From the IMG/VR virus record IMGVR_UViG_3300008217_000010, positions 1 through 57,970 of that record: a stretch of 57,970 nucleotides of DNA; one strand, written 5' to 3'. Positions 1 to 57,970 of this stretch are shown in pieces; within the stretch, counting starts at the first letter, position 1; each line of letters begins with the position of its first letter. Both the position numbers and the translations under genes were made by a program. The notes beneath the pieces were generated by a model that saw nothing but the letters and a program-made list of their open reading frames with translations, ran no database searches and had not been told where the DNA came from. The DNA comes from a virus.

Positions 1-119
1 ACGAAATCGGTTCAGCATAACGCATAGCCTACGCAATCCGTAGCTATCCCCTATCCATCCGTTCGATATCCGTTGTGTGATGACAGCAAAACGTTATGTC
101 AAACAGAACGGAAGTTCGC

Positions 120-143
120 TATTCTAGTGTTTGGTTAACAGCG
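120..143 (+). promoter_or_regulatory. -10-like hexamer plus GGTTAAC box
   Basis: A TATTCT hexamer (120-125) is followed after 7 nt by GGTTAACAGCG (133-143). The same arrangement recurs in front of several other transcription units in this window. No good -35 box is visible. It lies just before the ribosome binding site of the first gene, so the box probably falls at or just after the transcription start. Confidence 0.5.
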
Positions 144-159
144 ATTTTTGAAGGAGTTA

Positions 160-342
160 ATGGAAGATGTTTTAACGGATGAAGAACGTTCTAGGTACAT
201 TAAAGAATGGGCTACTCAAATCATAACTCTAGATGGAATGATTAAGAATGATGAACAGTTAGTAGACGCAATTCTTAGTATATCTGCTGACAGTTTGAAG
301 TTTGCAGTCGAACTACGGTTAGGTGAGAAGCCTGGATTTTAA
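160..342 (+). CDS. Hypothetical small acidic protein
   Basis: I do not recognise this 60-residue protein. The start is placed at the ATG at 160, three bases after AAGGAG; an in-frame TTG at 148 overlaps the ribosome binding site and is less likely. The product is acidic and probably helical, with no cysteine motif or membrane segment. It is the first gene after a GGTTAAC promoter box and is followed by more than 400 bases without a gene. Confidence 0.55.
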   Translation: MEDVLTDEERSRYIKEWATQIITLDGMIKNDEQLVDAILSISADSLKFAVELRLGEKPGF

Positions 343-558
343 TAGTAAGAATACTAATAACAGTCAATGGGTAAGGCCCATTAAGGTATCACGAAGAACG
401 ATAGTAGTTATCATAACATTATGTCAATCTGATTATACTTACTATTGTCATTTTCCACTATTCTTTTAGAAGAACTTCGCATAGAAATTTTTCGAGAGGG
501 AAGAACTTGACATAACATTCTTCGACTTGACATAACATAAGAAACTTACGAATGATTA
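343..558 (+). other. Non-coding region with TTGACATAAC repeats
   Basis: No credible gene is seen here. The sequence TTGACATAAC occurs twice in direct orientation (507-516 and 527-536, exactly 20 bp apart). Reverse-complement copies lie at 93-102 (exact) and 418-427 (one mismatch). They could be operator sites or -35-like elements for the promoter box that follows at 559-583. Confidence 0.45.
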
Positions 559-584
559 GATACTTTTGTGTTTGGTTAACAGCG
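559..584 (+). promoter_or_regulatory. -10-like hexamer plus GGTTAAC box
   Basis: GATACT (559-564) is followed after 9 nt by GGTTAACAGCG (574-584). The 13 bases from 571 to 583 repeat those at 130-142. Transcription from here would produce a leader of about 190 nt carrying the hammerhead ribozyme ahead of the gene at 772. Confidence 0.5.
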
Positions 585-698
585 GAATTTAAAGGTTAAG
601 CGCAAAAAAGAAAATAGCACTTGGTAATGAACAATGATTAAAGAAAGGTTGGTGTGCAATAACAGGAAAGCAAGAGAATGTGTGTTTCGCTTAGCCTG

Positions 699-757
699 AA
701 CAACAGTCTGTGAGTAAGCTCACACTGATGAGAGTTCTCCAACTCGAAACCGTTGTT
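699..757 (+). ncRNA. Hammerhead ribozyme, type III, in a 5' leader
   Basis: All parts of the hammerhead fold are present in order. Stem III 5' strand is 699-707 and the cleavage triplet GTC is 706-708. Stem I is a closed hairpin, TGTGAG/CTCACA with loop TAAG (709-724). The invariant CTGATGA is 725-731. Stem II is GAGTT/AACTC with loop CTCC (732-745). The invariant GAA is 746-748, and stem III 3' strand is 749-757. Stem III has eight pairs and one A-C mismatch. Predicted self-cleavage is after C708, leaving a 5'-hydroxyl RNA about 60 nt before the start codon at 772. The ribosome binding site begins three bases after stem III. Core and stems are read directly; activity is inferred. Confidence 0.88.
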
Positions 758-771
758 GGAAAAGGAGTAAC

Positions 772-999
772 ATGGCATTTCCTATCCGTTGCTGGTCATG
801 TAAGAAAGTAATAGAGGATACTAATCAGGCTTTTTCGAATCATAATCGGAGTAATAACGAGTTAAGTCTATGTAGGGGTTCAGATGATGGAGAAATCTTT
901 ACCGGAACAATCTTTCAACTACAGTGTTCATGCGGAGAAAATACTGTAGTTGTACTTGCTGTTCTACCTGAATGGCAAAGAGGAGTTACGATAGCATAA
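772..999 (+). CDS. Small zinc-ribbon-like protein
   Basis: This 75-residue protein has a CWSC pair near residue 8 and a CSCG pair near residue 54, the spacing of a zinc ribbon. I cannot assign a function. Its start follows AAAGGAG by four bases. The gene lies directly behind the hammerhead ribozyme, so its mRNA is probably trimmed by self-cleavage. A long hairpin follows the stop codon. Confidence 0.65.
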   Translation: MAFPIRCWSCKKVIEDTNQAFSNHNRSNNELSLCRGSDDGEIFTGTIFQLQCSCGENTVVVLAVLPEWQRGVTIA

Positions 1000-1006
1000 T
1001 TGACTT

Positions 1007-1049
1007 CTTACTCGACTAGATTAGGAACTTCTTAGTCTGGTCGGGTAAG
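1007..1049 (+). terminator. 14-bp stem-loop after gene 772
   Basis: Arms 1007-1020 and 1036-1049 pair over 14 bp with two G-U wobbles around a 15-nt loop. A second hairpin (1047-1052 with 1062-1067) overlaps the 3' arm, so the two are mutually exclusive. There is no U-tract, so this may be a processing or stabilising structure and not an intrinsic terminator. Confidence 0.5.
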
Positions 1050-1062
1050 TAGTGCATAATGC

Positions 1063-1085
1063 TACTTAAGTGTTTGGTTAACCGC
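1063..1085 (+). promoter_or_regulatory. GGTTAAC box before gene 1103
   Basis: GTGTTTGGTTAACCGC (1070-1085) repeats the boxes at 127 and 571, with GGTTAAC at 1076-1082. TACTTA (1063-1068) lies at the spacing where the other copies carry a -10-like hexamer but is a weak match. AAGGAGG follows a few bases later. Confidence 0.45.
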
Positions 1086-1102
1086 AAAAAAGGAGGTGAG
1101 AA

Positions 1103-1303
1103 ATGATACCCGTATTTGATGTGAATGTTATCAATAGAGAGAGTTCACATTTCAAAGGAAAGCCTATCCTGATTTCAGCATGGTTAGAAGAAACAGAATA
1201 CTCGACTATATTCATTGAAGTCGAAGATGATGTTACTGGACATCGTGCGATTTGGGAAAGAAGTAAGGCTAATCCAGAATCTTGGCATCTATGTGCAGAT
1301 TAA
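1103..1303 (+). CDS. Hypothetical protein
   Basis: I do not recognise this 66-residue protein. It starts at an ATG with a strong AAGGAGG site a few bases upstream and directly follows a GGTTAAC promoter box. It has alternating hydrophobic and charged stretches that look like a small beta-rich fold, with no cysteine pair or membrane segment. Confidence 0.6.
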   Translation: MIPVFDVNVINRESSHFKGKPILISAWLEETEYSTIFIEVEDDVTGHRAIWERSKANPESWHLCAD

Positions 1304-1315
1304 AGAGGTGTAGTG

Positions 1316-1447
1316 ATGAAAGTGGATGCATACTTTAATGGGACAAAAGTGAAGGTTGTTAGAACTGATACTTTAGTAGCATACATTAAGGTACATTGGA
1401 GAAAGGAACTGCTTAAGGTTAAGCGGCATCAATTAACATTCAAATAG
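1316..1447 (+). CDS. Hypothetical small basic protein
   Basis: This is a 43-residue reading frame from ATG at 1316 to TAG at 1447, preceded by a GAGG site. It is basic, with several Lys-Val and Arg-rich stretches. Its tight fit between neighbours supports a real gene. No function can be given. Confidence 0.5.
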   Translation: MKVDAYFNGTKVKVVRTDTLVAYIKVHWRKELLKVKRHQLTFK

Positions 1448-1457
1448 AGGAGGAGTT

Positions 1458-1538
1458 ATGGTTATTCGTGATGAAGCCAGATTTGAAAGAATCAGACGTA
1501 AGCATTTCCGTCGTATGAATCCACATCTTATAAGATGA
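1458..1538 (+). CDS. Hypothetical 26-residue arginine-rich peptide
   Basis: ATG at 1458 is preceded by AGGAGGAG, one of the best ribosome binding sites in the area, and the frame ends with TGA at 1538. The peptide is very rich in arginine. The binding site is the main reason to call it. Confidence 0.4.
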   Translation: MVIRDEARFERIRRKHFRRMNPHLIR

Positions 1539-1561
1539 ATTGTCCTGACTAGGAGAAAAGA

Positions 1562-2212
1562 ATGGTTGAGAATCATCCAGAGATTCCTCAACTTGAACAA
1601 GATGAAGCTATTGAATCACAAGTAGTATTCGATAACGGATTCTGGTACGAGTTAACGGGGTCTCAATATAAATTAAAGAAATTCTTGACTAAACCTAACT
1701 TGCGTGGAATCACAGTTAGAGATTCTAGGGAGCGTGGTTACATCTTTGTTAAGAACTCAGATGAACAAGGATGGTTAGGAAAGGAGGTGGCAGACTGCAA
1801 TTTAAGGTACAAGAAACTGGATAATAGAGACCAACCAGTTGTCTTGTTAGCGGCATGTGGAGTAAAGGTAACGGTTCTCTTGACACATGAACGAGCATGT
1901 AATTCATGCAAGTCAGTTAAGGGACTAGCACCTAGAAGTCCACGTAATGCTAAGAATACACTTAGCAATAACAAGAATAGCTGTGAAGAAAAGACCGTGT
2001 TCTCGTTACCTGGCTTACCAGATATGAGTATGAATGGAGTACTGTCTTTAGCTAGACAGAGAGTAGATGAAACACTCGCTCTATCCGTTAAATATCAAGA
2101 TTTGGTAACGGCAATCGAAGGGATGCAGGCAATGGAGGAAGAGTTCAAGACTATAACTGAGTCCAGAGAACAACACATAGCCGCCATTGAGCATTTCATG
2201 AAGGAAAAGTAA
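1562..2212 (+). CDS. Hypothetical protein with C-terminal coiled coil
   Basis: This 216-residue protein is not recognised. The N-terminal 90 residues look like a mixed alpha/beta domain. A CNSC pair lies near residue 113, followed by a low-complexity, asparagine-rich linker. The last 60 residues are charged and strongly helical, so likely a coiled coil. The start has AGGAG seven bases upstream. Confidence 0.65.
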   Translation: MVENHPEIPQLEQDEAIESQVVFDNGFWYELTGSQYKLKKFLTKPNLRGITVRDSRERGYIFVKNSDEQGWLGKEVADCNLRYKKLDNRDQPVVLLAACGVKVTVLLTHERACNSCKSVKGLAPRSPRNAKNTLSNNKNSCEEKTVFSLPGLPDMSMNGVLSLARQRVDETLALSVKYQDLVTAIEGMQAMEEEFKTITESREQHIAAIEHFMKEK

Positions 2213-2231
2213 TGATTAAAGGACAGTTGAG

Positions 2232-2259
2232 AGTCCCCATTTGAAGTAGAGTGGGGACT
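2232..2259 (+). terminator. AGTCCCCA/TGGGGACT hairpin
   Basis: An exact 8-bp inverted repeat with a 12-nt loop lies 20 bases after the stop of the preceding gene and is followed by TTTAA. It is a weak candidate intrinsic terminator. The same AGTCCCCA arm reappears around the strong promoter at 9.4 kb. Confidence 0.5.
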
Positions 2260-2325
2260 TTAACTCGTTTGTTAAGCGGTAGTCTATCAAGTACCGTTTA
2301 TAGATTAGTTAAAGGAGGTGAGATT

Positions 2326-2499
2326 ATGCCTAAAGCATGGGTGTCCATTAACCCATCCAATGAAGATGCTCCAATAACATTAAGCACAAGTGCTGGTTCG
2401 GAGCAGTTTACTGCGGATGAAGCAGGTAGGTTAAGGGACTTGCTAGACGAAGCGGTCAACTACCAACCCCAAGAAGAAATACCAATAGGAGATGTGTAG
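2326..2499 (+). CDS. Hypothetical acidic protein
   Basis: The 57-residue protein starts at ATG 2326 because AAAGGAGGTGAG lies just upstream; an in-frame GTG at 2251 sits inside the hairpin and is rejected. The sequence is acidic and unrecognised. The next gene starts one base after its TAG stop. Confidence 0.6.
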   Translation: MPKAWVSINPSNEDAPITLSTSAGSEQFTADEAGRLRDLLDEAVNYQPQEEIPIGDV

Positions 2500-2811
2500 A
2501 TGTGGAATTGGTTAGGAGTGCTGTTAAAGCGCAAAGGATACTATACAGACAAAGAAAGATATTGTGAGGACTGTGGAGCAGACTTAATTGGGAATGACCC
2601 ACACACTCCAGATTGTCAAATCACAATAGAGGAGGTAGCAGATAACAGATATACTCCATCATGTTTCAAGTGTTCTGAAATGTGGTTTGAGTATTACAGA
2701 ACAGATAATACGCAAGGAGATAGAAATAAAGTCTATTCTCGTATCCGTCAACATCAAGCTGGCTCAGTCTGTACTCGTGATGTAACGGATGCTAGAATCA
2801 AGGTTGCGTAA
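2500..2811 (+). CDS. Zinc-finger-like hypothetical protein
   Basis: This 103-residue protein has a CEDCG pair near residue 23, a second pair CFKC near residue 56 and further single cysteines, suggesting one or two zinc sites. It starts immediately after the preceding stop and overlaps the next gene by one base, so it is translated as part of an operon. No specific family is recognised. Confidence 0.6.
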   Translation: MWNWLGVLLKRKGYYTDKERYCEDCGADLIGNDPHTPDCQITIEEVADNRYTPSCFKCSEMWFEYYRTDNTQGDRNKVYSRIRQHQAGSVCTRDVTDARIKVA

Positions 2812-3038
2812 TGTCTGAAGATGGATTACCAGCACCAAAGAAATTCAAATACGCACAATGGAATAAGAAAGATACCTTGACAACAGCAGAGGATATAGTT
2901 AAGGCGAGGAAGTCTATTGAAAGAACGTTAGGAATCCGTTGTCGAACAAGACAAGATGTAGAACGTATCCTAAGTCAGTACCTAGGAAGTGATTCCACTG
3001 GTACTATGAGGAAATATGTCAAACCAAGACCAAGGTAG
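2811..3038 (+). CDS. Hypothetical basic protein
   Basis: A 75-residue lysine- and arginine-rich protein of unknown function. It begins in a TAATG overlap with the preceding gene, and its 3' end overlaps the start of the next gene by 23 bases. A helical stretch in the middle resembles a small nucleic-acid-binding helix, but no family is recognised. Confidence 0.55.
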   Translation: MSEDGLPAPKKFKYAQWNKKDTLTTAEDIVKARKSIERTLGIRCRTRQDVERILSQYLGSDSTGTMRKYVKPRPR

Positions 3039-3420
3039 GCCAACGGTCTATTTAAAGGAGATATCATCTACGGATGATATGTTTAAAGGGCAAGGGTTAA
3101 CCGTTTATAGCGGTGAAGATTTTAGCTCTTTAAGGATAACTCAATTCATCCCTCAAGAGGATGATGTTGTTCTTTGTGGTGGATGTAATGTTAATCTCTA
3201 TCCAGAGAAAGGTACATTAGTATTTGATTCAATTGAAAAAGTTGCATTAAATACTCCATACGATATCTTCCATAAAGAGTGTATCGGAAACATAATTAAC
3301 GATTGTGAGGTGATAAGAATAGAAACAAGACTATGCGAAAGGAAGGATTGTGGTAAAGAACTTCCTTATGGTTGGTACGCTATCTATTGCTCAAACGAAT
3401 GTGCATTTCAAGACGCATAG
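3016..3420 (+). CDS. Zinc-binding hypothetical protein
   Basis: This 134-residue protein carries CGGC near residue 55, a single Cys near 95 and a C-terminal cluster of six cysteines in which CERKDCGKEL is followed by YCSNECA. That arrangement is typical of a treble-clef or zinc-ribbon fold. The start has GAGG four bases upstream. Function unknown. Confidence 0.6.
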   Translation: MSNQDQGRPTVYLKEISSTDDMFKGQGLTVYSGEDFSSLRITQFIPQEDDVVLCGGCNVNLYPEKGTLVFDSIEKVALNTPYDIFHKECIGNIINDCEVIRIETRLCERKDCGKELPYGWYAIYCSNECAFQDA

Positions 3421-3429
3421 GAGGAAGAA

Positions 3430-3624
3430 ATGGCATATGAAATGAAGCCTGTCGTAATGACTCAAAATTTAAAGAAAGCTATGAGTGCAAATAAATCTGT
3501 AACTTCATCTGAAGCTGCGGTTGAGCGTGCTCACCGTAAGTTAAATGAAGCTATAGGTATTCTTACTCTAGATGAGTGTACTTGGTACGGTTATCTTACT
3601 ACCCAAAAGAGTAGACTCACTTGA
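3430..3624 (+). CDS. Hypothetical helical protein
   Basis: A 64-residue, mostly helical protein with a start preceded by AGGAGGAAG. No domain is recognised. It is the last gene before the hairpin and promoter box at 3.65-3.71 kb. Confidence 0.55.
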   Translation: MAYEMKPVVMTQNLKKAMSANKSVTSSEAAVERAHRKLNEAIGILTLDECTWYGYLTTQKSRLT

Positions 3625-3646
3625 CATTAAAGGAGATTTAATGTAG
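3625..3646 (+). other. Start-stop mini ORF inside a hairpin
   Basis: AAAGGAG (3629-3635) is followed five bases later by ATG and immediately by TAG (3641-3646). The flanking CATTAAA and TTTAATG form a 7-bp inverted repeat that places the ribosome binding site in the loop. It is an optimally spaced initiation site that encodes only methionine. Confidence 0.45.
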
Positions 3647-3649
3647 AAT

Positions 3650-3682
3650 AGTGCGACTTGATTCTGAGAGTCGTGTCGCACT
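3650..3682 (+). terminator. AGTGCGAC/GTCGCACT hairpin
   Basis: An 8-bp perfect stem (3650-3657 with 3675-3682) closes a 17-nt loop and is followed by TCTCTATATT. It sits between two gene blocks, right before a promoter box, and may end upstream transcription. Confidence 0.45.
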
Positions 3683-3686
3683 TCTC

Positions 3687-3711
3687 TATATTAACGCTAT
3701 GGTTAACTGCG
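3687..3711 (+). promoter_or_regulatory. TATATT plus GGTTAAC box
   Basis: TATATT (3687-3692) is followed after 8 nt by GGTTAACTGCG (3701-3711). This copy has the best -10 sequence of the box family. It precedes the AAAAGGAGG site of the gene at 3736. Confidence 0.5.
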
Positions 3712-3735
3712 GATTTATATGGAAAAGGAGGGCGC

Positions 3736-3858
3736 ATGGTATATGATAAAGTCAGAGTCCAGAAACTAATTGACTCATTAATAGGTGATAAATGGAAGGA
3801 AGAACGCAATGTTATTGCTCAAGTAAGAAACCAAGAATTGAATTACCTAGAGCTCTAG
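3736..3858 (+). CDS. Hypothetical 40-residue protein
   Basis: The ATG at 3736 is chosen because AAAAGGAGG lies just upstream; an in-frame upstream start at 3658 falls inside the hairpin and promoter. The peptide is charged and helical. It overlaps the next frame by 67 bases, so one of the two may be spurious. Confidence 0.45.
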   Translation: MVYDKVRVQKLIDSLIGDKWKEERNVIAQVRNQELNYLEL

Positions 3859-3968
3859 TCGTAATGATGGAAACTGTCCAACATCATTATATAGAAGAAC
3901 CATCTAAACTTAAACAATATAAAGATATATTTGAAGAAATATCTCAAATTAGAGAGGTAGCAGAATGA
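3792..3968 (+). CDS. Hypothetical 58-residue protein
   Basis: The frame runs from ATG 3792 (AGGTG five bases upstream) to TGA 3968, which overlaps the next start as ATGA. A shorter version could begin at ATG 3864. The C-terminal half is acidic and helical. It is unrecognised. The ATGA junction with the next gene supports translation of this frame. Confidence 0.45.
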   Translation: MEGRTQCYCSSKKPRIELPRALVVMMETVQHHYIEEPSKLKQYKDIFEEISQIREVAE

Positions 3969-4204
3969 GTCAATGGACTCATATAGCAGGTATAATACGA
4001 GTAGACTCTATTGGGATGAATGTAGGTAGAGATACTGAACAAGTTCTCAATATGATGATACAAGGATTAGCAGATATACCAACTGGAAGTGAAGGACCAC
4101 TTCATTATAGAGTATTAAATCAGCTTCAAGGAAATGCTCTATCTTGGGGTAATATTATCTTTTGGGATGATTTAAGAGACTTTGGTAGTGAGGATGATTT
4201 ATAA
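3965..4204 (+). CDS. Hypothetical protein
   Basis: A 79-residue unrecognised protein with an ATGA overlap to the gene before it. It ends with a run of acidic residues and a TAA stop. The codons after the stop, in the same frame, continue to look coding; see the next entry. Confidence 0.55.
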   Translation: MSQWTHIAGIIRVDSIGMNVGRDTEQVLNMMIQGLADIPTGSEGPLHYRVLNQLQGNALSWGNIIFWDDLRDFGSEDDL

Positions 4205-4345
4205 AAAGTAAAATATTGGTGGGAATACTTGCATCAAGAATTCAGATGGACCGAGATTTGCTATGCTCGACAGAGTGTACTTGAAATTCAAATTGAAGGT
4301 CAAGATGAACTTATAGTTTTGCACAATCCATCTATAGAGGAATAA
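4194..4345 (+). pseudogene. Small gene lacking a start in frame (probable A-run error)
   Basis: From about 4205 to 4345 the sequence encodes a tryptophan-rich stretch beginning KYWWEYLHQEF and ending at TAA 4343-4345, but the frame has no usable start codon. If the AAAAA run at 4203-4207 had one more A, the ATG at 4194 would read straight into it. It would then overlap the previous stop in the way common in this genome. Function unknown. Confidence 0.45.
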
Positions 4346-4485
4346 TGCTTAATTGGTTCGTGTTAGGACTTAGTATCTTATCTATGTTAATAGCGTTATA
4401 CTCTGTTTATAAATTACGGAGAGCATTGCAAACACTTAAACGTATGCAAAGAACATATCATTGGAGGTCATACGAAGAAGAATGA
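4345..4485 (+). CDS. Small membrane protein
   Basis: A 46-residue protein with one hydrophobic segment (about residues 2-22) followed by a basic, helical tail. This is typical of a single-pass inner-membrane protein with the tail in the cytoplasm. It begins in a TAATG overlap and ends in an ATGA overlap. It could be a holin-like or membrane-anchored accessory protein; nothing decides this. Confidence 0.55.
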   Translation: MLNWFVLGLSILSMLIALYSVYKLRRALQTLKRMQRTYHWRSYEEE

Positions 4486-4697
4486 CAACAGCAACTCTAG
4501 TTACTGAAAGACAGACTACAGACTATATATCTGAAAGGAGGTGCGAAGGATGTCCGCGATGTCAAGACCCTAATGCTGGATTCTGTAAGTTAAGCCATCC
4601 TAAATGGAAGAACTTACATCCTATATGTCGAAGGTGTGGGCATTGTGTGTTAAGAGGAAGCCATGCTGATAATACAGATGACTTAAAGGAGACGTAA
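4482..4697 (+). CDS. Cysteine-rich zinc protein
   Basis: The 71-residue protein starts at ATG 4482 in an ATGA overlap. It has CEGCPRC, a further Cys near residue 33, and CRRCGHC, so two zinc-binding pairs. No family is recognised. The next gene follows within two bases. Confidence 0.6.
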   Translation: MTTATLVTERQTTDYISERRCEGCPRCQDPNAGFCKLSHPKWKNLHPICRRCGHCVLRGSHADNTDDLKET

Positions 4698-4698
4698 A

Positions 4699-4803
4699 AT
4701 GGACTTTAAATCTTTTATACTTGGAATAGTTATTGGATTTATTCTTGGATTTATTGCCTTTAGTGTAGCTTGGATAGCTATTATTGAAACTTTTAAATTA
4801 TAA
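4699..4803 (+). CDS. 34-residue membrane peptide
   Basis: Almost the whole peptide is one hydrophobic helix of about 25 residues with glycine spacing. The start follows AAAGGAGACG. It is a second tiny membrane protein within 400 bases of the one at 4345. Its role is unknown. Confidence 0.5.
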   Translation: MDFKSFILGIVIGFILGFIAFSVAWIAIIETFKL

Positions 4804-4812
4804 GGAGAAAGA

Positions 4813-5316
4813 ATGGGACAATACTTTAAACATCTACGTGCTACTCCTTGGATTCCAAGCTTTGAGTGGATTGAAACTTCTGATGAAGCAGCAGATGTCA
4901 TCAATAAACCACATGAAGATTATCCAAATAAAATTCCTTTAACCAAATTAGCAATAGAGACTATACCTCCTTCAATTACGATATCTAACTTACTCCTTAC
5001 ACATATGAGAATATTTGTAGGTGAGGACTTTGCTGGATTGCTTCGTAATAAAAATGTAAGGGTAGGCAATCATACTCCTCCAAAATGGCAAGATGTAGTT
5101 AATCATATGGTTGAACTTCAAATGATTCATCGCCCTACATTAGAGCAAATAGGAGACGTTAGCCTTCAGTTAATAGAGAATTTGAAGGATTGGTATGAAG
5201 ACTTTGAAACCATCCATCCATTTGAAGATGGAAACGGTAGAGTTGGAGGTGTAACAATAGCAATCTATTCTCATACTTGGTATCCAGAAAAAGGATATTT
5301 AGTACCATTACAATAA
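4813..5316 (+). CDS. Fic/DOC family protein
   Basis: The 167-residue protein contains the Fic active-site motif HPFEDGNGRVGG near its C-terminus. Upstream lies the family pattern in which an LLRNKNVRVG segment precedes a PPKW stretch. Fic proteins usually transfer AMP, or sometimes another nucleotide or phosphate, from a cofactor to a hydroxyl of a target protein. The catalytic His, the phosphate-binding loop and the GNGR arginine are all present. No inhibitory antitoxin motif is obvious. The target is unknown; phage Fic proteins may modify host factors. The family call is firm and the activity is inferred. Confidence 0.85.
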   Translation: MGQYFKHLRATPWIPSFEWIETSDEAADVINKPHEDYPNKIPLTKLAIETIPPSITISNLLLTHMRIFVGEDFAGLLRNKNVRVGNHTPPKWQDVVNHMVELQMIHRPTLEQIGDVSLQLIENLKDWYEDFETIHPFEDGNGRVGGVTIAIYSHTWYPEKGYLVPLQ

Positions 5317-5324
5317 GGAGTGAT

Positions 5325-5630
5325 ATGCCAGTACCAGAGATAAATCCAAGTGTTTACTTAACTAAAGGTTGGTGTCAAGGAGCATTTGAGAAGATAATAG
5401 ATGGAAAAAGGTTTTATTGTTTCTTAGGTGCTGTTAACCAATCTTATATAGGAATTAGAAACTTTGAAGAAGGAAAAACACAATTTGACTTTAAGAGGAC
5501 TGCCAATGAAATATTAATTGAAAGAGGATTTCAAGACCCGTTAGTAACAGTTTGGCAAGATGCCATAGAAAGAACACAAGAAGAAGTAGTAGAACTTGCT
5601 TTAGAAATCGAAGAGAGATTAGGATTATGA
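5325..5630 (+). CDS. DUF6197-like protein
   Basis: A 101-residue protein starting at ATG 5325, with AAGGAG four bases upstream. It has the order GWCQGAF, then CFLGAVNQ, then a WQDAIERTQEEVVELA stretch. This matches the pattern I associate with DUF6197, small proteins of unknown function common in phages and actinobacteria. It overlaps the next gene by four bases. Confidence 0.55.
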   Translation: MPVPEINPSVYLTKGWCQGAFEKIIDGKRFYCFLGAVNQSYIGIRNFEEGKTQFDFKRTANEILIERGFQDPLVTVWQDAIERTQEEVVELALEIEERLGL

Positions 5631-6036
5631 GTATTTGGGGACTAGAGGAGATTGAAGGGATGGACTTAGGTAAATACAAGATGGCTACTATCTATCATAC
5701 CAAAGATGATGTGGACTTGATTCTAACGAGGATGGAAAGGCTTTTATTACAATCAAGACCACACAGAAAGAAGTAGAGAAGGTAGGTGAAACACTTAAAT
5801 ACTACTCAGATAGAATGGCACTATCCAAGTTTGCTTGGATATCTACTAAAGAAAGAGGTCATAAAGATAGAAATACTAAAAGTCTAGGAGATACATGGAA
5901 TATAGCTCATAGAAATAAGCAAATTGCTACAGCAAAGTTATATGGTACTACACTTGTAGTAATATCCTTTCCAGAGGATGAAAGTTTAAGGCATTGCTAC
6001 TTAAATCATGCCTACTTGAATTTCCAGAGGGCATAG
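5627..6036 (+). pseudogene. Hypothetical gene split by a frameshift
   Basis: The first frame runs from ATG 5627 to TAG 5776, but its last third is poor. A second frame, open from about 5712 and ending at 6036, encodes a fluent protein containing NEDGKAFITIKTT and later ATAKLYGTTLVVISFPEDE. Adding one base near 5708-5712 joins them into a single protein of about 136 residues. I do not recognise the product. A programmed frameshift is possible, but no slippery heptamer is seen. Confidence 0.5.
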
Positions 6037-6062
6037 AGTTTTCAATTTACTAAGGATTACTA

Positions 6063-6269
6063 ATGACTCCTAAACAAAGAAAAACTTTGATGATAAGGTG
6101 CGGAGAGTGGTTCAGAAGAACATATTCAACTCAAGTTGAAGCAATGGATATCGCTGATGAAGTTAATTCTATCTTAGAAAAGGAATACAGAGGAACTTAT
6201 TGTAGTGTTCAATCCACTCCAATGGGATTTATTCTATTACTTAGTAATTCTGAATTTGGTAAGGTATAG
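6063..6269 (+). CDS. Hypothetical protein
   Basis: A 68-residue unrecognised protein with a helical N-terminal half and a beta-rich C-terminal half. It starts at ATG 6063, with no strong binding site and a TAATG-like context. It lies between the broken gene before it and a 31-residue gene. Confidence 0.5.
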   Translation: MTPKQRKTLMIRCGEWFRRTYSTQVEAMDIADEVNSILEKEYRGTYCSVQSTPMGFILLLSNSEFGKV

Positions 6270-6270
6270 A

Positions 6271-6366
6271 ATGAAAAAGGATGTTGTGATGAAGGACAGA
6301 CTTCATGCGTCTGTTAATTCGCAAGGCAACTTGATATTAAATTCGAGTTGTAAATATGGAAGGTGA
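6271..6366 (+). CDS. Hypothetical 31-residue peptide
   Basis: The short frame from ATG 6271 to TGA 6366 overlaps the start of the RuvB-like gene by 11 bases. Its position suggests translational coupling to that gene. No function can be given. Confidence 0.35.
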   Translation: MKKDVVMKDRLHASVNSQGNLILNSSCKYGR

Positions 6367-7210
6367 AGATAATTCTTATCAAGTAGTAGGCAACGCTGAC
6401 TTTATTCAGATAGTCAACTTGATGAAGGATGCAAAACCTTTTCCTCATGTGTTAATATGGGGACCAAGTGGAGCAGGTAAGACAACAATAGGTAAGTACA
6501 TATCGAACGTAGTAGGAAGTAATGTAACAAGTTATTATGGTCCTGACTTAGATAGAATGACTTTATCTATGATTCTTCAATCACAATGGGAGAATGATGT
6601 ACTTATTATTGATGAGATTCATGGATTAAGTAAGGGATTACTTGAATCTATTTACCAACCACTAGAAGAATTTCAATTTAAGGGAATGAGTCTAACTCCC
6701 TTTACTATGATTGGGATAACTACAGACTTAGATTCCCTTCCAGATGCTCTACAAAGAAGATTTAGACTTGTTTATAGAGTTCAACTCTACGATACACAAG
6801 AGTTAATGGATGTATGCTTCGGTCTTATCAAGAAAGAATGGTTCGATGATGGGATTGAAGCTGTGGCAGAAATGTCAAGAGGAAGTCCTGGTATAGTAAG
6901 GAATCATCTCCAACTTATCGAATCTATGTTTGAGATAGAAAAGGTAGATTTTGAGACAGTTCAACATTATCAAAGACTCAAGCATGTAAACGATATTGGA
7001 TTAGAAGAAATAGACTTAGAATATCTTCGTGTGTTAAGAGCATATGATGTTTTATCTTTATCTACTCTATCTTCAATATTAGTTGAACGAGAGAAGGCAA
7101 TCGAAGGAGGTATAGAACCATTCTTATTTCGATTAGGTCTTGTAGTTAAGACATCTAAAGGTAGACAGCTTACAATTAAAGGACAAAACTATCTAAGAGA
7201 TTTAGACTAA
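6356..7210 (+). CDS. RuvB-like AAA+ ATPase
   Basis: This 284-residue protein has Walker A GPSGAGKT (residues 36-43), Walker B LIIDEIHG (83-90), a sensor-1 region with ITTD (121-124), an arginine-finger region ALQRRF (131-136) and a C-terminal winged-helix segment with IEPFLFRLGLV. This is the layout of the Holliday-junction motor RuvB. RuvB normally works with RuvA and RuvC to drive branch migration, and neither is visible in this window. It may use a different loader or work with the phage recombination genes at 26-29 kb. It overlaps the next gene by one base. Confidence 0.8.
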   Translation: MEGEDNSYQVVGNADFIQIVNLMKDAKPFPHVLIWGPSGAGKTTIGKYISNVVGSNVTSYYGPDLDRMTLSMILQSQWENDVLIIDEIHGLSKGLLESIYQPLEEFQFKGMSLTPFTMIGITTDLDSLPDALQRRFRLVYRVQLYDTQELMDVCFGLIKKEWFDDGIEAVAEMSRGSPGIVRNHLQLIESMFEIEKVDFETVQHYQRLKHVNDIGLEEIDLEYLRVLRAYDVLSLSTLSSILVEREKAIEGGIEPFLFRLGLVVKTSKGRQLTIKGQNYLRDLD

Positions 7211-7440
7211 TGGTTAAGCCTATTACAGAAGAAGACCAATTAGCACATGATACGGCTAAAGCTATACTTGAAGGTACTATTCCAGATTATACTATAAGAG
7301 GATTTGTGATGTATAGAATAAATCTCTCTGTAGCTATTTTCGATATAGAGGATGAAGAATGGTGGAAATATATAGGTCACGAAGCAACTATTCAAGATGC
7401 TCTTGATAGAATATATAGAGATCATTTAGATAGGAGGTAG
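7210..7440 (+). CDS. Hypothetical acidic protein
   Basis: A 76-residue unrecognised protein translated in a TAATG overlap with the RuvB-like gene. It contains a WWKYIG stretch and an acidic C-terminus. Coupling suggests co-expression with the ATPase. Confidence 0.5.
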   Translation: MVKPITEEDQLAHDTAKAILEGTIPDYTIRGFVMYRINLSVAIFDIEDEEWWKYIGHEATIQDALDRIYRDHLDRR

Positions 7441-7441
7441 T

Positions 7442-7624
7442 GTGACTCCAAATGAAGTATCTCCAATGGTAGGTTCTGATTTTTACTTTCGTGCTAAGGT
7501 TCTTTCGGTTAAATATGTGAAGGAGCAAATCGTATTACGTCTTGAGGAATATAATACGAAGTGTAAATTCACTCTTAAATTCTCGCAACAGATGTTGCCT
7601 GGAGTAGATGATGGAGATTCCTAA
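7442..7624 (+). CDS. Hypothetical protein, GTG start
   Basis: A 60-residue protein starting at GTG 7442, with TAGGAGGTAG just upstream. It reads as a small beta-strand protein. It overlaps the following gene by 17 bases. Function unknown. Confidence 0.5.
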   Translation: MTPNEVSPMVGSDFYFRAKVLSVKYVKEQIVLRLEEYNTKCKFTLKFSQQMLPGVDDGDS

Positions 7625-7838
7625 TTATATACTTAGAAATTTAGAACTTCCTTGTCCACCAGAGACAAATGGAGTTCACTACTGGATATTAGATGAAGCA
7701 TCAAAAGGAGGAACAAAGAATAACAGTAGTGGTGAGTGTTGCAAATGTCACATCACAAAGGAGGAGTTCTTCGAGAACAGTATCATAAAAGACTCCAAGG
7801 AAAACTTACAACTTAGATTTAACGAGAAAAGAGATTAA
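7608..7838 (+). CDS. Small zinc protein
   Basis: The 76-residue protein has a CCKCH motif near residue 44 and a Cys near residue 16, consistent with a small zinc site. Two consecutive ATG codons (7608 and 7611) could start it. No family is recognised. Confidence 0.5.
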   Translation: MMEIPNYILRNLELPCPPETNGVHYWILDEASKGGTKNNSSGECCKCHITKEEFFENSIIKDSKENLQLRFNEKRD

Positions 7839-7856
7839 TTTTTTGAAGTTGGGTTT

Positions 7857-7875
7857 TTGTGTTTAGTTAATAGCG
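7857..7875 (+). promoter_or_regulatory. Variant GGTTAAC box before the Ycf46-like gene
   Basis: GTGTTTAGTTAATAGCG (7859-7875) differs from the 127-143 copy at only three positions. No -10-like hexamer is seen upstream, so this copy may be a 5'-leader element. AAAGGAG and a TTG start follow. Confidence 0.4.
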
Positions 7876-7892
7876 AAAAAAGGAGTAACAAA

Positions 7893-9407
7893 TTGGAAAT
7901 TAAAGACCAAATAAAAGAAATGGTAAACTCTGGCTTTTCTGTGTTCTATGTATACACAGAAGATGAGGTTAGTGTCGAGAGACAACTAACTATGATGGCA
8001 GAAGAAAGAGAGGCAGGTATAGGTAGGTGGACTGTCTTAGGTGATAATCCTTTAGATGATTTTCTAGGGGCGGAGTTCCCAAATAACTTCTTTGTGATTT
8101 GCATCAACCCTCATTTGAATCTTGATTCTCCTGGAGTAATGCAGACCATAAAAGACCAAGCAGATAAATGGAAGGCAACGGACATTCATGTATTCTTGTT
8201 ATGCAATGATAAGAAAATACCACCAGAGGTTAATCGTAACCTCACATATATAGAGTGGGGACTTCCTGATAAAGATGAGCTTGGTGATAAGCTAGAGTTT
8301 GTTAGAGAATCTGCTCTAGATGAGCTACCTGACCTTCCAGTTTTTGACAATGGAGAAAAAACTGCTCTTGTTAAAGCAGCATTGGGGTTAACAAGTCAGC
8401 AGGCTGAAGATGCTTTTGCTCTTTCCTTGATACAAAATCAAGCGTTTGTGCCAAATGTCGTAACTAGAATTAAAGCAAACGAATATCTAAAAGCTGGATT
8501 GATGGAGCTTGAGGAACCTAAACCTTTTGAATCATTCAAGGGATACACAGAACTCCAAGAATATATGGTTCAATCTAAGTCAGCTTTCTATCAAGAGTCT
8601 AAGTATGGCTTATCTCCTCCTAAAGGCATACTGTTAACTGGAGTTCCAGGGGTAGGAAAGACTCTTGCTTCACAAGCAATCGCATCTATGTTCGGACTAA
8701 TGCTACTAAAGGTAGACCTTGGAAAGCTATTCGGAGAACTGGTAGGACAAACAGAGTCTAAAACCAGACAACTAATTGCCATAGCAGAAAGAATGGCACC
8801 TATCGTATTAAGATTCGATGAAATAGAGAAACAAATGGGTGGTATGGGAGTTAGCTCAGGTGACAGCGGAGTAAGTTCCAGAATCCTTGCTTCTCTATTA
8901 ACATGGATGCAAGAACGTACTGCTCCAGTCTATACAATAATGACTGCCAATGATGTAAGCAGATTACGACCAGAGATGCTCAGAAAAGGTAGGATAGATG
9001 AGATATTCTTTCTTGACCTGCCTGACAAACAAGAACGGTCAGATATATTTGAGTATCATCTTGAGCTTAGGGTTCCAGAGGTCAACTGGAGTGGATATGT
9101 TAACGACCTCAATGAAGCCCATAACAAGACTAAAGGATGGTCAGGTGCAGAGATTGAGCAAGTAGTAATACAGACTCTGAGACGTGCTGAACGAAGTGAT
9201 ATACATATTTCAGAGGATTTACAGTTCTTTATATTAGACCTTATAAATGAAATAGATAAGACCGTACCGTTATCCGTTATACGAAGGGAGGATATAGATG
9301 CAATAAGAAAATGGGCTGTAGATAATAATGCTCGATTAGCATCTAAGAATGAAATCATCGAGAAAGCCCAAATAGAGACTCGAAGAAAATTATCAATATC
9401 AAAATAA
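7893..9407 (+). CDS. Ycf46-like AAA+ ATPase
   Basis: The 504-residue protein starts at TTG 7893, preceded by AAAGGAG; an upstream in-frame GTG at 7857 lies in the box. The N-terminal half is an unfamiliar alpha/beta domain that fits the Ycf46 N-terminal region. The AAA+ core has Walker A GVPGVGKT (about residue 250), KLFGELVGQTESK, Walker B LRFDEIEK (about 310) and the second-region-of-homology stretch RPEMLRKGRIDE. The KLFG-LVG-(E/Q)(T/S)E stretch is the hallmark of Ycf46, conserved in cyanobacteria and other bacteria and of uncertain role. Small Ycf35-like and DUF2997-like genes at 11.9-12.6 kb are its usual companions. Confidence 0.75.
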   Translation: MEIKDQIKEMVNSGFSVFYVYTEDEVSVERQLTMMAEEREAGIGRWTVLGDNPLDDFLGAEFPNNFFVICINPHLNLDSPGVMQTIKDQADKWKATDIHVFLLCNDKKIPPEVNRNLTYIEWGLPDKDELGDKLEFVRESALDELPDLPVFDNGEKTALVKAALGLTSQQAEDAFALSLIQNQAFVPNVVTRIKANEYLKAGLMELEEPKPFESFKGYTELQEYMVQSKSAFYQESKYGLSPPKGILLTGVPGVGKTLASQAIASMFGLMLLKVDLGKLFGELVGQTESKTRQLIAIAERMAPIVLRFDEIEKQMGGMGVSSGDSGVSSRILASLLTWMQERTAPVYTIMTANDVSRLRPEMLRKGRIDEIFFLDLPDKQERSDIFEYHLELRVPEVNWSGYVNDLNEAHNKTKGWSGAEIEQVVIQTLRRAERSDIHISEDLQFFILDLINEIDKTVPLSVIRREDIDAIRKWAVDNNARLASKNEIIEKAQIETRRKLSISK

Positions 9408-9412
9408 AAAAC

Positions 9413-9440
9413 TTGACAAGTCCCCATAAAACTGTATAAT
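9413..9440 (+). promoter_or_regulatory. Consensus sigma70 promoter within an inverted repeat
   Basis: TTGACA (9413-9418) and TATAAT (9435-9440) are both perfect and are separated by 16 bp. The arms AGTCCCCA (9419-9426) and TGGGGAC (9454-9460) flank the -10 box and predicted start, which is the expected position for a repressor operator. It drives the genes from 9477. Confidence 0.8.
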
Positions 9441-9476
9441 TAAGGGTGGCAGGTGGGGACGGGGAGGGATGTGCCA

Positions 9477-9719
9477 ATGCAAGAGTTCTTTATATTCAGT
9501 TGGATAGATAATAATGTGACCTTGATAGAAGCTTATCCAGTACATAAAGGATTATCACGTCAATACTTTATAAACCATTGTATAAGTTGTACAGATATCA
9601 ATGGTTGGGCTTTAGTCTCTTCACCATCTAGGAATCAAGCTAAGAAATCTGCTTATATCAATTGGATTAACTCAACAGGAAAAGGATGGAACCGTTATTA
9701 TGACAACAAGCTCAGATGA
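9477..9719 (+). CDS. Hypothetical protein
   Basis: An 80-residue protein whose start at ATG 9477 is preceded by GGGAGGG. An in-frame GTG at 9453 would begin inside the operator-like repeat. The C-terminal half, containing RNQAKKSAYINW, is basic and helical. It is the first gene of the strong 9.4-kb promoter. Function unknown. Confidence 0.6.
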   Translation: MQEFFIFSWIDNNVTLIEAYPVHKGLSRQYFINHCISCTDINGWALVSSPSRNQAKKSAYINWINSTGKGWNRYYDNKLR

Positions 9720-10071
9720 GCCAGATGTTGATTACGGATACACTCACTTAAGGGAAGAGTATCAAAAGTTAGAGGCTGACTCTGAGTTTGCTGAATTTCT
9801 CGTGTTGTTAACAGGAACTTATGATGAACCCGTGGACAGAACATTCGAGGATATTCAAAAGTTCAGAACAATAGCTACAATGGTATATACTAATAAGGAG
9901 ATAGAGTTTATAAGACATCTAGAGCCTGGACAAATCTGGACTACGGTAAATATGGGCAAGACCTTTATAGGTGTTGTTCAAAGAAAAGTTAACCGTACTG
10001 TATATCTAAGAGATAACTTAGGTAATGTATACCATGCAACAGCAGACCAATTCAGAGAGAGGTTACAATAA
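9700..10071 (+). CDS. Hypothetical acidic protein
   Basis: A 123-residue protein overlapping the preceding gene by 20 bases. The C-terminal half looks like a small SH3-like beta barrel: a PGQIW turn, then FIGVVQRK, then VYLRDNLGNVYH. The frame continues to look coding after its TAA stop, but as a new protein start; see next entry. Confidence 0.55.
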   Translation: MTTSSDEPDVDYGYTHLREEYQKLEADSEFAEFLVLLTGTYDEPVDRTFEDIQKFRTIATMVYTNKEIEFIRHLEPGQIWTTVNMGKTFIGVVQRKVNRTVYLRDNLGNVYHATADQFRERLQ

Positions 10072-10382
10072 ATAGCTACATTAGAAGATATCACGATATG
10101 TGATTCTTGCAAAGCAAGGTTATCAAATAAACATCTTCCTGGAGACTTGAGTTTTGAGGTGGACTCTGACAAATCCCTTTGGTGGAGATATAACTCTGGA
10201 ATTGGTAATGTCTTTGGTAGTATTGGAATGTTCGCTATCCATAATACTTGCTTAGATACTATGCGTGACAGGTTAAGGTCTGAGGGAAGAATGGAGCCGT
10301 TAGTCAGTATTTATTAGAGCTAGAAAGGTTAATTGTTCTAGGAGAAACTAAATCAGATTTGAGGAAAATGAGAATACAGTGA
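10072..10382 (+). pseudogene. Zinc-motif gene with ATA start and a frameshift
   Basis: Directly after the previous stop a frame opens as ATA GCT ACA TTA. If the ATA were ATG, the protein would begin MATLEDITICDSC with a clear CxxC pair. GAGAGG lies nine bases upstream. The frame stops at TAG 10315-10317, but one extra T near 10311 would carry it on in a fluent second segment to TGA 10380-10382, a GTGA overlap with the next gene. The product would be about 103 residues. Function unknown. The non-ATG start may be real or a sequence error. Confidence 0.45.
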
Positions 10383-10552
10383 TCACAAGTACCTGGCGTA
10401 AGAAACCACCGCATCCATCGACTAAGAAAAGACATGGTAATACTTTGTTGAAGGTTGACCCAAAACGAAAACGCAAGTTCTTAACACAAGAACAACTACG
10501 TGCCAAGCGACATCGAAAGAAGTTAAAAAGGAATAGAAATAAGAATGAATGA
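10379..10552 (+). CDS. Very basic small protein, GTG start
   Basis: A 57-residue protein from GTG 10379 to TGA 10552, with GAGGAAAATGAGAA upstream. About 40 percent of its residues are Lys or Arg, including KRKRK, so it probably binds nucleic acid. It overlaps both neighbours by a few bases. Confidence 0.5.
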   Translation: MITSTWRKKPPHPSTKKRHGNTLLKVDPKRKRKFLTQEQLRAKRHRKKLKRNRNKNE

Positions 10553-10685
10553 TGTAGAAACACATCCAAAGTATTGGGATTGTGAATGCGAGAATGATTA
10601 CATTCACGAGAAAGGAGTTCAAGATTATTGCTCTATTTGCAGAGTAATAGTAATGAGCAACCTGACAGCCGAGTCAATGAGTTAA
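10545..10685 (+). CDS. Small zinc-finger protein
   Basis: A 46-residue protein with WDCEC near residue 13 and CSIC near residue 29, separated by 15 residues, as in a compact zinc finger. It overlaps the preceding basic protein's 3' end. Specific function unknown. Confidence 0.5.
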   Translation: MNDVETHPKYWDCECENDYIHEKGVQDYCSICRVIVMSNLTAESMS

Positions 10686-10719
10686 TCGAAAAAGGTATCT
10701 TATTAAGAGAGGATGAATA

Positions 10720-11661
10720 ATGGTTGAGACAACACACGCACCAGTTAGGGACAAAGAAAAGAGTATCTTTGTTGATGGGGTGTTATTTGATATTGACATC
10801 CATTGGTGGAAAGGTTGGACTAAGTTAGAGCTTGAGGATATAGATAAAGAGGAAGGTGAACTGCCTGCTATCTTTAAGCTTGGAACTAAACGGATACTTA
10901 ACCCAGAGGCGTTCAAAGACTTCTCTGTTATAGAGTCCAGGGCAAGGACGTTGGTTGACGACCTGTGCTTCCCTTTTATGATATCTACTGTGAGGTTTGT
11001 TCCCTTTGCCACACTACCTCAGTTAGTAGAAGAGTTAACTAAGCTACAGAAAGCATTTTACGCTTTCGTAGAACAGTTTGTCTTTTACTATGATGATAAC
11101 AAGTTGTCGTTTATGAATAGATATCCTAAGTACGCTCTTAAACTGAATAAAAAATATCCAGACACAATGGAAATTAGAGGTAAGTTCTACTTCAGTTGGA
11201 AGTTATTTGAAATGTCCATGCCAAAGGAAATAAAAGCTGAATTCTTATCTGACTCAGAAAGAGAAAGGCTACAGAAACTCTTTACTGAAAGTCAAGATAA
11301 GGTTAACAGCCAATTAGAGGGTTGGGTTGACCGCGTTGGTATGGCAATGAGAAAGGAAATTGGTTTAGTATGCAAGAACATGAACGACTCATTAGAGAAA
11401 GGAAAAGTGATACGTGAATCAACTCTGGAAAGGACTCGTGAGACTATCAAACGCTTACGTTCCATGAATTTTATTGGTGACCCTCAAGTAGAGGACATGC
11501 TCTCTGATTTAGAACGGAACGTTCCTGGTAACTTTGATAGAGATAATGCTTTAGTGATGGCTCCATTTAAGGGAACACTCCAGGCTATCATGGCAGAGGC
11601 AGGAGACCTTACAGATATAACAACTTCAACTGGAGAATACAAACGAAAGTTTAGGTTATAA
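10720..11661 (+). CDS. Conserved-looking protein, possibly DUF3150
   Basis: A 313-residue, mostly alpha-helical protein. Its central part (about 130-290) looks like a long helical bundle. The placement of an ESRARTLVDDL segment and the VPF turn before a long helical region reminds me of DUF3150, a phage and plasmid family of unknown function. I hold that only weakly. It sits between the Ycf46-like and Ycf35-like genes and may belong to the same functional group. Confidence 0.6.
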   Translation: MVETTHAPVRDKEKSIFVDGVLFDIDIHWWKGWTKLELEDIDKEEGELPAIFKLGTKRILNPEAFKDFSVIESRARTLVDDLCFPFMISTVRFVPFATLPQLVEELTKLQKAFYAFVEQFVFYYDDNKLSFMNRYPKYALKLNKKYPDTMEIRGKFYFSWKLFEMSMPKEIKAEFLSDSERERLQKLFTESQDKVNSQLEGWVDRVGMAMRKEIGLVCKNMNDSLEKGKVIRESTLERTRETIKRLRSMNFIGDPQVEDMLSDLERNVPGNFDRDNALVMAPFKGTLQAIMAEAGDLTDITTSTGEYKRKFRL

Positions 11662-11664
11662 GTT

Positions 11665-11874
11665 ATGATTGACCAAGTAATAAGCGATATCGACAAAGAG
11701 ATATTAGAGCAGTTATGTAACGATTGGACTCCACAAGAAATTACAGAGATAGTCAATCGTAGTTATGATAATATAGTGTATAGACTTAAGCTCTTACAAT
11801 TAAAATTCGACGTAGAAACAAACGTTGGTTTAGTTTGCAAGTTAGTTAAATTAGAATTATTGGAGGTTAAGTAA
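11665..11874 (+). CDS. Small helix-turn-helix protein
   Basis: The 69-residue protein has an acidic N-terminal helix and a segment from about residue 20 to 48 containing DWTPQEITEIVNRSYDNIVY. That resembles the LuxR-type helix-turn-helix, in which a TxxEI helix is followed by a recognition helix. It may regulate transcription. It overlaps the next gene by one base. Confidence 0.55.
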   Translation: MIDQVISDIDKEILEQLCNDWTPQEITEIVNRSYDNIVYRLKLLQLKFDVETNVGLVCKLVKLELLEVK

Positions 11875-12176
11875 TGCCTTGTTGGATGCGAGGAGAACTA
11901 AGGTTAACAGACTTTGAGAAACTACAAGCAGAAGCTAATAAGCTAGGGTTAGAACTGTTGAAACAAAGCCCTGAAATTATCACCATATTAAAGAATGGTG
12001 TCGCTGTGGCTACTGCTACTGAAGCAGAGATAATGAAAGGTGCTAATCAATATTTTAAGGAGACTGTTAAGAACTACACGATTCAACAAGTCAAGGTTGC
12101 TGCTATGAGGAATGGTTGGAAGTTTGAGCAGGTCAAAGCAGAAGATGGAAAAATCAAATTGAGGGTGAGTGAATAA
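11874..12176 (+). CDS. Ycf35/DUF1257-like small protein
   Basis: A 100-residue protein beginning MPCW. The C-terminal QYFKETVKN stretch, followed by a GWKFEQV motif and a final beta strand, resembles the end of the Ycf35/DUF1257 family. The proximity of the DUF2997-like gene at 12385 and the Ycf46-like ATPase supports the call, since the three are commonly neighbours. Sequence similarity alone is modest. TAATG overlap on both sides. Confidence 0.5.
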   Translation: MPCWMRGELRLTDFEKLQAEANKLGLELLKQSPEIITILKNGVAVATATEAEIMKGANQYFKETVKNYTIQQVKVAAMRNGWKFEQVKAEDGKIKLRVSE

Positions 12177-12385
12177 TGCCATTCTTAGTTTTAATACAAG
12201 ATGCTCCAGATGATACTAAATGGTCTAAGGAGAGTATAGTTCTTTCTACATTAACAACCCCTGAACAAGTTCAAGCAGAATGGGGAGAGAAAGGAAAGAA
12301 CATCATTATTTGGAGTCTACCAAACTTAGGTTTCTTGGATGAGTGGCCTGTTGAGTTACCAGTAGACGAGGAGTTAGACCGCTAA
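12176..12385 (+). CDS. Hypothetical acidic protein
   Basis: A 69-residue unrecognised protein lying between the Ycf35-like and DUF2997-like genes with one-base overlaps at each end, so it is probably part of the same complex or pathway. It contains a LPNLGFLDEWP stretch and ends in acidic residues. Confidence 0.5.
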   Translation: MPFLVLIQDAPDDTKWSKESIVLSTLTTPEQVQAEWGEKGKNIIIWSLPNLGFLDEWPVELPVDEELDR

Positions 12386-12576
12386 TGGCTAAAGTAATTG
12401 AAATCACAATCGGAGATAATGGGAGTATTGAGGTACAAGGTTCTGGTCTTGGCCCCAATGAAAGGATTGAGGACGTAGCTAAGTTCCTTCTAACGAACTT
12501 AGGCGATGTTACAGAAACCGGACACAAACATCAACACACTACTAAGGAAGATATTACGATACAGAATATAGGTTAA
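12385..12576 (+). CDS. DUF2997-like protein
   Basis: A 63-residue protein whose order is a short beta strand, a GxIEVxGxG turn, a helix ending in LGDV, then a polar tail with a lysine and histidines. It matches the small DUF2997 family, which typically neighbours DUF1257 and Ycf46 genes. The role is unknown. It ends the operon; a promoter region follows. Confidence 0.6.
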   Translation: MAKVIEITIGDNGSIEVQGSGLGPNERIEDVAKFLLTNLGDVTETGHKHQHTTKEDITIQNIG

Positions 12577-12794
12577 CCTCTATAGATGGATTGTCGAATA
12601 ATACCGATTATTCACCACAAAACGCTTGACGGTTTGTAGGGAGCTATGTTATTCTATAGATGTTAGGTTAACAGCACGCGAAAATAGAATCCAACATCAT
12701 CCAACACTTTAAGTTGATGGGAGGAGAAGTGAAATAAAAGGCAACACTATTCAGCTAATTCTGGAAGGACCAAATTAAGATTAAAGGAAAAATC
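12577..12794 (+). promoter_or_regulatory. Promoter region with TTGACG/TATTCT and GGTTAAC box
   Basis: TTGACG (12626-12631) and TATTCT (12650-12655) are separated by 18 bp, and GGTTAACAGC follows at 12666-12675. This is the only box copy with both a credible -35 and -10, so it links the box to transcription initiation. A leader of about 130 nt with no gene leads to the start at 12795. Confidence 0.6.
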
Positions 12795-13370
12795 ATGAGT
12801 ACTGACCAAGAACCCCAGGATGAAGCCCAAGAGCAAGATAGCTCTGTAGCAACCGCCAAAGCTCCTGTTGAGGAGAAGCCTATTGACATTAGTTTTCCAC
12901 GGAAGATAGGTGACAACACCTTTCAGACTCCAGAGGAAATGCAAGCGTTCCTCGACAAAATGACGGCTAGCACCAAGGAAGCACGTCAAGTTCTAAAAGC
13001 TGTAAGGCCAGGTCGTCCACCGAGTCAGAAGAAAGTCTTGGCTGAGGCTACTGCTGATATTCTGAACAAGCACATGACCAAAGACCTGCGTGAGAAGCTT
13101 GGCACAATTGATGAGGATATCGCCATTCGTGTCATGTTCGAGAAAGAAACTAGTACGTTTGTCGCTCCCACTCCAAAACCTAGAGAAGGTGGAGATGGTG
13201 GTGGGCCTCGCGGTGGTCGTCCATTAGTAGTGGACGGTAAAGAGTATCCATCAGCAAAGAATGCTCGGGATACTTTGCATACTGACACTGTTGGAAACCA
13301 ACAAAACCGTAAGGCCATCATATCTTATCTCCGTGGTAAGGAACACACTATAGAGAAAGACCAAGATTAA
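12795..13370 (+). CDS. Abundant-looking phage protein, possibly DNA-binding
   Basis: A 191-residue protein with an acidic disordered N-terminus (1-35), a basic GRPPSQKK segment near residue 75, a glycine-rich hinge near 135 with PRGGRP, and a helical C-terminal segment. It has its own promoter and a strong terminator, so it is a monocistronic unit, which is unusual here. Codon use looks more favourable than in neighbours, suggesting high expression. It may be a nucleoid or single-strand-binding protein, but this is inference only. Confidence 0.65.
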   Translation: MSTDQEPQDEAQEQDSSVATAKAPVEEKPIDISFPRKIGDNTFQTPEEMQAFLDKMTASTKEARQVLKAVRPGRPPSQKKVLAEATADILNKHMTKDLREKLGTIDEDIAIRVMFEKETSTFVAPTPKPREGGDGGGPRGGRPLVVDGKEYPSAKNARDTLHTDTVGNQQNRKAIISYLRGKEHTIEKDQD

Positions 13371-13377
13371 GAGTAAA

Positions 13378-13411
13378 AAGGGTCGGTGTTGCCTACCTGA
13401 CCCTTCGTTTT
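13378..13411 (+). terminator. Intrinsic terminator
   Basis: AAGGGTC (13378-13384) pairs with GACCCTT (13399-13405), extended by an inner GGT/ACC pair, and is followed by TTCGTTTT. It begins eight bases after the stop of the 12795 gene. A second G/C-rich hairpin (13412-13418 with 13433-13439) follows at once. Confidence 0.75.
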
Positions 13412-13437
13412 GGGGGAGTGGACGCATGACTGCTCCC

Positions 13438-13466
13438 CCTTAAATTTAGCCTGAGAACTGTACAAT
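13438..13466 (+). promoter_or_regulatory. Candidate promoter before gene 13475
   Basis: TACAAT (13461-13466) in the context ACTGTACAAT resembles the ACTGTATAAT of the strong promoter at 9.4 kb. The -35 region is weak. The next start codon lies only nine bases after the hexamer, which would make a nearly leaderless message. Confidence 0.35.
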
Positions 13467-13474
13467 GAGGGGAA

Positions 13475-13924
13475 ATGACTTCAACTCCAGAGGAACCTAA
13501 AACAGTTGTCCAAGAACCAGTGTCGAAGAACGTATCAAGCCGTGGTCAGCATCGGATGGGAAGGCAAATGCGTATGGATATTGAGGTAAGAATACCTGTA
13601 GAAGAAGTCTTACCTAATAGATTAAAAGATGATATCCTCATATTGTTTGATGAGGATTTCTTGCCTTCTATCAAAGGTGTAAAGGATTGGTTAATAGAAG
13701 TACATCAAGCACTTGATTCATACTGGCGTCGTAACTCCAAGAAAGAAGAGATTCTACGAAAGAACCTAGGTTTTCTTGAAGGTATGAGGTATATGTTAAC
13801 TGTCTGTCTAAGTGAGTTAACGCTAACTCAAGGTGAGGACTTAGCTAAAAGAATAGAGGAGGACTTGGGGCCACTACTTGCAACGTTCTGTGCAGACTGT
13901 AAGAAAATAATAGAGGATGAGTAA
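13475..13924 (+). CDS. Hypothetical helical protein
   Basis: A 149-residue protein with a disordered N-terminus (about 35 residues, rich in Ser and basic residues) followed by a helical domain. Two C-terminal cysteines, in CADC, suggest a metal site. GGGG lies a few bases upstream of the start. Function unknown. Confidence 0.6.
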   Translation: MTSTPEEPKTVVQEPVSKNVSSRGQHRMGRQMRMDIEVRIPVEEVLPNRLKDDILILFDEDFLPSIKGVKDWLIEVHQALDSYWRRNSKKEEILRKNLGFLEGMRYMLTVCLSELTLTQGEDLAKRIEEDLGPLLATFCADCKKIIEDE

Positions 13925-14014
13925 AATATAAAGTGTAAAGTAAAAGGGTGTCGCTTATTAGTTCATAGTAATATTTGTAAGTTATGCTGCGACCACTACA
14001 TGTTAGATAAGTAG
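13917..14014 (+). pseudogene. Small CxxC protein without usable start
   Basis: The frame from about 13925 to TAG 14014 reads IKCKVKGCRLLV and then ICKLCCDHY, a compact four-cysteine zinc site, but has no ATG. If the AAAA run at 13923-13926 had one more A, the ATG at 13917 would read into it, overlapping the previous stop. ATA at 13928 is an alternative start. Confidence 0.4.
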
Positions 14015-14015
14015 T

Positions 14016-14245
14016 ATGACAACACTCTTACCAATCATATGGAAGCAAGGAGACTTGTGTTATTATCAGAATATGGAGTGATGGTAAAACAGGTATGTCT
14101 TAGACTTGGTACAGATTTCATTACGTTCGAGATTTCAAGGTTTGAACGAACACCGCAGATTGTGAGTCTAAAAGACCTTAGACCTCCTCATAGAATCGGT
14201 GCTACAGTAGAAGTATATCATCATCACAATAGTCCTCTTAATTAG
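14016..14245 (+). pseudogene. Hypothetical gene, probable frameshift near its start
   Basis: A frame open from ATG 14039 to TAG 14245 encodes a beta-rich 68-residue protein, but it has no ribosome binding site and its first residues look wrong. A second frame from ATG 14016 encodes MTTLLPIIWKQGDLCYYQN. One extra A near 14075 would join this to the longer frame at VMVKQVCLRLG. I take the joined version, about 76 residues, as the real gene. Function unknown. Confidence 0.45.
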
Positions 14246-14257
14246 GAGCAAGACAGA

Positions 14258-14443
14258 ATAGATAGAGAGCCTCTTGATATAGAAAGGAAGTGGGGGCCTT
14301 TAGGAAAGAAGAACACAGATAAGATGGAACTGGGTGAGGGTGAAGAACAAGATGAAAGACCAGATGATATAAGGTCTGTCCAAAGTGATCGTCCTGTTCC
14401 AGGCTCACATTTAAGGACTCCAGATACTAAGAGAGAGGATTAA
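14258..14443 (+). CDS. Hypothetical protein with candidate ATA start
   Basis: A 61-residue acidic, proline-containing frame lies between TAG 14245 and TAA 14443. Its only well-placed initiation site is AGGAG (14244-14248) followed nine bases later by ATA GAT AGA GAG. Alternatively it is the continuation of the upstream gene through an in-frame TAG. The composition looks disordered. Confidence 0.4.
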   Translation: MDREPLDIERKWGPLGKKNTDKMELGEGEEQDERPDDIRSVQSDRPVPGSHLRTPDTKRED

Positions 14444-14444
14444 A

Positions 14445-14816
14445 GTGTTACGACAACCAAAAGGGCCATATGTATGAAAGCCAGAATCATTAGTGATAAT
14501 AGAATGTCCTTTTAGGTGTGGTCTACAACAAGAAAGATTCAAGATTAACAAACACATAAGGTACTGCGTTAATAACCCTGAAAATAAGAAGTATAAAGGT
14601 CAAGCTAGTAAAGAGAATTATGGTCTTAGGAATATAGATAGGAAAGACCCTGACTCTCATGTTCCTCCTAGAGACGAGGAAGAAGAAATCTCAAAACCTG
14701 ATGTGCCAGATACAAGTAACCACGTACATACTCCAGGTCAGACTTGCTTCCAGTGTAAGTATGAGGCAGCATTAGAAGTAGTTGCTGCTATGAATATACA
14801 AGTGAGTCCACAGTAA
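14445..14816 (+). pseudogene. C2HC zinc protein with in-frame TGA
   Basis: From GTG 14445 the frame reads ten codons, then TGA (14475-14477), then continues in frame to TAA 14816. If TGA were TGG the product would be about 123 residues. A shorter version could begin at GTG 14493. It has a CPFRCG segment followed by HIRYC, a C2HC finger, and a second pair in CFQC near the C-terminus. The middle is acidic and disordered. Confidence 0.5.
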
Positions 14817-14905
14817 TGAGTACATGGCTTTGTGTAGCATATGGTAAACAGATACCATACCAAGAACATAAAGAACACGTTAAATTGTGTGGAATAAAAA
14901 GATAA
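14816..14905 (+). CDS. Hypothetical 29-residue peptide
   Basis: A short frame from ATG 14816 to TAA 14905, with one-base (TAATG) overlaps to both neighbours. The tight packing is the main evidence. It has two cysteines and two histidines (C6, H18, H21, C25) that could bind a metal. Confidence 0.4.
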   Translation: MSTWLCVAYGKQIPYQEHKEHVKLCGIKR

Positions 14906-15261
14906 TGGTTCTAGTAGACATTACAGAAGATATTAGAGAGGGTAGGTATCCACCACCTCTCTTTAACAATCGCAATGCAAAGGTCTTTGGTAGACGTATC
15001 TTTGTCAAAATTGGTGAGCGTATACTCGTAGGCAACATACAGTATATGCACGAGAGCCAGCAACTAATTATCTTCGTAAATTTCAACTGGCGTAAGAAGT
15101 CAGACAACATTGGTAACAATACCAAGGTGCTCATCAAAACATATTCTGTTCCATCTGGAGTCGATATTGACTTATTCATGAAGCGTGTCAGAGAGGAAAT
15201 GATTAAGGAACCTCAGACAGATGGAATGAAGTGGAGCTTCGACGCCACAAGTCTGCTGTAG
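14905..15261 (+). CDS. Hypothetical protein
   Basis: A 118-residue protein starting at ATG 14905 in a TAATG overlap; an upstream in-frame start at 14887 is unlikely. The segments FGRRIFVKIGERILVG and LIIFVNFNWRKK suggest a beta-sheet protein. It is followed by a T-rich stretch. No family is recognised. Confidence 0.55.
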   Translation: MVLVDITEDIREGRYPPPLFNNRNAKVFGRRIFVKIGERILVGNIQYMHESQQLIIFVNFNWRKKSDNIGNNTKVLIKTYSVPSGVDIDLFMKRVREEMIKEPQTDGMKWSFDATSLL

Positions 15262-15333
15262 TTTTTTTCTTTTTACATTTTTTTACGAACGTCCCTTTAG
15301 TGGAATCTTAACACTTAAGGTTAATAGGCGAAA
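15262..15333 (+). promoter_or_regulatory. T-rich spacer with GGTTAAT box
   Basis: TTTTTTTCTTTTT (15262-15274) and a second T run could end upstream transcription, although no strong hairpin precedes them. GGTTAATAGGCG (15319-15330) is a diverged member of the box family and lies directly before the ATG at 15334. Confidence 0.35.
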
Positions 15334-15588
15334 ATGAGTAAACCAATAATTTTTAATAAAGAAGAAATACCTTTATGTCCTAATGGTCATGGCCCTATGT
15401 ATGTAGATGGAGCATTAAATAATATTTGGGACGCTTGGGAGAAAGGTATCATATCTAAACAAGTTCCAGAGGCTCGCGCACATTGCTTGATATGTAGACA
15501 CACCATGATAATAGCCGATGAGCGTCCTGTAAACGAATTTAGTACAGTTGAGTCTGATTACATGAACCTGGGAACGTTCACAGGATAA
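15334..15588 (+). CDS. Zinc-ribbon-like hypothetical protein
   Basis: An 84-residue protein with CPNGHG near residue 14 and CLIC near residue 52, consistent with a zinc ribbon. Its start comes immediately after the GGTTAAT box with no clear AGGAGG site, so initiation may be weak or near-leaderless. Confidence 0.55.
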   Translation: MSKPIIFNKEEIPLCPNGHGPMYVDGALNNIWDAWEKGIISKQVPEARAHCLICRHTMIIADERPVNEFSTVESDYMNLGTFTG

Positions 15589-15602
15589 CAGACCCCTGAA
15601 AT

Positions 15603-15631
15603 TTGATTATACGCATCCTAAATAATATACG
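15603..15631 (+). promoter_or_regulatory. TTGATT-17-TATACG promoter candidate
   Basis: TTGATT (15603-15608) and TATACG (15626-15631) are separated by 17 bp, ahead of the small membrane-protein gene at 15643. The 12 bases AATAATATACGT recur exactly at 39123-39134. Confidence 0.4.
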
Positions 15632-15642
15632 TGAGGTTTCAT

Positions 15643-15780
15643 ATGAGCAAATGGGCTTTCCCAAGTATTATAGGAGCCTTACTAGCAACTGAGTATGTAG
15701 TCTTTGGCTTCTACTTTGGTTGCTGGTCATTCGGTTGTTGGGGGTGTACAGTTTACTACCAGGCTCATTGGATGCAATGA
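15643..15780 (+). CDS. Small aromatic membrane protein
   Basis: A 45-residue protein with one hydrophobic segment (about residues 7-28) followed by a cysteine- and tryptophan-rich tail containing CWSFGCWGC. GAGG lies upstream of the start. It is probably a single-pass membrane protein of unknown role. Confidence 0.5.
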   Translation: MSKWAFPSIIGALLATEYVVFGFYFGCWSFGCWGCTVYYQAHWMQ

Positions 15781-15836
15781 TGCACATAACAGGTGAAGAT
15801 ATCAAAAATTCATACCTTACTACAATGGGGTACTAA
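15777..15836 (+). CDS. Possible 19-residue peptide
   Basis: A frame beginning with two ATG codons in an overlap with the preceding stop and ending at TAA 15836, just before the next start. Position is the only evidence, so this is weak. Confidence 0.25.
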   Translation: MMHITGEDIKNSYLTTMGY

Positions 15837-15992
15837 ATGCCTACAGTATGGAGACAATTAACATCAGCAGTCTTAGTTAAAGAACTAGAACTATTAAAAG
15901 AAATCAAAGAGTTAACTGGATTGTCACCCAAGGAAAGAAGGCATGTAAGGGAAATAACTAAGGAACTTGCTTCCAGGAAGCCTATCAAATAA
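15837..15992 (+). CDS. Hypothetical basic helical protein
   Basis: A 51-residue, Lys/Glu-rich helical protein from ATG 15837 to TAA 15992. It is unrecognised. The strong promoter for the helicase gene begins 15 bases after its stop. Confidence 0.5.
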   Translation: MPTVWRQLTSAVLVKELELLKEIKELTGLSPKERRHVREITKELASRKPIK

Positions 15993-16006
15993 TATCCAGG
16001 CATGTA

Positions 16007-16035
16007 TTGACATTACACAAGGTTCATGGTATAAT
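16007..16035 (+). promoter_or_regulatory. Perfect sigma70 promoter
   Basis: TTGACA (16007-16012) and TATAAT (16030-16035), both exact, are separated by the optimal 17 bp. It should be read by the host RNA polymerase without phage factors and drives the helicase gene at 16087. Confidence 0.85.
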
Positions 16036-16086
16036 GTCCTGAATACGGAAAAGCTGTCTAAAAAACGGGAAGCCCCTTGGAGTACA

Positions 16087-17775
16087 ATGGTTTCAGATAA
16101 CGATGAAGTGGATAAGGAAACTGAGGCTGCGGTAGCAGAGGCTGTATTCCATAAGTTAATGTCAACAGAGGAACTCAGGGATAAGTTAGCAGTCATTGTT
16201 CCTGGCCTTTATAAGTCATGGCGAACCAATCAGTTTGAAGTAATAGAACAAATATACCGTTCTGACAAGTCTATAGTCGGAGTACATGCTCCTACTGGAT
16301 TTGGTAAATCTGTCTCTGCTTCAGGTACAGTAATGGTAGCAGGCGACAGAGGTATTATTCTGGTTGGTACTAAGCAGTTAGGTGAACAATATTACGAGGA
16401 CTTCAGGACAGTAGGGTTAAGGACAGTTAAAGGGCGTGGCAATTTTCCATGTGAAATTATGCCAGAGAAAGGTGCCGATACTGCTCCTTGTGTAGCTGGA
16501 ATGAAATGTATGTACAAGCGTGGTGGTTGTCAGTATTACGACCAAAAGCGTGAAGCTTCCGCCGCTCAATTAGCATCTATGAACATTCATTATTTCCTGC
16601 ATGAAGCTAATTTTGGTGGTGAGTTCTCAGATGTAGATATTCTATTTATAGATGAGGCTCACAAACTAGAAACAACACTCCAGCAGTTCATTGAAATTCG
16701 CTTATCCTTTGAACGATTTAGCGATGAAGGTCAGGATATACCTAAAGGTGAATACCGTAACATTCCTAACTTAATGCAATGGGCAGAAAAAGCATTTGGT
16801 ACAATGGAAGCAGAACTGAACCAATGCTTAGAGGAGTTAGAACTAGACCCACGCAATGACATTATAACTGCTCGTGCTATACGGTTGAAAGCAGCTTGCA
16901 ATAATCTCGAAAAGTTTTCAATGGTAGACGATACATGGATAATTGAGGAAGATAAATATGCAGTTATCCTCAAACCAGTATGGGTTGCTAAATACCTAGA
17001 GCAGATATTATTAAGACACGCTCAGAAAGTTGTTTTGATGTCTGCAACTCTACCACGGAATATAATGGAAAGCTTAGGTTTATTCGATTACGAGTATATT
17101 CAACTCTTTCCAACATTCAATGTAGCCAACCGTCCGGTCATTTGGATTCCAGCGGCTAACCTAGCTCGTTCTGCTTCTGACCCTGCAATGGAACAGAAAA
17201 AGTTAATTGCAGTAATTGATAACCTTATGGAACGTCACCAGAATGAAAAAGGTATTATACATACTGTTAACTACAGAATTGGTGAGGCTATCCTATCAGG
17301 AACTAAGTACGCTGATAGAATCATCACTCATAAAGAAGCAGGTGATAGGGAAAAGATATTAGACCAATTCAGAGCTAACAACACAAATGCAGTTCTAATG
17401 TCTCCGTCGTTCACTGAAGGTGTCGACCTTCCGTATAACCAGTGCCGTTGGCAAGTGATAGCTAAGATTCCATATGGTGACTTAGGTAATAAACAAATCA
17501 AGGCACGTATGGAGAATGATAATGCTTGGTACGCCACCAATGCTATCGTTAACATGATTCAAGCATATGGTCGTATCATGAGAGCAGAGGATGATTCAGG
17601 CATTACATACATTCTTGATACATCTCTTATGAACCTAATTAACAGATGGAAAACCGTATTCGAGCAGTTAACTGGCTTCTTAGACGCTCTGTTCATAAAT
17701 GAGAAAGGGCGTACAATACCGTATAATGACTGGCTAATAGAGAAGGGAGGAGGTTCACAATTGAAGCTAGACTGA
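16087..17775 (+). CDS. DinG/XPD-like superfamily 2 DNA helicase
   Basis: The start is ATG 16087, preceded by TTGGAG; longer in-frame starts (15967) lie upstream of the promoter and are excluded. The 562-residue protein has Walker A APTGFGKS (about 68-75) and DEAH (about 189-192). A cluster of four cysteines between them (PCEI, CVAGMKC, GGCQ) is the layout of the iron-sulfur helicases XPD and DinG. MSATLP and a C-terminal PSFTEGVDLP, then GRIMRAEDD, are helicase motifs III, V and VI. These enzymes unwind DNA 5' to 3'. It is likely the replication or repair helicase of the phage. Confidence 0.85.
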   Translation: MVSDNDEVDKETEAAVAEAVFHKLMSTEELRDKLAVIVPGLYKSWRTNQFEVIEQIYRSDKSIVGVHAPTGFGKSVSASGTVMVAGDRGIILVGTKQLGEQYYEDFRTVGLRTVKGRGNFPCEIMPEKGADTAPCVAGMKCMYKRGGCQYYDQKREASAAQLASMNIHYFLHEANFGGEFSDVDILFIDEAHKLETTLQQFIEIRLSFERFSDEGQDIPKGEYRNIPNLMQWAEKAFGTMEAELNQCLEELELDPRNDIITARAIRLKAACNNLEKFSMVDDTWIIEEDKYAVILKPVWVAKYLEQILLRHAQKVVLMSATLPRNIMESLGLFDYEYIQLFPTFNVANRPVIWIPAANLARSASDPAMEQKKLIAVIDNLMERHQNEKGIIHTVNYRIGEAILSGTKYADRIITHKEAGDREKILDQFRANNTNAVLMSPSFTEGVDLPYNQCRWQVIAKIPYGDLGNKQIKARMENDNAWYATNAIVNMIQAYGRIMRAEDDSGITYILDTSLMNLINRWKTVFEQLTGFLDALFINEKGRTIPYNDWLIEKGGGSQLKLD

Positions 17776-18047
17776 CACCAACAGAAAAATCTAAGGCGAC
17801 ACAAATGCTTAAAGAGCATATCAAGAATGGTGGAAAACAAAGCAAGGCATCTCGTTTCAAGGAAGCGTTGTGTACAATGGATATTGGCTCTGCTGTTAAG
17901 TTTGACCATACAGAGTTTCAATGCACTGGACAAGGACAACGTTGTACTTTAACGCATTATACATCATTGTTGAAACGACAGGCTAAAGGAGAGTGGAAAG
18001 TAGAACATACTGCTCCTGGCATAGCAACTGTACTAAGACTAAGATAA
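17760..18047 (+). CDS. Hypothetical protein with candidate ATT start
   Basis: The coding frame is open well upstream of the first ATG (17805). ATT at 17760 is preceded by AGGAGG at ideal spacing and gives MEARLTPTEKSKATQ as the N-terminus, overlapping the helicase end by 16 bases. From 17805 the product would be 80 residues; from 17760 it is 95. The C-terminal half has FQCTGQGQRCTLTHYTS, a small beta domain with two cysteines. Function unknown. Confidence 0.55.
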   Translation: MEARLTPTEKSKATQMLKEHIKNGGKQSKASRFKEALCTMDIGSAVKFDHTEFQCTGQGQRCTLTHYTSLLKRQAKGEWKVEHTAPGIATVLRLR

Positions 18048-18059
18048 AAGGAAAAGGTA

Positions 18060-18848
18060 ATGACCAGTAACTTTCAACAGCAAACATCTATTGACCTAGA
18101 CTTCGATTTGGATGTAGGAATCCTACAGGCTCAAATTGAGGAAGAATCAATTATGCCTGCGGAGTCAATCCTTTCCATCTTTACAACCCGAACTGGAACA
18201 AGTCGGGATGATGGAAGCACGTTCGTTAATAATGTGTGGAATATGGAGTGGAAACGTCTTGACCGTGAATCAGATATGGTTTATCGCTCAGGACACAGAA
18301 TCCCTGACAAGGATGCCACTCAAACTGCTAGAGCAAGGCAAACGTACTCCAAGCAGATTATGGCGTTCGACAAAATTGGTATTAAAGGTCGAAAGCCAGA
18401 AGACTTCCTTGGTCTGCGTTGCTGGATTAAGGAAACCATTGAGAACCCTAACTCTCAGTACGAAAAGATTTGGTGGCAACCGATGGCTGTTTATGTCGAA
18501 GGTCAGTCTAAAGAAGAGGCAATGGGCTTGGCGGTTATCGAGAGCGCAACCAACATTAACCCACCTGCCGCTTCCAAGAATGGAGTCGCTCCAGCAGAAG
18601 CTGCCGAGGAAGTTCTTGATACCATTGACACCTCAGAAGGCTCTGACTACGATGTGTTTTTAAGCATTGTACACGGTAAGAAGCATCGAGCAGCAGTCAC
18701 AGCAGCGAAAGCTGTTGACCAACTTATGGCTAACAATGATATCGCCAACGGTGTTAATAACGGCAACATATTTGACGATATGATGGAAGCCGGCCTTCTT
18801 GTTGAAGGAGCAGATGGGTCATACGAGCGTGTAACTCAATCTGCATAA
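18060..18848 (+). CDS. Hypothetical protein, possibly ssDNA-binding
   Basis: A 262-residue protein with an acidic N-terminus, a central domain (about 45-165) and an acidic-to-helical C-terminal region of about 80 residues rich in Ala, Asp and Asn. The codon choice looks biased towards high expression. The position right after a helicase, and the domain-plus-acidic-tail layout, would suit a single-strand-binding or annealing protein, but no motif proves it. AAAGGAAAAGG precedes the start. Confidence 0.55.
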   Translation: MTSNFQQQTSIDLDFDLDVGILQAQIEEESIMPAESILSIFTTRTGTSRDDGSTFVNNVWNMEWKRLDRESDMVYRSGHRIPDKDATQTARARQTYSKQIMAFDKIGIKGRKPEDFLGLRCWIKETIENPNSQYEKIWWQPMAVYVEGQSKEEAMGLAVIESATNINPPAASKNGVAPAEAAEEVLDTIDTSEGSDYDVFLSIVHGKKHRAAVTAAKAVDQLMANNDIANGVNNGNIFDDMMEAGLLVEGADGSYERVTQSA

Positions 18849-18998
18849 CTTATCCCGTGGGCCAGAGGCAGGTATAGCTATAGCTGTATTTGTGGATTAG
18901 TGGGCTAAGTCTCTGGATTCTGGTGGGGGCGAGCCAGTGAACCAACACTATATTGGAGGTGAGCATACTGTGAGTGAATCACCCGCAGAGTCTAAACC
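18849..18998 (+). other. Non-coding spacer before a tRNA-like element
   Basis: No gene is seen. It contains GGGCCAG and GATTCTGG words similar to those in the intergenic repeats at 24.6 and 34.1 kb, and a TATAGCTATAG palindrome. No convincing terminator is visible. Confidence 0.35.
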
Positions 18999-19128
18999 AA
19001 GCTGGTGGCGGAATAGGTAGACGCGACTTTAATCATACAATAGTGGGACTTACAGAAGATTCTGGCTTAAGCTCCAGTTCCCTTGTAATACGTATGGCCC
19101 ATCCGTGGTGCAAATCCACGGCCAGCTT
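18999..19128 (+). tRNA. tRNA-Leu-like element of unusual length
   Basis: The ends pair as a perfect 7-bp acceptor stem, AAGCTGG with CCAGCTT. They are followed by a leucine/serine-type start: TG, a GCG/CGC D-stem and the D-loop GAATAGGTAGA. Near the 3' end CGTGG-TGCAAAT-CCACG forms a T-arm. The whole is 130 nt, about 45 longer than a type II tRNA. No ordinary anticodon stem pairs next to the D-arm; instead there is a hairpin around CTGG-CTTAAGCT-CCAG (19052-19078 area). One extra G lies between T-arm and acceptor. No CCA is encoded. It could be an intron-bearing tRNA, a decayed tRNA or a tRNA mimic. Confidence 0.5.
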
Positions 19129-19150
19129 GTAATTAATTAAAGGAGTAGAG

Positions 19151-19483
19151 GTGCCAAGTAAAAGTGAAGAAGTAAATCATCGTAGTTGGAAGGACATTCT
19201 ATTCGAGCGACAAAAAGGTTTATGTTACTATTGTGACATACCATTAAATAGAGAGCGATTAGATAGAGAACACTTAAGACCTGATTCATTAACTGTTGAC
19301 CACTTTGTTCCTAAGTGTTTCTTTCCTAAAGGCTACGACCATTACGGAACAGGCAATGTCGTAGTAGCTTGTTTCCGATGCAATTCAAATAAAGGTAACA
19401 CCATCCCTGGAGCAAAAGAGATGGGTGACGATTATGTTACTTATCTTAACTACAAGGACTACATAGGTAGAGAAAATGACTAA
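19151..19483 (+). CDS. HNH endonuclease
   Basis: The 110-residue protein has CYYC, then a TVDHFVP segment carrying the catalytic HNH histidine, then CFRCNSNKGN. This is the zinc-finger HNH layout of small phage endonucleases. GTG start with AAAGGAG upstream. It may be a free-standing homing nuclease or act in DNA processing. It directly follows the tRNA-like element, a common insertion neighbourhood for such genes. It overlaps the next gene by eight bases. Confidence 0.8.
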   Translation: MPSKSEEVNHRSWKDILFERQKGLCYYCDIPLNRERLDREHLRPDSLTVDHFVPKCFFPKGYDHYGTGNVVVACFRCNSNKGNTIPGAKEMGDDYVTYLNYKDYIGREND

Positions 19484-19916
19484 AGTATTCGTAGCATCCT
19501 CATGGAAAGAGGAAAAACAACAAGAGGTAGTCCAATTCATTAAAGGCATAGAGGCATATGAAGTCTATGACTTTAAAGAAAAGGAAACATTCAATTGGAA
19601 AGATGTTTCTCCTGATTGGAAGTACTGGACTGCCGAAGACTTTACAGCAGAACTTGAGGGTAACGAATTAATGTCTACAAGCTTTCAGGCAGATATGACT
19701 GCTCTAAAAGGTTGTGATATTTGTGTGATGGTTCTAGAATGTGGAAAGTCTGCCCACCTTGAGTTAGGTTTCGCGGTAGGCTCAGGTAAAAGAACTATCA
19801 TTCTGTTAGATAAACTCACATTCGTAGAAGCTGAGCTTATGTACAAGATGGCTGACTACGTTGCAATTGGTCTAGACGACCTTCGTGATATTCTTGAAAT
19901 CATGCAGGAGAACTAA
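19476..19916 (+). CDS. Nucleoside 2-deoxyribosyltransferase-like protein
   Basis: The 146-residue protein begins KVFVASSW and has CVMVLECGKSAHLELGFAVG near residue 90-110. That is the nucleoside 2-deoxyribosyltransferase pattern of a hydrophobic strand, a G-(K/R)-S-A-H-x-E-(L/I)-G motif and a following glycine loop. The family exchanges bases on deoxynucleosides, and some phage members make precursors of modified bases. It is paired with a second protein of the same fold downstream. Confidence 0.75.
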   Translation: MTKVFVASSWKEEKQQEVVQFIKGIEAYEVYDFKEKETFNWKDVSPDWKYWTAEDFTAELEGNELMSTSFQADMTALKGCDICVMVLECGKSAHLELGFAVGSGKRTIILLDKLTFVEAELMYKMADYVAIGLDDLRDILEIMQEN

Positions 19917-20275
19917 TGTTAGTCTACATAGCTTCACCATATTCCAGTGAGTTCACTGAAAGCTTTGAGAACCTAATGCACCGTGAGGAGCGTGTCGATA
20001 GAGTTGAGGAATACATAGCCAAGCTCTATGCTGACGGAAATAACAAGACAGTCATGTTTTATTCTCCTATCCTTCACTGTCACGAAATGGCTCAACATTA
20101 TAGTCTGCCAACTGGTCATGAGTTTTGGGAAAGTATGGACCACATAATGATTGACAAGTCAGACAGAGTTGAAGTCCTTATGATGGAAGGTTGGAAAGAA
20201 TCTAAAGGAGTTCAAGATGAGATAGCATATGCTAATTTAACAGGTAAACCTATCTCGTATATAAACTGGCAATGA
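19916..20275 (+). CDS. DUF1937-like protein
   Basis: The 119-residue protein starts LVYIASPYSS and has SPILHCHEMA, then an FWESMD segment, then MEGWKESKGVQDEIAYA. This is the conserved order of DUF1937, a deoxyribosyltransferase-like fold found in many phages. It is coupled by TAATG to the preceding transferase gene, so both probably act in nucleotide metabolism. Confidence 0.7.
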   Translation: MLVYIASPYSSEFTESFENLMHREERVDRVEEYIAKLYADGNNKTVMFYSPILHCHEMAQHYSLPTGHEFWESMDHIMIDKSDRVEVLMMEGWKESKGVQDEIAYANLTGKPISYINWQ

Positions 20276-20526
20276 TTGAGCAACTAACAAGTCTTTGTGG
20301 GCACGTTAAATTAGATAAAAAGTTAACTGACCTACCTCATATTGTCACTGAACTTGAAATCTTTAATATACGAATCCGACAACATTACGAATTGAACAGA
20401 GAGTGTTGGTTAATACACCAACAAGACACTGTATATCAATTCATCGACTGGAGTGTTATCAATGAGCGAAAACGGAAACTCTACCTCGAACGACTCCGTA
20501 GTTCTGGGTCAAAAGTACATCTTTAA
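20272..20526 (+). CDS. Hypothetical protein
   Basis: An 84-residue unrecognised protein starting in an ATGA overlap. It is helical, with aromatic residues in the second half. Its last 65 bases overlap the next gene. Confidence 0.5.
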   Translation: MIEQLTSLCGHVKLDKKLTDLPHIVTELEIFNIRIRQHYELNRECWLIHQQDTVYQFIDWSVINERKRKLYLERLRSSGSKVHL

Positions 20527-20812
20527 TATATCTGACCGTCCTATCTTTGAACATAAATGTGGCTTTACTTACAATAGTAATGCACTTTGTTTAAAGTGGA
20601 ATAATACCTGCGTTCTTGCACACAGGGTATTTGATTACTCAGATTCTGAAATAGAGTGTCCTAACTGTGCAATAGAAATTGACATTCCAGAAGAATTCAA
20701 AAAATATAACATTCTAGTACAAGGTGAGGTAAACTCTAAAAAGAGAGATGTTGATGGTAATATTGAGCTAGTCCTATTCTTAGTAAGCGAGGAGGAATTA
20801 ACAAAACTGTAA
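20462..20812 (+). CDS. Zinc-motif hypothetical protein
   Basis: The 116-residue protein starts at ATG 20462; a TTG at 20453 is an alternative. It has a cysteine near 28, a second near 38, another near 44 and a CPNC pair near 62, suggesting a zinc site. The C-terminal half is beta-rich. It overlaps its upstream neighbour by 65 bases. Confidence 0.5.
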   Translation: MSENGNSTSNDSVVLGQKYIFNISDRPIFEHKCGFTYNSNALCLKWNNTCVLAHRVFDYSDSEIECPNCAIEIDIPEEFKKYNILVQGEVNSKKRDVDGNIELVLFLVSEEELTKL

Positions 20813-21312
20813 TGGTAACACAAAGCTCTACGCCAGCAGAAAAGGAAGTTCTTAACGCTCGATTAAACTCTATGTCAAGAGAGCAATTAATTGAGTTAGC
20901 AATGAACGACCAAGACGAGGTAGATACCCTACAGTACAGAATGGGTGCAGCTAAGTTTATACTTAGAAAACATCTACTGAAAGATGGTGGTACTATGCTA
21001 CCCCATCCTGAGATTGAGGTTAAAGCTAAGTACAGGAAATCTGAGTATGACTTTGCATACGTCAGTAGTGTTCTGAAAGAGAATTTCAGTCCTGAAGAAA
21101 TGGTCGATATGGGACACACTCCTGAAAAGACTGAGACAGTCACAACACCAGAAAAATACGATATGAGAATATTAAGGGGGGTGGCTAAATACGGAAAGAA
21201 GTTTGAGGAAATGCTTGAAAAAGCAGTCAAGAAAGGTGATATGATAGATATCAGCTTGAAACGAAAGAAAGGCAAATCCAACACTGAACAAGAAGAGGAA
21301 GAAGATGAGTAA
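20812..21312 (+). CDS. Hypothetical charged helical protein
   Basis: A 166-residue protein with an acidic N-terminal coiled-coil region (about 10-60) and a strongly basic-then-acidic tail ending in EQEEEEDE. One-base overlap with the gene before it. It may be a structural or nucleic-acid-associated protein, but no domain is recognised. Confidence 0.55.
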   Translation: MVTQSSTPAEKEVLNARLNSMSREQLIELAMNDQDEVDTLQYRMGAAKFILRKHLLKDGGTMLPHPEIEVKAKYRKSEYDFAYVSSVLKENFSPEEMVDMGHTPEKTETVTTPEKYDMRILRGVAKYGKKFEEMLEKAVKKGDMIDISLKRKKGKSNTEQEEEEDE

Positions 21313-21555
21313 TGACAACAAAGAAGGCAAACGCGAACTTCTAGTATTCAAGGACAATAATAAGAAGTTCAAACTTTGAGTTCCAATGGATTCTAAGATA
21401 ACTTTCGGTCTTGGAGTCCTGGCTCTAAAACAGGTGATGGTGGTTACGGAGACAAGGCTCAGAGAGGTACCTTAAGGGTATACGCAGGCAAGACAGAGAA
21501 ATCTGAAATCATTGAAGTAGATGGTCGTGCTTGCTATCTATCCTTTGGTACAGAC
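21305..21555 (+). pseudogene. FGPWSP-motif segment, broken before ThyX
   Basis: A frame starts at ATG 21305, stops at TGA after 24 codons and continues in frame as VPMDSKITFG. One additional C at the single C of GGTCTTGG (about 21411) gives FGPWSPGSKTGDGGYGD, and this frame runs on without a break into ThyX. An ITFGPWSP motif occurs in small phage proteins of unknown function as far as I recall. As sequenced there is one in-frame TGA and one frameshift, so whether it is separate from or fused to ThyX is unclear. Confidence 0.45.
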
Positions 21556-22149
21556 TTGAACGATAACATCAATAGAGTTAGAGAGGGAAATGAGTCATAT
21601 ATTAAAAACATAATCAATGTACGTCATGGCTCTGTTCTTGAGCACGGATTTATTAACTTTCAAATAGTAGATGTATCTCGTGTATTCACACATGAGGTGG
21701 TCAGACATCGCGCAGGCACAGCTATTAGTCAAGAGTCATTACGGTTCGTTAGAGCTAATGACCTTGGTTACTGGATTCCACCTTGTTTCCAAGATATCAT
21801 TGGAATAGAACTCATGTTCGAAGATTTCTTTAGATATTCCGAGGTTACATACAGAGAGGTTTTACTCTGGGCAGCTATCAAGGAATACGGCATGGATACT
21901 AATTATTCTTCTACTAAAGAAGGAAAAGACGAATTGGAAAGATTGTTTAACGACCTTCCTTTTGATAAAAAGAAGATGTATACGTCTGCTGCTCGTAGAT
22001 TCCTACCTATAGGTATGGCAACTAAGATAGGATGGTCTTGCAACATACGAACACTTCGCGCTGTATTAGAAATGCGTACACACCCATCTGCTGAAGAAGA
22101 GATTCGCTTTGTCTTTGGACAGATAGGACAGATAGCTTCCAAACGTTAG
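21556..22149 (+). CDS. thyX: Flavin-dependent thymidylate synthase ThyX, nonsense codon near its end
   Basis: The protein has RHGSVLEHGFINFQI, then VSRVFTHEVVRHRAG, then SQESLRFV. This is the ThyX signature (RHRxxSxxxxSxR family), which binds FAD, dUMP and folate and makes dTMP. The true N-terminus lies upstream of the TTG at 21556, because EVDGRACYLSFG is conserved family sequence. TAG at 22147-22149 interrupts the frame. The next codons read PALFANYQVEM, the normal ThyX C-terminal motif, and run to TAA 22227. The gene is therefore truncated as sequenced, or the TAG is an error for a tyrosine codon. Confidence 0.8.
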   Translation: MNDNINRVREGNESYIKNIINVRHGSVLEHGFINFQIVDVSRVFTHEVVRHRAGTAISQESLRFVRANDLGYWIPPCFQDIIGIELMFEDFFRYSEVTYREVLLWAAIKEYGMDTNYSSTKEGKDELERLFNDLPFDKKKMYTSAARRFLPIGMATKIGWSCNIRTLRAVLEMRTHPSAEEEIRFVFGQIGQIASKR

Positions 22150-22229
22150 CCTGCTCTGTTTGCTAACTATCAAGTAGAAATGGTTAACGACTTACCTTGG
22201 TACAACACTAAAAATACGAAGGTGTAAGG

Positions 22230-22562
22230 ATGCAAGCTACGATGGTATTTCATCTAGGAGCCTGTCCAAAGTGCAAAGGTGACTTAACTAATGGAGAAGC
22301 AGATGATGAGAAAAGGTGCATACAGTGTGGAAAGATTGTGTATGCTTATTTGCCTGAAGAAACTTTAACATCAGATTATAAGAAAGATATCTGGCAGGCA
22401 GACCAAGCGTTTCTAAACTTTCATCGTCCAATGCTTATGTTATTTCAGGCAGGACATAGCGCAAAAGACGTTGCACTTTTTACTAGTAAGAACCAGGATT
22501 GGGTTAGACATGTACTTAATCGCTTTAACCAAATCAAGGAATACAGGGATGTGGGGTTCTAA
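22230..22562 (+). CDS. Zinc-ribbon plus helix-turn-helix protein
   Basis: The 110-residue protein has CPKC and CIQCGK at its N-terminus (a zinc ribbon, about 13-37). It is followed by a helical domain with AGHSAKDVALFTSKNQDWVR, which looks like a helix-turn-helix. It may be a small transcriptional regulator. It lies between thyX and the dNMP kinase. Confidence 0.6.
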   Translation: MQATMVFHLGACPKCKGDLTNGEADDEKRCIQCGKIVYAYLPEETLTSDYKKDIWQADQAFLNFHRPMLMLFQAGHSAKDVALFTSKNQDWVRHVLNRFNQIKEYRDVGF

Positions 22563-23124
22563 TTGTTAATTGGAGTCATGGGTAAGGCTCGTTCAGGAAA
22601 GTCAATTACAGCAGAAAGACTTGTTGATGAACACGGATTTAGAAGAACAGCATTTGCAGAGACACTAAAGGTAACAGCACAACTTATCTTTAACTTAACA
22701 CATGAACAGTGCTTGGTAAAAAGAAAGATGTGTTGGATAAAAGACTAGGTATTACTCTCGACATATTCTTCAACAGTTAGAAACTGAAGTAACTCGAACT
22801 ATTCATCCTGATGCTTGGGTCATGTCTGTAGCTAGAAGAATTAACACTAGTAAACATTTAGATGGTGTTTTCTCATCTGCGAGGGATTGGGTAATAGATG
22901 ATGTAAGATTTCCCAACGAACTCAATTGGATTAGAAATGAAGGTGGAGTTATCTTACAGACAAATAGAGAAAAGCTCAAACAAGAGTTGGATAGAACTCA
23001 TGTCAGTGAAACAGCACTAGATAATATGTTTCCTGATTTACACTTAGATAACACAGGAACTCTAGCTTATCTTCATAACCAAATTGATGAATTCATTTCG
23101 GTGCAGAGAGGACTGAATGAGTGA
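22563..23124 (+). pseudogene. Deoxynucleoside monophosphate kinase, two frameshifts
   Basis: The first segment has the P-loop GKARSGKS (8-15) and FAETLKVTAQLIFNLTHEQC, as in phage dNMP kinases of the T4 gp1 type. It then leaves frame at about 22711. One added C gives LGKKKDVLDKRLGIT; one more base near 22758 gives HILQQLETEVTRTIHPDAW, which then reads to TGA 23124 with VIDDVRFPNE, another family motif. Two single-base losses are thus enough to break a conserved enzyme that converts dNMPs to dNDPs. Sequence error is more likely than decay, because everything else is intact. Confidence 0.75.
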
Positions 23125-23836
23125 ACAGGCTTACAAAGACGATTATATAACTCTGTTAACTCGTACAGACCACATGATGCCTGATATAGCAAATAACTCT
23201 ATAGATGTGATTGTCTGTGACCCACCATACGGAGTTAAGTATCAATCACATACTCGAGTTGCTACTCCATTGTTTGCTAAGATAGCAGACGATGATAACC
23301 TTGCTTGGGTTCCTGAGTTCCTTACGGAATGTTATAGAGTACTCAAGACCCCTGGTGCTATGATGTTGTTTACATCTTGGTTAGTAGAGCCAGAGTGGGA
23401 GAAGTATGTAGAAGAAGCTAAGTTCAGAATGTTACAGCTTCTCTATTGGGATAAAAGTGATTCCGCTGGTGGTATTGGTGACTTAGATGCTAAGTTCTAT
23501 GAAGTAGTAGAACAAATCATGTACTGTACAAAAGGCAGATATTTGATGCACTCTAAGCGTCGGTCTAATGTATTTCGATACCAGAGGTCAGCACCTAAAG
23601 ATAGGTGGCATCCAATTCAAAAGCCTGATGCACTTCTTCAGGATATGATTAACTGCCTCTGTGAAGGAAAGAAAGACCCTGTAATTCTTGACCCATACGC
23701 AGGTAGTGGTTCTACTCTCATGGCAGCTAAGAAATTAGGACTTAAGTCAATTGGCTACGAGTTACCCGACGACGGAGAAAGAGACTATGTAGCTAGAATG
23801 ATTGGCACATTCAGTCAAAGCGTGATGATGCTGTGA
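23117..23836 (+). CDS. DNA methyltransferase, beta-type (N6-adenine or N4-cytosine)
   Basis: The 239-residue protein has the catalytic DPPYG motif at 35-39 and the S-adenosylmethionine-binding ILDPYAGSGST motif at about residue 194-204. This order is typical of beta-class amino-methyltransferases. No restriction endonuclease is next to it, so it is probably an orphan that protects phage DNA or regulates it. The recognition site cannot be read from the sequence. It overlaps both neighbours by a few bases. Confidence 0.85.
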   Translation: MSEQAYKDDYITLLTRTDHMMPDIANNSIDVIVCDPPYGVKYQSHTRVATPLFAKIADDDNLAWVPEFLTECYRVLKTPGAMMLFTSWLVEPEWEKYVEEAKFRMLQLLYWDKSDSAGGIGDLDAKFYEVVEQIMYCTKGRYLMHSKRRSNVFRYQRSAPKDRWHPIQKPDALLQDMINCLCEGKKDPVILDPYAGSGSTLMAAKKLGLKSIGYELPDDGERDYVARMIGTFSQSVMML

Positions 23837-23961
23837 GAGATCTAACTGGCTGGTATAAGTACTGGTTTGGTTTTCTGGAGTTCTTGTATAGTCTCCGTAA
23901 ATGCTATGAATGTGACCATCCGTATTGGATGCACAAAAGTTTAAGCTTTGGAACAGGATAG
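23833..23961 (+). CDS. Hypothetical small aromatic protein
   Basis: A 42-residue frame with GTG start in a GTGA overlap with the methyltransferase stop. It is rich in Trp, Tyr and Phe and carries CYEC followed by H. It is probably real because of the coupled start. Function unknown. Confidence 0.45.
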   Translation: MRDLTGWYKYWFGFLEFLYSLRKCYECDHPYWMHKSLSFGTG

Positions 23962-24016
23962 AGTGGTATTGCAGGATGCCTTTGTGCGAACACTCAATAA
24001 GCGAGACATACGACTA

Positions 24017-24430
24017 ATGAGAATCTTTGTAGACTGTGACGATACGTTGTTACTCTATCATACTAAGGAGCAGAAAACTCCATATGGTATGTGGACTGGT
24101 ATTCCTTTTACTCCGAACTATCGGTTAATTGGCGCACTCATGATTCACAAGAAAGACCATTCAGAAGATGAAATAATCTTCTGGTCTGGTGGTGCAGAAT
24201 ACGCTAAAGAATGTGCCACAAAATTACACTTGTGGGATATGGCGTATGCCTTTGCTCACAAAAACAAAAGTAATTTTCACATGGTTCAAGAGGGAGACAT
24301 AGTTATTGACGATGATAGTTTCTCTGACTTACCTAAAGAAGAACAAATTAGAACACATACTCCCTTTAACTGGCCTGAGGAAGAATGGAAGGGCAGACCA
24401 GACAAGGAGATAATTAAACATGTTACGTAG
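24017..24430 (+). CDS. HAD-like phosphatase
   Basis: The 137-residue protein starts MRIFVDCDDTLLLY; DxDxT is the HAD nucleophile motif. IIFWSGG near residue 58 gives motif II, and DIVIDDD near 100 gives the acidic motif IV. This is a compact HAD hydrolase such as the T4-type 3'-phosphatase or a small nucleotidase. Upstream in-frame starts (23948, 23963) add residues that do not fit the family. The 3' end overlaps the next gene by 11 bases. Confidence 0.75.
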   Translation: MRIFVDCDDTLLLYHTKEQKTPYGMWTGIPFTPNYRLIGALMIHKKDHSEDEIIFWSGGAEYAKECATKLHLWDMAYAFAHKNKSNFHMVQEGDIVIDDDSFSDLPKEEQIRTHTPFNWPEEEWKGRPDKEIIKHVT

Positions 24431-24611
24431 ACTTTTTTGTGCTTTTGTGTTACATCAACCAGTTGTTGAAGTCCAAATAAAAAGAGAGAACGAAGATGAA
24501 ACATGGTACTCTTATAGATGTTACAGATTATGTTGTAAGTATCCTGGTGATATTGGTTGGTTCCCGTTGCTTTGGCGCAAGATGTATGGTAGGGTATGGC
24601 GAGGCAGCTAG
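24420..24611 (+). CDS. Hypothetical basic protein
   Basis: A 63-residue, Arg-, Tyr- and Trp-rich protein with a CYRLCC cluster, translated in an overlap with the HAD gene. Function unknown. The overlapping frame from 24496 looks like a shadow. Confidence 0.5.
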   Translation: MLRRLFCAFVLHQPVVEVQIKRENEDETWYSYRCYRLCCKYPGDIGWFPLLWRKMYGRVWRGS

Positions 24612-24720
24612 GGCCAGGCGTTCAGGTATAGAATCAGGGCCACAGAATCGTTTTTACGGGCATTGTTTCCCGTTTCAGGTAGTCAGGGCCAGGTTAGGGA
24701 TTCTGACCCCCTAGAATCAA
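24612..24720 (+). repeat. Dispersed intergenic repeat, copy A
   Basis: This non-coding stretch contains GGGCCACAGAATCG (24637-24650), which occurs exactly on the minus strand at 34144-34157. Overlapping it, AATCGTTTTTA (24646-24656) recurs on the minus strand at 34059-34069. GGGCCAGG also occurs twice inside the element. The G+C content is higher than its surroundings. Confidence 0.6.
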
Positions 24721-24746
24721 TTTAGGTGAAAGCATAGGAGATTAAT

Positions 24747-25331
24747 ATGGCAATGCTAGGTGGAGAGGAAATCAAGAAGCAATATGCGGCTAGGAAATTG
24801 CTTATTGAACCTTACAACGATGAACAGGTCAATCCTAACTCTTACGATGTTCGTATGGGACAATGGGTAATTGAACCAAGACACAGTAACTCAATAGTTC
24901 TATTATCAGTGGCAGAAAGTACAGAGCTACTGTGGAACAAACCTAGAAAGATTGCTAAAGATGGAGTGGTAATAATGCCGCCACACTCTATTTTACTTGC
25001 ACATACCAACGAGGTCATAGGTTCATATAAATATGGGACGTTGTTAAAAGCACGTTCTACTATTGCAAGGTCAGGTATTGATATTTGTGCTTCTGCTGGA
25101 TTTGGTGATGTTGGATATGTTAACCACTGGACATTAGAGTTAACTAACAACAGTAAGAATCACATAGCTATATCACCAGGTATGAGACTGGCACAGATAG
25201 CTTTTATCGAGGTCAAGAATCCTGGTCAGTACGAAGGTGCATATAAACAGGTTATCAGTTCTGACTTTGAGAAATTAACATGGGAGCCTGAAATGATGCT
25301 TCCTGTACTCGGGCCACTACGAGTCTTTTAA
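24747..25331 (+). CDS. dcd: dCTP deaminase (dCTP/dUTP hydrolase family)
   Basis: The 194-residue protein has VNPNSYDVRMG near residue 28, ARSTIARSGIDICASAGFGD near 105-125 and NHWTLELTN, all signature segments of dCTP deaminase in the trimeric dUTPase fold. The ARSxxAR segment binds the triphosphate. It converts dCTP to dUTP (or to dUMP in bifunctional forms) and thus feeds thymidylate synthesis by ThyX. Confidence 0.85.
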   Translation: MAMLGGEEIKKQYAARKLLIEPYNDEQVNPNSYDVRMGQWVIEPRHSNSIVLLSVAESTELLWNKPRKIAKDGVVIMPPHSILLAHTNEVIGSYKYGTLLKARSTIARSGIDICASAGFGDVGYVNHWTLELTNNSKNHIAISPGMRLAQIAFIEVKNPGQYEGAYKQVISSDFEKLTWEPEMMLPVLGPLRVF

Positions 25332-25531
25332 TGTGGCTAGTATTCGCTATGCTACGTGGACACGAAAAGCGATGGGATGAGGATGCACCAGATAGAGTTG
25401 GACTTGTATCTATCGTACTATATGGCATACACTTTGGATACTGTCCAATCTATGAAACAGAAGATGAAGCAGAGTATTTCTTTCCAGGTGTACTAAGAGC
25501 CAAGCTACCAATGACTATAGTAGGAGAGTGA
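25331..25531 (+). CDS. Hypothetical protein
   Basis: A 66-residue protein starting in a TAATG overlap with dcd. Not recognised; it has an aromatic centre and no obvious motif. Confidence 0.5.
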   Translation: MWLVFAMLRGHEKRWDEDAPDRVGLVSIVLYGIHFGYCPIYETEDEAEYFFPGVLRAKLPMTIVGE

Positions 25532-25533
25532 CG

Positions 25534-25713
25534 ATGGAAACCTCAAGCCAGCTTGAACAAGATATTTTAAGAGGATTATTTACACTCAAAGAATTTCCTG
25601 ACCTTCCAAAAACAGAATGTACTACGTTCGATGAAGAACAGAAACCAAAGAACTTGTCCATCTATCGTATTGGAAGTAACGTTATACGTATTGATATCAA
25701 GGAGCCTAAGTAA
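25534..25713 (+). CDS. Hypothetical protein
   Basis: A 59-residue protein. ATG 25534 is preceded by TAGGAG and is preferred over GTG 25528. Its C-terminus reads as beta strands, LSIYRIGSNVIRIDIKE. The next gene begins at the A of its TAA. Confidence 0.5.
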   Translation: METSSQLEQDILRGLFTLKEFPDLPKTECTTFDEEQKPKNLSIYRIGSNVIRIDIKEPK

Positions 25714-26026
25714 TGAAACTCTGGTTCGATATCAATACCAAGGAACAAGTAGCTCCAAACTCACATAGACCAAATCTGATAACTATGTTGAGTTGACAAT
25801 TTGTGATAAGTGTGGTTGGGTTAGTGAGCAAGACAACATCATTAACGAGTATGAACTAGCTGTTAACCTTAAATTCGACTTACATAGAAGTTGTGTCGAT
25901 ACAGTTAGAGATAGATTCAGGATGAGCATTGGACTAAAGACCAACGCAGATATTGACAAGATGGTTAAAAATGGAAGATATCTTAATTCTATCCCATCAC
26001 AGAAAAAAGACTATAAATCGTTGTAG
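25713..26026 (+). pseudogene. CxxC protein split by a frameshift
   Basis: A first frame from ATG 25713 reads MKLWFDINTKEQVAPNSH and soon stops. A second frame, open from about 25768 to TAG 26026, carries ELTICDKCGWVSEQDN and a later Cys. One extra A near 25765 joins them into a single protein of about 104 residues with an N-terminal strand and a zinc pair. TTG 25793 is the only start available otherwise. Confidence 0.5.
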
Positions 26027-26906
26027 GTTCAAAGCATACCTACATTATGACCGACGAAAGAGAAAAGTTGAAACTGATATCAATTTGATATTCGGTACAG
26101 CTTTTCATACTGCTCTAGATGTGTACTACAATCGCAAACGTAAAATGGAGTTTGACGATTTACGTCAGGTCTTTGAGTTAGCGATGGATGTACCTGTACC
26201 AGATGATAGGTCACAACTCGAACAAGAATTATCAACATGGACAAAGATTGGTAGTCAAATGCTTTATAACTACCATTTAATAACTCAGGCTAATGAACAC
26301 TTTGAAGTTCTTGAAACTGAGCGTCCTTTTTATCTATGTTTAGACGAAGATGGACAGATTATTTGCGATGCTGTCACTTCTAAAGAGAACATACCAAGTA
26401 ATGCTTTCTTTATTCTGGCTGGAAAGATTGACCTCACAATTGATATGGGTGGTGATATATACTTTGTTGACCACAAGACTACAGCGTTCAACAAAGAGAA
26501 GTTTGAAGAACACTATCGCCTTGATGAGCAATTGCTCGACTATAGTATCTTTGGCCGCTGGCTCTATGGTGAACGTTTCAAAGGTACTCTTGTTAATGGC
26601 CTCAACAAGAAACTCGATTCACCAGAGGGACTTATATTCAGAATGTGGATGATGTATAGTGATGAAGAAATTGACTATGCTATTTCATCCTATATGGACA
26701 CAGCACAAGAACATTACATACTAAGACAGCAACCTCACTTGTTACAGCAACGTACACAAGACTTTGATTGCAACAGATGTACTTATGAACCTGTCAGTAC
26801 AGCACTAAGAAAGGGCGACGATTGGGAGACAGTCCTAGAACTGTACTACGAGGATATAGAAGAAATGGATTGGGAGAATGAAGGTGTCCAAGCAAATATG
26901 CAGTAG
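25971..26906 (+). CDS. PD-(D/E)XK family exonuclease
   Basis: The start at ATG 25971 gives MEDILILSHHRK, where the conserved histidine and the NRCRFKAYLHY stretch match the N-terminus of the RecB/Cas4-like family. FGTAFH, then AGKIDLTI and YFVDHKTT, supply the PD-(D/E)XK residues. CNRC near the C-terminus suggests a metal or iron-sulfur site. It is likely the 5'-3' exonuclease partner of the Sak4-like ATPase downstream. An alternative start is 25953. Confidence 0.75.
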   Translation: MEDILILSHHRKKTINRCRFKAYLHYDRRKRKVETDINLIFGTAFHTALDVYYNRKRKMEFDDLRQVFELAMDVPVPDDRSQLEQELSTWTKIGSQMLYNYHLITQANEHFEVLETERPFYLCLDEDGQIICDAVTSKENIPSNAFFILAGKIDLTIDMGGDIYFVDHKTTAFNKEKFEEHYRLDEQLLDYSIFGRWLYGERFKGTLVNGLNKKLDSPEGLIFRMWMMYSDEEIDYAISSYMDTAQEHYILRQQPHLLQQRTQDFDCNRCTYEPVSTALRKGDDWETVLELYYEDIEEMDWENEGVQANMQ

Positions 26907-27063
26907 ACCAGCTAAGTTCTTCTTTTTCAACAGAGGTAAGAAGGGATTGGAGTCAGTAGCATTATGCGAAGATTGTAAAAATGCGGCGTCACCAGAAATA
27001 CAAAAGCAAATCAAAGACTTGGTATCATCATTTCCACATCCATGTGTAATTGAAGTAGAGTAG
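26878..27063 (+). CDS. Small zinc protein
   Basis: The 61-residue protein overlaps the nuclease stop by 29 bases. It has CSRPAKFFFFNRG and CEDC, a four-ligand zinc arrangement. Its function is unknown; it sits between the nuclease and the recombination ATPase. Confidence 0.55.
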   Translation: MKVSKQICSRPAKFFFFNRGKKGLESVALCEDCKNAASPEIQKQIKDLVSSFPHPCVIEVE

Positions 27064-27067
27064 GCAA

Positions 27068-27970
27068 ATGACAACAACACCAAAGCCTGTGGTAGTTAAA
27101 AAGAGAGCTATTGTACCAATACCAGATAACATTAAGGCGGAGTATAAAATTGAAGGCATTGCACAACGCTCCAGGTTTATACATATTCTGTTATCTGCGC
27201 CAGGTGGACAAGGTAAGACTACGTTCTTTGGAACAACAGCAAAGCAAATACTAGATGATAATGGTGAAGGTAATATTCCTGTTCCTAATCTTTTAGTCAT
27301 AGAGTTCGACCCATTTGGTGAAGATACTCTAATAGATATGAAGGTTGGATATGATATTGTCAGGCCAAAGTCGATTCAAGAATTAGAGTACTTAGTTAAG
27401 TTCTTACATTCGTCTGGTGCTGACCAATACGATGTCATAGCGTTAGATGCTTATAATAAGATGTGTGAAATCTTATATGATGCGATTCTAGAATACGCAA
27501 AGACATTACCACAAAGAACACCACATGACCTTGAGATTTTAGAGCTTAGGGATTACAACAGGTTCTATAAACGACTTAGAGTATTAAATGAAAGTATCCT
27601 GTCGTTGAAGAAGCATGTAATCTTTACGTGCATCGCAGCACTCAAGGATAAGCCATCTGAACTGTGGAAAGAAAAACAAGATAGAGCACAGATTCAATCG
27701 TTAATGGTTGATGGTAAGATGGCACATATCTTATCAACACAGTTTTCGTTACACGGAATCATGGAAAGACGCGGTGCTGGTTCTAACATTCATGTAGACA
27801 CAAAGTTTACTGAATTTAACAGTGAATCAAAGACTCGTTTCCGAATCAAGGGAACGTTTGAAGATATGACATTTCCAGACTTACTAACGGAAATGAATCT
27901 TAACGACCCTAGCTTTAGACGTATTAAATGGAAGCATGACGAAAAGGGGTTCTTACCAGAGTTAGTCTAA
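27068..27970 (+). CDS. Sak4-like recombination ATPase
   Basis: A 300-residue RecA-fold ATPase with Walker A APGGQGKTT (44-52) and a strand-plus-Asp Walker B region at YDVIALDAYN (about 113-122). This matches the phage AAA_24/Sak4 family, single-strand annealing proteins that need ATP and often an SSB partner. The PD-(D/E)XK nuclease upstream and ERCC4 nuclease downstream make a recombination cassette. Confidence 0.7.
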   Translation: MTTTPKPVVVKKRAIVPIPDNIKAEYKIEGIAQRSRFIHILLSAPGGQGKTTFFGTTAKQILDDNGEGNIPVPNLLVIEFDPFGEDTLIDMKVGYDIVRPKSIQELEYLVKFLHSSGADQYDVIALDAYNKMCEILYDAILEYAKTLPQRTPHDLEILELRDYNRFYKRLRVLNESILSLKKHVIFTCIAALKDKPSELWKEKQDRAQIQSLMVDGKMAHILSTQFSLHGIMERRGAGSNIHVDTKFTEFNSESKTRFRIKGTFEDMTFPDLLTEMNLNDPSFRRIKWKHDEKGFLPELV

Positions 27971-28305
27971 TGGCTTACGAACTTAAGATTTGGCTCAGAA
28001 ATCTTATACGTGCTAATAGAGGACCTGTTGCCTCTAGGTTACATGTAATCTTTGACGACTACGGTAACTTTCAACTTAGACGTAAACAAGAGGATGATGA
28101 AAAGGACAGAGGCTACATGTTAGATTGTACATTCGAGCATGTAGAACAAATAGAGTTTGGTCACCGTCTTGAGATAACTTCATTCTCCTTAGGAAAGTTA
28201 AGAGAACAGATAAAGGAACAAGGTGACGACCTAGACTATCAAGATTACGAATCGTGGGAGAAGAGGTGTAAAAATAGGTGGGCATTTGAAGAACACGATA
28301 ACTAA
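27970..28305 (+). CDS. Hypothetical protein
   Basis: A 111-residue protein in a TAATG overlap with the Sak4-like gene. Its first half reads as beta strands and its last third as an acidic helix. Unrecognised. Confidence 0.5.
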   Translation: MAYELKIWLRNLIRANRGPVASRLHVIFDDYGNFQLRRKQEDDEKDRGYMLDCTFEHVEQIEFGHRLEITSFSLGKLREQIKEQGDDLDYQDYESWEKRCKNRWAFEEHDN

Positions 28306-28666
28306 ATGGAAAAAGAAATTAGACAGGAAGATAGAAAAGAAAAGGCATTGGCTAGCTAGAGTCTATAGGTCTATATTCTTTAAGTCAGCTTTATATCACG
28401 CATCAAGACTACATTTTAGGAGATTCTTAAACATGGCACATCCAGACTTGTATGTAGATGGCAACCCAAACTCAGTCATGGACTTTGACCAAGTTAAATG
28501 GTTGGATTTCAGGTGTCCTAGATGCAATTCAATCTTTACAGTTACTATCAAGAAAGACGATATACCCGTAGAGTCACGTTGTATGAGTTGTCTCAACCAT
28601 TACATATTTCCCAATCCTGATGAAGAAGTTGAAGAGGTTAGAGGGACGATGGAGAACACTGTATAA
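28286..28666 (+). CDS. Basic zinc-ribbon protein, TTG start
   Basis: The 126-residue protein starts at TTG 28286 with a very basic N-terminal helix (1-35). It has CPRC and CMSC in its C-terminal half (77-101), a zinc ribbon. The layout suggests a nucleic-acid-binding protein. It overlaps the genes on each side. Confidence 0.55.
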   Translation: MKNTITKWKKKLDRKIEKKRHWLARVYRSIFFKSALYHASRLHFRRFLNMAHPDLYVDGNPNSVMDFDQVKWLDFRCPRCNSIFTVTIKKDDIPVESRCMSCLNHYIFPNPDEEVEEVRGTMENTV

Positions 28667-29379
28667 TGGCTACCATTCCTTTAATGGCTATCTCTGGTTC
28701 AGAACCTATGCAAATAAAAAGAGACTGTGCTGAGTTTTCATATATAGATGAGAACATGGTATATCCTGATTACAAGATATGGTCTAAGCTAGACTATACT
28801 GTAGATATTGCAAGAGCACAGGTAGAAGATTTAGTTAGAAATAAAACAGATGGTACACATATTGCAGAGGAACTTAGTAACCTACAAGGTGATGTGCGTA
28901 TCTTTCTTATGGAAGATTGGTTAGGTAGAGATAGATACGGAAAGGTAACATTGCCTGGTGGGAGATTCAACGACACCAACTACATACATATAGTTAATCT
29001 TATAACAGCAGCTTGTTTGGCTACAGGTACTATATGGGTGTATGCCGCTAATCAGAAAGCCACTTGCAATTTGCTCAAACAGTGGAACAATGAATTCTTC
29101 CAACGAGAGGTTCACAAATCGTTAATGGTTCGCCCTAGAAAGGCAGAGGCAATTTTCACTCTAGACTTTACTCATGAGAATCAAATTTGGTGGTTAACAG
29201 ACATACCTGGCTTAAATATAGGATTTACTAGAGCCGAAGCAATGATAGACCATGCAGGCTCTTTAATTAATCTGTTTATAATGGACAGGAATCAACTTTC
29301 TGCTATTCCAGGTATCGGGCCTAGTATCGCTGATAAATTCAGAACATTTATAGATAAAGGTATTCAAAAAGTTGGATAA
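28666..29379 (+). CDS. ERCC4-type nuclease
   Basis: The 237-residue protein combines an N-terminal nuclease-like domain (about 30-165) with two helix-hairpin-helix motifs near the C-terminus, IPGLNIGFTRAEA and IPGIGPSIADKF. That is the layout of XPF/ERCC4-family structure-specific nucleases. It could cut branched recombination intermediates. Catalytic residues are less clear than the helix-hairpin-helix part. It is coupled to the preceding gene. Confidence 0.65.
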   Translation: MATIPLMAISGSEPMQIKRDCAEFSYIDENMVYPDYKIWSKLDYTVDIARAQVEDLVRNKTDGTHIAEELSNLQGDVRIFLMEDWLGRDRYGKVTLPGGRFNDTNYIHIVNLITAACLATGTIWVYAANQKATCNLLKQWNNEFFQREVHKSLMVRPRKAEAIFTLDFTHENQIWWLTDIPGLNIGFTRAEAMIDHAGSLINLFIMDRNQLSAIPGIGPSIADKFRTFIDKGIQKVG

Positions 29380-29943
29380 TTGGGAAAGAATAAATCCTGA
29401 TGGGATAAGTCATACAGTCAAATGATGGATATTTTAGCGGCTGACTTTGAAAAACAGTACACTTGTGCTCCACTACCTACTCAATATGATGTCAAACAAG
29501 TTCTTAATCTAGAAGTCACATCAATGCTACCTAATGAGGTTCCTCAACAAAGGACAATTGAAAAGACTTTAGACTGAATGTTGAATATAACTTTAACATA
29601 GGTCGTCAGGTGTCAAGTGAGTTTGAGATATACTTTCCTGCTGAACAGATTATGGTTAACTGTAGAGTAGGATTTGATATGGAGGAATAACCTATAGAGA
29701 CTTACTACGATTCACCAGATTAGCTATGGAAGAAGTTAGTAAGCCAATCAATTCTAATAGAGTAAACCTAGTAGACAGAGCTACTTTCGTCCCTCCACAG
29801 TCACCAGCAAAATTACCTCTGTACGTTTTGACAGGAATAGTAATCCTAGTGTTAGAGGTAATAGACCTGATAAAGTAGAATTAAACGACATTGAACCACA
29901 GAAGCCTTTACTTCGTAAAATGAGAATCAAGCAAAAGGAGTAG
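29372..29943 (+). pseudogene. Hypothetical gene broken by four homopolymer shifts
   Basis: As sequenced, this region holds only short frames: TTG 29372-29425, ATG 29422-29577, a start-less frame to 29690, ATG 29726-29876, and another start-less frame to TAG 29943. Lengthening an A-run by one at each of about 29422, 29563, 29688 and 29809 joins them. The result is one fluent protein of about 190 residues, with segments VEYNFNIGRQVSSEFEIYF and FDRNSNPSVRGNRPDKVELN. I do not recognise it. It lies directly before the ribonucleotide reductase. Confidence 0.5.
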
Positions 29944-29944
29944 C

Positions 29945-32269
29945 ATGTTAGAGCCAATTCCATTTACAGAGAACTCGCAAATAGTTTGGGAACGTAGATA
30001 TCTTACTAAAGATGATAATGGTAATCCTATAGAGACAATAGAAGAACGTATATGGTCTATGTGTATGGCTGTAGCTATGGCAGAAAAGATTGCTGATGGT
30101 TTTAATTCTCCTGAAACTATAGAATCATGGGCCAAGCGTTTTTACAATGAATTATTTGTACCACAAAAGTTTATGCCTAACTCTCCTACAGTTAGGAATG
30201 CTGGCAGAGAAGGGGTTGTAGGTGGATTACAGGCGTGCGTTGTAGCAAGTCCAGAAGATAACCTTCATTCTATTTACCAAGTTTTGCATGATTGGGGGTT
30301 AACTGAAAAATATGGAGCAGGTATCGGTGGCTCATTCGATGCCATTAGAGAACGTGGCTCCCACATTGGAACTATTCACGGCGAAGCTCTAGGGCCAGTA
30401 GCAGTCATGAAGATTTACTCTGAATCATCTAAATGGATTACCCAAGGTGTATTTAGAGAAGGCGCACATATGGCCGTCCTTAATGTAGACCATCCAGATA
30501 TCAGACAGTTCATTCATTGTAAAGATGAGTGTAAAGGCCCAACTGATATTCTTTTTAACTTTAACATATCTGTAGCGATTACAGATGCTTTCATGGATGC
30601 AGTCAGAAAGAACGAGACTTGGAATTTAATATCGAGAACTAAGTCAAAGTCAGTAGTAGAGCAGATTAGTGCAAGAAACTTGTGGGAAGAAATCTGCGAC
30701 TCTGCTTGGAAAACTGGCGACCCAGGCTGTATATTTATTGACCGAATTAGAGAAACAGAGCCTAACCCTTATCTTGGTAAGATAATGTCAACTAACCCAT
30801 GCGGTGAAGAACCATTAGAGAATTATGGTTCTTGTAATTTAGGTAGTATTAATCTTATGAAATTCGCTGACTATCATAACGACGGATATCCTATTGGAGT
30901 TAAATGGGAAGAACTAAGTAAGACAATTAACTTAGCTATTCGGTTCTTAGATAACGTTATCACAATTAACGAGTTCCCTCCAGAGGTTCCAAAGTTAAAG
31001 GAACTGAATATTGAGACTCGTCGTATTGGTCTTGGTGTAATGGGTTGGCATGACTTGTTAGTTATACTAGGAATTCCATATGAGTCAGATAAGGCAGTTC
31101 ATTTAGCTGAAACACTATCAGCATTTATTACTGAACACGCATGGAAAGCATCCGAAAAGCTAGGACAAGAAAAAGGAAACTTTCCTGGATACAAAAACTC
31201 TCGTGTGAGGGAACAACATGCACTCTCGGGCGCACGGAATAGTAACGTTACTACTATTGCTCCTACTGGCACTATATCTATTATCCTGGGTGCTTCTAGT
31301 GGTATTGAGCCTTATCCATATCTGGTCGCAGAACGTCAGGCACTTTGGTCAAAGGGTAAGCCAGGTGCTATTCTACTAGAGATACCAGAGGTTTTAAAGG
31401 CTAGACTCTCTGACCTTAATATTGAAATTGAACAAGTATTTGGACAAAAATCTAGTCTACCATTTGACGACAAGTTCGTTATTGAGTTCCTACCAGAAGA
31501 AGAGCGAAAGCTATACAGAACTGCTAATGAGATAGATGCCATCTGGCATGTAAGGCACTTAGCAGCTTGGCAAAAATTCATAACTAATGGAGTATCTAAA
31601 ACTATTAACATGGCTTTTGGAGTTTCTCCAGATGATGTTAATAGAGCTATGTGGCACGCTTATGAAATGAAGTGCAAAGCTGTCACAATATATCGAGACG
31701 GTTCCAAAGATACACAGATTCTAACCAAATCTGGTACTACAAGTGAAACAGATACACAGTCTACATTCTTAATAGATGTACCTGTAAACCCTATAACTCA
31801 AAAACGACCACAGAGAGTAGATGGATATACAGAGGGTGTAGAGACTGGTCACGGAAAGATTTACATCACAGTTAACAGCATAGAAGAACAGGTATTCGAA
31901 ATCTTTTCCACAGTTGGTAAAACTGGCAGTTGCGACGAGGCTCAAGTCAATGCACTCACAAGAATGTGTTCTCTTTCTCTAAGGTCTGGTATTAATCCAA
32001 TGAAAATTGTAGAACAATTAAGAGGAATATCTTGTTGTCCTGCGTGGTTTGAAGGTCGTCAAATACTTAGTATACCAGATGCAATCGCATTTCAATTAAA
32101 CAAGCACTTGGAACCTGAGCAGCAAGCACTTATGAATCAGTACAAAGACGAGACAGAAGGCCCTGATTCCAAACGTGTCAAAAGAAAGTGCCAGGAATGT
32201 GGTCAACCTGTGGTATACTCTGAGGGGTGTGTAAATTGCCCAGCTTGCGGATGGAACAAATGTGACTAA
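29945..32269 (+). CDS. nrdJ: Class II (B12-dependent) ribonucleotide reductase
   Basis: The 774-residue protein has PNSPTVRNAG near residue 79, an FREGAHMA segment, STNPCGEEPL (the NxCxE radical motif), SCNLGSINL, APTGTISIILG and a C-terminal redox segment with CQECGQPVVYSEGCVNCPAC. This is the adenosylcobalamin-dependent class II enzyme. It reduces ribonucleotides to deoxyribonucleotides and needs no partner subunit or oxygen, fitting the absence of an nrdB gene. The start is ATG 29945 after AAAAGGAG. It would supply dNTPs with dcd, ThyX and the dNMP kinase. Confidence 0.9.
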   Translation: MLEPIPFTENSQIVWERRYLTKDDNGNPIETIEERIWSMCMAVAMAEKIADGFNSPETIESWAKRFYNELFVPQKFMPNSPTVRNAGREGVVGGLQACVVASPEDNLHSIYQVLHDWGLTEKYGAGIGGSFDAIRERGSHIGTIHGEALGPVAVMKIYSESSKWITQGVFREGAHMAVLNVDHPDIRQFIHCKDECKGPTDILFNFNISVAITDAFMDAVRKNETWNLISRTKSKSVVEQISARNLWEEICDSAWKTGDPGCIFIDRIRETEPNPYLGKIMSTNPCGEEPLENYGSCNLGSINLMKFADYHNDGYPIGVKWEELSKTINLAIRFLDNVITINEFPPEVPKLKELNIETRRIGLGVMGWHDLLVILGIPYESDKAVHLAETLSAFITEHAWKASEKLGQEKGNFPGYKNSRVREQHALSGARNSNVTTIAPTGTISIILGASSGIEPYPYLVAERQALWSKGKPGAILLEIPEVLKARLSDLNIEIEQVFGQKSSLPFDDKFVIEFLPEEERKLYRTANEIDAIWHVRHLAAWQKFITNGVSKTINMAFGVSPDDVNRAMWHAYEMKCKAVTIYRDGSKDTQILTKSGTTSETDTQSTFLIDVPVNPITQKRPQRVDGYTEGVETGHGKIYITVNSIEEQVFEIFSTVGKTGSCDEAQVNALTRMCSLSLRSGINPMKIVEQLRGISCCPAWFEGRQILSIPDAIAFQLNKHLEPEQQALMNQYKDETEGPDSKRVKRKCQECGQPVVYSEGCVNCPACGWNKCD

Positions 32270-32428
32270 ATGGGATACATCGAAATATGGATTTGCAGAG
32301 TTTTAACTAGTCCACTTTTGTTTGATTACTTTACATCACGTTGGCATGACTTTTATTACTGGCTAGGAAGTGGGAATTTCTGGCCTAATCTAACATATAC
32401 TTGTGAACCAGGATGGTGGTTAATATGA
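32270..32428 (+). CDS. Hypothetical aromatic protein
   Basis: A 52-residue protein from ATG 32270 (overlapping the TAA before it) to TGA 32428 (overlapping the next ATG). It is rich in Trp, Tyr and Phe and may be membrane-associated. It is too short to classify. Confidence 0.45.
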   Translation: MGYIEIWICRVLTSPLLFDYFTSRWHDFYYWLGSGNFWPNLTYTCEPGWWLI

Positions 32429-32847
32429 AGGTAGGATTAGCAGGGCACACATACGAAGTAAATGTCTATGACGGTGACGGCACAGAGGTCGAAAACATAA
32501 CCTTTGTGATGCGTAACAATCCTAAAGAAAAGTATCCAGGTAACGAGTTTGCCTTTAAAGGTACTAATTGTCAGGAAGTCTTGCGTGTTCTAATTGATAG
32601 AATCACTTATCTACAGAATCAGCGTAGATGCCAAGAGAACGAAATTATGCTTCATCACCTACGTCACACTCTTTATCTTTTTGAATGGCGTCATGCTAAA
32701 CAAATAGGTGTTGAGTTCCCACAAGCAATAATGGATAGAAATAACGGATTAATACCTATGGATGTAGAAAACTTTGAAACTTGTCGAAATTGTGGACATT
32801 GGTTCTGTGAGTTCACACCATGCCGTGAAGGAGTGAAACATGACTAA
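32425..32847 (+). CDS. Hypothetical protein with zinc motif
   Basis: A 140-residue protein starting in an ATGA overlap. The N-terminal half looks like a small beta domain. The middle is helical with many His and Arg residues. The C-terminus carries CRNCGHWFCE followed by another Cys, a zinc site. Function unknown. Confidence 0.55.
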   Translation: MKVGLAGHTYEVNVYDGDGTEVENITFVMRNNPKEKYPGNEFAFKGTNCQEVLRVLIDRITYLQNQRRCQENEIMLHHLRHTLYLFEWRHAKQIGVEFPQAIMDRNNGLIPMDVENFETCRNCGHWFCEFTPCREGVKHD

Positions 32848-33007
32848 AGAAGTAGGAGATAGATGCTTACTTGTTACAGCAGATTTAAGTCGTTTAAGCG
32901 AAAATGCCACCTTTATTTATAACGGGACAATACAAAAGAAAGGTGGATATCCAAACTTATTATTCTGTACTGAGTGTGGAGTAGCATACATAAAACCAAG
33001 CTACTAA
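32840..33007 (+). CDS. Small CxxC protein
   Basis: A 55-residue frame from ATG 32840 to TAA 33007, overlapping both neighbours by a few bases. It ends with FCTECGVAYIKP, half of a zinc ribbon. The overlap pattern supports it. Confidence 0.45.
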   Translation: MTKEVGDRCLLVTADLSRLSENATFIYNGTIQKKGGYPNLLFCTECGVAYIKPSY

Positions 33008-33240
33008 TGCTAATTAAAGTAGAAGAACTAGATGCTTGTCCAGAATGTAAAAAAGACTGGATGAAGTGTTCTTGTTGCTACTGTGGGTGTTGCGATCGAT
33101 GGGCTGGCCAAGGGTATCCTCATATTTATTGGTGTAAAGATTGCGAGAAGCATATACTTAGTAGGGAACGCAGAGACTATCACAATCTAACATGGTTTGC
33201 ACAATTCGGAACAGACTGCCCTAATTCGGAGAAGTTATGA
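33007..33240 (+). CDS. Cysteine-rich zinc protein
   Basis: The 77-residue protein starts at ATG 33007 in a TAATG overlap. It has CPEC, CSCCYCGCC and CKDC, nine cysteines in 40 residues, so it probably binds two or more zinc ions. Function unknown. Confidence 0.55.
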   Translation: MLIKVEELDACPECKKDWMKCSCCYCGCCDRWAGQGYPHIYWCKDCEKHILSRERRDYHNLTWFAQFGTDCPNSEKL

Positions 33241-33618
33241 AAGGGTTAATAGCTGCTGGACTACTGCATCACGAAGAAGGTTTTGCTGGCAGTAAAAAAA
33301 CTTTTTGAGACAAAAGAAGATTTTCTATCAGCTATTATTCCATATAACGTATACTTCTACGATGGATACTATCGTTCTTTTGATTGTATAGAGCTTAAAG
33401 CAGAAGAGTACGATATTGAACCATACATAAATGCTATTCAAGATGGTTTTCTCAGGAATTGTGTCTGTACAATATGGGAAGATTATGAAGAGGATAATGG
33501 GCGTAGACACCATTGGGAACAGACAGAAAGCACTAAAAGTGGTGGGACACCTGCTTGGACATTAGACTACTATGACCTTCATCGTGAAACACACAAGTTT
33601 CGCAGGATTGGTTGTTGA
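33237..33618 (+). pseudogene. Hypothetical gene with an A7-run frameshift
   Basis: ATG 33237 opens a 23-codon frame, GLIAAGLLHHEEGFAGSKK, that meets a seven-A run (33294-33300) and stops. A second frame beginning at about the same point reads KKLFETKEDFLSAI and continues to 33618. With six A bases the two would be one protein of about 126 residues. As sequenced, only TTG 33283 can start the long part. Function unknown. Confidence 0.5.
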
Positions 33619-33797
33619 ATAAAAAGAAAAAGATTAAATCAACAGTAGATGTAATAAAGTACAGTCTACGTAAGGGATTGTGTGACCACGGTGAACCTTT
33701 GGCTTTCTCAACATTCTATAACGGTGTTAGAATTCAATATCAGTTCATAATCTGCAAGCAACACAGGACTGAAACATGGGAACACCATCTAAAGTAA
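33612..33797 (+). CDS. Hypothetical basic protein
   Basis: A 61-residue protein with a TTG start overlapping the preceding stop. It has a lysine-rich N-terminus, and CDHGEP and ICKQH motifs that may form a metal site. Not recognised. Confidence 0.45.
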   Translation: MLNKKKKIKSTVDVIKYSLRKGLCDHGEPLAFSTFYNGVRIQYQFIICKQHRTETWEHHLK

Positions 33798-34041
33798 ATA
33801 AACAACACGTAATAGAGTTTAAGACCCTCTACGACCTACAGTAATAAAGAGATTTACTCTATGGTTAGTAAAGTGGGACAGCAAAATTAAGTTAGACACC
33901 TATTATAAAGAAGGTTCAGTTCCTGCTTGCTTTAGTCATGAACTAAAGGAACCAAATATAGGTGTAAACTTTGAATCAGAGATAGTCTTAGTTAATGGTT
34001 ATAAAGAATTGGGACTACATCAACTGAATATATTTTTCTGA
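33776..34041 (+). pseudogene. Last plus-strand gene, one frameshift
   Basis: A 22-codon frame from ATG 33776 stops at 33844. A start-less frame after it reads TVIKRFTLWLVKWDSKIKLD and continues to TGA 34041. One extra A at the AA of TTTAAG (about 33813) joins the two into a protein of about 88 residues. This is the last gene before the strand switch. Confidence 0.5.
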
Positions 34042-34162
34042 TTCATGCCTAGATAGCCTAAAAACGATTGTGGGGCCAATTGTGGGGTTTTACATCTGAC
34101 CTAACCACATTGGTCATTTCAGACCCTAGCACCCCTACAATTTCGATTCTGTGGCCCAGTTT
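34042..34162 (-). repeat. Convergent intergenic region, dispersed repeat copy B
   Basis: This is the junction between the plus-strand and minus-strand gene blocks. On the minus strand it carries GGGCCACAGAATCG (34157-34144), continuing as CGAAATTGT, and AATCGTTTTTAGGC (34069-34056). All of these recur in copies A (24.6 kb) and C (39.0 kb). No perfect terminator is visible. Confidence 0.6.
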
Positions 34163-34337
34163 TTAGCCTCTGGCAACCGCTGTAGTTCTTGTTTCTGAAT
34201 CAGTTTCTATAAATACTGCTTGTCTATTTATATGAGACCTTAGAGCAGAAACTGTATTGGCTGGAACTACAACTCCTTGAGGGTTGTAGTCTCTGGTATT
34301 TCCACATCTTCGATAGACATTTCCTAGTGAATCCATA
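34163..34337 (-). pseudogene. Small late gene with one extra base
   Basis: From ATG 34337 the frame reads MDSLG and then meets a four-A run. With three A bases it would continue NVYRRCGNTRDYNPQGVVV and on to TAA 34163, a fluent 57-residue protein with a FIETDSETRTTAVARG tail. As sequenced it is out of frame. It is the last gene of the late block. Function unknown; position suggests a virion or tail-associated protein. Confidence 0.45.
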
Positions 34338-34355
34338 TTATGGCTGTCTATTAGT

Positions 34356-34881
34356 TATTTCGGCTTCACGTTCTTCTTTTGTTTGCCATAGAATTGCATC
34401 AGTTGTGTATCTATAAGAACGTTTACTGCTTCGTTACATACTGTTCGCGCCATTATTAGTTCAGCTTTCTCCTCATCAGCTTTTGTAGCAGTCTCAATGT
34501 CACTACTCATAGAACCAACTTCTAATATATTAAGCGCAACCTCTTCTGTTATCCCTACATTCCCTCGTTTAAGACCTTGTAGACGAACAAGTCTATCACA
34601 CTCAGTCTTTGCCTCCTGTACTATCTTGACTTTATCGCAGCAATCGGCGACTTGCAGTAGGTCTATTTTCGATGGAATACCGATTGGATTTAACGGGCTG
34701 TAATAAATCTCGACGCAACCTATATCCCCAATTCCCCAAAGGTCGCCATGATTAAATCATCGCCTGTGAAATCCTCGAAGGCCCCGCCACCAGAGGCTAA
34801 CCCCATAACCTCTCCAGTGGTTTTGTTGTAAAAGAGTCTGCGCGGTTTCGTGATTGAAATTGCTTTGTTATTAGGCGTCAT
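34356..34881 (-). pseudogene. Tail-region protein, one frameshift
   Basis: ATG 34881 opens a 53-codon frame with KAISITKPRRLFYNKTTGE that stops at 34720. A start-less frame overlapping its end reads GIGDIGCVEIYYSPLNP and continues for about 120 codons to TAA 34356, ending in a charged helical region. One extra G in ATGGCGAC (about 34745) joins both into a protein of about 174 residues. The N-terminal part resembles small phage tail-fibre accessory proteins. The G+C-rich composition ends inside this gene. Confidence 0.5.
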
Positions 34882-35128
34882 CTTCAACTCCCATGACCTG
34901 AAATAGGTGATCCCCCAGATTCGCGGTGCTGATAATAAACCGCACAGTATCGCCAGTGGAAAGGTAATAGTCTTCCGGCAGTGGCGCAACTAGCCAGTTG
35001 ATACCGCCTGCTGTTGGCGTGGTCAATTCGATTATTGTGCCGCCGTTCTGGATGCCACTTATCCTCGCCAACATCCCAAGCAGGACCAATGCGAACCCAG
35101 CAACTACCAGGAGTTGACTCTCCTCCAT
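34871..35128 (-). CDS. Hypothetical membrane-anchored protein
   Basis: An 85-residue protein with an N-terminal hydrophobic segment (about residues 5-22) followed by a small beta domain. It could be a membrane or virion-associated protein of the tail-fibre cluster. TAATG-like overlap with its upstream neighbour. It lies in the G+C-rich island. Confidence 0.5.
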   Translation of the reverse strand: MEESQLLVVAGFALVLLGMLARISGIQNGGTIIELTTPTAGGINWLVAPLPEDYYLSTGDTVRFIISTANLGDHLFQVMGVEDDA

Positions 35129-35397
35129 CAGGGTGTCCTCTCTAGTTGGAGCATCTTCAATGTCTCCTTGTCGGACATAGAGTCTGGGTCTGACTGGAGC
35201 TTGGTCAGGAGGAGGACCAGAAGCTCTGACTGTTCGCCTGGTGTCTCATGGGATGCCATCAACTGCTCAAGCCTTGGAGGCACGTAGCTAGCTACAGCAG
35301 CCTCCTCAGCATCCCTGGCGGTCTCCTCCTCAGTCGTGAATGGAACACGTACTTGCTGCTGTGATTCAGCATCCCAAAGGTCATGGTATCTAGGCAT
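35128..35397 (-). CDS. Tail-fibre accessory-like protein
   Basis: An 89-residue protein whose VPFTTEEETARDAEEAA segment resembles the small proteins that follow tail-fibre genes in many phages. It has an acidic helical centre. It lies between the fibre gene and a membrane protein in the G+C-rich island. Confidence 0.5.
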   Translation of the reverse strand: MPRYHDLWDAESQQQVRVPFTTEEETARDAEEAAVASYVPPRLEQLMASHETPGEQSELLVLLLTKLQSDPDSMSDKETLKMLQLERTP

Positions 35398-36148
35398 GTC
35401 CTAGCCCCCAAACTGTAAGTCTACCGGAGGTTATGTTGCCTGAGTCATAGAGTAGCTGGATTTGAGTCAGGGTGATGACTGCTGTCCTAGACCCAATTAC
35501 GGGGCCTCCGAGGAGTGAGCCTCCACTATCGATGCGGGTATGGGTTCCACTGACGGCTGGCCGGGAGGCACCATCTCCTGGTCTGTGAAGGAACAGGACA
35601 AACCCATGACCCTCTCCAGCAGCATTGCCGTCATCCGTACCTAGCTCGATTGCTGAGTACGCGGCACTGGCGCTTGCGCTCCCATATGCTGCTGACCCAG
35701 GGCTGCTATTGGCCACATGGTACTCATAGTCGCTTGCTCCAGAATCGATGCCACCAGAGTCCCCAAAACGCAGGAACAGGTTGGCACCGTCTGTAGCAGG
35801 GACAAGATCAGAACCAGCAATCAGGTAGGTATCGTAGATGCTGTCTAGTCCTGTGACGGTGATAGTCGCACTGTCTGACGCTGCCACTGTCCCGATTAGC
35901 TTGAAGGCTCCACCACTTGCCAGAGCAGCGATAGCTTGTTTAACCCCTTCTGGAGTCATAGCTCGAACTTCTGTTTCAGTACCAGCTTCCATTTCAGCTT
36001 GTGAAGCCTTAGCTCGTACCGTAGCTGCATCTATGCCTGTCCCAACAAGTATTTCATCAGCAGCGGTTATTTGGTCTATTAAATCGTCACGTAAGTCAGT
36101 TTGCTGAGACGCTAAAATAGTATCTCCTGGGCTAACATCTGAAGACAT
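35390..36148 (-). CDS. Tail fibre / receptor-binding protein
   Basis: A 252-residue protein. Residues 45-75 include ASQAEMEAGTETEVRAMTPE, a classic tail-fibre repeat that precedes the receptor-binding part. The C-terminal 170 residues are Gly-, Ser- and Thr-rich beta structure with low-complexity GSASASAAYS. It is noticeably more G+C-rich than the genes around it, which suggests acquisition by exchange of host-range genes. Confidence 0.7.
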   Translation of the reverse strand: MSSDVSPGDTILASQQTDLRDDLIDQITAADEILVGTGIDAATVRAKASQAEMEAGTETEVRAMTPEGVKQAIAALASGGAFKLIGTVAASDSATITVTGLDSIYDTYLIAGSDLVPATDGANLFLRFGDSGGIDSGASDYEYHVANSSPGSAAYGSASASAAYSAIELGTDDGNAAGEGHGFVLFLHRPGDGASRPAVSGTHTRIDSGGSLLGGPVIGSRTAVITLTQIQLLYDSGNITSGRLTVWGLGHA

Positions 36149-36512
36149 TATCCATCACCTTCTGTTCTTTTGTTCTAATATCTTCATTAAAGATAAATGT
36201 AATGAAGATACTCGGATTAGGAATATAGTACTCCTTCCATTCATATATTTTATTCTCTTTATCATGAGAACGTATATATACTTGTGCGTTAGAATGAGTA
36301 GTTAAAATAGGCTTAAATTCTCTAATATCTGTGCAATACTTATCTCCACATATTAACACTATAACATTAGGGTTATTACCAGGCTTGGAGTGGTACATTA
36401 CATCTGTACTTTCTCTATTCCTAATCAAGTCAATAATCTCTTCTATAGTAACCTCTGTCATTTTATCGGTCACTAAAGATTGTTGGATTTGTGTTTGCTG
36501 CATATTTACCAT
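36132..36512 (-). CDS. Hypothetical protein
   Basis: A 126-residue protein of the tail block with mixed alpha/beta composition and two or three cysteines. It is unrecognised. It overlaps both neighbours by a few bases and is A+T-rich, in contrast to the fibre gene downstream. Confidence 0.5.
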   Translation of the reverse strand: MVNMQQTQIQQSLVTDKMTEVTIEEIIDLIRNRESTDVMYHSKPGNNPNVIVLICGDKYCTDIREFKPILTTHSNAQVYIRSHDKENKIYEWKEYYIPNPSIFITFIFNEDIRTKEQKVMDNVFRC

Positions 36513-37312
36513 CCTACAACTGATAATTCGTTTAGAGGCATAGCACCATTTAGAAGTGTTCCATAAACACTTACAGTAGTAACTGATATCTCCTCATTTA
36601 AGAAGAAGACTGTCTCGTTATCATCCAGTTTAAAGTCATATGTAAGAGGTGGGTCTTCTCCAGAAATAGCCTGATTAAGCCTAACATAAACTTCTTCGGC
36701 TGCATTATTTGTAATCATTAAGATTGTAACAGCAGATGCAAATGTTAAAGTGCTAGGAGTTGCAGCAGTAATGGTGCCAGTAGCTCCTATACTTCCTCCA
36801 GTTTTAATAGCCACGTCATTTCTCCTATCAAATGTTATGTACCAGTATATCGTTAATCTTTGTGATGAAGTCTTGGTAATGTTAACAGCTACTCTAGCCC
36901 ACATATTAGTAGCTGAAGTATCGTCAAATAATCCAAGCTCTCTAATGGTTATGTTAGCTTCACCAGTTAGGAATTGTGTAATGAATCTTGAAGTATATAT
37001 AGACCGAATAGTCTTGCTATCAAATGCCTTAGCATTATTGGCTCCATCATATTGAGATAAAGTTTGTAATGCTGTATCTGAAGCGGCTGGAACATTAGTA
37101 CCAGTACCAACTGCTACAGTTCCAGGAAAGGTAATAGATGTACCAATCATGGCCTTAGCAAGATTTTCCCTTGTCAAGTTAACGATTACATTGGAACGTC
37201 CACCATCAGTAAACCTTCCAGTTTTAGCATCTGTTAATATCCATCGCACATATCCTTTAGCTTGCATACTGTAACGAATGGAACCACGAAATAGCTCTGA
37301 TGAACTTTTCAT
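36506..37312 (-). CDS. Tail or baseplate protein
   Basis: The 268-residue protein starts at ATG 37312; the longer frame to 37417 has no binding site and overlaps a neighbour. It is rich in Thr, Asn and Ala, with an NITIRELGLFDDTSATNMWARV segment, typical of phage tail or baseplate wedge/fibre-base domains. It probably links the hub to the fibres. Confidence 0.6.
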   Translation of the reverse strand: MKSSSELFRGSIRYSMQAKGYVRWILTDAKTGRFTDGGRSNVIVNLTRENLAKAMIGTSITFPGTVAVGTGTNVPAASDTALQTLSQYDGANNAKAFDSKTIRSIYTSRFITQFLTGEANITIRELGLFDDTSATNMWARVAVNITKTSSQRLTIYWYITFDRRNDVAIKTGGSIGATGTITAATPSTLTFASAVTILMITNNAAEEVYVRLNQAISGEDPPLTYDFKLDDNETVFFLNEEISVTTVSVYGTLLNGAMPLNELSVVGW

Positions 37313-37313
37313 A

Positions 37314-37577
37314 TTAACCCCAATTTGATGCAAATGACCATCTTCCTGAAATACTCCCGCTATTATTAACTTGGTCAGAAGCCCCAGATATTCCCCACAC
37401 ATGCACTGTAGCGGCATCTAAAAGAAACTCTTTAGTATGCTCATCTACTGGTTGTTGTTCTATATTATGAGACGACTTTTTAATGATAGTATTATCAGAG
37501 GTTGCTCTACGTTGAAACACTTCATTATACAAGTTCCCAATCAACTTAGATAAAAGTATTTGGTCATTATCAGCCAT
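37314..37577 (-). CDS. Hypothetical tail protein
   Basis: An 87-residue protein coupled by a TAATG overlap to the hub gene. It has a helical start and a Ser/Gly-rich, aromatic end. Position suggests a minor tail component. Not recognised. Confidence 0.5.
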   Translation of the reverse strand: MADNDQILLSKLIGNLYNEVFQRRATSDNTIIKKSSHNIEQQPVDEHTKEFLLDAATVHVWGISGASDQVNNSGSISGRWSFASNWG

Positions 37578-38971
37578 TACACAGCTACTCCATGAGGAAT
37601 ATTTGAATAGGTTATTTGACTTAAAACTACACTGTCAGATAACGTTGGGTCGTCGTTAGGAGTTAATATCTGCTTTGTAACAGATATGACAAACATAGCT
37701 TTCTGTGTGTCAACTTGGTCCCACTTACGTACAAATACTTGACCAGCCTCCCACCCTTTAAGCCAAGAAAAGAATGAACCACGTATCAGAACTGTAGATT
37801 TTCTAAGTAGTAGTATTTCTTCTATTCTATCCAGTTGTCCGATGTCAGTAACTCTTAATCCTGACGCTTGAGCAAACACAAATTGATGTATACCATCTCC
37901 TTGAGTTCTAGCTTTCATCTCATTGACAGCAGCAATGTTAATTGCTCCTTCAATATCATCTTTGATTTCATATTTGTATGTAACCTCTACAGCATCTCCA
38001 GCAGCTACAGCATTAGCAGATGCAAACCTAACATAAGATTTGTCATTACTTACAAATACAAACACTTCATTGGAAGCACCTGTACCATCAAAAATATCAC
38101 CATCTACATCTTCTGTTTTAAGTGTTTGAGCTACTGTTGCTAGTTTAACAGAAGTAACATGAATGAATCCAAAAGGTTTTCTACTTAGTGTGAAAATCTT
38201 TCTAACTTCACCATTATGGTCTGAACCCTGAGACCCTACAAATTCATCCACTTGATTTGACGTACTAATGTTGACGACATCACGGAGTACTAAAGCTGTC
38301 CCGATATCATCTATACTACATTCTTCTTCAATCTCAAAATATGTAGTAGTATCGCTATCTATATCAAGTGTTAATGCTGATAGCTGAGTTGCAACATTAG
38401 CGTTAACTGCCTTAAAATATACATTTTTATCAAAGTCTATCCACCATGTAAATCCAGCAGCTTGAGCTATTTGGTCAAAGGCTTGAGAAGGTCTAACCTT
38501 ATCAAATGTGAAATTTTCTAGTGTTGGGCCATCTATAATGTTAGTTACATTATCTTTGAAAAACTCATAGTGTATATCCGAATCACTGTCATTAAATAGG
38601 TCAGTCAATATATCTTTGATAGTTTGCCCAGCAGCTTGTGAACTGTATGTATTATTAACAAGCCGTCTATCTAAGAAGTATACATAATCCTTACATTGAC
38701 ATTGATGCAAGACTATCGAACGAGTTGGACCAAACTTCTTATTTATCTTAGTTATAATACCTGCGAACTCTCTAGTGGAGCCATCTTTAAAAATTACCTC
38801 CTGTCCTTCAATAGGACTGGCAATCTCATTAGATTGAATTACACAGGTAAAGTCCATAGTGTCAGCAGCAACTTCTACACTATTTTCTACTACAAGGCTT
38901 GTATAGTCGAGTACACCTAGATAGTCTACCCCAACTCCAGATGCTACATCTATTGTCAAATTTAAAGCCAT
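37577..38971 (-). CDS. Tail hub / distal tail protein (gp27-like)
   Basis: The 464-residue protein looks like the hub family. The N-terminal strand-rich region includes EGQEVIFKDGSTREFAGIIT, then DYVYFLDRRLVNNTY and a PSQAFDQIAQAAGFTWWID segment. The latter is characteristic of late-control-D/gp27-type proteins that form the ring below the tape measure. The C-terminal part is strand-rich and may carry a fibre-binding domain. Confidence 0.7.
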   Translation of the reverse strand: MALNLTIDVASGVGVDYLGVLDYTSLVVENSVEVAADTMDFTCVIQSNEIASPIEGQEVIFKDGSTREFAGIITKINKKFGPTRSIVLHQCQCKDYVYFLDRRLVNNTYSSQAAGQTIKDILTDLFNDSDSDIHYEFFKDNVTNIIDGPTLENFTFDKVRPSQAFDQIAQAAGFTWWIDFDKNVYFKAVNANVATQLSALTLDIDSDTTTYFEIEEECSIDDIGTALVLRDVVNISTSNQVDEFVGSQGSDHNGEVRKIFTLSRKPFGFIHVTSVKLATVAQTLKTEDVDGDIFDGTGASNEVFVFVSNDKSYVRFASANAVAAGDAVEVTYKYEIKDDIEGAINIAAVNEMKARTQGDGIHQFVFAQASGLRVTDIGQLDRIEEILLLRKSTVLIRGSFFSWLKGWEAGQVFVRKWDQVDTQKAMFVISVTKQILTPNDDPTLSDSVVLSQITYSNIPHGVAV

Positions 38972-39072
38972 TCAGCGATACCACCGTTAATGGGTTGGGA
39001 CAGATTCAGCCTTACATGATTCTCGGTCACAGAATCGAAATTGTGACCTACAGACCTCGTTTCATGTGTCAT
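38962..39072 (-). CDS. Possible 36-residue peptide in repeat copy C
   Basis: A frame from ATG 39072 to TAA 38962 overlaps the hub start. It reads through the repeat element, so it may be accidental. It occupies the position where siphoviruses usually encode the distal tail protein. Confidence 0.25.
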   Translation of the reverse strand: MTHETRSVGHNFDSVTENHVRLNLSQPINGGIAEWL

Positions 39073-39134
39073 TCGTCACCTAGCCAGATTAGAACCCCGG
39101 AAAATCGTTTATAGGCATTTTGAATAATATACGT
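39005..39134. repeat. Dispersed intergenic repeat, copy C
   Basis: GGTCACAGAATCGAAATTGTGACC (39025-39048; the two 7-base arms pair around GAATCGAAAT) contains a 17-mer at 39028-39044, which recurs at 34137-34153 on the other strand. AATCGTTTATAGGC (39103-39116) matches the other copies with one difference. AATAATATACGT (39123-39134) recurs at 15621-15632. It lies inside the late block between tape measure and hub genes. Confidence 0.6.
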
Positions 39135-41038
39135 TAAGGTACTAAAGGTGCTGAAGTAATGCTACCACCCCTGGTAATACCTTTCAATATCTCACCAGCC
39201 ATAGTTCTTCCAGCTATTGCAGGATCAGCATTTCCAAAGTTATTGTCACGTATGTTAATAGTGATAGAACTTGAAGCTATACTACCTTGCGCTCTACTAT
39301 TACGACCAATGCCTTGAGATACTATTCCTCTTGTACTAAACTGTCCTAGCAGCCTTGATGCGTTAACAACAGAAGTATCAATGTTTTGGATACCTCTAAC
39401 TATACCCAATCCTAAACCTTCTCCTATAGCTATCCCTACTTTAGAAGGCGAGAAAGGCCATAAATTACCTAAGCCAGACCTAAATGCCCCCAAAATGCTA
39501 CCACCCAAACCTCTTACGTGGTCAAGCAGCCATGTTTTTTTAGATCTTATTCCATCCCATAAGCCTACTGCAATACTTACTCCAACATTAAAAATGTCCA
39601 AAGCTAGGTTTCCTGCTAAGCTTAATATCTTTTTAATGAATGTTCTTTCGTAGGTAAGTACAAGTAGTGTCCAAAGTGTTCGTCCTATAGATTGTATATC
39701 AAGCCACATGTCAGTAAACTTATATCTCATAACGTTTCCAAACCATCCGAAGTTATTAATAATAGGATTGATTAGTAAGTCGAAGAATATACTTCTAATA
39801 ATATTTACAAAAAATATTGTTATAGTTGTCATAGGCTGCCATACAGTCATACTCCAAAGTGCTCCCATATCTCCACCAAGAATCCTCATGATATTACTTC
39901 CAAAGTTAATCCATGAAATCTGAAAGTCTTGCCACCATTCAGCAATATCAGTTTCTATAGGAACGAACAGTGATCCAAATTCTTCTTTAGCTTTTCTCAT
40001 TTTAGTTTGAAATTGACCAGTATCCGTAGCGTTCAAACGGTCAACAGCTTCTTGCCATTGTCCTTCACCTTCTATTAATTGTCTAAAGAAAATATCAGTG
40101 TCAGCAGTAGTAGTTGGGTCTAAGAAGTCTTTAAAGGCAGTAGTCATACTGTCTATATCTTTAAGTGCATTCGGTACAACTCCAACGTGCATAAGTTGTA
40201 ATGCCTCTGCAAATGCGTCAAGCTCTTGATTATCTAATGCAACATCCTCTCTTAATAAAGTAAGCTGTGCTCTAAGTAATTCAGATGTTAAACCTAAATC
40301 TTTACCAGAACCTTCTGCACCAGAGAGAGCTTGCTGATAAGCGTCCGCTCCACCAGTTAGAATAAAGAACTGGTCTTGAAGTATGTTGAACTTAGACCCT
40401 TGGCTAATCAAAGCTTTAAATCCAAAGAATAGCCCACCGAGAGCCAATCCAACTCCAGCTACCATAAGTGACAGTCTTAAGAATCCAGTAAACTGCAAAA
40501 AGATTAAGCTAAAAGCCAATCCCATTACATTCCTTTGCAGACCTGCCATAGCTATCATAGCACCCTGAGAAGCAGCAGATAACTGTTTCATTCTAGTAGC
40601 TGTAGCTCCACTAACATCTCCCATCATTTGAAAGCCACCAGTAGCAGAAGCTTCTCTAGCTGTATTCTCTGCCACTTTAGTTGAGGCAGACAGTTCATTC
40701 ATTGATGCTGATGTATTTTGCAAAGTACGACTTAGTACAACGTTTGAGGTGTTAGCAGTAGCAAGCATTTGCCTTTGAAGGTTTAACAGTGAGCCAGAAG
40801 TGACATTTCCTGATTGAGTGATTCGATTGAAGTTGTTATCAACAGCAATTAAAGCAGGAGAAGCACTAGCATTAGTAGCTGTGGCTACTCTCATAATCTC
40901 GTTTTGCATTACTCTAAGATTAGGAATTAACGCGTTAGTAGATGTAACAAGACTTTGTGTTGCTACTTTAATTTTGGTTAAGCTATCAGGAGCGTTACCA
41001 CTTATATTAAACAATGCACGAAATAATTGAAAAGCCAT
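39134..41038 (-). CDS. Tape measure protein
   Basis: A 634-residue protein with long helical stretches (1-130 and 200-360), hydrophobic segments (about 175-225 and 385-420) and a small-residue-rich C-terminus, as in siphovirus tape measures. Its place behind the chaperone pair is diagnostic. By the usual 1.5 angstrom per residue rule the tail would be about 95 nm, a short siphovirus tail. Confidence 0.75.
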   Translation of the reverse strand: MAFQLFRALFNISGNAPDSLTKIKVATQSLVTSTNALIPNLRVMQNEIMRVATATNASASPALIAVDNNFNRITQSGNVTSGSLLNLQRQMLATANTSNVVLSRTLQNTSASMNELSASTKVAENTAREASATGGFQMMGDVSGATATRMKQLSAASQGAMIAMAGLQRNVMGLAFSLIFLQFTGFLRLSLMVAGVGLALGGLFFGFKALISQGSKFNILQDQFFILTGGADAYQQALSGAEGSGKDLGLTSELLRAQLTLLREDVALDNQELDAFAEALQLMHVGVVPNALKDIDSMTTAFKDFLDPTTTADTDIFFRQLIEGEGQWQEAVDRLNATDTGQFQTKMRKAKEEFGSLFVPIETDIAEWWQDFQISWINFGSNIMRILGGDMGALWSMTVWQPMTTITIFFVNIIRSIFFDLLINPIINNFGWFGNVMRYKFTDMWLDIQSIGRTLWTLLVLTYERTFIKKILSLAGNLALDIFNVGVSIAVGLWDGIRSKKTWLLDHVRGLGGSILGAFRSGLGNLWPFSPSKVGIAIGEGLGLGIVRGIQNIDTSVVNASRLLGQFSTRGIVSQGIGRNSRAQGSIASSSITINIRDNNFGNADPAIAGRTMAGEILKGITRGGSITSAPLVP

Positions 41039-41049
41039 CTGTTATTCCT

Positions 41050-41694
41050 TTACTTAGAGAATGTGAATCTTCCGCCAATACCACCAGGAGAACCAGCAAT
41101 GTTACGAGCTACAACTTGTCCAGTTGATGAGGTCGTAAAGAATATCTGCCTCATCATTGAGAATACCCTAACTGCTTCTTCTTCTGCTATACTTTCTGCT
41201 AGTGGTGTTAATCCTGTAATAGCTCCATCAGGATTAGATAATAAAAAGATTCTACTCAATACAGGATGAGGCAGTATTCCACGCTCTCTAATACCCATAG
41301 TAATTTTGCCTGCTCCTATAAAATCAGCACCAAGTTTTGTATCAGCCCATCTAGCTATAGAGCTAACTGGAACTAAAGGATTAGGTTGAGCACCGAACTC
41401 TAATGTTTTCCAATAAATACTAAGTCGTCTAGCATTTTCACCAGAAGGAACAAGAGCTAAAGCTGCCTGTGGTTCCTTACCACCAAACTCGGTTATTATT
41501 TCAAAGCTCTGTTCATATGTGCCAGTAGCTCTAATTCCTTGTTTAAGCATTTGGTCTAATACTTCTTCTCTATACCTAGCAACAACGTTAATAAGCCATG
41601 TTTGTTTAACATTAGGCAGAGATGTAAGTATTCTACTAATTACTTGGTTATAAGATAACCATCCTGAAAAGTCTATTTTACCTAGAACTGGCAT
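41050..41694 (-). CDS. Minor tail protein between chaperones and tape measure
   Basis: A 214-residue protein starting 12 bases upstream of the tape measure gene block and overlapping the frameshift extension of the chaperone by 17 bases. It has a helical N-terminus and a central aromatic segment. No family is certain. Confidence 0.5.
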   Translation of the reverse strand: MPVLGKIDFSGWLSYNQVISRILTSLPNVKQTWLINVVARYREEVLDQMLKQGIRATGTYEQSFEIITEFGGKEPQAALALVPSGENARRLSIYWKTLEFGAQPNPLVPVSSIARWADTKLGADFIGAGKITMGIRERGILPHPVLSRIFLLSNPDGAITGLTPLAESIAEEEAVRVFSMMRQIFFTTSSTGQVVARNIAGSPGGIGGRFTFSK

Positions 41695-42001
41695 GTAATG
41701 ATTCCTTAGCCTTGTCTAGTGCAATCTTTCGTTTAGTAGCTACACCGTTGGCTTCATTCATCATAGAGACTCTCTGAATATCCCAATATGTAGCTCGTGC
41801 TCTAACTTCCCAGGGAGGACAATTCCATTGCTCTCCTAAAAATATATCCCAATATTCTTCACTAACCCATGCAAACCTATTAGGATTAGGAGTTCTATCA
41901 TTGACTACGGCTTCACTATAGGTAATGAGTTCCCTAATCCATTCGACTCTGGAATCCCTTGGTCTATTTTTTGGTTGCTCTGTGTTTGTGCCATCCGAGC
42001 T
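41678..42001 (-). CDS. Frameshift extension of the tail assembly chaperone (GT part)
   Basis: A frame without any start codon reads SSDGTNTEQPKNRPRDSRVEW, then VSEEYWDIFLGEQWNCPPWEV, and ends at TAA 41678. It is in the -1 frame relative to the chaperone. A -1 shift at the slippery UUUUUUA gives a 124 + 107 residue fusion. This matches the G/GT chaperone pair that loads the tape measure in lambda-like tails. Confidence 0.65.
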   Translation of the reverse strand, partial: SSDGTNTEQPKNRPRDSRVEWIRELITYSEAVVNDRTPNPNRFAWVSEEYWDIFLGEQWNCPPWEVRARATYWDIQRVSMMNEANGVATKRKIALDKAKESLHASSR

Positions 42002-42372
42002 AAAAAACTTTTAGTAGTCGGGTCATTGTTAATTTGAGAAACTATAGATTGCAAGTAGAATTCACGAACTTGTTTCCAGACTTCTGGGTCCTCGCTTGGG
42101 ACTGGTAGAATATCCTCTGAGTCTTTTGCTGTTAAATTCCAAGCAATTATCAGAGACACAGTATGTGCAAAGCTGGCATCAATATCATTTAGAAAGTCTG
42201 ATAGTTTCTTGTAATCATTTTCAGTCTTGATATTATCATTATATCCAGCATGTTTAGAAAGGTAGTCCATGCTCTCTTGATGAGTTAGCATACCTGGACG
42301 CTTATATGTTACCCACAACTCTTCAGCGTCACAATCTGCAAGGTTAATAGTATTATTATCCGTATATGGCAT
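41905..42372 (-). CDS. Tail assembly chaperone (G-like)
   Basis: A 155-residue, mostly helical, acidic protein two genes upstream of the tape measure, the standard position of the chaperone. Residue 124 is the Leu of the TTA slippery codon. Termination in frame gives the short form, and frameshift gives the long form that bridges to the tape measure. Confidence 0.65.
   Translation of the reverse strand: MPYTDNNTINLADCDAEELWVTYKRPGMLTHQESMDYLSKHAGYNDNIKTENDYKKLSDFLNDIDASFAHTVSLIIAWNLTAKDSEDILPVPSEDPEVWKQVREFYLQSIVSQINNDPTTKSFLARMAQTQSNQKIDQGIPESNGLGNSLPIVKP
42001..42007 (-). other. -1 frameshift slippery site UUUUUUA
   Basis: On the minus strand the codons AGT TTT TTA contain the heptamer TTTTTTA in the correct phase for a -1 slip (X XXY YYZ). 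It lies 96 bases before the end of the chaperone frame, and no stop follows in the -1 frame until 41678. The A6 homopolymer on the plus strand could also be a base-calling error. Confidence 0.6.
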
Positions 42373-43102
42373 TTAAGTCACTCGTCTTATTTATAAGGAT
42401 TCCTTTGTTAGTGGTATATTTAACCATGAAATCCTTGTTGTCTCTATCTTTAGTAACATGAATTTCATAAACTTTGAACTTTTCTCCTTCTAACTCTTTC
42501 TCTATGATAATTCCATTATGCTCTCTTCCTCTACTAATACATAATATCTTAATAAAGTTTATAATAGATTTTGAATAATACCATTGCTTTCCATTTCTTT
42601 CCATTTCTGGAATTACACCTATAGACCTCCAATACCTTAACGTTCTAATGTTAACATCATAACCTTCGTCTTTTAGATGGTCAATAAGTTCTTCTTGAGT
42701 GATATTATCAGAACCTTCAATAGATGTTGTAGCTCTACCAAAACTTGTTTTACCACTGAACTCATCATATTGGTGTTTCTTATTATGTCTATTAAAGTAA
42801 CTTCTTTGTACGTTAACTGAATGTGTTACTGCCTCAAGGTGAATTGGAGCAACACACGCTCTATTTTGACAAGTATGGTCAACCTCAAATCTATCTTCTA
42901 ACTCACCACAAAAAACAATGTACGAAAACACATGAGCTAAAGTTGTATCTAAATAAGAGTTAAACTGACCATATCCATTAGATATAATTGAACCTTGCCA
43001 TATCCAACAAGAGTTACTAATTTTAATGTTAGACATAAACAAGTCAATCCAAGACTTTACAGCCTTGTCATGTTGACTCTCTGTAACTTTCATTAAAACC
43101 AT
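42356..43102 (-). CDS. HNH endonuclease with MerR-like DNA-binding domain
   Basis: The 248-residue protein has SNSCWIWQGSIISNGYGQF, then FEVDHTCQNRACVAPIHLEAV, the HNH pattern of phage homing nucleases. A segment around 135-175, ITQEELIDHLKDEGYDVNIR followed by TLRYWRSIGVIP, is a MerR-type helix-turn-helix. It sits alone in the late block between tail tube and chaperone genes, where no virion function is expected. It is therefore probably a free-standing homing endonuclease. It overlaps the chaperone start by 17 bases. Confidence 0.75.
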   Translation of the reverse strand: MVLMKVTESQHDKAVKSWIDLFMSNIKISNSCWIWQGSIISNGYGQFNSYLDTTLAHVFSYIVFCGELEDRFEVDHTCQNRACVAPIHLEAVTHSVNVQRSYFNRHNKKHQYDEFSGKTSFGRATTSIEGSDNITQEELIDHLKDEGYDVNIRTLRYWRSIGVIPEMERNGKQWYYSKSIINFIKILCISRGREHNGIIIEKELEGEKFKVYEIHVTKDRDNKDFMVKYTTNKGILINKTSDLNAIYG

Positions 43103-43119
43103 ATGTCAGTAATTCCTAT

Positions 43120-43152
43120 TTTTAAGGCCAGCCTTCACAGCCAGCCTTAAAA
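43120..43152 (-). other. 9-bp inverted repeat at the HNH gene boundary
   Basis: TTTTAAGGC (43120-43128) and GCCTTAAAA (43144-43152) form a perfect palindrome with a 15-nt loop just after the tail tube gene stop. The expected U-tract after the stem is missing on the minus strand, so it is an unproven terminator or an insertion scar. Confidence 0.5.
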
Positions 43153-43156
43153 TCTC

Positions 43157-44242
43157 TTAGTATCTAGTTGGAGTGCCTGTAGCTGCGTTAGCCTCTGTAG
43201 TTAAAGTTTCTATTGGACCTTGTATTGAAGCTACTGCTCCTGTATCACTATTATCAGTAGCAATTTCACCTGCGGCCTCAGAGTATAGCCCTCTAGCTGA
43301 GAGTGCAAGTGTCATAGTCTCTCCAGATGAATCAACTTCAGCAGGTGCCTCCAAAAGGGACGCAGTTTCCATTGATATATCAAAGCCTCGTAAAGCGGTA
43401 GTTGCAAGACCATTAGTAAAATTAGTAGTAATTTCTACTTGTGTTCCAGCTTTGAACAAATCTAGCTCAGTCGCGCTATAGTCGAATACCATAGCTACTG
43501 TAGCTTCAAGTGGTCCAAAGTGCAAGGCTTTGAATAACTGAGAAGATGCTCCAGTGTACAATCTGTTCTCTGACCTCTTGAGTGACCATTCAGCAGAAAT
43601 CAGATTAGTATTAGCAGAGCCATTAAATACTAAAGCAGCTTGCCAGCCTGGGAAAGGATCCTCTAGTGTAGTATCCTGTGAAGCCAGCAAATCCATAGTA
43701 TCTGTTTCTTTAGTAAAGTTTCTACCGATAAGAGTAGCACTATAAGTTAATAGGCCTTCACCAGTATTGAAACTGATAGTTAGCTCTGTACAACGACACC
43801 CTTCGAATTCTCTAAAGTTAGCAGCGGCTAAGTTATCATAATGTTGGATAGTAAGGTATTCATGCTCGTTACCCAACATACGATAATGCTTATAAACTGC
43901 ATTGGTACTAATCTCAATTGGAGTAGGGTATGCAGTTGCATTAGTACCAGTTGCCAAGATACTGCGTAACAACATACCAATTGGAGAACCAGTGAGGGCG
44001 TTCATTTGAATAACGCCTTCCATAGTTATCTCTACATGTTTAACACCTTGAACCGCTCGAAAGTCCATAGCATCAGGGCCACGCCTTCCATTATCTAGTA
44101 ACTGCTCGTAGTTCTCCTTAGCACTAAAGCTTGTCACAGGCATCATATGTGTACCTGGGTCAGTCGGAGTACCAAGGTTAGCAAAGGTCTGTAACGCTAG
44201 GGTAACTACTTCTCTATGAGAACGATGCTGTAAAGTTACCAT
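43157..44242 (-). CDS. Major tail tube protein
   Basis: A 361-residue protein, mainly beta strands, containing VKHVEITMEGVIQMNALTGS and a tail with Ala/Thr-rich strands. Tail tubes of siphoviruses have this composition and lie upstream of the chaperone pair, as here. It should polymerise around the tape measure. The length is larger than lambda gpV, so an added Ig-like domain is possible. Confidence 0.65.
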   Translation of the reverse strand: MVTLQHRSHREVVTLALQTFANLGTPTDPGTHMMPVTSFSAKENYEQLLDNGRRGPDAMDFRAVQGVKHVEITMEGVIQMNALTGSPIGMLLRSILATGTNATAYPTPIEISTNAVYKHYRMLGNEHEYLTIQHYDNLAAANFREFEGCRCTELTISFNTGEGLLTYSATLIGRNFTKETDTMDLLASQDTTLEDPFPGWQAALVFNGSANTNLISAEWSLKRSENRLYTGASSQLFKALHFGPLEATVAMVFDYSATELDLFKAGTQVEITTNFTNGLATTALRGFDISMETASLLEAPAEVDSSGETMTLALSARGLYSEAAGEIATDNSDTGAVASIQGPIETLTTEANAATGTPTRY

Positions 44243-44484
44243 TATTTATCACCTTGTTCTTTAGTTTTAGTTTTAACTTGCTCAGGCTTGGACCTTTCCC
44301 ACTCGTTGTTTATATTTAACCAAGGTAAGACATCAAGCGTATCAGAAAACTCGTCTAATAGGCTTTGAACTTCTTCTTCAGGACATGCTACCTCATGATT
44401 TTTACAACCATGATTATGACCCTGACTACATATGTAAGCCCTCTCTGAATTTTTGTGAATTGAATAAAGTGTTACGCTAGCCAT
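44242..44484 (-). CDS. Hypothetical protein of the neck/tail block
   Basis: An 80-residue protein with a Cys/His-rich N-terminal part, CSQGHNHGCKNHEVAC, likely a metal site, and a charged C-terminus. It is coupled by overlap to the tail tube gene. Not recognised. Confidence 0.5.
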   Translation of the reverse strand: MASVTLYSIHKNSERAYICSQGHNHGCKNHEVACPEEEVQSLLDEFSDTLDVLPWLNINNEWERSKPEQVKTKTKEQGDK

Positions 44485-44495
44485 TTGTTAAATCC

Positions 44496-44993
44496 TTATA
44501 AAGGAGTAATACCTTTTATACTAGGTACTGCGTAGAAGCTTAGTATTACATGATGTACGAAGTAATCACCAAAGAATTGGTGGTCTATCTCGTATGTAAT
44601 CGCACTTCTAATCAAGGCTGTTTGATTAAGCGATATATTAGCTTCGAATTTAGCTTCAAGAGTATCTAGCAAAGCCTGAAATTCTATATCAGTATCATCG
44701 TCTCTGAAAGATGCCCACCCTTCAATCTTGAAGTCATATCTAGCTAACTTACTTTTAATAGGAATTGCAATTTCAGTTCCTAAGCTATTTTCTCTGGAAC
44801 CATAATCAAATCCTCCACCAGAACGATAAATCATCCAAGACCGTATTTGGTTTTGACCATCTATATCTTCTGCAAATGCTGTTATAAAGTTACCTTGGTC
44901 ATTAGTCCAACGAATAGAGTCATAGACTTTTCCGATATTAGGAACTTCCTCCAAGATAGTTTTAATTGCAGCTTGTATTTCAAGTCGTGGCAT
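44496..44993 (-). CDS. Tail terminator-like protein
   Basis: A 165-residue protein beginning with a helix ending in EEVPNIGKVYDS and a long beta-sheet region, similar in layout to tail terminator or neck proteins. Its position between the head-tail adaptor and the tail tube supports the call. No sequence motif is decisive. Confidence 0.5.
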   Translation of the reverse strand: MPRLEIQAAIKTILEEVPNIGKVYDSIRWTNDQGNFITAFAEDIDGQNQIRSWMIYRSGGGFDYGSRENSLGTEIAIPIKSKLARYDFKIEGWASFRDDDTDIEFQALLDTLEAKFEANISLNQTALIRSAITYEIDHQFFGDYFVHHVILSFYAVPSIKGITPL

Positions 44994-45724
44994 TATCTTC
45001 TACTAGCTGAACGATGTGTTAAGAATGGCTGATTGTCAGCAAAAGAGAATCCGAAGTTAATATCTCTAACTATTGATGCAGCTTTTAATGGGTCAGAAAT
45101 CCATTCATTATACATCTTTTTGAACGCTTCGGATTGCATCCTGTATTCTTGAGATTTAGTACGATAATTAACTACGTCTGCTCTAAGAGTAGGGTCAGAC
45201 GTTCCTGAGAACTTTGCAGCTAGAGCCATTAGTGCTTGACTAACTGCGTACAAGACAATAGCATCTTTATCTAGGTCTGGAACTGAATCTACGGTCTCGC
45301 TATCAAGTTCATTTATAGTGTGAGGAATTGTGTACGTAACTCTTATCGTATCAGAAGAACTAGGCTTTGTAGTCTTTAAATGAATACGTAAAGCAGTTTC
45401 ATCACGATACAAATCCCACTCATCACGGTCTAAAAAGTTTGGAAGCTCATTGCTTGCTATCACAGGAGCTTTAGCTTCTATTTGTGTTATCTTGCTTGAA
45501 CCATCTACATAATCTGGTAGATTTGTAGAGTTAACTGTTATGTACCTAGTATCACTTCCAGTAATTGCTGACACCTTGATTAATGGCTTGTCTATAGAAT
45601 AACGACGCAATGCACGGCGAACAAAGTTTCCATAAGGATCCTCACCCATATCATATTGAGTTTCACCAGCAACTTCAAGAACTCCTTGCCTCGTTTCTAA
45701 TATGTATTCTGAAAGCTTAGCCAT
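44993..45724 (-). CDS. Head-tail connector (adaptor) protein
   Basis: A 243-residue protein of helical character with a central beta insertion, ending in a helical region. It is located between decoration-type proteins and the tail terminator. It probably forms the ring below the portal. The position is the main evidence. Confidence 0.5.
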   Translation of the reverse strand: MAKLSEYILETRQGVLEVAGETQYDMGEDPYGNFVRRALRRYSIDKPLIKVSAITGSDTRYITVNSTNLPDYVDGSSKITQIEAKAPVIASNELPNFLDRDEWDLYRDETALRIHLKTTKPSSSDTIRVTYTIPHTINELDSETVDSVPDLDKDAIVLYAVSQALMALAAKFSGTSDPTLRADVVNYRTKSQEYRMQSEAFKKMYNEWISDPLKAASIVRDINFGFSFADNQPFLTHRSASRR

Positions 45725-46110
45725 TATGTTATCGGCCTTCTAACACCAAAGCTGAAAGGTCCAAAGTTTCGTATATTTAAGTCTGCTTCTAATAGTTTAA
45801 CATCTGCTAAATGGAGTACTGTGTCCAAAGGACTCCCTAATGATGGACTTATTAAAGCACTACTCTCTGTATCTAATATACTAAGAGTTACTATCCCACT
45901 TGCAGCAGTTGTTATAGCTACAGCATGGTCAGAGATAACATTAGAGTTTCTGCCTTCTGCTCGTATTGAGCATGTAACAGTACCTCCTGTTACATCTAAA
46001 GTACTCCCACCATTCTTGGTTAGAGTAAATACTATATCGAAGTCGGTGCCAGCAACAATCACAACATCGTCATTGTTAGAGTCTAATAACTTTTTAGGTA
46101 CTACAGCCAT
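45724..46110 (-). CDS. Beta-sandwich virion protein
   Basis: A 128-residue protein whose strands DFDIVFTLTKNGG, then GTVTCSIRAEG resemble an Ig-like or BppU-N-terminal domain. In this block it could be a head-completion or decoration protein. One-base overlap with the adaptor gene. Confidence 0.5.
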   Translation of the reverse strand: MAVVPKKLLDSNNDDVVIVAGTDFDIVFTLTKNGGSTLDVTGGTVTCSIRAEGRNSNVISDHAVAITTAASGIVTLSILDTESSALISPSLGSPLDTVLHLADVKLLEADLNIRNFGPFSFGVRRPIT

Positions 46111-46125
46111 TGCTACCTAATAGCT

Positions 46126-46266
46126 CTACTTCGAATCTTTTGAGTCTAATGTGATTGACGCGCTAATTTTACCATCTAATGTTATACCCTGAGATAGCAC
46201 TCTGTCAAGGGTTATAGTTATAGAGGTTTTGGCATCTAACTTAATAGAGTAAGAGGTATTAGCCAT
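46126..46266 (-). CDS. Hypothetical 46-residue virion protein
   Basis: A frame from ATG 46266 to TAG 46126 with repeated strand-like units, SIKLDAKTSITITLD and KISASITLDSK. It is small but lies in a gap in the block and has the Ser/Thr-rich composition of its neighbours. Confidence 0.4.
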   Translation of the reverse strand: MANTSYSIKLDAKTSITITLDRVLSQGITLDGKISASITLDSKDSK

Positions 46267-46287
46267 TAAGTATTTATACTCTCGATG

Positions 46288-46674
46288 TTATGCACCTGAA
46301 AAGTCAGTTTCGTATATTACTTCTACTTCTACTGAATCAGTACCATTGTCAGCTTGGGCTACTGTTACTTCTACTCCGTTAACAGTAGCAAATTTGTCAT
46401 AAGTAGTTAAGTTGGCACCAGTGTTATCCTGCTCTAGAACTCTAGGATAATGCTTAGTATTAGCGTTCTGATTTGTAAAGGTAGCAACTGTCTCAATATC
46501 AGTTGTACTATCACCATCTTGAGTAATAGTGATAGTAGTATCCATAGTTGCAGGCATACCTGTAGGAATTAATAAGATAGCTAATATCTTACCAATAAAA
46601 GGGATATGTCCATTAGCTGCTGCAACTCCTGCACCGCCTGTAGGACTTAACTTGATTTTGCTTGAGTTAATCAT
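46288..46674 (-). CDS. Probable head decoration protein
   Basis: A 128-residue protein with a hydrophobic stretch near 25-40 (PFIGKILAILLIPTGMP) followed by beta strands. It follows the terminator hairpin and may be a capsid decoration or stabiliser protein. Not proven. Confidence 0.45.
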   Translation of the reverse strand: MINSSKIKLSPTGGAGVAAANGHIPFIGKILAILLIPTGMPATMDTTITITQDGDSTTDIETVATFTNQNANTKHYPRVLEQDNTGANLTTYDKFATVNGVEVTVAQADNGTDSVEVEVIYETDFSGA

Positions 46675-46705
46675 ATGACAGTTATCTGAACCTTCTTAAT
46701 AAAGA

Positions 46706-46740
46706 TAGAGGGAGGAAGGTTTAATCCTTTCCTCCCTCTA
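46706..46740 (-). terminator. Intrinsic terminator or attenuator in the late block
   Basis: The arms 46706-46719 and 46726-46740 pair over about 14 bp with a single bulge (TAGAGGGAGGAA core). On the minus strand the stem is followed by TCTTTATT. It lies right after the stop of the 660-residue gene, so it probably reduces transcription of downstream genes. Confidence 0.65.
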
Positions 46741-46763
46741 GTGAAACACTTTAGCTAGTTAGC

Positions 46764-48746
46764 TTATGTGCCTGGGTCAACCACTGTTCCTCCTGTGGCA
46801 TTGTCTCCAACATAGTTTTGAACAATACCCTTGTTCATCTTGTCGATAGTAATTGGAGTTACACTGCAATATGCAAAATAGTTTTCAGATACTAAACTGA
46901 GAATCTCCAACTCAGTCATAGCAGCCGCAAAGAAGATACCAACTCCATCTTCACCAGCATCCAGTGGCCCTATAAAGCTGTTTCGACGGATTATGTTAGC
47001 GTAAGACTTATTAGCCGCAGCCGCGTTATCGAGGAAGTCTAAGCCATAGCAGTCAGCGTCAGCAGATTCTAACTCAAAGACACAATCCTCAATCAGGCTT
47101 TGCAGTAACCCTCCAACTCCAATTTGGATGTAACTAACCTGACCAACAGTACCTGAACCACCGTGGAAGCGGCAATTTTTAATGACTACTCCAGTAGTCG
47201 CGTTAGTAGCATCATTAATTGCAATAGCAAAGATGTTAGATACATTTACGTCGTTAAGGTCAAACCAACAGTCAATAAAGTGTGCTCCAACAACTGCTGT
47301 AGTTTGAGATATAGCTACAGTTCGAAGTGCTGTAGTACCTCCAGCTACTAACAGGAACTCAATACCTTCGAACACTACACCATCAACATCTAACAGCACA
47401 AGGTCTGCACCATCATCAGCATCATGTGTAATTATTGTAGTAGGCTTTCCACCTTTAGGTGCAACTGCCGTAACAAATCTAGTGTCAGCTTTAGGTGACA
47501 AAGCAGCAGCAGAAACATCTACTGAGTGTGTACCTGGGCCAAGGACAATTGTATCTCCAGCAGAGGAATTAGTTATCGCTTGTGCTATAGTAGCAAGTGG
47601 TTCATTCGGGTCAAGTCCATTACCCGTAGCAGAATCATTACCACCGGAAGCTGCTACGTAGTAAACACTTCCCAGAGGGTTAATTCCACCCGGAACAGAG
47701 TTACGAGCAGATACCCATGAAAGTGCTTCAGCCATAGAAACAGCATCAGCGGGAGAAGCAGGCTCAGGAAAAGTTGCAATACCAGCAGCACCAGAAAGAA
47801 CTGAGGTGATAGTATCAATCTTACCTTCTACTGATGCTCCAATGATAGCACCAACAACTTCACCTGAATCAGCATCTACACCAACACCGAAGCATTGGTA
47901 GAATTGCATATCATTTGCAGCGGTAATGTAAGTCGTACCAGATGCAACTCTAATATGACAATTTCTCATAGTACCGCTAGTGGTAGCTGTCAAAAGAACT
48001 GCTACTGTCGGGCCAGTTTCTTGATTCTCAATAACGCAGTTGTCTATGAGGATTGAGTCACTTGTAGTGGCATCTTCAATGATACCCGTAGCTGCAAAAG
48101 CTACTAGCCAGCAATTTCTGATAACAGCGTGGTCAGCACCGTTAAGCTGGATTATGCTTTGTTGAGCGGTTCCACCTAAGTCTCCATCAGAATGATAAAC
48201 GAAGTGGTCAATTATCATCCTTAATGGAGTTGAAGCAGTTACAATGACATCTGTAGTCTCATAGTTGTTTATCGCATCATCACGATACTCGCAATCAATG
48301 AACTTACAGTCGTCTGCGCTAATCTCAATCGGGCCAGTCAGAGCATCAATTCCTGCTTTGAACAAAATGTTCTTTACAGTTACGTCAGCAGCAGCGAGTT
48401 TAAAATCAGCAGTAGCAGCAGTAGTAAAGGTAAGTGTTGGTCGGTTTTCTCCACTTCCTAGACCTATAACTGTGACACCAGCTACGTCAATGTCTACACC
48501 TGAGTCAGATACTAAGCTTTCAGCATGATTAGGCATTACAACGACGTAATCACCTTTATCAGCAGTACACTTGTTAACTGCTGCATCTATAGTAGCTAAC
48601 GCTTGAGTAGGGTCTTTCCCATCATTGGTATCACTACCAGTTACAGAGTCTACAAAGAAAATTGAACCAGTGGTAACAATTTCTCCTGAGCCTAACAAAG
48701 GAATCCCAAAACTAGAGACTCCATTAGGGTAAGCTGTAATAGTCAT
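46764..48746 (-). CDS. Large protein with two parallel beta-helix domains
   Basis: The 660-residue protein contains two similar halves. Each starts with a strand leading into SDTNDGKDPTQALATI (near residue 38) or GNDSATGNGLDPNEPLATIA (near 370). Each continues as repeated short strands with Asn and Asp turns, the pattern of right-handed beta-helices seen in tailspikes and pectate lyases. Its place between the capsid gene and neck genes, rather than with the fibres, is unusual. It could decorate the capsid or be a head fibre, possibly with polysaccharide-binding activity. Confidence 0.65.
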   Translation of the reverse strand: MTITAYPNGVSSFGIPLLGSGEIVTTGSIFFVDSVTGSDTNDGKDPTQALATIDAAVNKCTADKGDYVVVMPNHAESLVSDSGVDIDVAGVTVIGLGSGENRPTLTFTTAATADFKLAAADVTVKNILFKAGIDALTGPIEISADDCKFIDCEYRDDAINNYETTDVIVTASTPLRMIIDHFVYHSDGDLGGTAQQSIIQLNGADHAVIRNCWLVAFAATGIIEDATTSDSILIDNCVIENQETGPTVAVLLTATTSGTMRNCHIRVASGTTYITAANDMQFYQCFGVGVDADSGEVVGAIIGASVEGKIDTITSVLSGAAGIATFPEPASPADAVSMAEALSWVSARNSVPGGINPLGSVYYVAASGGNDSATGNGLDPNEPLATIAQAITNSSAGDTIVLGPGTHSVDVSAAALSPKADTRFVTAVAPKGGKPTTIITHDADDGADLVLLDVDGVVFEGIEFLLVAGGTTALRTVAISQTTAVVGAHFIDCWFDLNDVNVSNIFAIAINDATNATTGVVIKNCRFHGGSGTVGQVSYIQIGVGGLLQSLIEDCVFELESADADCYGLDFLDNAAAANKSYANIIRRNSFIGPLDAGEDGVGIFFAAAMTELEILSLVSENYFAYCSVTPITIDKMNKGIVQNYVGDNATGGTVVDPGT

Positions 48747-48775
48747 TGTCGGTACCTATCCTTTAATCGCTTCGT

Positions 48776-49063
48776 CTAATGCTCGTGCACTTCTTCCATA
48801 GCTTGTGCAACATATTCGTCTACCATTTCTCGTCTAGCTATAGACAGTTTTAGTAGAGTGTCACCGTTAAAAGAATAACCGTCTACACTAACCATGCCTG
48901 TCTTATAACCAACTCTTTCTTTAAGAGTACCTGATTTATCGTAAATATCAAGACAATGAGAAACTCTATTAGAGCTAGCATCTTGTACGACTACAACACT
49001 AACTCGAGTTTCATATTCTGTGCCTTCATCTACGACAATCATTTCTCCGACTGGAGCACCCAT
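48776..49063 (-). CDS. Hypothetical head-block protein
   Basis: The 95-residue protein starts at ATG 49063, preceded by AGGAG; a longer frame from GTG 49102 begins inside a hairpin. It has a beta-rich composition and a helical end. Position suggests a head protein. Confidence 0.5.
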   Translation of the reverse strand: MGAPVGEMIVVDEGTEYETRVSVVVVQDASSNRVSHCLDIYDKSGTLKERVGYKTGMVSVDGYSFNGDTLLKLSIARREMVDEYVAQAMEEVHEH

Positions 49064-49078
49064 ATCTTTCTCCTCTAT

Positions 49079-49117
49079 GAGAGGATAGAGGCCCAACACC
49101 ACAACCTCTATCCTCTC
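49079..49117 (-). other. 13-bp perfect hairpin after the capsid gene
   Basis: GAGAGGATAGAGG (49079-49091) pairs perfectly with CCTCTATCCTCTC (49105-49117). It lies between the capsid stop (49136) and the next ribosome binding site. With no U-tract it is more likely an mRNA stabiliser or partial attenuator of the very abundant capsid message. Confidence 0.5.
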
Positions 49118-49135
49118 AAGCTCAGGAATTACTTG

Positions 49136-51823
49136 TTATGCTACGATAGAGGCTACTGAACCACGATAGTCTAGCCAACCACCACCATAGCGGTGTCGTA
49201 TCTTGTAGTTTAGGACATCATGAGTAAACATCATTCCCATCAAAGGGTCTGATTGTACGAACAACTCAGGCTCACGTCGTCCATTCAAGAATCCCATTTC
49301 CAACATTTCCAGTTGGTCTTTACCTGACATCAAGTACCAGTTGTTTACATCAGTAAACTGAGGAACCTCAATAACAGTAAAGGTATTTGCAAAGATGTTA
49401 TTTGCGTTGTTAGCAGAGTCAGGCACTAATAGTGAACCCTGAATCTGGAGTGCAGTCTCACGAAGTTCATTCGGAATTAACAGATGAGCAGGAGTTAGAC
49501 CAATTCGCTTTTGAGACTTGTCTGACATAATACGAATACGTTGGTCTGCATCCTTAAATGATGCCCTGTTAAGGTTGCTTGTGATTCTATTGTTATGTTC
49601 AGTAGTTGTACTACCTTGGAACACATTATCAGTACCAGCGTCAGCGACACCATCTTGTCCAGTGTCTACAAAGACAGGGCCATCACCAGAATTTTGAGTG
49701 AACAAGTTCGAGACATATTCATTCAAGGTAATTCCAGCAGACCTACCAAGTTCATCAGCAGCGCGAGTGAGGGCACGAAGGTCATCGTCTACTATAGCTC
49801 GTTGAGCAATTGGGACGAGGTTTCCGTACTCTGTAGGAGTGAACTGGTGGAGTTGCTCAGCCCAAGTTAGCTCTGCATATTCAGCACCACCTGTAGTCCT
49901 CTCTGAAAGAGCACCCAGAGACTCAACTCTGTTACGGTCTTGCTGTTTAAGGTTATTCAAAGTGGTAATAGTAGTGAATGGTTCCCACCACATTACCTGT
50001 CTGCGATATTGAGCAAGTAGACGACGGTTAATAGAGACACCTAGAACGTTAGCAAAGGTAACTGTTCCACCACCAACAACTTTAGCGGCTGTAGGAGTAG
50101 AACCAGCACCTTCACGGATTCTATCGTCTAGTGGAATAGCACCCCACGTAAACTCATAGTCTCCTGTCATCATTACATAAGCTTCTCTAATACCACTCAA
50201 GCGAGGAATATTAGAGTGCTCATCAGCAATAGGAAGCTCAAACAGTCTGTCCATAGCAATTTGCATCTTATCAGTTTCGTCGATAAGATACGCTTGGGAA
50301 GGTAAAGCAAATGACTTGTTACCTATTGGAGCCATTTCAGCAGCCGCTTCACGGTATATACTGATTTGCTCATCAACATCCTTATCATCTACTACCTTGC
50401 CAATAAACTGCTTTCGCAAGGATTCGCGTAGAGGCTCAGGAAGATTGCTCTCCTTGATTTTCTCAGTAACTAAATCGTTACTATCACGAATCGCCATTCT
50501 GTCAAGTAGAAGCTCCACTCGCTCTTTAGCAGAGGTCTTATCTACATTGCCAGATTCCCGAAGTTTCTCATCCGGCTTGAGTTCCGGTTCTGGCTCAGGT
50601 TCAGGTTTAGAGTCACCTTCCGATTTAGCTGCTTCTGCTGCCGCAAGTGACATCCTTAGCATATCCTCATAAAGCGTAGGATTAGCCTCTTTGAGCTCTT
50701 CTGCGGTCATTGTCTCTAACGACATAATTTCGCTCCTAATTTTTTGTGCATCAGACTCTCGAATAGCCTCTAGTACTTTTCCGCCAGCACCAGGGACATC
50801 TACAAGGTCTACAGAACGCACCATTGTAATAGCCTCTGAATACTTGACAGTTTTGCCATCTACTTGTTTAAAGGAGTTTTTACCTAATCCTAGTAAAGAT
50901 AGACCTATAAGATCCAACTTGTTAGCTTCTTGAAGCTCAACTAGCTGTTCCCTTAAGTAATCCTTCCCAGAATGAGCTAAAATATGCCAATCGGCATAAA
51001 GACCATCTCCCTCCTTTAGTGTAACATTTTCAAACCAGCCCACTAGATTTTCAGTAGGTCTGTCACCACCTTGAAAATTCTCATCGGGATGATTAACATA
51101 TGAACGCGCTCCCTCGAAAAGCGGAATAGCCTCTCTGAGAACGTCAGCAGGAAAGTATCTACCAGATGCAGTATGACCTTCTACTATAAGACGTACATTC
51201 CAAACTGAACCATCTTGAGATATTCCACTTTTAACACTGGAAGATTCACGAAAGTTTTCTAATCCAGTAAGGTCAGTAGGAACCAAACCCTCTTTGAGGT
51301 CAGGCATTTTATTTTTCTTGTTTTTAGGTTTGTCCTTACTCTCAGAAACTTTCTCCTCTTCTGGAGTAACCTTCTTGTTTTTTACTGCTCGCTTTTTTCC
51401 GTTTCCTGTATCTTCGTTATCACTTTCTCTGTCATTGGCAAGAGCCAGTTTATTACTTCTTGAGAGATTACTAATACTCTCTTGAAGGTCTGCAAACTTG
51501 CTAATGGAATCTGGCGTAGGAGAAACGGAACGTACTTCTTGACTAAGTTTGTCATGTGCGGTATCAAGTGCCTCTTCTATCCCACCTTCAGAAGTAGGAA
51601 CGGGGAACCTATCAAGAATACTCTGCAACCCTTCAGGTTCCATTTGAGCTCTTGCTATTACATATGTTTGAAGTAGGTACTCAAGCGAGTAACGCATTGA
51701 GTAGTCTAATTTATCTTCTACAGCCAGTAATGCTTGAGCAACTGCTCCCAAATCTTCGGGACAGTATTGGCAATGCTCCCTTATTACTGATAGAATCTCG
51801 ATTTTTTCTGAGGTAGTTGTCAT
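49136..51823 (-). CDS. Fused prohead protease, scaffold and major capsid protein
   Basis: This 895-residue protein appears to join functions usually split over three genes. An N-terminal region of about 190 residues is charged and helical. Next comes a protease-like domain from about 205 (VRLIVEGHTASGRYFP, SYVNHPDENFQGG, LSLLGLGK). A Glu/Lys-rich coiled region with a PEPEPEPEPELK repeat (about 370-500) acts as scaffold. The last 400 residues resemble a HK97-type capsid subunit and end in a gpT-like tail (YKIRHRYGGGWLDYR). Self-cleavage would release the capsid subunit. The family split of the parts is inferred. Confidence 0.65.
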   Translation of the reverse strand: MTTTSEKIEILSVIREHCQYCPEDLGAVAQALLAVEDKLDYSMRYSLEYLLQTYVIARAQMEPEGLQSILDRFPVPTSEGGIEEALDTAHDKLSQEVRSVSPTPDSISKFADLQESISNLSRSNKLALANDRESDNEDTGNGKKRAVKNKKVTPEEEKVSESKDKPKNKKNKMPDLKEGLVPTDLTGLENFRESSSVKSGISQDGSVWNVRLIVEGHTASGRYFPADVLREAIPLFEGARSYVNHPDENFQGGDRPTENLVGWFENVTLKEGDGLYADWHILAHSGKDYLREQLVELQEANKLDLIGLSLLGLGKNSFKQVDGKTVKYSEAITMVRSVDLVDVPGAGGKVLEAIRESDAQKIRSEIMSLETMTAEELKEANPTLYEDMLRMSLAAAEAAKSEGDSKPEPEPEPELKPDEKLRESGNVDKTSAKERVELLLDRMAIRDSNDLVTEKIKESNLPEPLRESLRKQFIGKVVDDKDVDEQISIYREAAAEMAPIGNKSFALPSQAYLIDETDKMQIAMDRLFELPIADEHSNIPRLSGIREAYVMMTGDYEFTWGAIPLDDRIREGAGSTPTAAKVVGGGTVTFANVLGVSINRRLLAQYRRQVMWWEPFTTITTLNNLKQQDRNRVESLGALSERTTGGAEYAELTWAEQLHQFTPTEYGNLVPIAQRAIVDDDLRALTRAADELGRSAGITLNEYVSNLFTQNSGDGPVFVDTGQDGVADAGTDNVFQGSTTTEHNNRITSNLNRASFKDADQRIRIMSDKSQKRIGLTPAHLLIPNELRETALQIQGSLLVPDSANNANNIFANTFTVIEVPQFTDVNNWYLMSGKDQLEMLEMGFLNGRREPELFVQSDPLMGMMFTHDVLNYKIRHRYGGGWLDYRGSVASIVA

Positions 51824-51926
51824 AAGTATCCGAATAACCCTTTCTCTCAGATTTGTAAGTAATATTATATCAAGTTTCGTTTACGGGTGTCAATACCAGA
51901 TTCGTGCCTAATTTGGGCTATTTTTA

Positions 51927-52271
51927 CTAGACGCGACACTCGATAAGAAAAGTGGCTTCATAAGTATCAGTACCATCTGAGAAATTAACATGAACTCTAT
52001 AGAATTTACCTAATGTCAAATCTTGCATTAATGGTAAAGTAATATTGTTAGCAGTCTCAGAAGCAGCACCACTATAAAATAAAGTAGATTCAAGATTAAC
52101 AGTAGGGTCTAAGATATCAACTACTTTTAGAATAGTAGGTGTACCAGTAATCTCAATACCCCAAGGAGTCATATCAAGAACATATGTTATCTTTTCAGAC
52201 GGAGAGTGAATGACTCTTTGTTTAGCCTCAAGACTTATTCCACGCTTGTTAAAAGTAATATTAACTGCCAT
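51927..52271 (-). CDS. Hypothetical virion protein
   Basis: A 114-residue beta-rich protein between the coiled-coil protein and the capsid gene. A decoration or head-tail joining protein is possible. It begins immediately after the preceding gene's stop. No motif is decisive. Confidence 0.5.
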   Translation of the reverse strand: MAVNITFNKRGISLEAKQRVIHSPSEKITYVLDMTPWGIEITGTPTILKVVDILDPTVNLESTLFYSGAASETANNITLPLMQDLTLGKFYRVHVNFSDGTDTYEATFLIECRV

Positions 52272-52604
52272 TTACAAATTTCCTGTCTGTATAAGAATTT
52301 GCCAGAGAGCTACTAATACACCCGTAGTAGCTGCTGTAACTAACGCTCCAGCATTAAAAGTTTCCCTTTTAGTTCTTTTACCATTTCCATTTTGAAAGTC
52401 GTGCCTATCCCTAACCTCGTTACGATGGTCGTCTAAAGAAAGATGAACATTGTTAATTGCTGTCTCGATTTTATCGAACTTAGTATTAGACTCTAATCTA
52501 CCCTCTTTGAGCTCGTCAGCTAATCTGTCAGCTTTTTCATTTGCTAACTTAGTATAAATTTCAACAGCTACTAAGCGTTCCTTGTTTGTAGGTTGTTTTG
52601 CCAT
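52272..52604 (-). CDS. Coiled-coil protein with C-terminal membrane segment
   Basis: A 110-residue protein with a heptad-like helical region (about 15-65), a basic linker with NGKRTKRETFNAG and one hydrophobic C-terminal segment (about 87-105). This layout matches XhlA-type holin-associated proteins. It is the only lysis-like candidate in the window. The position between portal and capsid is unusual for a lysis gene. Confidence 0.45.
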   Translation of the reverse strand: MAKQPTNKERLVAVEIYTKLANEKADRLADELKEGRLESNTKFDKIETAINNVHLSLDDHRNEVRDRHDFQNGNGKRTKRETFNAGALVTAATTGVLVALWQILIQTGNL

Positions 52605-54199
52605 TAGTCAGCCTCAACAAGTTCTGGTTCATCCTCTTGACCTTGTTTGTATAAGTCCTTTAGTTCAAAATTAGGAAGAATCCTATCTTCAATACTGTAC
52701 TCTTCTGTTTCAAACTTCTTAAGAGTTTCTAAGTCCTCTGCACTTAATTGGATGAGTCTACTTTGTCTTGGCTTATCACCAATGCCATTTTGTGATAATC
52801 TATCTTCTTCAGCAGCGTTATTACCACTCACAGGGTCTGTCATTTCATTCATCATAGCTAGGCCACTTTCATGGTCTATATGGTCTAACAAGCTATGCAT
52901 AACCTTCTTAATACGTTTTTGGTCTTGTTCCTCAAGTGTAAGGACAGTTTCAGCTCTACCTACTTGACCAATAAACCCACCAAGGTTACGTAATGATTGA
53001 GTCATGCGTTGCATATCACGCATAGATATTTTAGGCATGAACACTTCGACATATCTATCTAAGTCTGAATCTATCTCATTATGTATCTCTGCTTGGTCAA
53101 TGACGAATTCTAGAATTTCAAGAATCATATCTCGCCAAGTGTATTGTCTATCTGATAATGTCTTAAACACCCATTCATTAACATCACCAGAAGCTTGTCG
53201 TCCTCGTCCAGAAGGGTCTCCAAAAGCTTGAGTGGACAAACCAGTACCACCCATAATCATATTTAGAAAGTTTTGAGAATCTTGAACTGCATCATCTGAG
53301 TGCATTTCAGGAGCAATAGCTTGACGTTTCTCTTTCTCGTTATGAACGTAGAACTTACCAGAACGTGCATTACGTTCTTGAAGTATCATATCTGTCATTC
53401 GCTCATCAATCTCACTTGAATTTGCTCCTTCTATGGTAATATCCCAAAGAAAGGTATTCATATAAGATTGACGTTCAGCCCTATTAAACATAAATTGCTC
53501 ATATATATCAAGCCAATCAGCTATAGCAAATAAATCAGAAGAACCACGAAGGTTATCCATTGGCTTGTTAATAGCAAAAAAGAAAGCATCTCCATCGTAT
53601 CTAAGAAAAGAGTCACTATTAGTATCTGTAACAACCTTAATTACTTGAAGTATCTGCTCAGAAACTGGAGTTCCATCAGCTTGCTTTCCCTCTTTAATTA
53701 TAATCTGTTCAGGCTCAAAGGTATTTCGTATATTTGGAAGTACCTGCTTAATCACAGCAGGATGCCCATTACCAAGAATAACAGCACCGTTAATGTCATT
53801 GACATAAGCTGGCATTAAGGCTTCGCCGTAAATAGAGTGAGAAACAACTCGTTCACGAATATATTTACGCCAATTATTCCTTCGGCTATTCATAAATCGT
53901 TGAACAACTCTGTCTACATTAGAGTCCCTAGCCTTAACTATAATACCTTCTCCAACAACGAACGCTTTAATTACTTCTACAATCCGATGTGCAATTGCGT
54001 TTCTGCGGTATAAGTAGGAAGCAATCTCGAACATCCTATCCTGTTGAAAGGCTGGAAGGTCACGTTGACCAACAGATAAAGGAGTCCAACCGATATTCTC
54101 AACATCATCTAAGTTAGTTTGTCCGGTTGTACCATATGGAAGGTTAAGCTTAAATATGCTCTGTGCTACTCTTTGAACAGCATTAAGTTTTCTAACCAT
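52604..54199 (-). CDS. Portal protein
   Basis: A 531-residue protein that fits the phage portal family. The first 60 residues are followed by a long helical region (LPAFQQDRMFEIASYLYRRN), a core domain and helical C-terminal segments. It is located directly downstream of terminase and upstream of the capsid gene. The length is typical of siphovirus portals. Confidence 0.75.
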   Translation of the reverse strand: MVRKLNAVQRVAQSIFKLNLPYGTTGQTNLDDVENIGWTPLSVGQRDLPAFQQDRMFEIASYLYRRNAIAHRIVEVIKAFVVGEGIIVKARDSNVDRVVQRFMNSRRNNWRKYIRERVVSHSIYGEALMPAYVNDINGAVILGNGHPAVIKQVLPNIRNTFEPEQIIIKEGKQADGTPVSEQILQVIKVVTDTNSDSFLRYDGDAFFFAINKPMDNLRGSSDLFAIADWLDIYEQFMFNRAERQSYMNTFLWDITIEGANSSEIDERMTDMILQERNARSGKFYVHNEKEKRQAIAPEMHSDDAVQDSQNFLNMIMGGTGLSTQAFGDPSGRGRQASGDVNEWVFKTLSDRQYTWRDMILEILEFVIDQAEIHNEIDSDLDRYVEVFMPKISMRDMQRMTQSLRNLGGFIGQVGRAETVLTLEEQDQKRIKKVMHSLLDHIDHESGLAMMNEMTDPVSGNNAAEEDRLSQNGIGDKPRQSRLIQLSAEDLETLKKFETEEYSIEDRILPNFELKDLYKQGQEDEPELVEAD

Positions 54200-55121
54200 C
54201 TCTTCTATTCATCCTTAAATCAGGCTTTGATTCATGTCGGAATAAGCCAACCTTTCGGATACTACTTTGCGAAGTGTCACCATAGTAGTTTTCAAGTATT
54301 TTCTTTTCCTCATCAGTTAATATCCTGTTACTTTTAACAAGACTACGGTTGGCAAATTCAATTGCCTCTTCTGCTGTACCAGGTTCCATTATACCATAAG
54401 GAATCGTATTATCTATTAATGAAGATATTACACCTGCAACAGCATCTATTGTATCATCATGTAAGCCTGCGGGGAATTGAGTCCATTCTTCTACAAAAGG
54501 GAGAAACTCTTGTATTGGAACCCAACGCCCGATGTCGTCTTTATTGCCAGGTAAAAGTGCTCTGGAGGCATTGAAGTGGTTGGCAGCAACCTCGAACTTA
54601 TTCTTTTTATCTGAACGATGCCAAGAGGCAGGAGGTGTAGTAATATGGTACATAGTTTCTTTTTGAATGTACTCAACAAAATATAACTGTTGTCCTCCAG
54701 CTTCTATAACAAATTCGTCAACATGCCAAATAGCATACTTATCGTGAATGTAATCCAATTGTGCTTCAATAGGAGCTTTAGTACGAAGTAAATCTAATAG
54801 ATAAATTCGGTTATTAGCTCTACCAGCAACAGCCATTGCGAAAAAGTCAGACGACTTCGTTTTACTGATAGCAGGGTCAATAAATGCCACTATTTTCTCA
54901 AAGGATAGTGGCATTTCATTAGTATGGTCGTAAAAGTGTAACCACTCAAGCTTTAGTTCATTACCCATTAAGTCAATAGGTGACGACTGATATTGAGAGG
55001 CAAAGGAAATTGGCCCTAATTCATTCTTCCAAGCTTCTAAAACATCAATTGGAAAAGCTTCAGGCCAATAGCTTGTATTATCGTCTTGTATTGCCTTGTA
55101 GACTACTATCTTGCCCGGCAT
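54192..55121 (-). CDS. Terminase large subunit, nuclease half
   Basis: The 309-residue protein starts IVVYKAIQDDNTSYWPEAFP and continues LGPISFASQYQSSP, the standard sequence after the ATPase domain. FIDPAIS, FVIEAGG and LHDDTIDAVAG supply the acidic metal ligands of the RNase-H-like packaging nuclease. It is encoded separately from the ATPase half, with two small zinc genes between. Confidence 0.8.
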   Translation of the reverse strand: MPGKIVVYKAIQDDNTSYWPEAFPIDVLEAWKNELGPISFASQYQSSPIDLMGNELKLEWLHFYDHTNEMPLSFEKIVAFIDPAISKTKSSDFFAMAVAGRANNRIYLLDLLRTKAPIEAQLDYIHDKYAIWHVDEFVIEAGGQQLYFVEYIQKETMYHITTPPASWHRSDKKNKFEVAANHFNASRALLPGNKDDIGRWVPIQEFLPFVEEWTQFPAGLHDDTIDAVAGVISSLIDNTIPYGIMEPGTAEEAIEFANRSLVKSNRILTDEEKKILENYYGDTSQSSIRKVGLFRHESKPDLRMNRRDG

Positions 55122-55353
55122 TAAGTTTTTTAGCTCTACGTTTTCGTTGACTATGTAATACTTTAGAGTTTACAAAACCTTTGTCTGATGTCTTGTCCCA
55201 ACAATTAACGCATAAACCATCTGCTAAGTCTGTATTTTGATTGGAACAATTTTTGGTACACTTTCCATAAGACCAGACAGGTACACGTATATCTCCCGTG
55301 TCCTGTGGTATTTTAGATTTCCTTCTAGTTGTTGGTAATCCTTGGTCTAACAT
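55078..55353 (-). CDS. Small basic zinc protein between terminase halves
   Basis: A 91-residue protein with CTKNC followed by CVNC, a four-cysteine zinc site, and a very basic C-terminal third with KRRAKKL. It overlaps the nuclease half by 44 bases and the zinc protein before it by 29. It could be a small DNA-binding packaging accessory. Confidence 0.55.
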   Translation of the reverse strand: MLDQGLPTTRRKSKIPQDTGDIRVPVWSYGKCTKNCSNQNTDLADGLCVNCWDKTSDKGFVNSKVLHSQRKRRAKKLNAGQDSSLQGNTRR

Positions 55354-55615
55354 CTATACTTGGTGTAGCCTCTTCATTTTGCATCCAATGTCTCATATCA
55401 TCTGGTAGGCCGACAACTGCGAACTTATATCCACAAACATGACCTACACATTGGAATTGATGATTTGAAGTAAATGAACGCTTCATTTCTATATTAACAG
55501 TCCCACAAATGGGACACTTCCAGGCAAACTCTTTCGGGTCGCTAGTACCCCTAACCTCAATTTGTTTCTTTGGTCGATAATTAGGGTCGTATAGTCCTGA
55601 AGGTCTTTCAGCCAT
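55325..55615 (-). CDS. Zinc-ribbon protein between terminase halves
   Basis: A 96-residue protein with CPICG near residue 34 and a second pair in CVGHVCG near residue 57, a zinc ribbon, starting in a TAATG overlap with the ATPase half. Its place inside a normally continuous gene suggests that it acts together with terminase. Confidence 0.55.
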   Translation of the reverse strand: MAERPSGLYDPNYRPKKQIEVRGTSDPKEFAWKCPICGTVNIEMKRSFTSNHQFQCVGHVCGYKFAVVGLPDDMRHWMQNEEATPSIDVRPRITNN

Positions 55616-56451
55616 TATGCGTTCATCTCATTTTCTAATTCTCGGAAACGTCTCATTTGATCAAGTACTTCTTCTACCATATTACCTGTTATGGTTGCTC
55701 CGTTGATAGCCATAGTAGACATTATCTCTATATATATGTCTCTGGCGTTCCATCGACTGCCCACTATAACTGTTTGTGTATGAGCGTGTCTACAACCTTT
55801 AAGCTCTTCAGAAAACCAAAATTTAGTGTCAGTTAACTGAGCTTCAGTCTTTACAGAATCCCTATCAATAATGTCGTCAAGAATGATAAGGTCAGCACGA
55901 CGACCCACAACGGCACCACCAACTCCAACTGCAAAGATATTAGCGTCTTTAGCATCTATCCTATATCCTAACTTGTTTCGGTTAGGTCTATCTATGACCA
56001 TCTTCTCAGTTTCATTCCATTTTAGATAAGTCATAGAGCCAGGTGGCTTCATTTGTCCAAATAGTAGTTTGAACTTTTCGTCTTCGAATATAGCTTCCAT
56101 ACTACGAGCAAACGACTGAGCTAGAACAGCAGTATGAGAACCCATTATTACTCGTACACCCCTATCATGGCCAAGCCTATAGGAAGGATAACGAGTGCTA
56201 GCAATAGTAGACTTAGCACTATTACGTGGAATAACAGCCGCAACGTCCTCACCCGTATCTAGAGCGTCACAAAGCTCATTATGGTGAATGTTATTTTTTT
56301 CATCGTAAAGGTACTCATTGAAAGCTTTAAGAGTATTACGAACAGTCATTACTTCTTCGTCAACACTAACTCGTTCCTGTACACCTTTAAAGATGTTAGT
56401 TAGCTTTTCAACGTTCTCTGTTGAAACGTCTATTTGAGGCTGATTAACCAT
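55615..56451 (-). CDS. Terminase large subunit, ATPase half
   Basis: The 278-residue protein (start ATG 56451) has Walker A PRNSAKST (about 75-82), Walker B LIILDD (about 188-193) and GSRWNARDIY near the end, a TerL ATPase hallmark that normally continues into the nuclease domain. Here a stop follows and the nuclease half is a separate gene 500 bases downstream. This motor drives DNA packaging through the portal. Confidence 0.8.
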   Translation of the reverse strand: MVNQPQIDVSTENVEKLTNIFKGVQERVSVDEEVMTVRNTLKAFNEYLYDEKNNIHHNELCDALDTGEDVAAVIPRNSAKSTIASTRYPSYRLGHDRGVRVIMGSHTAVLAQSFARSMEAIFEDEKFKLLFGQMKPPGSMTYLKWNETEKMVIDRPNRNKLGYRIDAKDANIFAVGVGGAVVGRRADLIILDDIIDRDSVKTEAQLTDTKFWFSEELKGCRHAHTQTVIVGSRWNARDIYIEIMSTMAINGATITGNMVEEVLDQMRRFRELENEMNA

Positions 56452-57031
56452 TAAGCATAATATTGCCAAGTCGATTACCTATACGATTCTTCAACTCGAC
56501 ATCCTCTATCTCGTGGTCTATGATTTCCGCTACCTTTCCAAACATCATTTGAACGACATTGAGAGGTATAACGAACTTCCTAGCTATCTCTATTTCACTC
56601 TTAGTTTTGATTAATGTAGCAATTGTTTTGGTTGTTGTATTAATTGCTGAGTTCAAATCACTAGGAGTAAATGTTATACCTAATACTTGAAGTTCGGATG
56701 CAGTCAAATCTTTGAATACCGCTAAGTGTTGCTTGTACAACTCAAGATATGCCCGTAGCATAGCTATCTCACGGTCAAGAGTGTACATGTCCTTATCATA
56801 GAGAAACTCTTCCATCCTCTCTTTGATGGCAGGTATCTCATAGGCAGTAATCTGAGTGCCATTAACAAAGTTTTCATGTTGATAACATCTACCTTCTCCA
56901 ACGTGGTCGGTATTAAAACCTTTCACATGAAGGCATTTGTTACCATCATTAGTTAATGCACCACAAAGGTTCCGTGTATCTTCAAGGACTGCGAGATTTT
57001 TCTCGCTCTTTCCTTCACGTTTAGTAATCAT
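56444..57031 (-). CDS. Small terminase-like protein with zinc motif
   Basis: A 195-residue protein immediately upstream of the ATPase half, the usual place of TerS. It has CGALTNDGNKC and, 20 residues on, CYQHENF, a Cys3-His zinc site. The rest is helical, including a long helix from about 75 to 130 that could form the oligomer. It would recognise phage DNA ends. It is the first gene of the late block. Confidence 0.6.
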   Translation of the reverse strand: MITKREGKSEKNLAVLEDTRNLCGALTNDGNKCLHVKGFNTDHVGEGRCYQHENFVNGTQITAYEIPAIKERMEEFLYDKDMYTLDREIAMLRAYLELYKQHLAVFKDLTASELQVLGITFTPSDLNSAINTTTKTIATLIKTKSEIEIARKFVIPLNVVQMMFGKVAEIIDHEIEDVELKNRIGNRLGNIMLNG

Positions 57032-57039
57032 ACCTTAAA

Positions 57040-57067
57040 CGTATCACACCGCGCTACGGATTGTCAA
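57040..57067 (-). promoter_or_regulatory. Late-block promoter
   Basis: On the minus strand TTGACA (57067-57062) and GATACG (57045-57040) are separated by 16 bp, ahead of the first late gene at 57031. The message would start almost at the gene, with only AAGG as a binding site. The whole 23-kb structural block follows on the same strand. Confidence 0.55.
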
Positions 57068-57612
57068 TAGAGTAAGAATATGAATTTTGACAAAGAAAAA
57101 ACCCACCTGCTAAAAAGGGAAAGCCTACAAAAGGAGACCTTAATAGACCAATGAGTTCTTTCGTACTGAAGAAGAGCCTAGTCAGCAAGTGAGGAATACA
57201 CTTGACTGTCTAGCCGCACGGAGAAAAGAGTTACTTAATTAGGTCGGGGAGGACTTTGTTAAATTGAAACCCCTTCCCGCTCCCCTCCAGTAATATATAT
57301 TATATCAGTAATCTCTAGTGTTGTCAATATTAGCCTAGCCGATGTTTAATATTTGTTTTAATTCTATTACAAGCCTTATATAGTATATATCTTTATAGCA
57401 GTTAGGATGGAAGTGTAGTGTAGTGTAGCGTAGCGTAACGGAACGTAACTTCCTGATGAACTGCGTTAAGCAGTGATTAACAACTAAACACTAAGTACAT
57501 CAGTATTATATCAGTATATTGAATATTAATAACTAAGCGTTCCTTTATTTTGTGTTCCTCTTCCTAAGGTATCGTCCTTCCAGGGATTTGCGTTCCTAGA
57601 AAGCTAAGTTCT
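57068..57612. other. Non-coding region with short tandem repeat
   Basis: No gene is seen. 57413-57447 is a run of five-base units, three GTGTA followed by two GCGTA and diverged units. An inverted GGGGAG (57246-57251) and CTCCCC (57280-57285) and A+T-rich stretches are the only other structure. It could be a control or origin-like region. Confidence 0.4.
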
Positions 57613-57626
57613 AAAGGTTAACTGCG
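57605..57626 (+). promoter_or_regulatory. GGTTAAC box
   Basis: GGTTAACTGCG (57616-57626) is a clear member of the box family. TAAGTT (57605-57610) lies 5 nt upstream. No gene follows within the window. Confidence 0.4.
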
Positions 57627-57768
57627 ATTTTTGATTATTATGCTGATAACTCTACTAATAACTACTTAAATATATTAAGTATATATATATTAATTAGTAA
57701 GCAGGAATTTTGAATTATTGGCGAGTTTCCTGAAGTAGTCCCTTCGGCAGAACTGCTGCACTCCAGAG

Positions 57769-57793
57769 TACTATGTGCTTATGGTTAACAGCG
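57769..57793 (+). promoter_or_regulatory. TACTAT plus GGTTAAC box
   Basis: TACTAT (57769-57774) is followed after 8 nt by GGTTAACAGCG (57783-57793), the preferred spacing of the family. The transcript would include the three-stem RNA at 57821-57876. Confidence 0.5.
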
Positions 57794-57820
57794 GTTTTCT
57801 AAGAATTTATAAAGGTTGAA

Positions 57821-57876
57821 GTCTGTGCCTTGGCTAGCGGAACGCAGCCAACTTAAAGCCTTTAGGCTTCACAGAC
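57821..57876 (+). ncRNA. Structured RNA candidate (three-way junction)
   Basis: GTCTGTG (57821-57827) pairs with CACAGAC (57870-57876). Inside are two hairpins: TTGGCT...AGCCAA (57830-57835 with 57846-57851, with an inner GCG/CGC and loop GAA) and AAGCC-TTTA-GGCTT (57856-57869). All three stems are perfect Watson-Crick except one bulged A. It lies directly downstream of a promoter box. It may be a leader element of a gene beyond the window, an antisense RNA or a small ribozyme of unknown type. Confidence 0.55.
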
Positions 57877-57970
57877 GAAAATTAACGAGCACTATAAAGA
57901 ATATTAGTTTCTGATTTTTGAAAAAGTTGTGCGCAGATTTCTTTCTGGCCGCCCTTATATTAACGGACTC

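Follow-up and report, generated by a model that had tools for sequence, protein, structure and literature searches.

A type III hammerhead ribozyme before the ribosome binding site of a small gene in an uncultured tailed virus, and the placement of related ribozymes in phages

Introduction

A hammerhead ribozyme is found 13 nt before an early helicase gene of the haloviruses HF1 and HF2, and the 5′ end of the transcript was mapped to no more than 3 nt from the cleavage site (PMC3088659). HF2 (AF222060), whose host is a haloarchaeon, has its ribozyme annotated at 10292-10359 and a helicase that begins at 10371, leaving a gap of 11-13 nt; the element has been described as a core variant and is matched by the Rfam type II model RF02276. 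Prophage hammerheads flank genes and have been suggested to cut long phage transcripts down to mRNAs the length of an operon or a gene (Perreault et al. 2011, PMC3088659). Another core variant, from PaP3, was reported to be active (PMC3088659). Outside natural genomes, RiboJ combines the hammerhead of sTRSV with a 23-nt hairpin and, placed between promoter and ribosome binding site (RBS), removes the leader (PMC8794103, PMC6206723); in E. coli it raises protein 2-10-fold and transcript about 2-fold (PMC6206723).

The function of prokaryotic and phage hammerheads has been called an open question (PMC6155905, PMC3088659). We found no published census of hammerhead positions in phages in the literature searched, with most subscription papers outside its coverage. 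Here we describe a type III hammerhead in the genome of an uncultured tailed virus from IMG/VR (record IMGVR_UViG_3300008217_000010), of which a stretch of 57,970 nt was analysed (the window), and compare its position with those of other phage hammerheads.

Results and discussion

The first-pass annotation had placed a type III hammerhead in the 5′ leader of a small gene at 772, a reading supported by the core, the stems and the 14 nt that separate stem III from the ATG (Table 1). All the parts that it listed (GTC, CTGATGA, GAA and three stems) were confirmed at 699-757 with correct coordinates, as was the type III topology, in which stems I and II are closed by loops and stem III is open, and AAAGGAG does begin three bases past stem III. 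The type III core is complete: C3 U4 G5 A6 N7 G8 A9, G12 A13 A14, the A15.1-U16.1 pair and H17 (C708). The earlier description lacked a mismatch in stem III, A705.C751. According to Perreault et al. (PMC3088659), a type III core must have no mispair immediately beside it; the pairs flanking the core are intact here (G732-C745 as N10.1-N11.1, U709-A724 as N1.1-N2.1 and U707-A749 as A15.1-U16.1), and the mismatch is the third pair of stem III, two pairs away from the core. Complementarity between loops I and II amounts to 2 bp (AG/CU), with no clear contact seen. We rejected such complementarity as a marker of hammerheads, as it does not exceed that of shuffled loops across the census described below. 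Nor did we retain the possibility that the hairpin of stem I is a terminator on the minus strand, since the ribozyme fully explains stem I and the T-run is weak.

Table 1 Features of the ribozyme, its leader and the downstream gene in window coordinates.
Feature	Position	Strand	Evidence or remark
Putative promoter/leader element, TTTGGTTAACAGC motif and conserved upstream TAnT-n-GTG	556..595	+	Sister copies at 115-154 and 1058-1097; promoter role inferred
Whole motif, type III hammerhead ribozyme	699..757	+	RF00008 35.6 bits; phage-trained model R1 45.4 bits, E 1.3e-10
Stem III 5′ strand AACAACAGU	699..707	+	Partner 749-757; 8 pairs and the A705.C751 mismatch
GUC cleavage triplet	706..708	+	Sequence; predicted cut C708/U709 by established hammerhead chemistry
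Stem I hairpin	709..724	+	6 bp perfect, 709-714/719-724, loop UAAG
CUGAUGA core	725..731	+	Sequence
Stem II hairpin	732..745	+	5 bp perfect, 732-736/741-745, loop CUCC
Competing/post-cleavage hairpin UCCAAC...GUUGGA	738..760	+	ViennaRNA; uses stem II 3′ strand and stem III 3′ strand
GAA core and A15.1	746..749	+	Sequence; GAA 746-748, A749 = A15.1
Stem III 3′ strand GUUGUUGG	749..757	+	Predicted to remain with the mRNA once cleaved
Shine-Dalgarno AAGGAG	762..767	+	Sequence; beyond stem III
Downstream gene, 75-aa CxxC protein	772..999	+	Weak likeness to RNA polymerase subunit N over the first 26 residues

Run in E-value mode, the Rfam model RF00008 aligned end to end over 701-755 with 35.6 bits, which corresponds to E 4.6e-6 for 501 nt against all of Rfam, E 5.3e-4 for the whole window against all Rfam families and E 1.3e-7 for RF00008 alone in this genome. 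At the gathering cut-off, Rfam returned no match in the window, the threshold of RF00008 being 48.5 bits. The Infernal search named as a check by the first-pass annotation was positive as to the match, which falls on the 699-757 region at E 1.3e-7, and negative as to the curated cut-off. RF00008 matches all of 20 other phage hammerhead records (E <= 0.01), and a single one of them passes 48.5 bits. Because the remaining 19 fail in the same way, missing the threshold is a property of the cut-off, which serves curation and does not define the fold, and threshold-based annotation of phages under-reports type III hammerheads. The records tested are L016, L017, L024 and 17 further loci, and the gathering score misses 19 of these 20.

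A covariance model built from 48 phage hammerheads of the census described below, with the window element left out (R1), scored the latter at 45.4 bits (E 1.3e-10), and the next-best site in the window reached 11.7 bits. Typical phage copies score 49-64 bits with R1, so the window copy is lower, yet it lies above several members of the search pattern. When a structural definition of type III was applied to both strands of 400 dinucleotide shuffles of the window, no comparable element appeared; the real window holds one, which is the only hammerhead copy in this genome. We regard the presence of the ribozyme with the described structure at 699-757 as virtually certain. Judged by its sequence, it is a genuine type III hammerhead, very probably catalytic, and RNA of 699-757 would very likely cleave in vitro.

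To place the element among its relatives in kind, IMG/VR was scanned with the pattern GTCTG-N-CACTGATGAG-N-CGAAAC, which returned at least 119 stretches; among the matches listed, 76 distinct elements including that of the window pair in all three stems and form the census. Placement was scored as the distance separating the end of stem III from the closest start codon downstream that has a Shine-Dalgarno sequence and opens an ORF of 45 codons or more. By this measure, 51 of 70 scorable phage elements (window excluded; among the matches listed) lie 4-30 nt before an RBS and start codon, a count to be read with the facts that the pattern fixes several bases, that some elements come from related phages and that genes were called by a simple rule. 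The background for placement within 30 nt on the same contigs is 8.4% of intergenic positions and 5.6% of all positions. R1 found 16 further elements outside the search pattern, and 11 of these are RBS-adjacent too. The window element thus has the placement that is usual for type III hammerheads in phages.

A same-strand upstream ORF stops no more than 100 nt before the ribozyme in 42 of the 76 (among the matches listed), so that the majority lie between cistrons, immediately ahead of the following RBS, and the closeness of the upstream gene end fits the cutting of polycistronic RNA into gene units. The window copy differs in having a longer gap, of about 358 nt, to the stop of its upstream gene. 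A shared function of the downstream genes was considered and rejected: at the census loci these are diverse and mostly of unknown function, and include three ArdC-type anti-restriction genes, ATPases, PAPS reductase and HTH regulators. Covariation in the census-based alignment (A1) is biased because its members were picked for pairing. Several phage loci carry two to six copies. At L034, six hammerhead matches occur over 9599-13523 (minus strand), several directly before genes; in the copies at 12231-12270 and 11870-11918 the GTC, stem I and CTGATGA are kept and stem II/GAAA is lost, as if these copies were decaying or used another 3′ half.

The same pattern run on cellular genomes (257 billion bases) gave 39 stretches, of which 16 are well formed and only two of those are leader-adjacent. 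As an arrangement, RBS-adjacent type III hammerheads that are widespread and mostly phage-specific are well supported. A large share of the few well-formed cellular type III hammerheads lies in contigs of Patescibacteria (candidate phyla): L157 and L160 are Candidatus Magasanikbacteria, and L142, L163 and L167 are other Patescibacteria-type MAGs. Two of the Patescibacteria contigs have multiple copies, and none of these hammerheads is directly beside a start codon.

The idea in the first-pass annotation that a hammerhead serving as a 5′-UTR processing element before an early gene would be new has to be given up. The HF1/HF2 case was described in 2011 (PMC3088659), and its HF2 layout makes an early-gene leader hammerhead in a phage not new; RBS-adjacent placement is, moreover, what most of the phage census displays. 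The elements of HF1/HF2 and the window share a position in a phage gene leader just before the start codon. They differ in that the window element is of type III with a canonical core and has a different downstream gene. Type III hammerheads known from phages and prophages (Perreault et al. 2011 and our census) share with it the core, three stems and RBS-adjacent 5′ placement; the window copy stands apart from them by the A.C mismatch of its stem III, a loop I of 4 nt and a strong competing fold. PaP3 also has an intergenic phage hammerhead (AY078382, 44070-44125, minus strand; 23.7 bits with R1), but its triplet is GUA and not GUC in the alignment, and some 95 nt separate it from the next annotated gene downstream. 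Among working analogues RiboJ comes closest: its type III hammerhead removes the upstream leader, as proposed below for the window element, and a hairpin stands before the RBS in both. However, RiboJ was engineered from a plant satellite RNA and its hairpin follows the ribozyme, whereas in the window the hairpin overlaps it.

The downstream 75-aa protein begins MAFPIRCWSC, with a weak similarity to the N-terminus of RNA polymerase subunit N/Rpb10 as found in archaea and eukaryotes (Pfam E 1e-4, under the cut-off). Searches of IMG/VR and INPHARED gave no relatives, and an AlphaFold model (pLDDT 46) was uninformative. We did not adopt an archaeal host from this likeness, which covers 26 residues below cut-off; the RuvB and the strong Shine-Dalgarno sequences point to a bacterial host. 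Other genes encode a capsid-protease fusion, NrdJ, RuvB-like, DinG-like, Dcd and Fic proteins. HF2 encodes RtcB; among the window ORFs of at least 150 aa, judged by length, there is no RtcB-sized unassigned ORF. The large terminase is split over 54192-56469 (minus strand) into an ATPase gene (56469-55615) and a nuclease gene (55121-54192); two small cysteine-rich genes lie in between.

A near-identical contig, L003, links the right end of the window to its left end through about 1.13 kb (L003 538-1670); the map is therefore circular or permuted, at about 59 kb, and the window record lacks the 1.13-kb piece. L003 ends at window position 525, before the ribozyme. Searches with the 75-aa protein and with the ribozyme sequence itself found no relatives spanning the leader, two near-identical contigs stopping short of it, and a nucleotide search of 1-8000 against phages gave no match. 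Terminase and portal queries returned only two near-identical fragments, and the capsid query added a distant virus, L126 (25% identity); no hammerhead was matched anywhere in its record.

Upstream of the ribozyme, GGTTAACNGC occurs in ten copies in the window against 0.3 expected, including those at 133, 574, 1076, 3701, 12666, 57616 and 57783 (plus strand), and several stand just before genes. Three leader copies share TAnT-n-GTGTTTGGTTAACNGC as part of a longer, 40-nt element. This element is possibly a phage promoter or leader signal, in which case the removed leader would be about 125 nt long.

We propose, at a probability of about 0.7, that the hammerhead is a constitutive mRNA 5′-end processing element and a natural counterpart of the synthetic insulator RiboJ. 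Transcription would start near the TTTGGTTAACAGC element, at about 570-583 or upstream, and read through 699-757. The hammerhead would fold on emergence and, by established chemistry, cut between C708 and U709, leaving a 2′,3′-cyclic phosphate on the upstream leader and a 5′-OH on the mRNA. The mRNA would then start with stem I and a hairpin directly before a free AAGGAG and the ATG at 772, and the 75-aa protein would be expressed through a leader whose structure does not vary with the upstream sequence, as the RiboJ precedent suggests. The 772 gene may be early, since it stands where the rightward replication arm begins, close to the divergence point. For the processing role speak the complete core with its three stems, detected by two covariance models and not found in shuffles, the RBS-adjacent layout that the majority of phage type III hammerheads share, the often nearby end of the upstream gene, the mapped 5′ end of HF1/HF2 and the effects of RiboJ; against it stand the mismatch, the complementarity of only 2 bp between the loops, searches that found no relative covering the leader, and a rival fold stronger by 5.5 kcal/mol.

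In that fold, predicted with ViennaRNA, CCAAC (739-743) pairs with GUUGG (755-759) and GAAC with GUUC, so that stems II and III are destroyed. The 5.5 kcal/mol apply to the 67-nt core region and to secondary-structure energy only, and the gap narrows to 2.2 kcal/mol when the flanks (660-800) are included. Across the census, the gap between hammerhead and minimum fold has a median of 0.15 kcal/mol and is within 3 kcal/mol in 70 of 76 elements; that of the window is the second-largest of the 76, with only L043 worse, and the third stem III pair is broken in the window copy alone (all among the matches listed). The hairpin at 738-760 could form in the cleaved mRNA as well, just before the Shine-Dalgarno sequence, part of which is paired in the folds predicted for precursor and product alike. 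The RBS described above as free is, in these models, free of the hammerhead itself and not of every fold. Given the stronger rival fold, the window copy may be slow, impaired or switchable, and the odd fold could mean that the ribozyme is slow, that it acts as a switch, or that folding renders its cleavage irreversible.

One alternative, which we consider unlikely, is that the ribozyme is bistable and regulated, with a protein, a ribosome or transcription speed selecting the fold and so controlling cleavage and expression of the 75-aa gene. In this model, GUUGUUGG of the stem III 3′ strand would pair with the upstream AACAAC in the active state and with CCAAC of the loop and stem II in the inactive one. 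The rival fold, better by 5.2-5.5 kcal/mol, breaks exactly the helices required for catalysis, and the probability of stem III in the equilibrium ensemble is near 0. A 21-codon ORF at 634-699 also stops at the first base of stem III, so that a ribosome could mask this stem; the ORF ends with TGA at 697-699 and is without a clear Shine-Dalgarno sequence. However, ViennaRNA omits tertiary energy and co-transcriptional order, the gap is smaller with the flanks included, there is no ligand-binding domain, and no relatives were found that would show the alternative pairing to be conserved. A wider reading, in which phages commonly cut their RNA into single-gene messages with fixed 5′-OH leaders by RBS-adjacent hammerheads that annotation at the Rfam cut-off misses, and in which the window copy is in addition a gated switch whose stem III 3′ strand moves between the ribozyme and a hairpin ahead of the RBS, we consider unlikely as a whole, its switch half being only compatible with the modelled folding energies.

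It is improbable that the hammerhead was active in an ancestor, has become slow owing to misfolding and the A.C mismatch, and now hardly affects expression. The mismatched third pair, unique in the census, the second-largest misfolding gap (both among the matches listed) and the single copy in this genome would agree with such decay, but the core positions and stems I and II are all intact, which decay would not keep, and the R1 score exceeds those of several pattern members, though it falls under the typical range. That 699-757 is a chance sequence resembling a hammerhead is very unlikely, as the one point in its favour, a score under the curated Rfam cut-off, is shared by 19 of 20 other phage records, and both the E-values of RF00008 and R1 and the 400 shuffles stand against it.

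Conclusions

The window case, read as a constitutive 5′-end processing element, is by itself one added example, and a sound one, of a little-studied but already reported arrangement, and the census outweighs this single element in interest. It leads to a general and testable statement about these viruses, namely that phage type III hammerheads mostly sit right before RBSs, as processors of mRNA 5′ ends.
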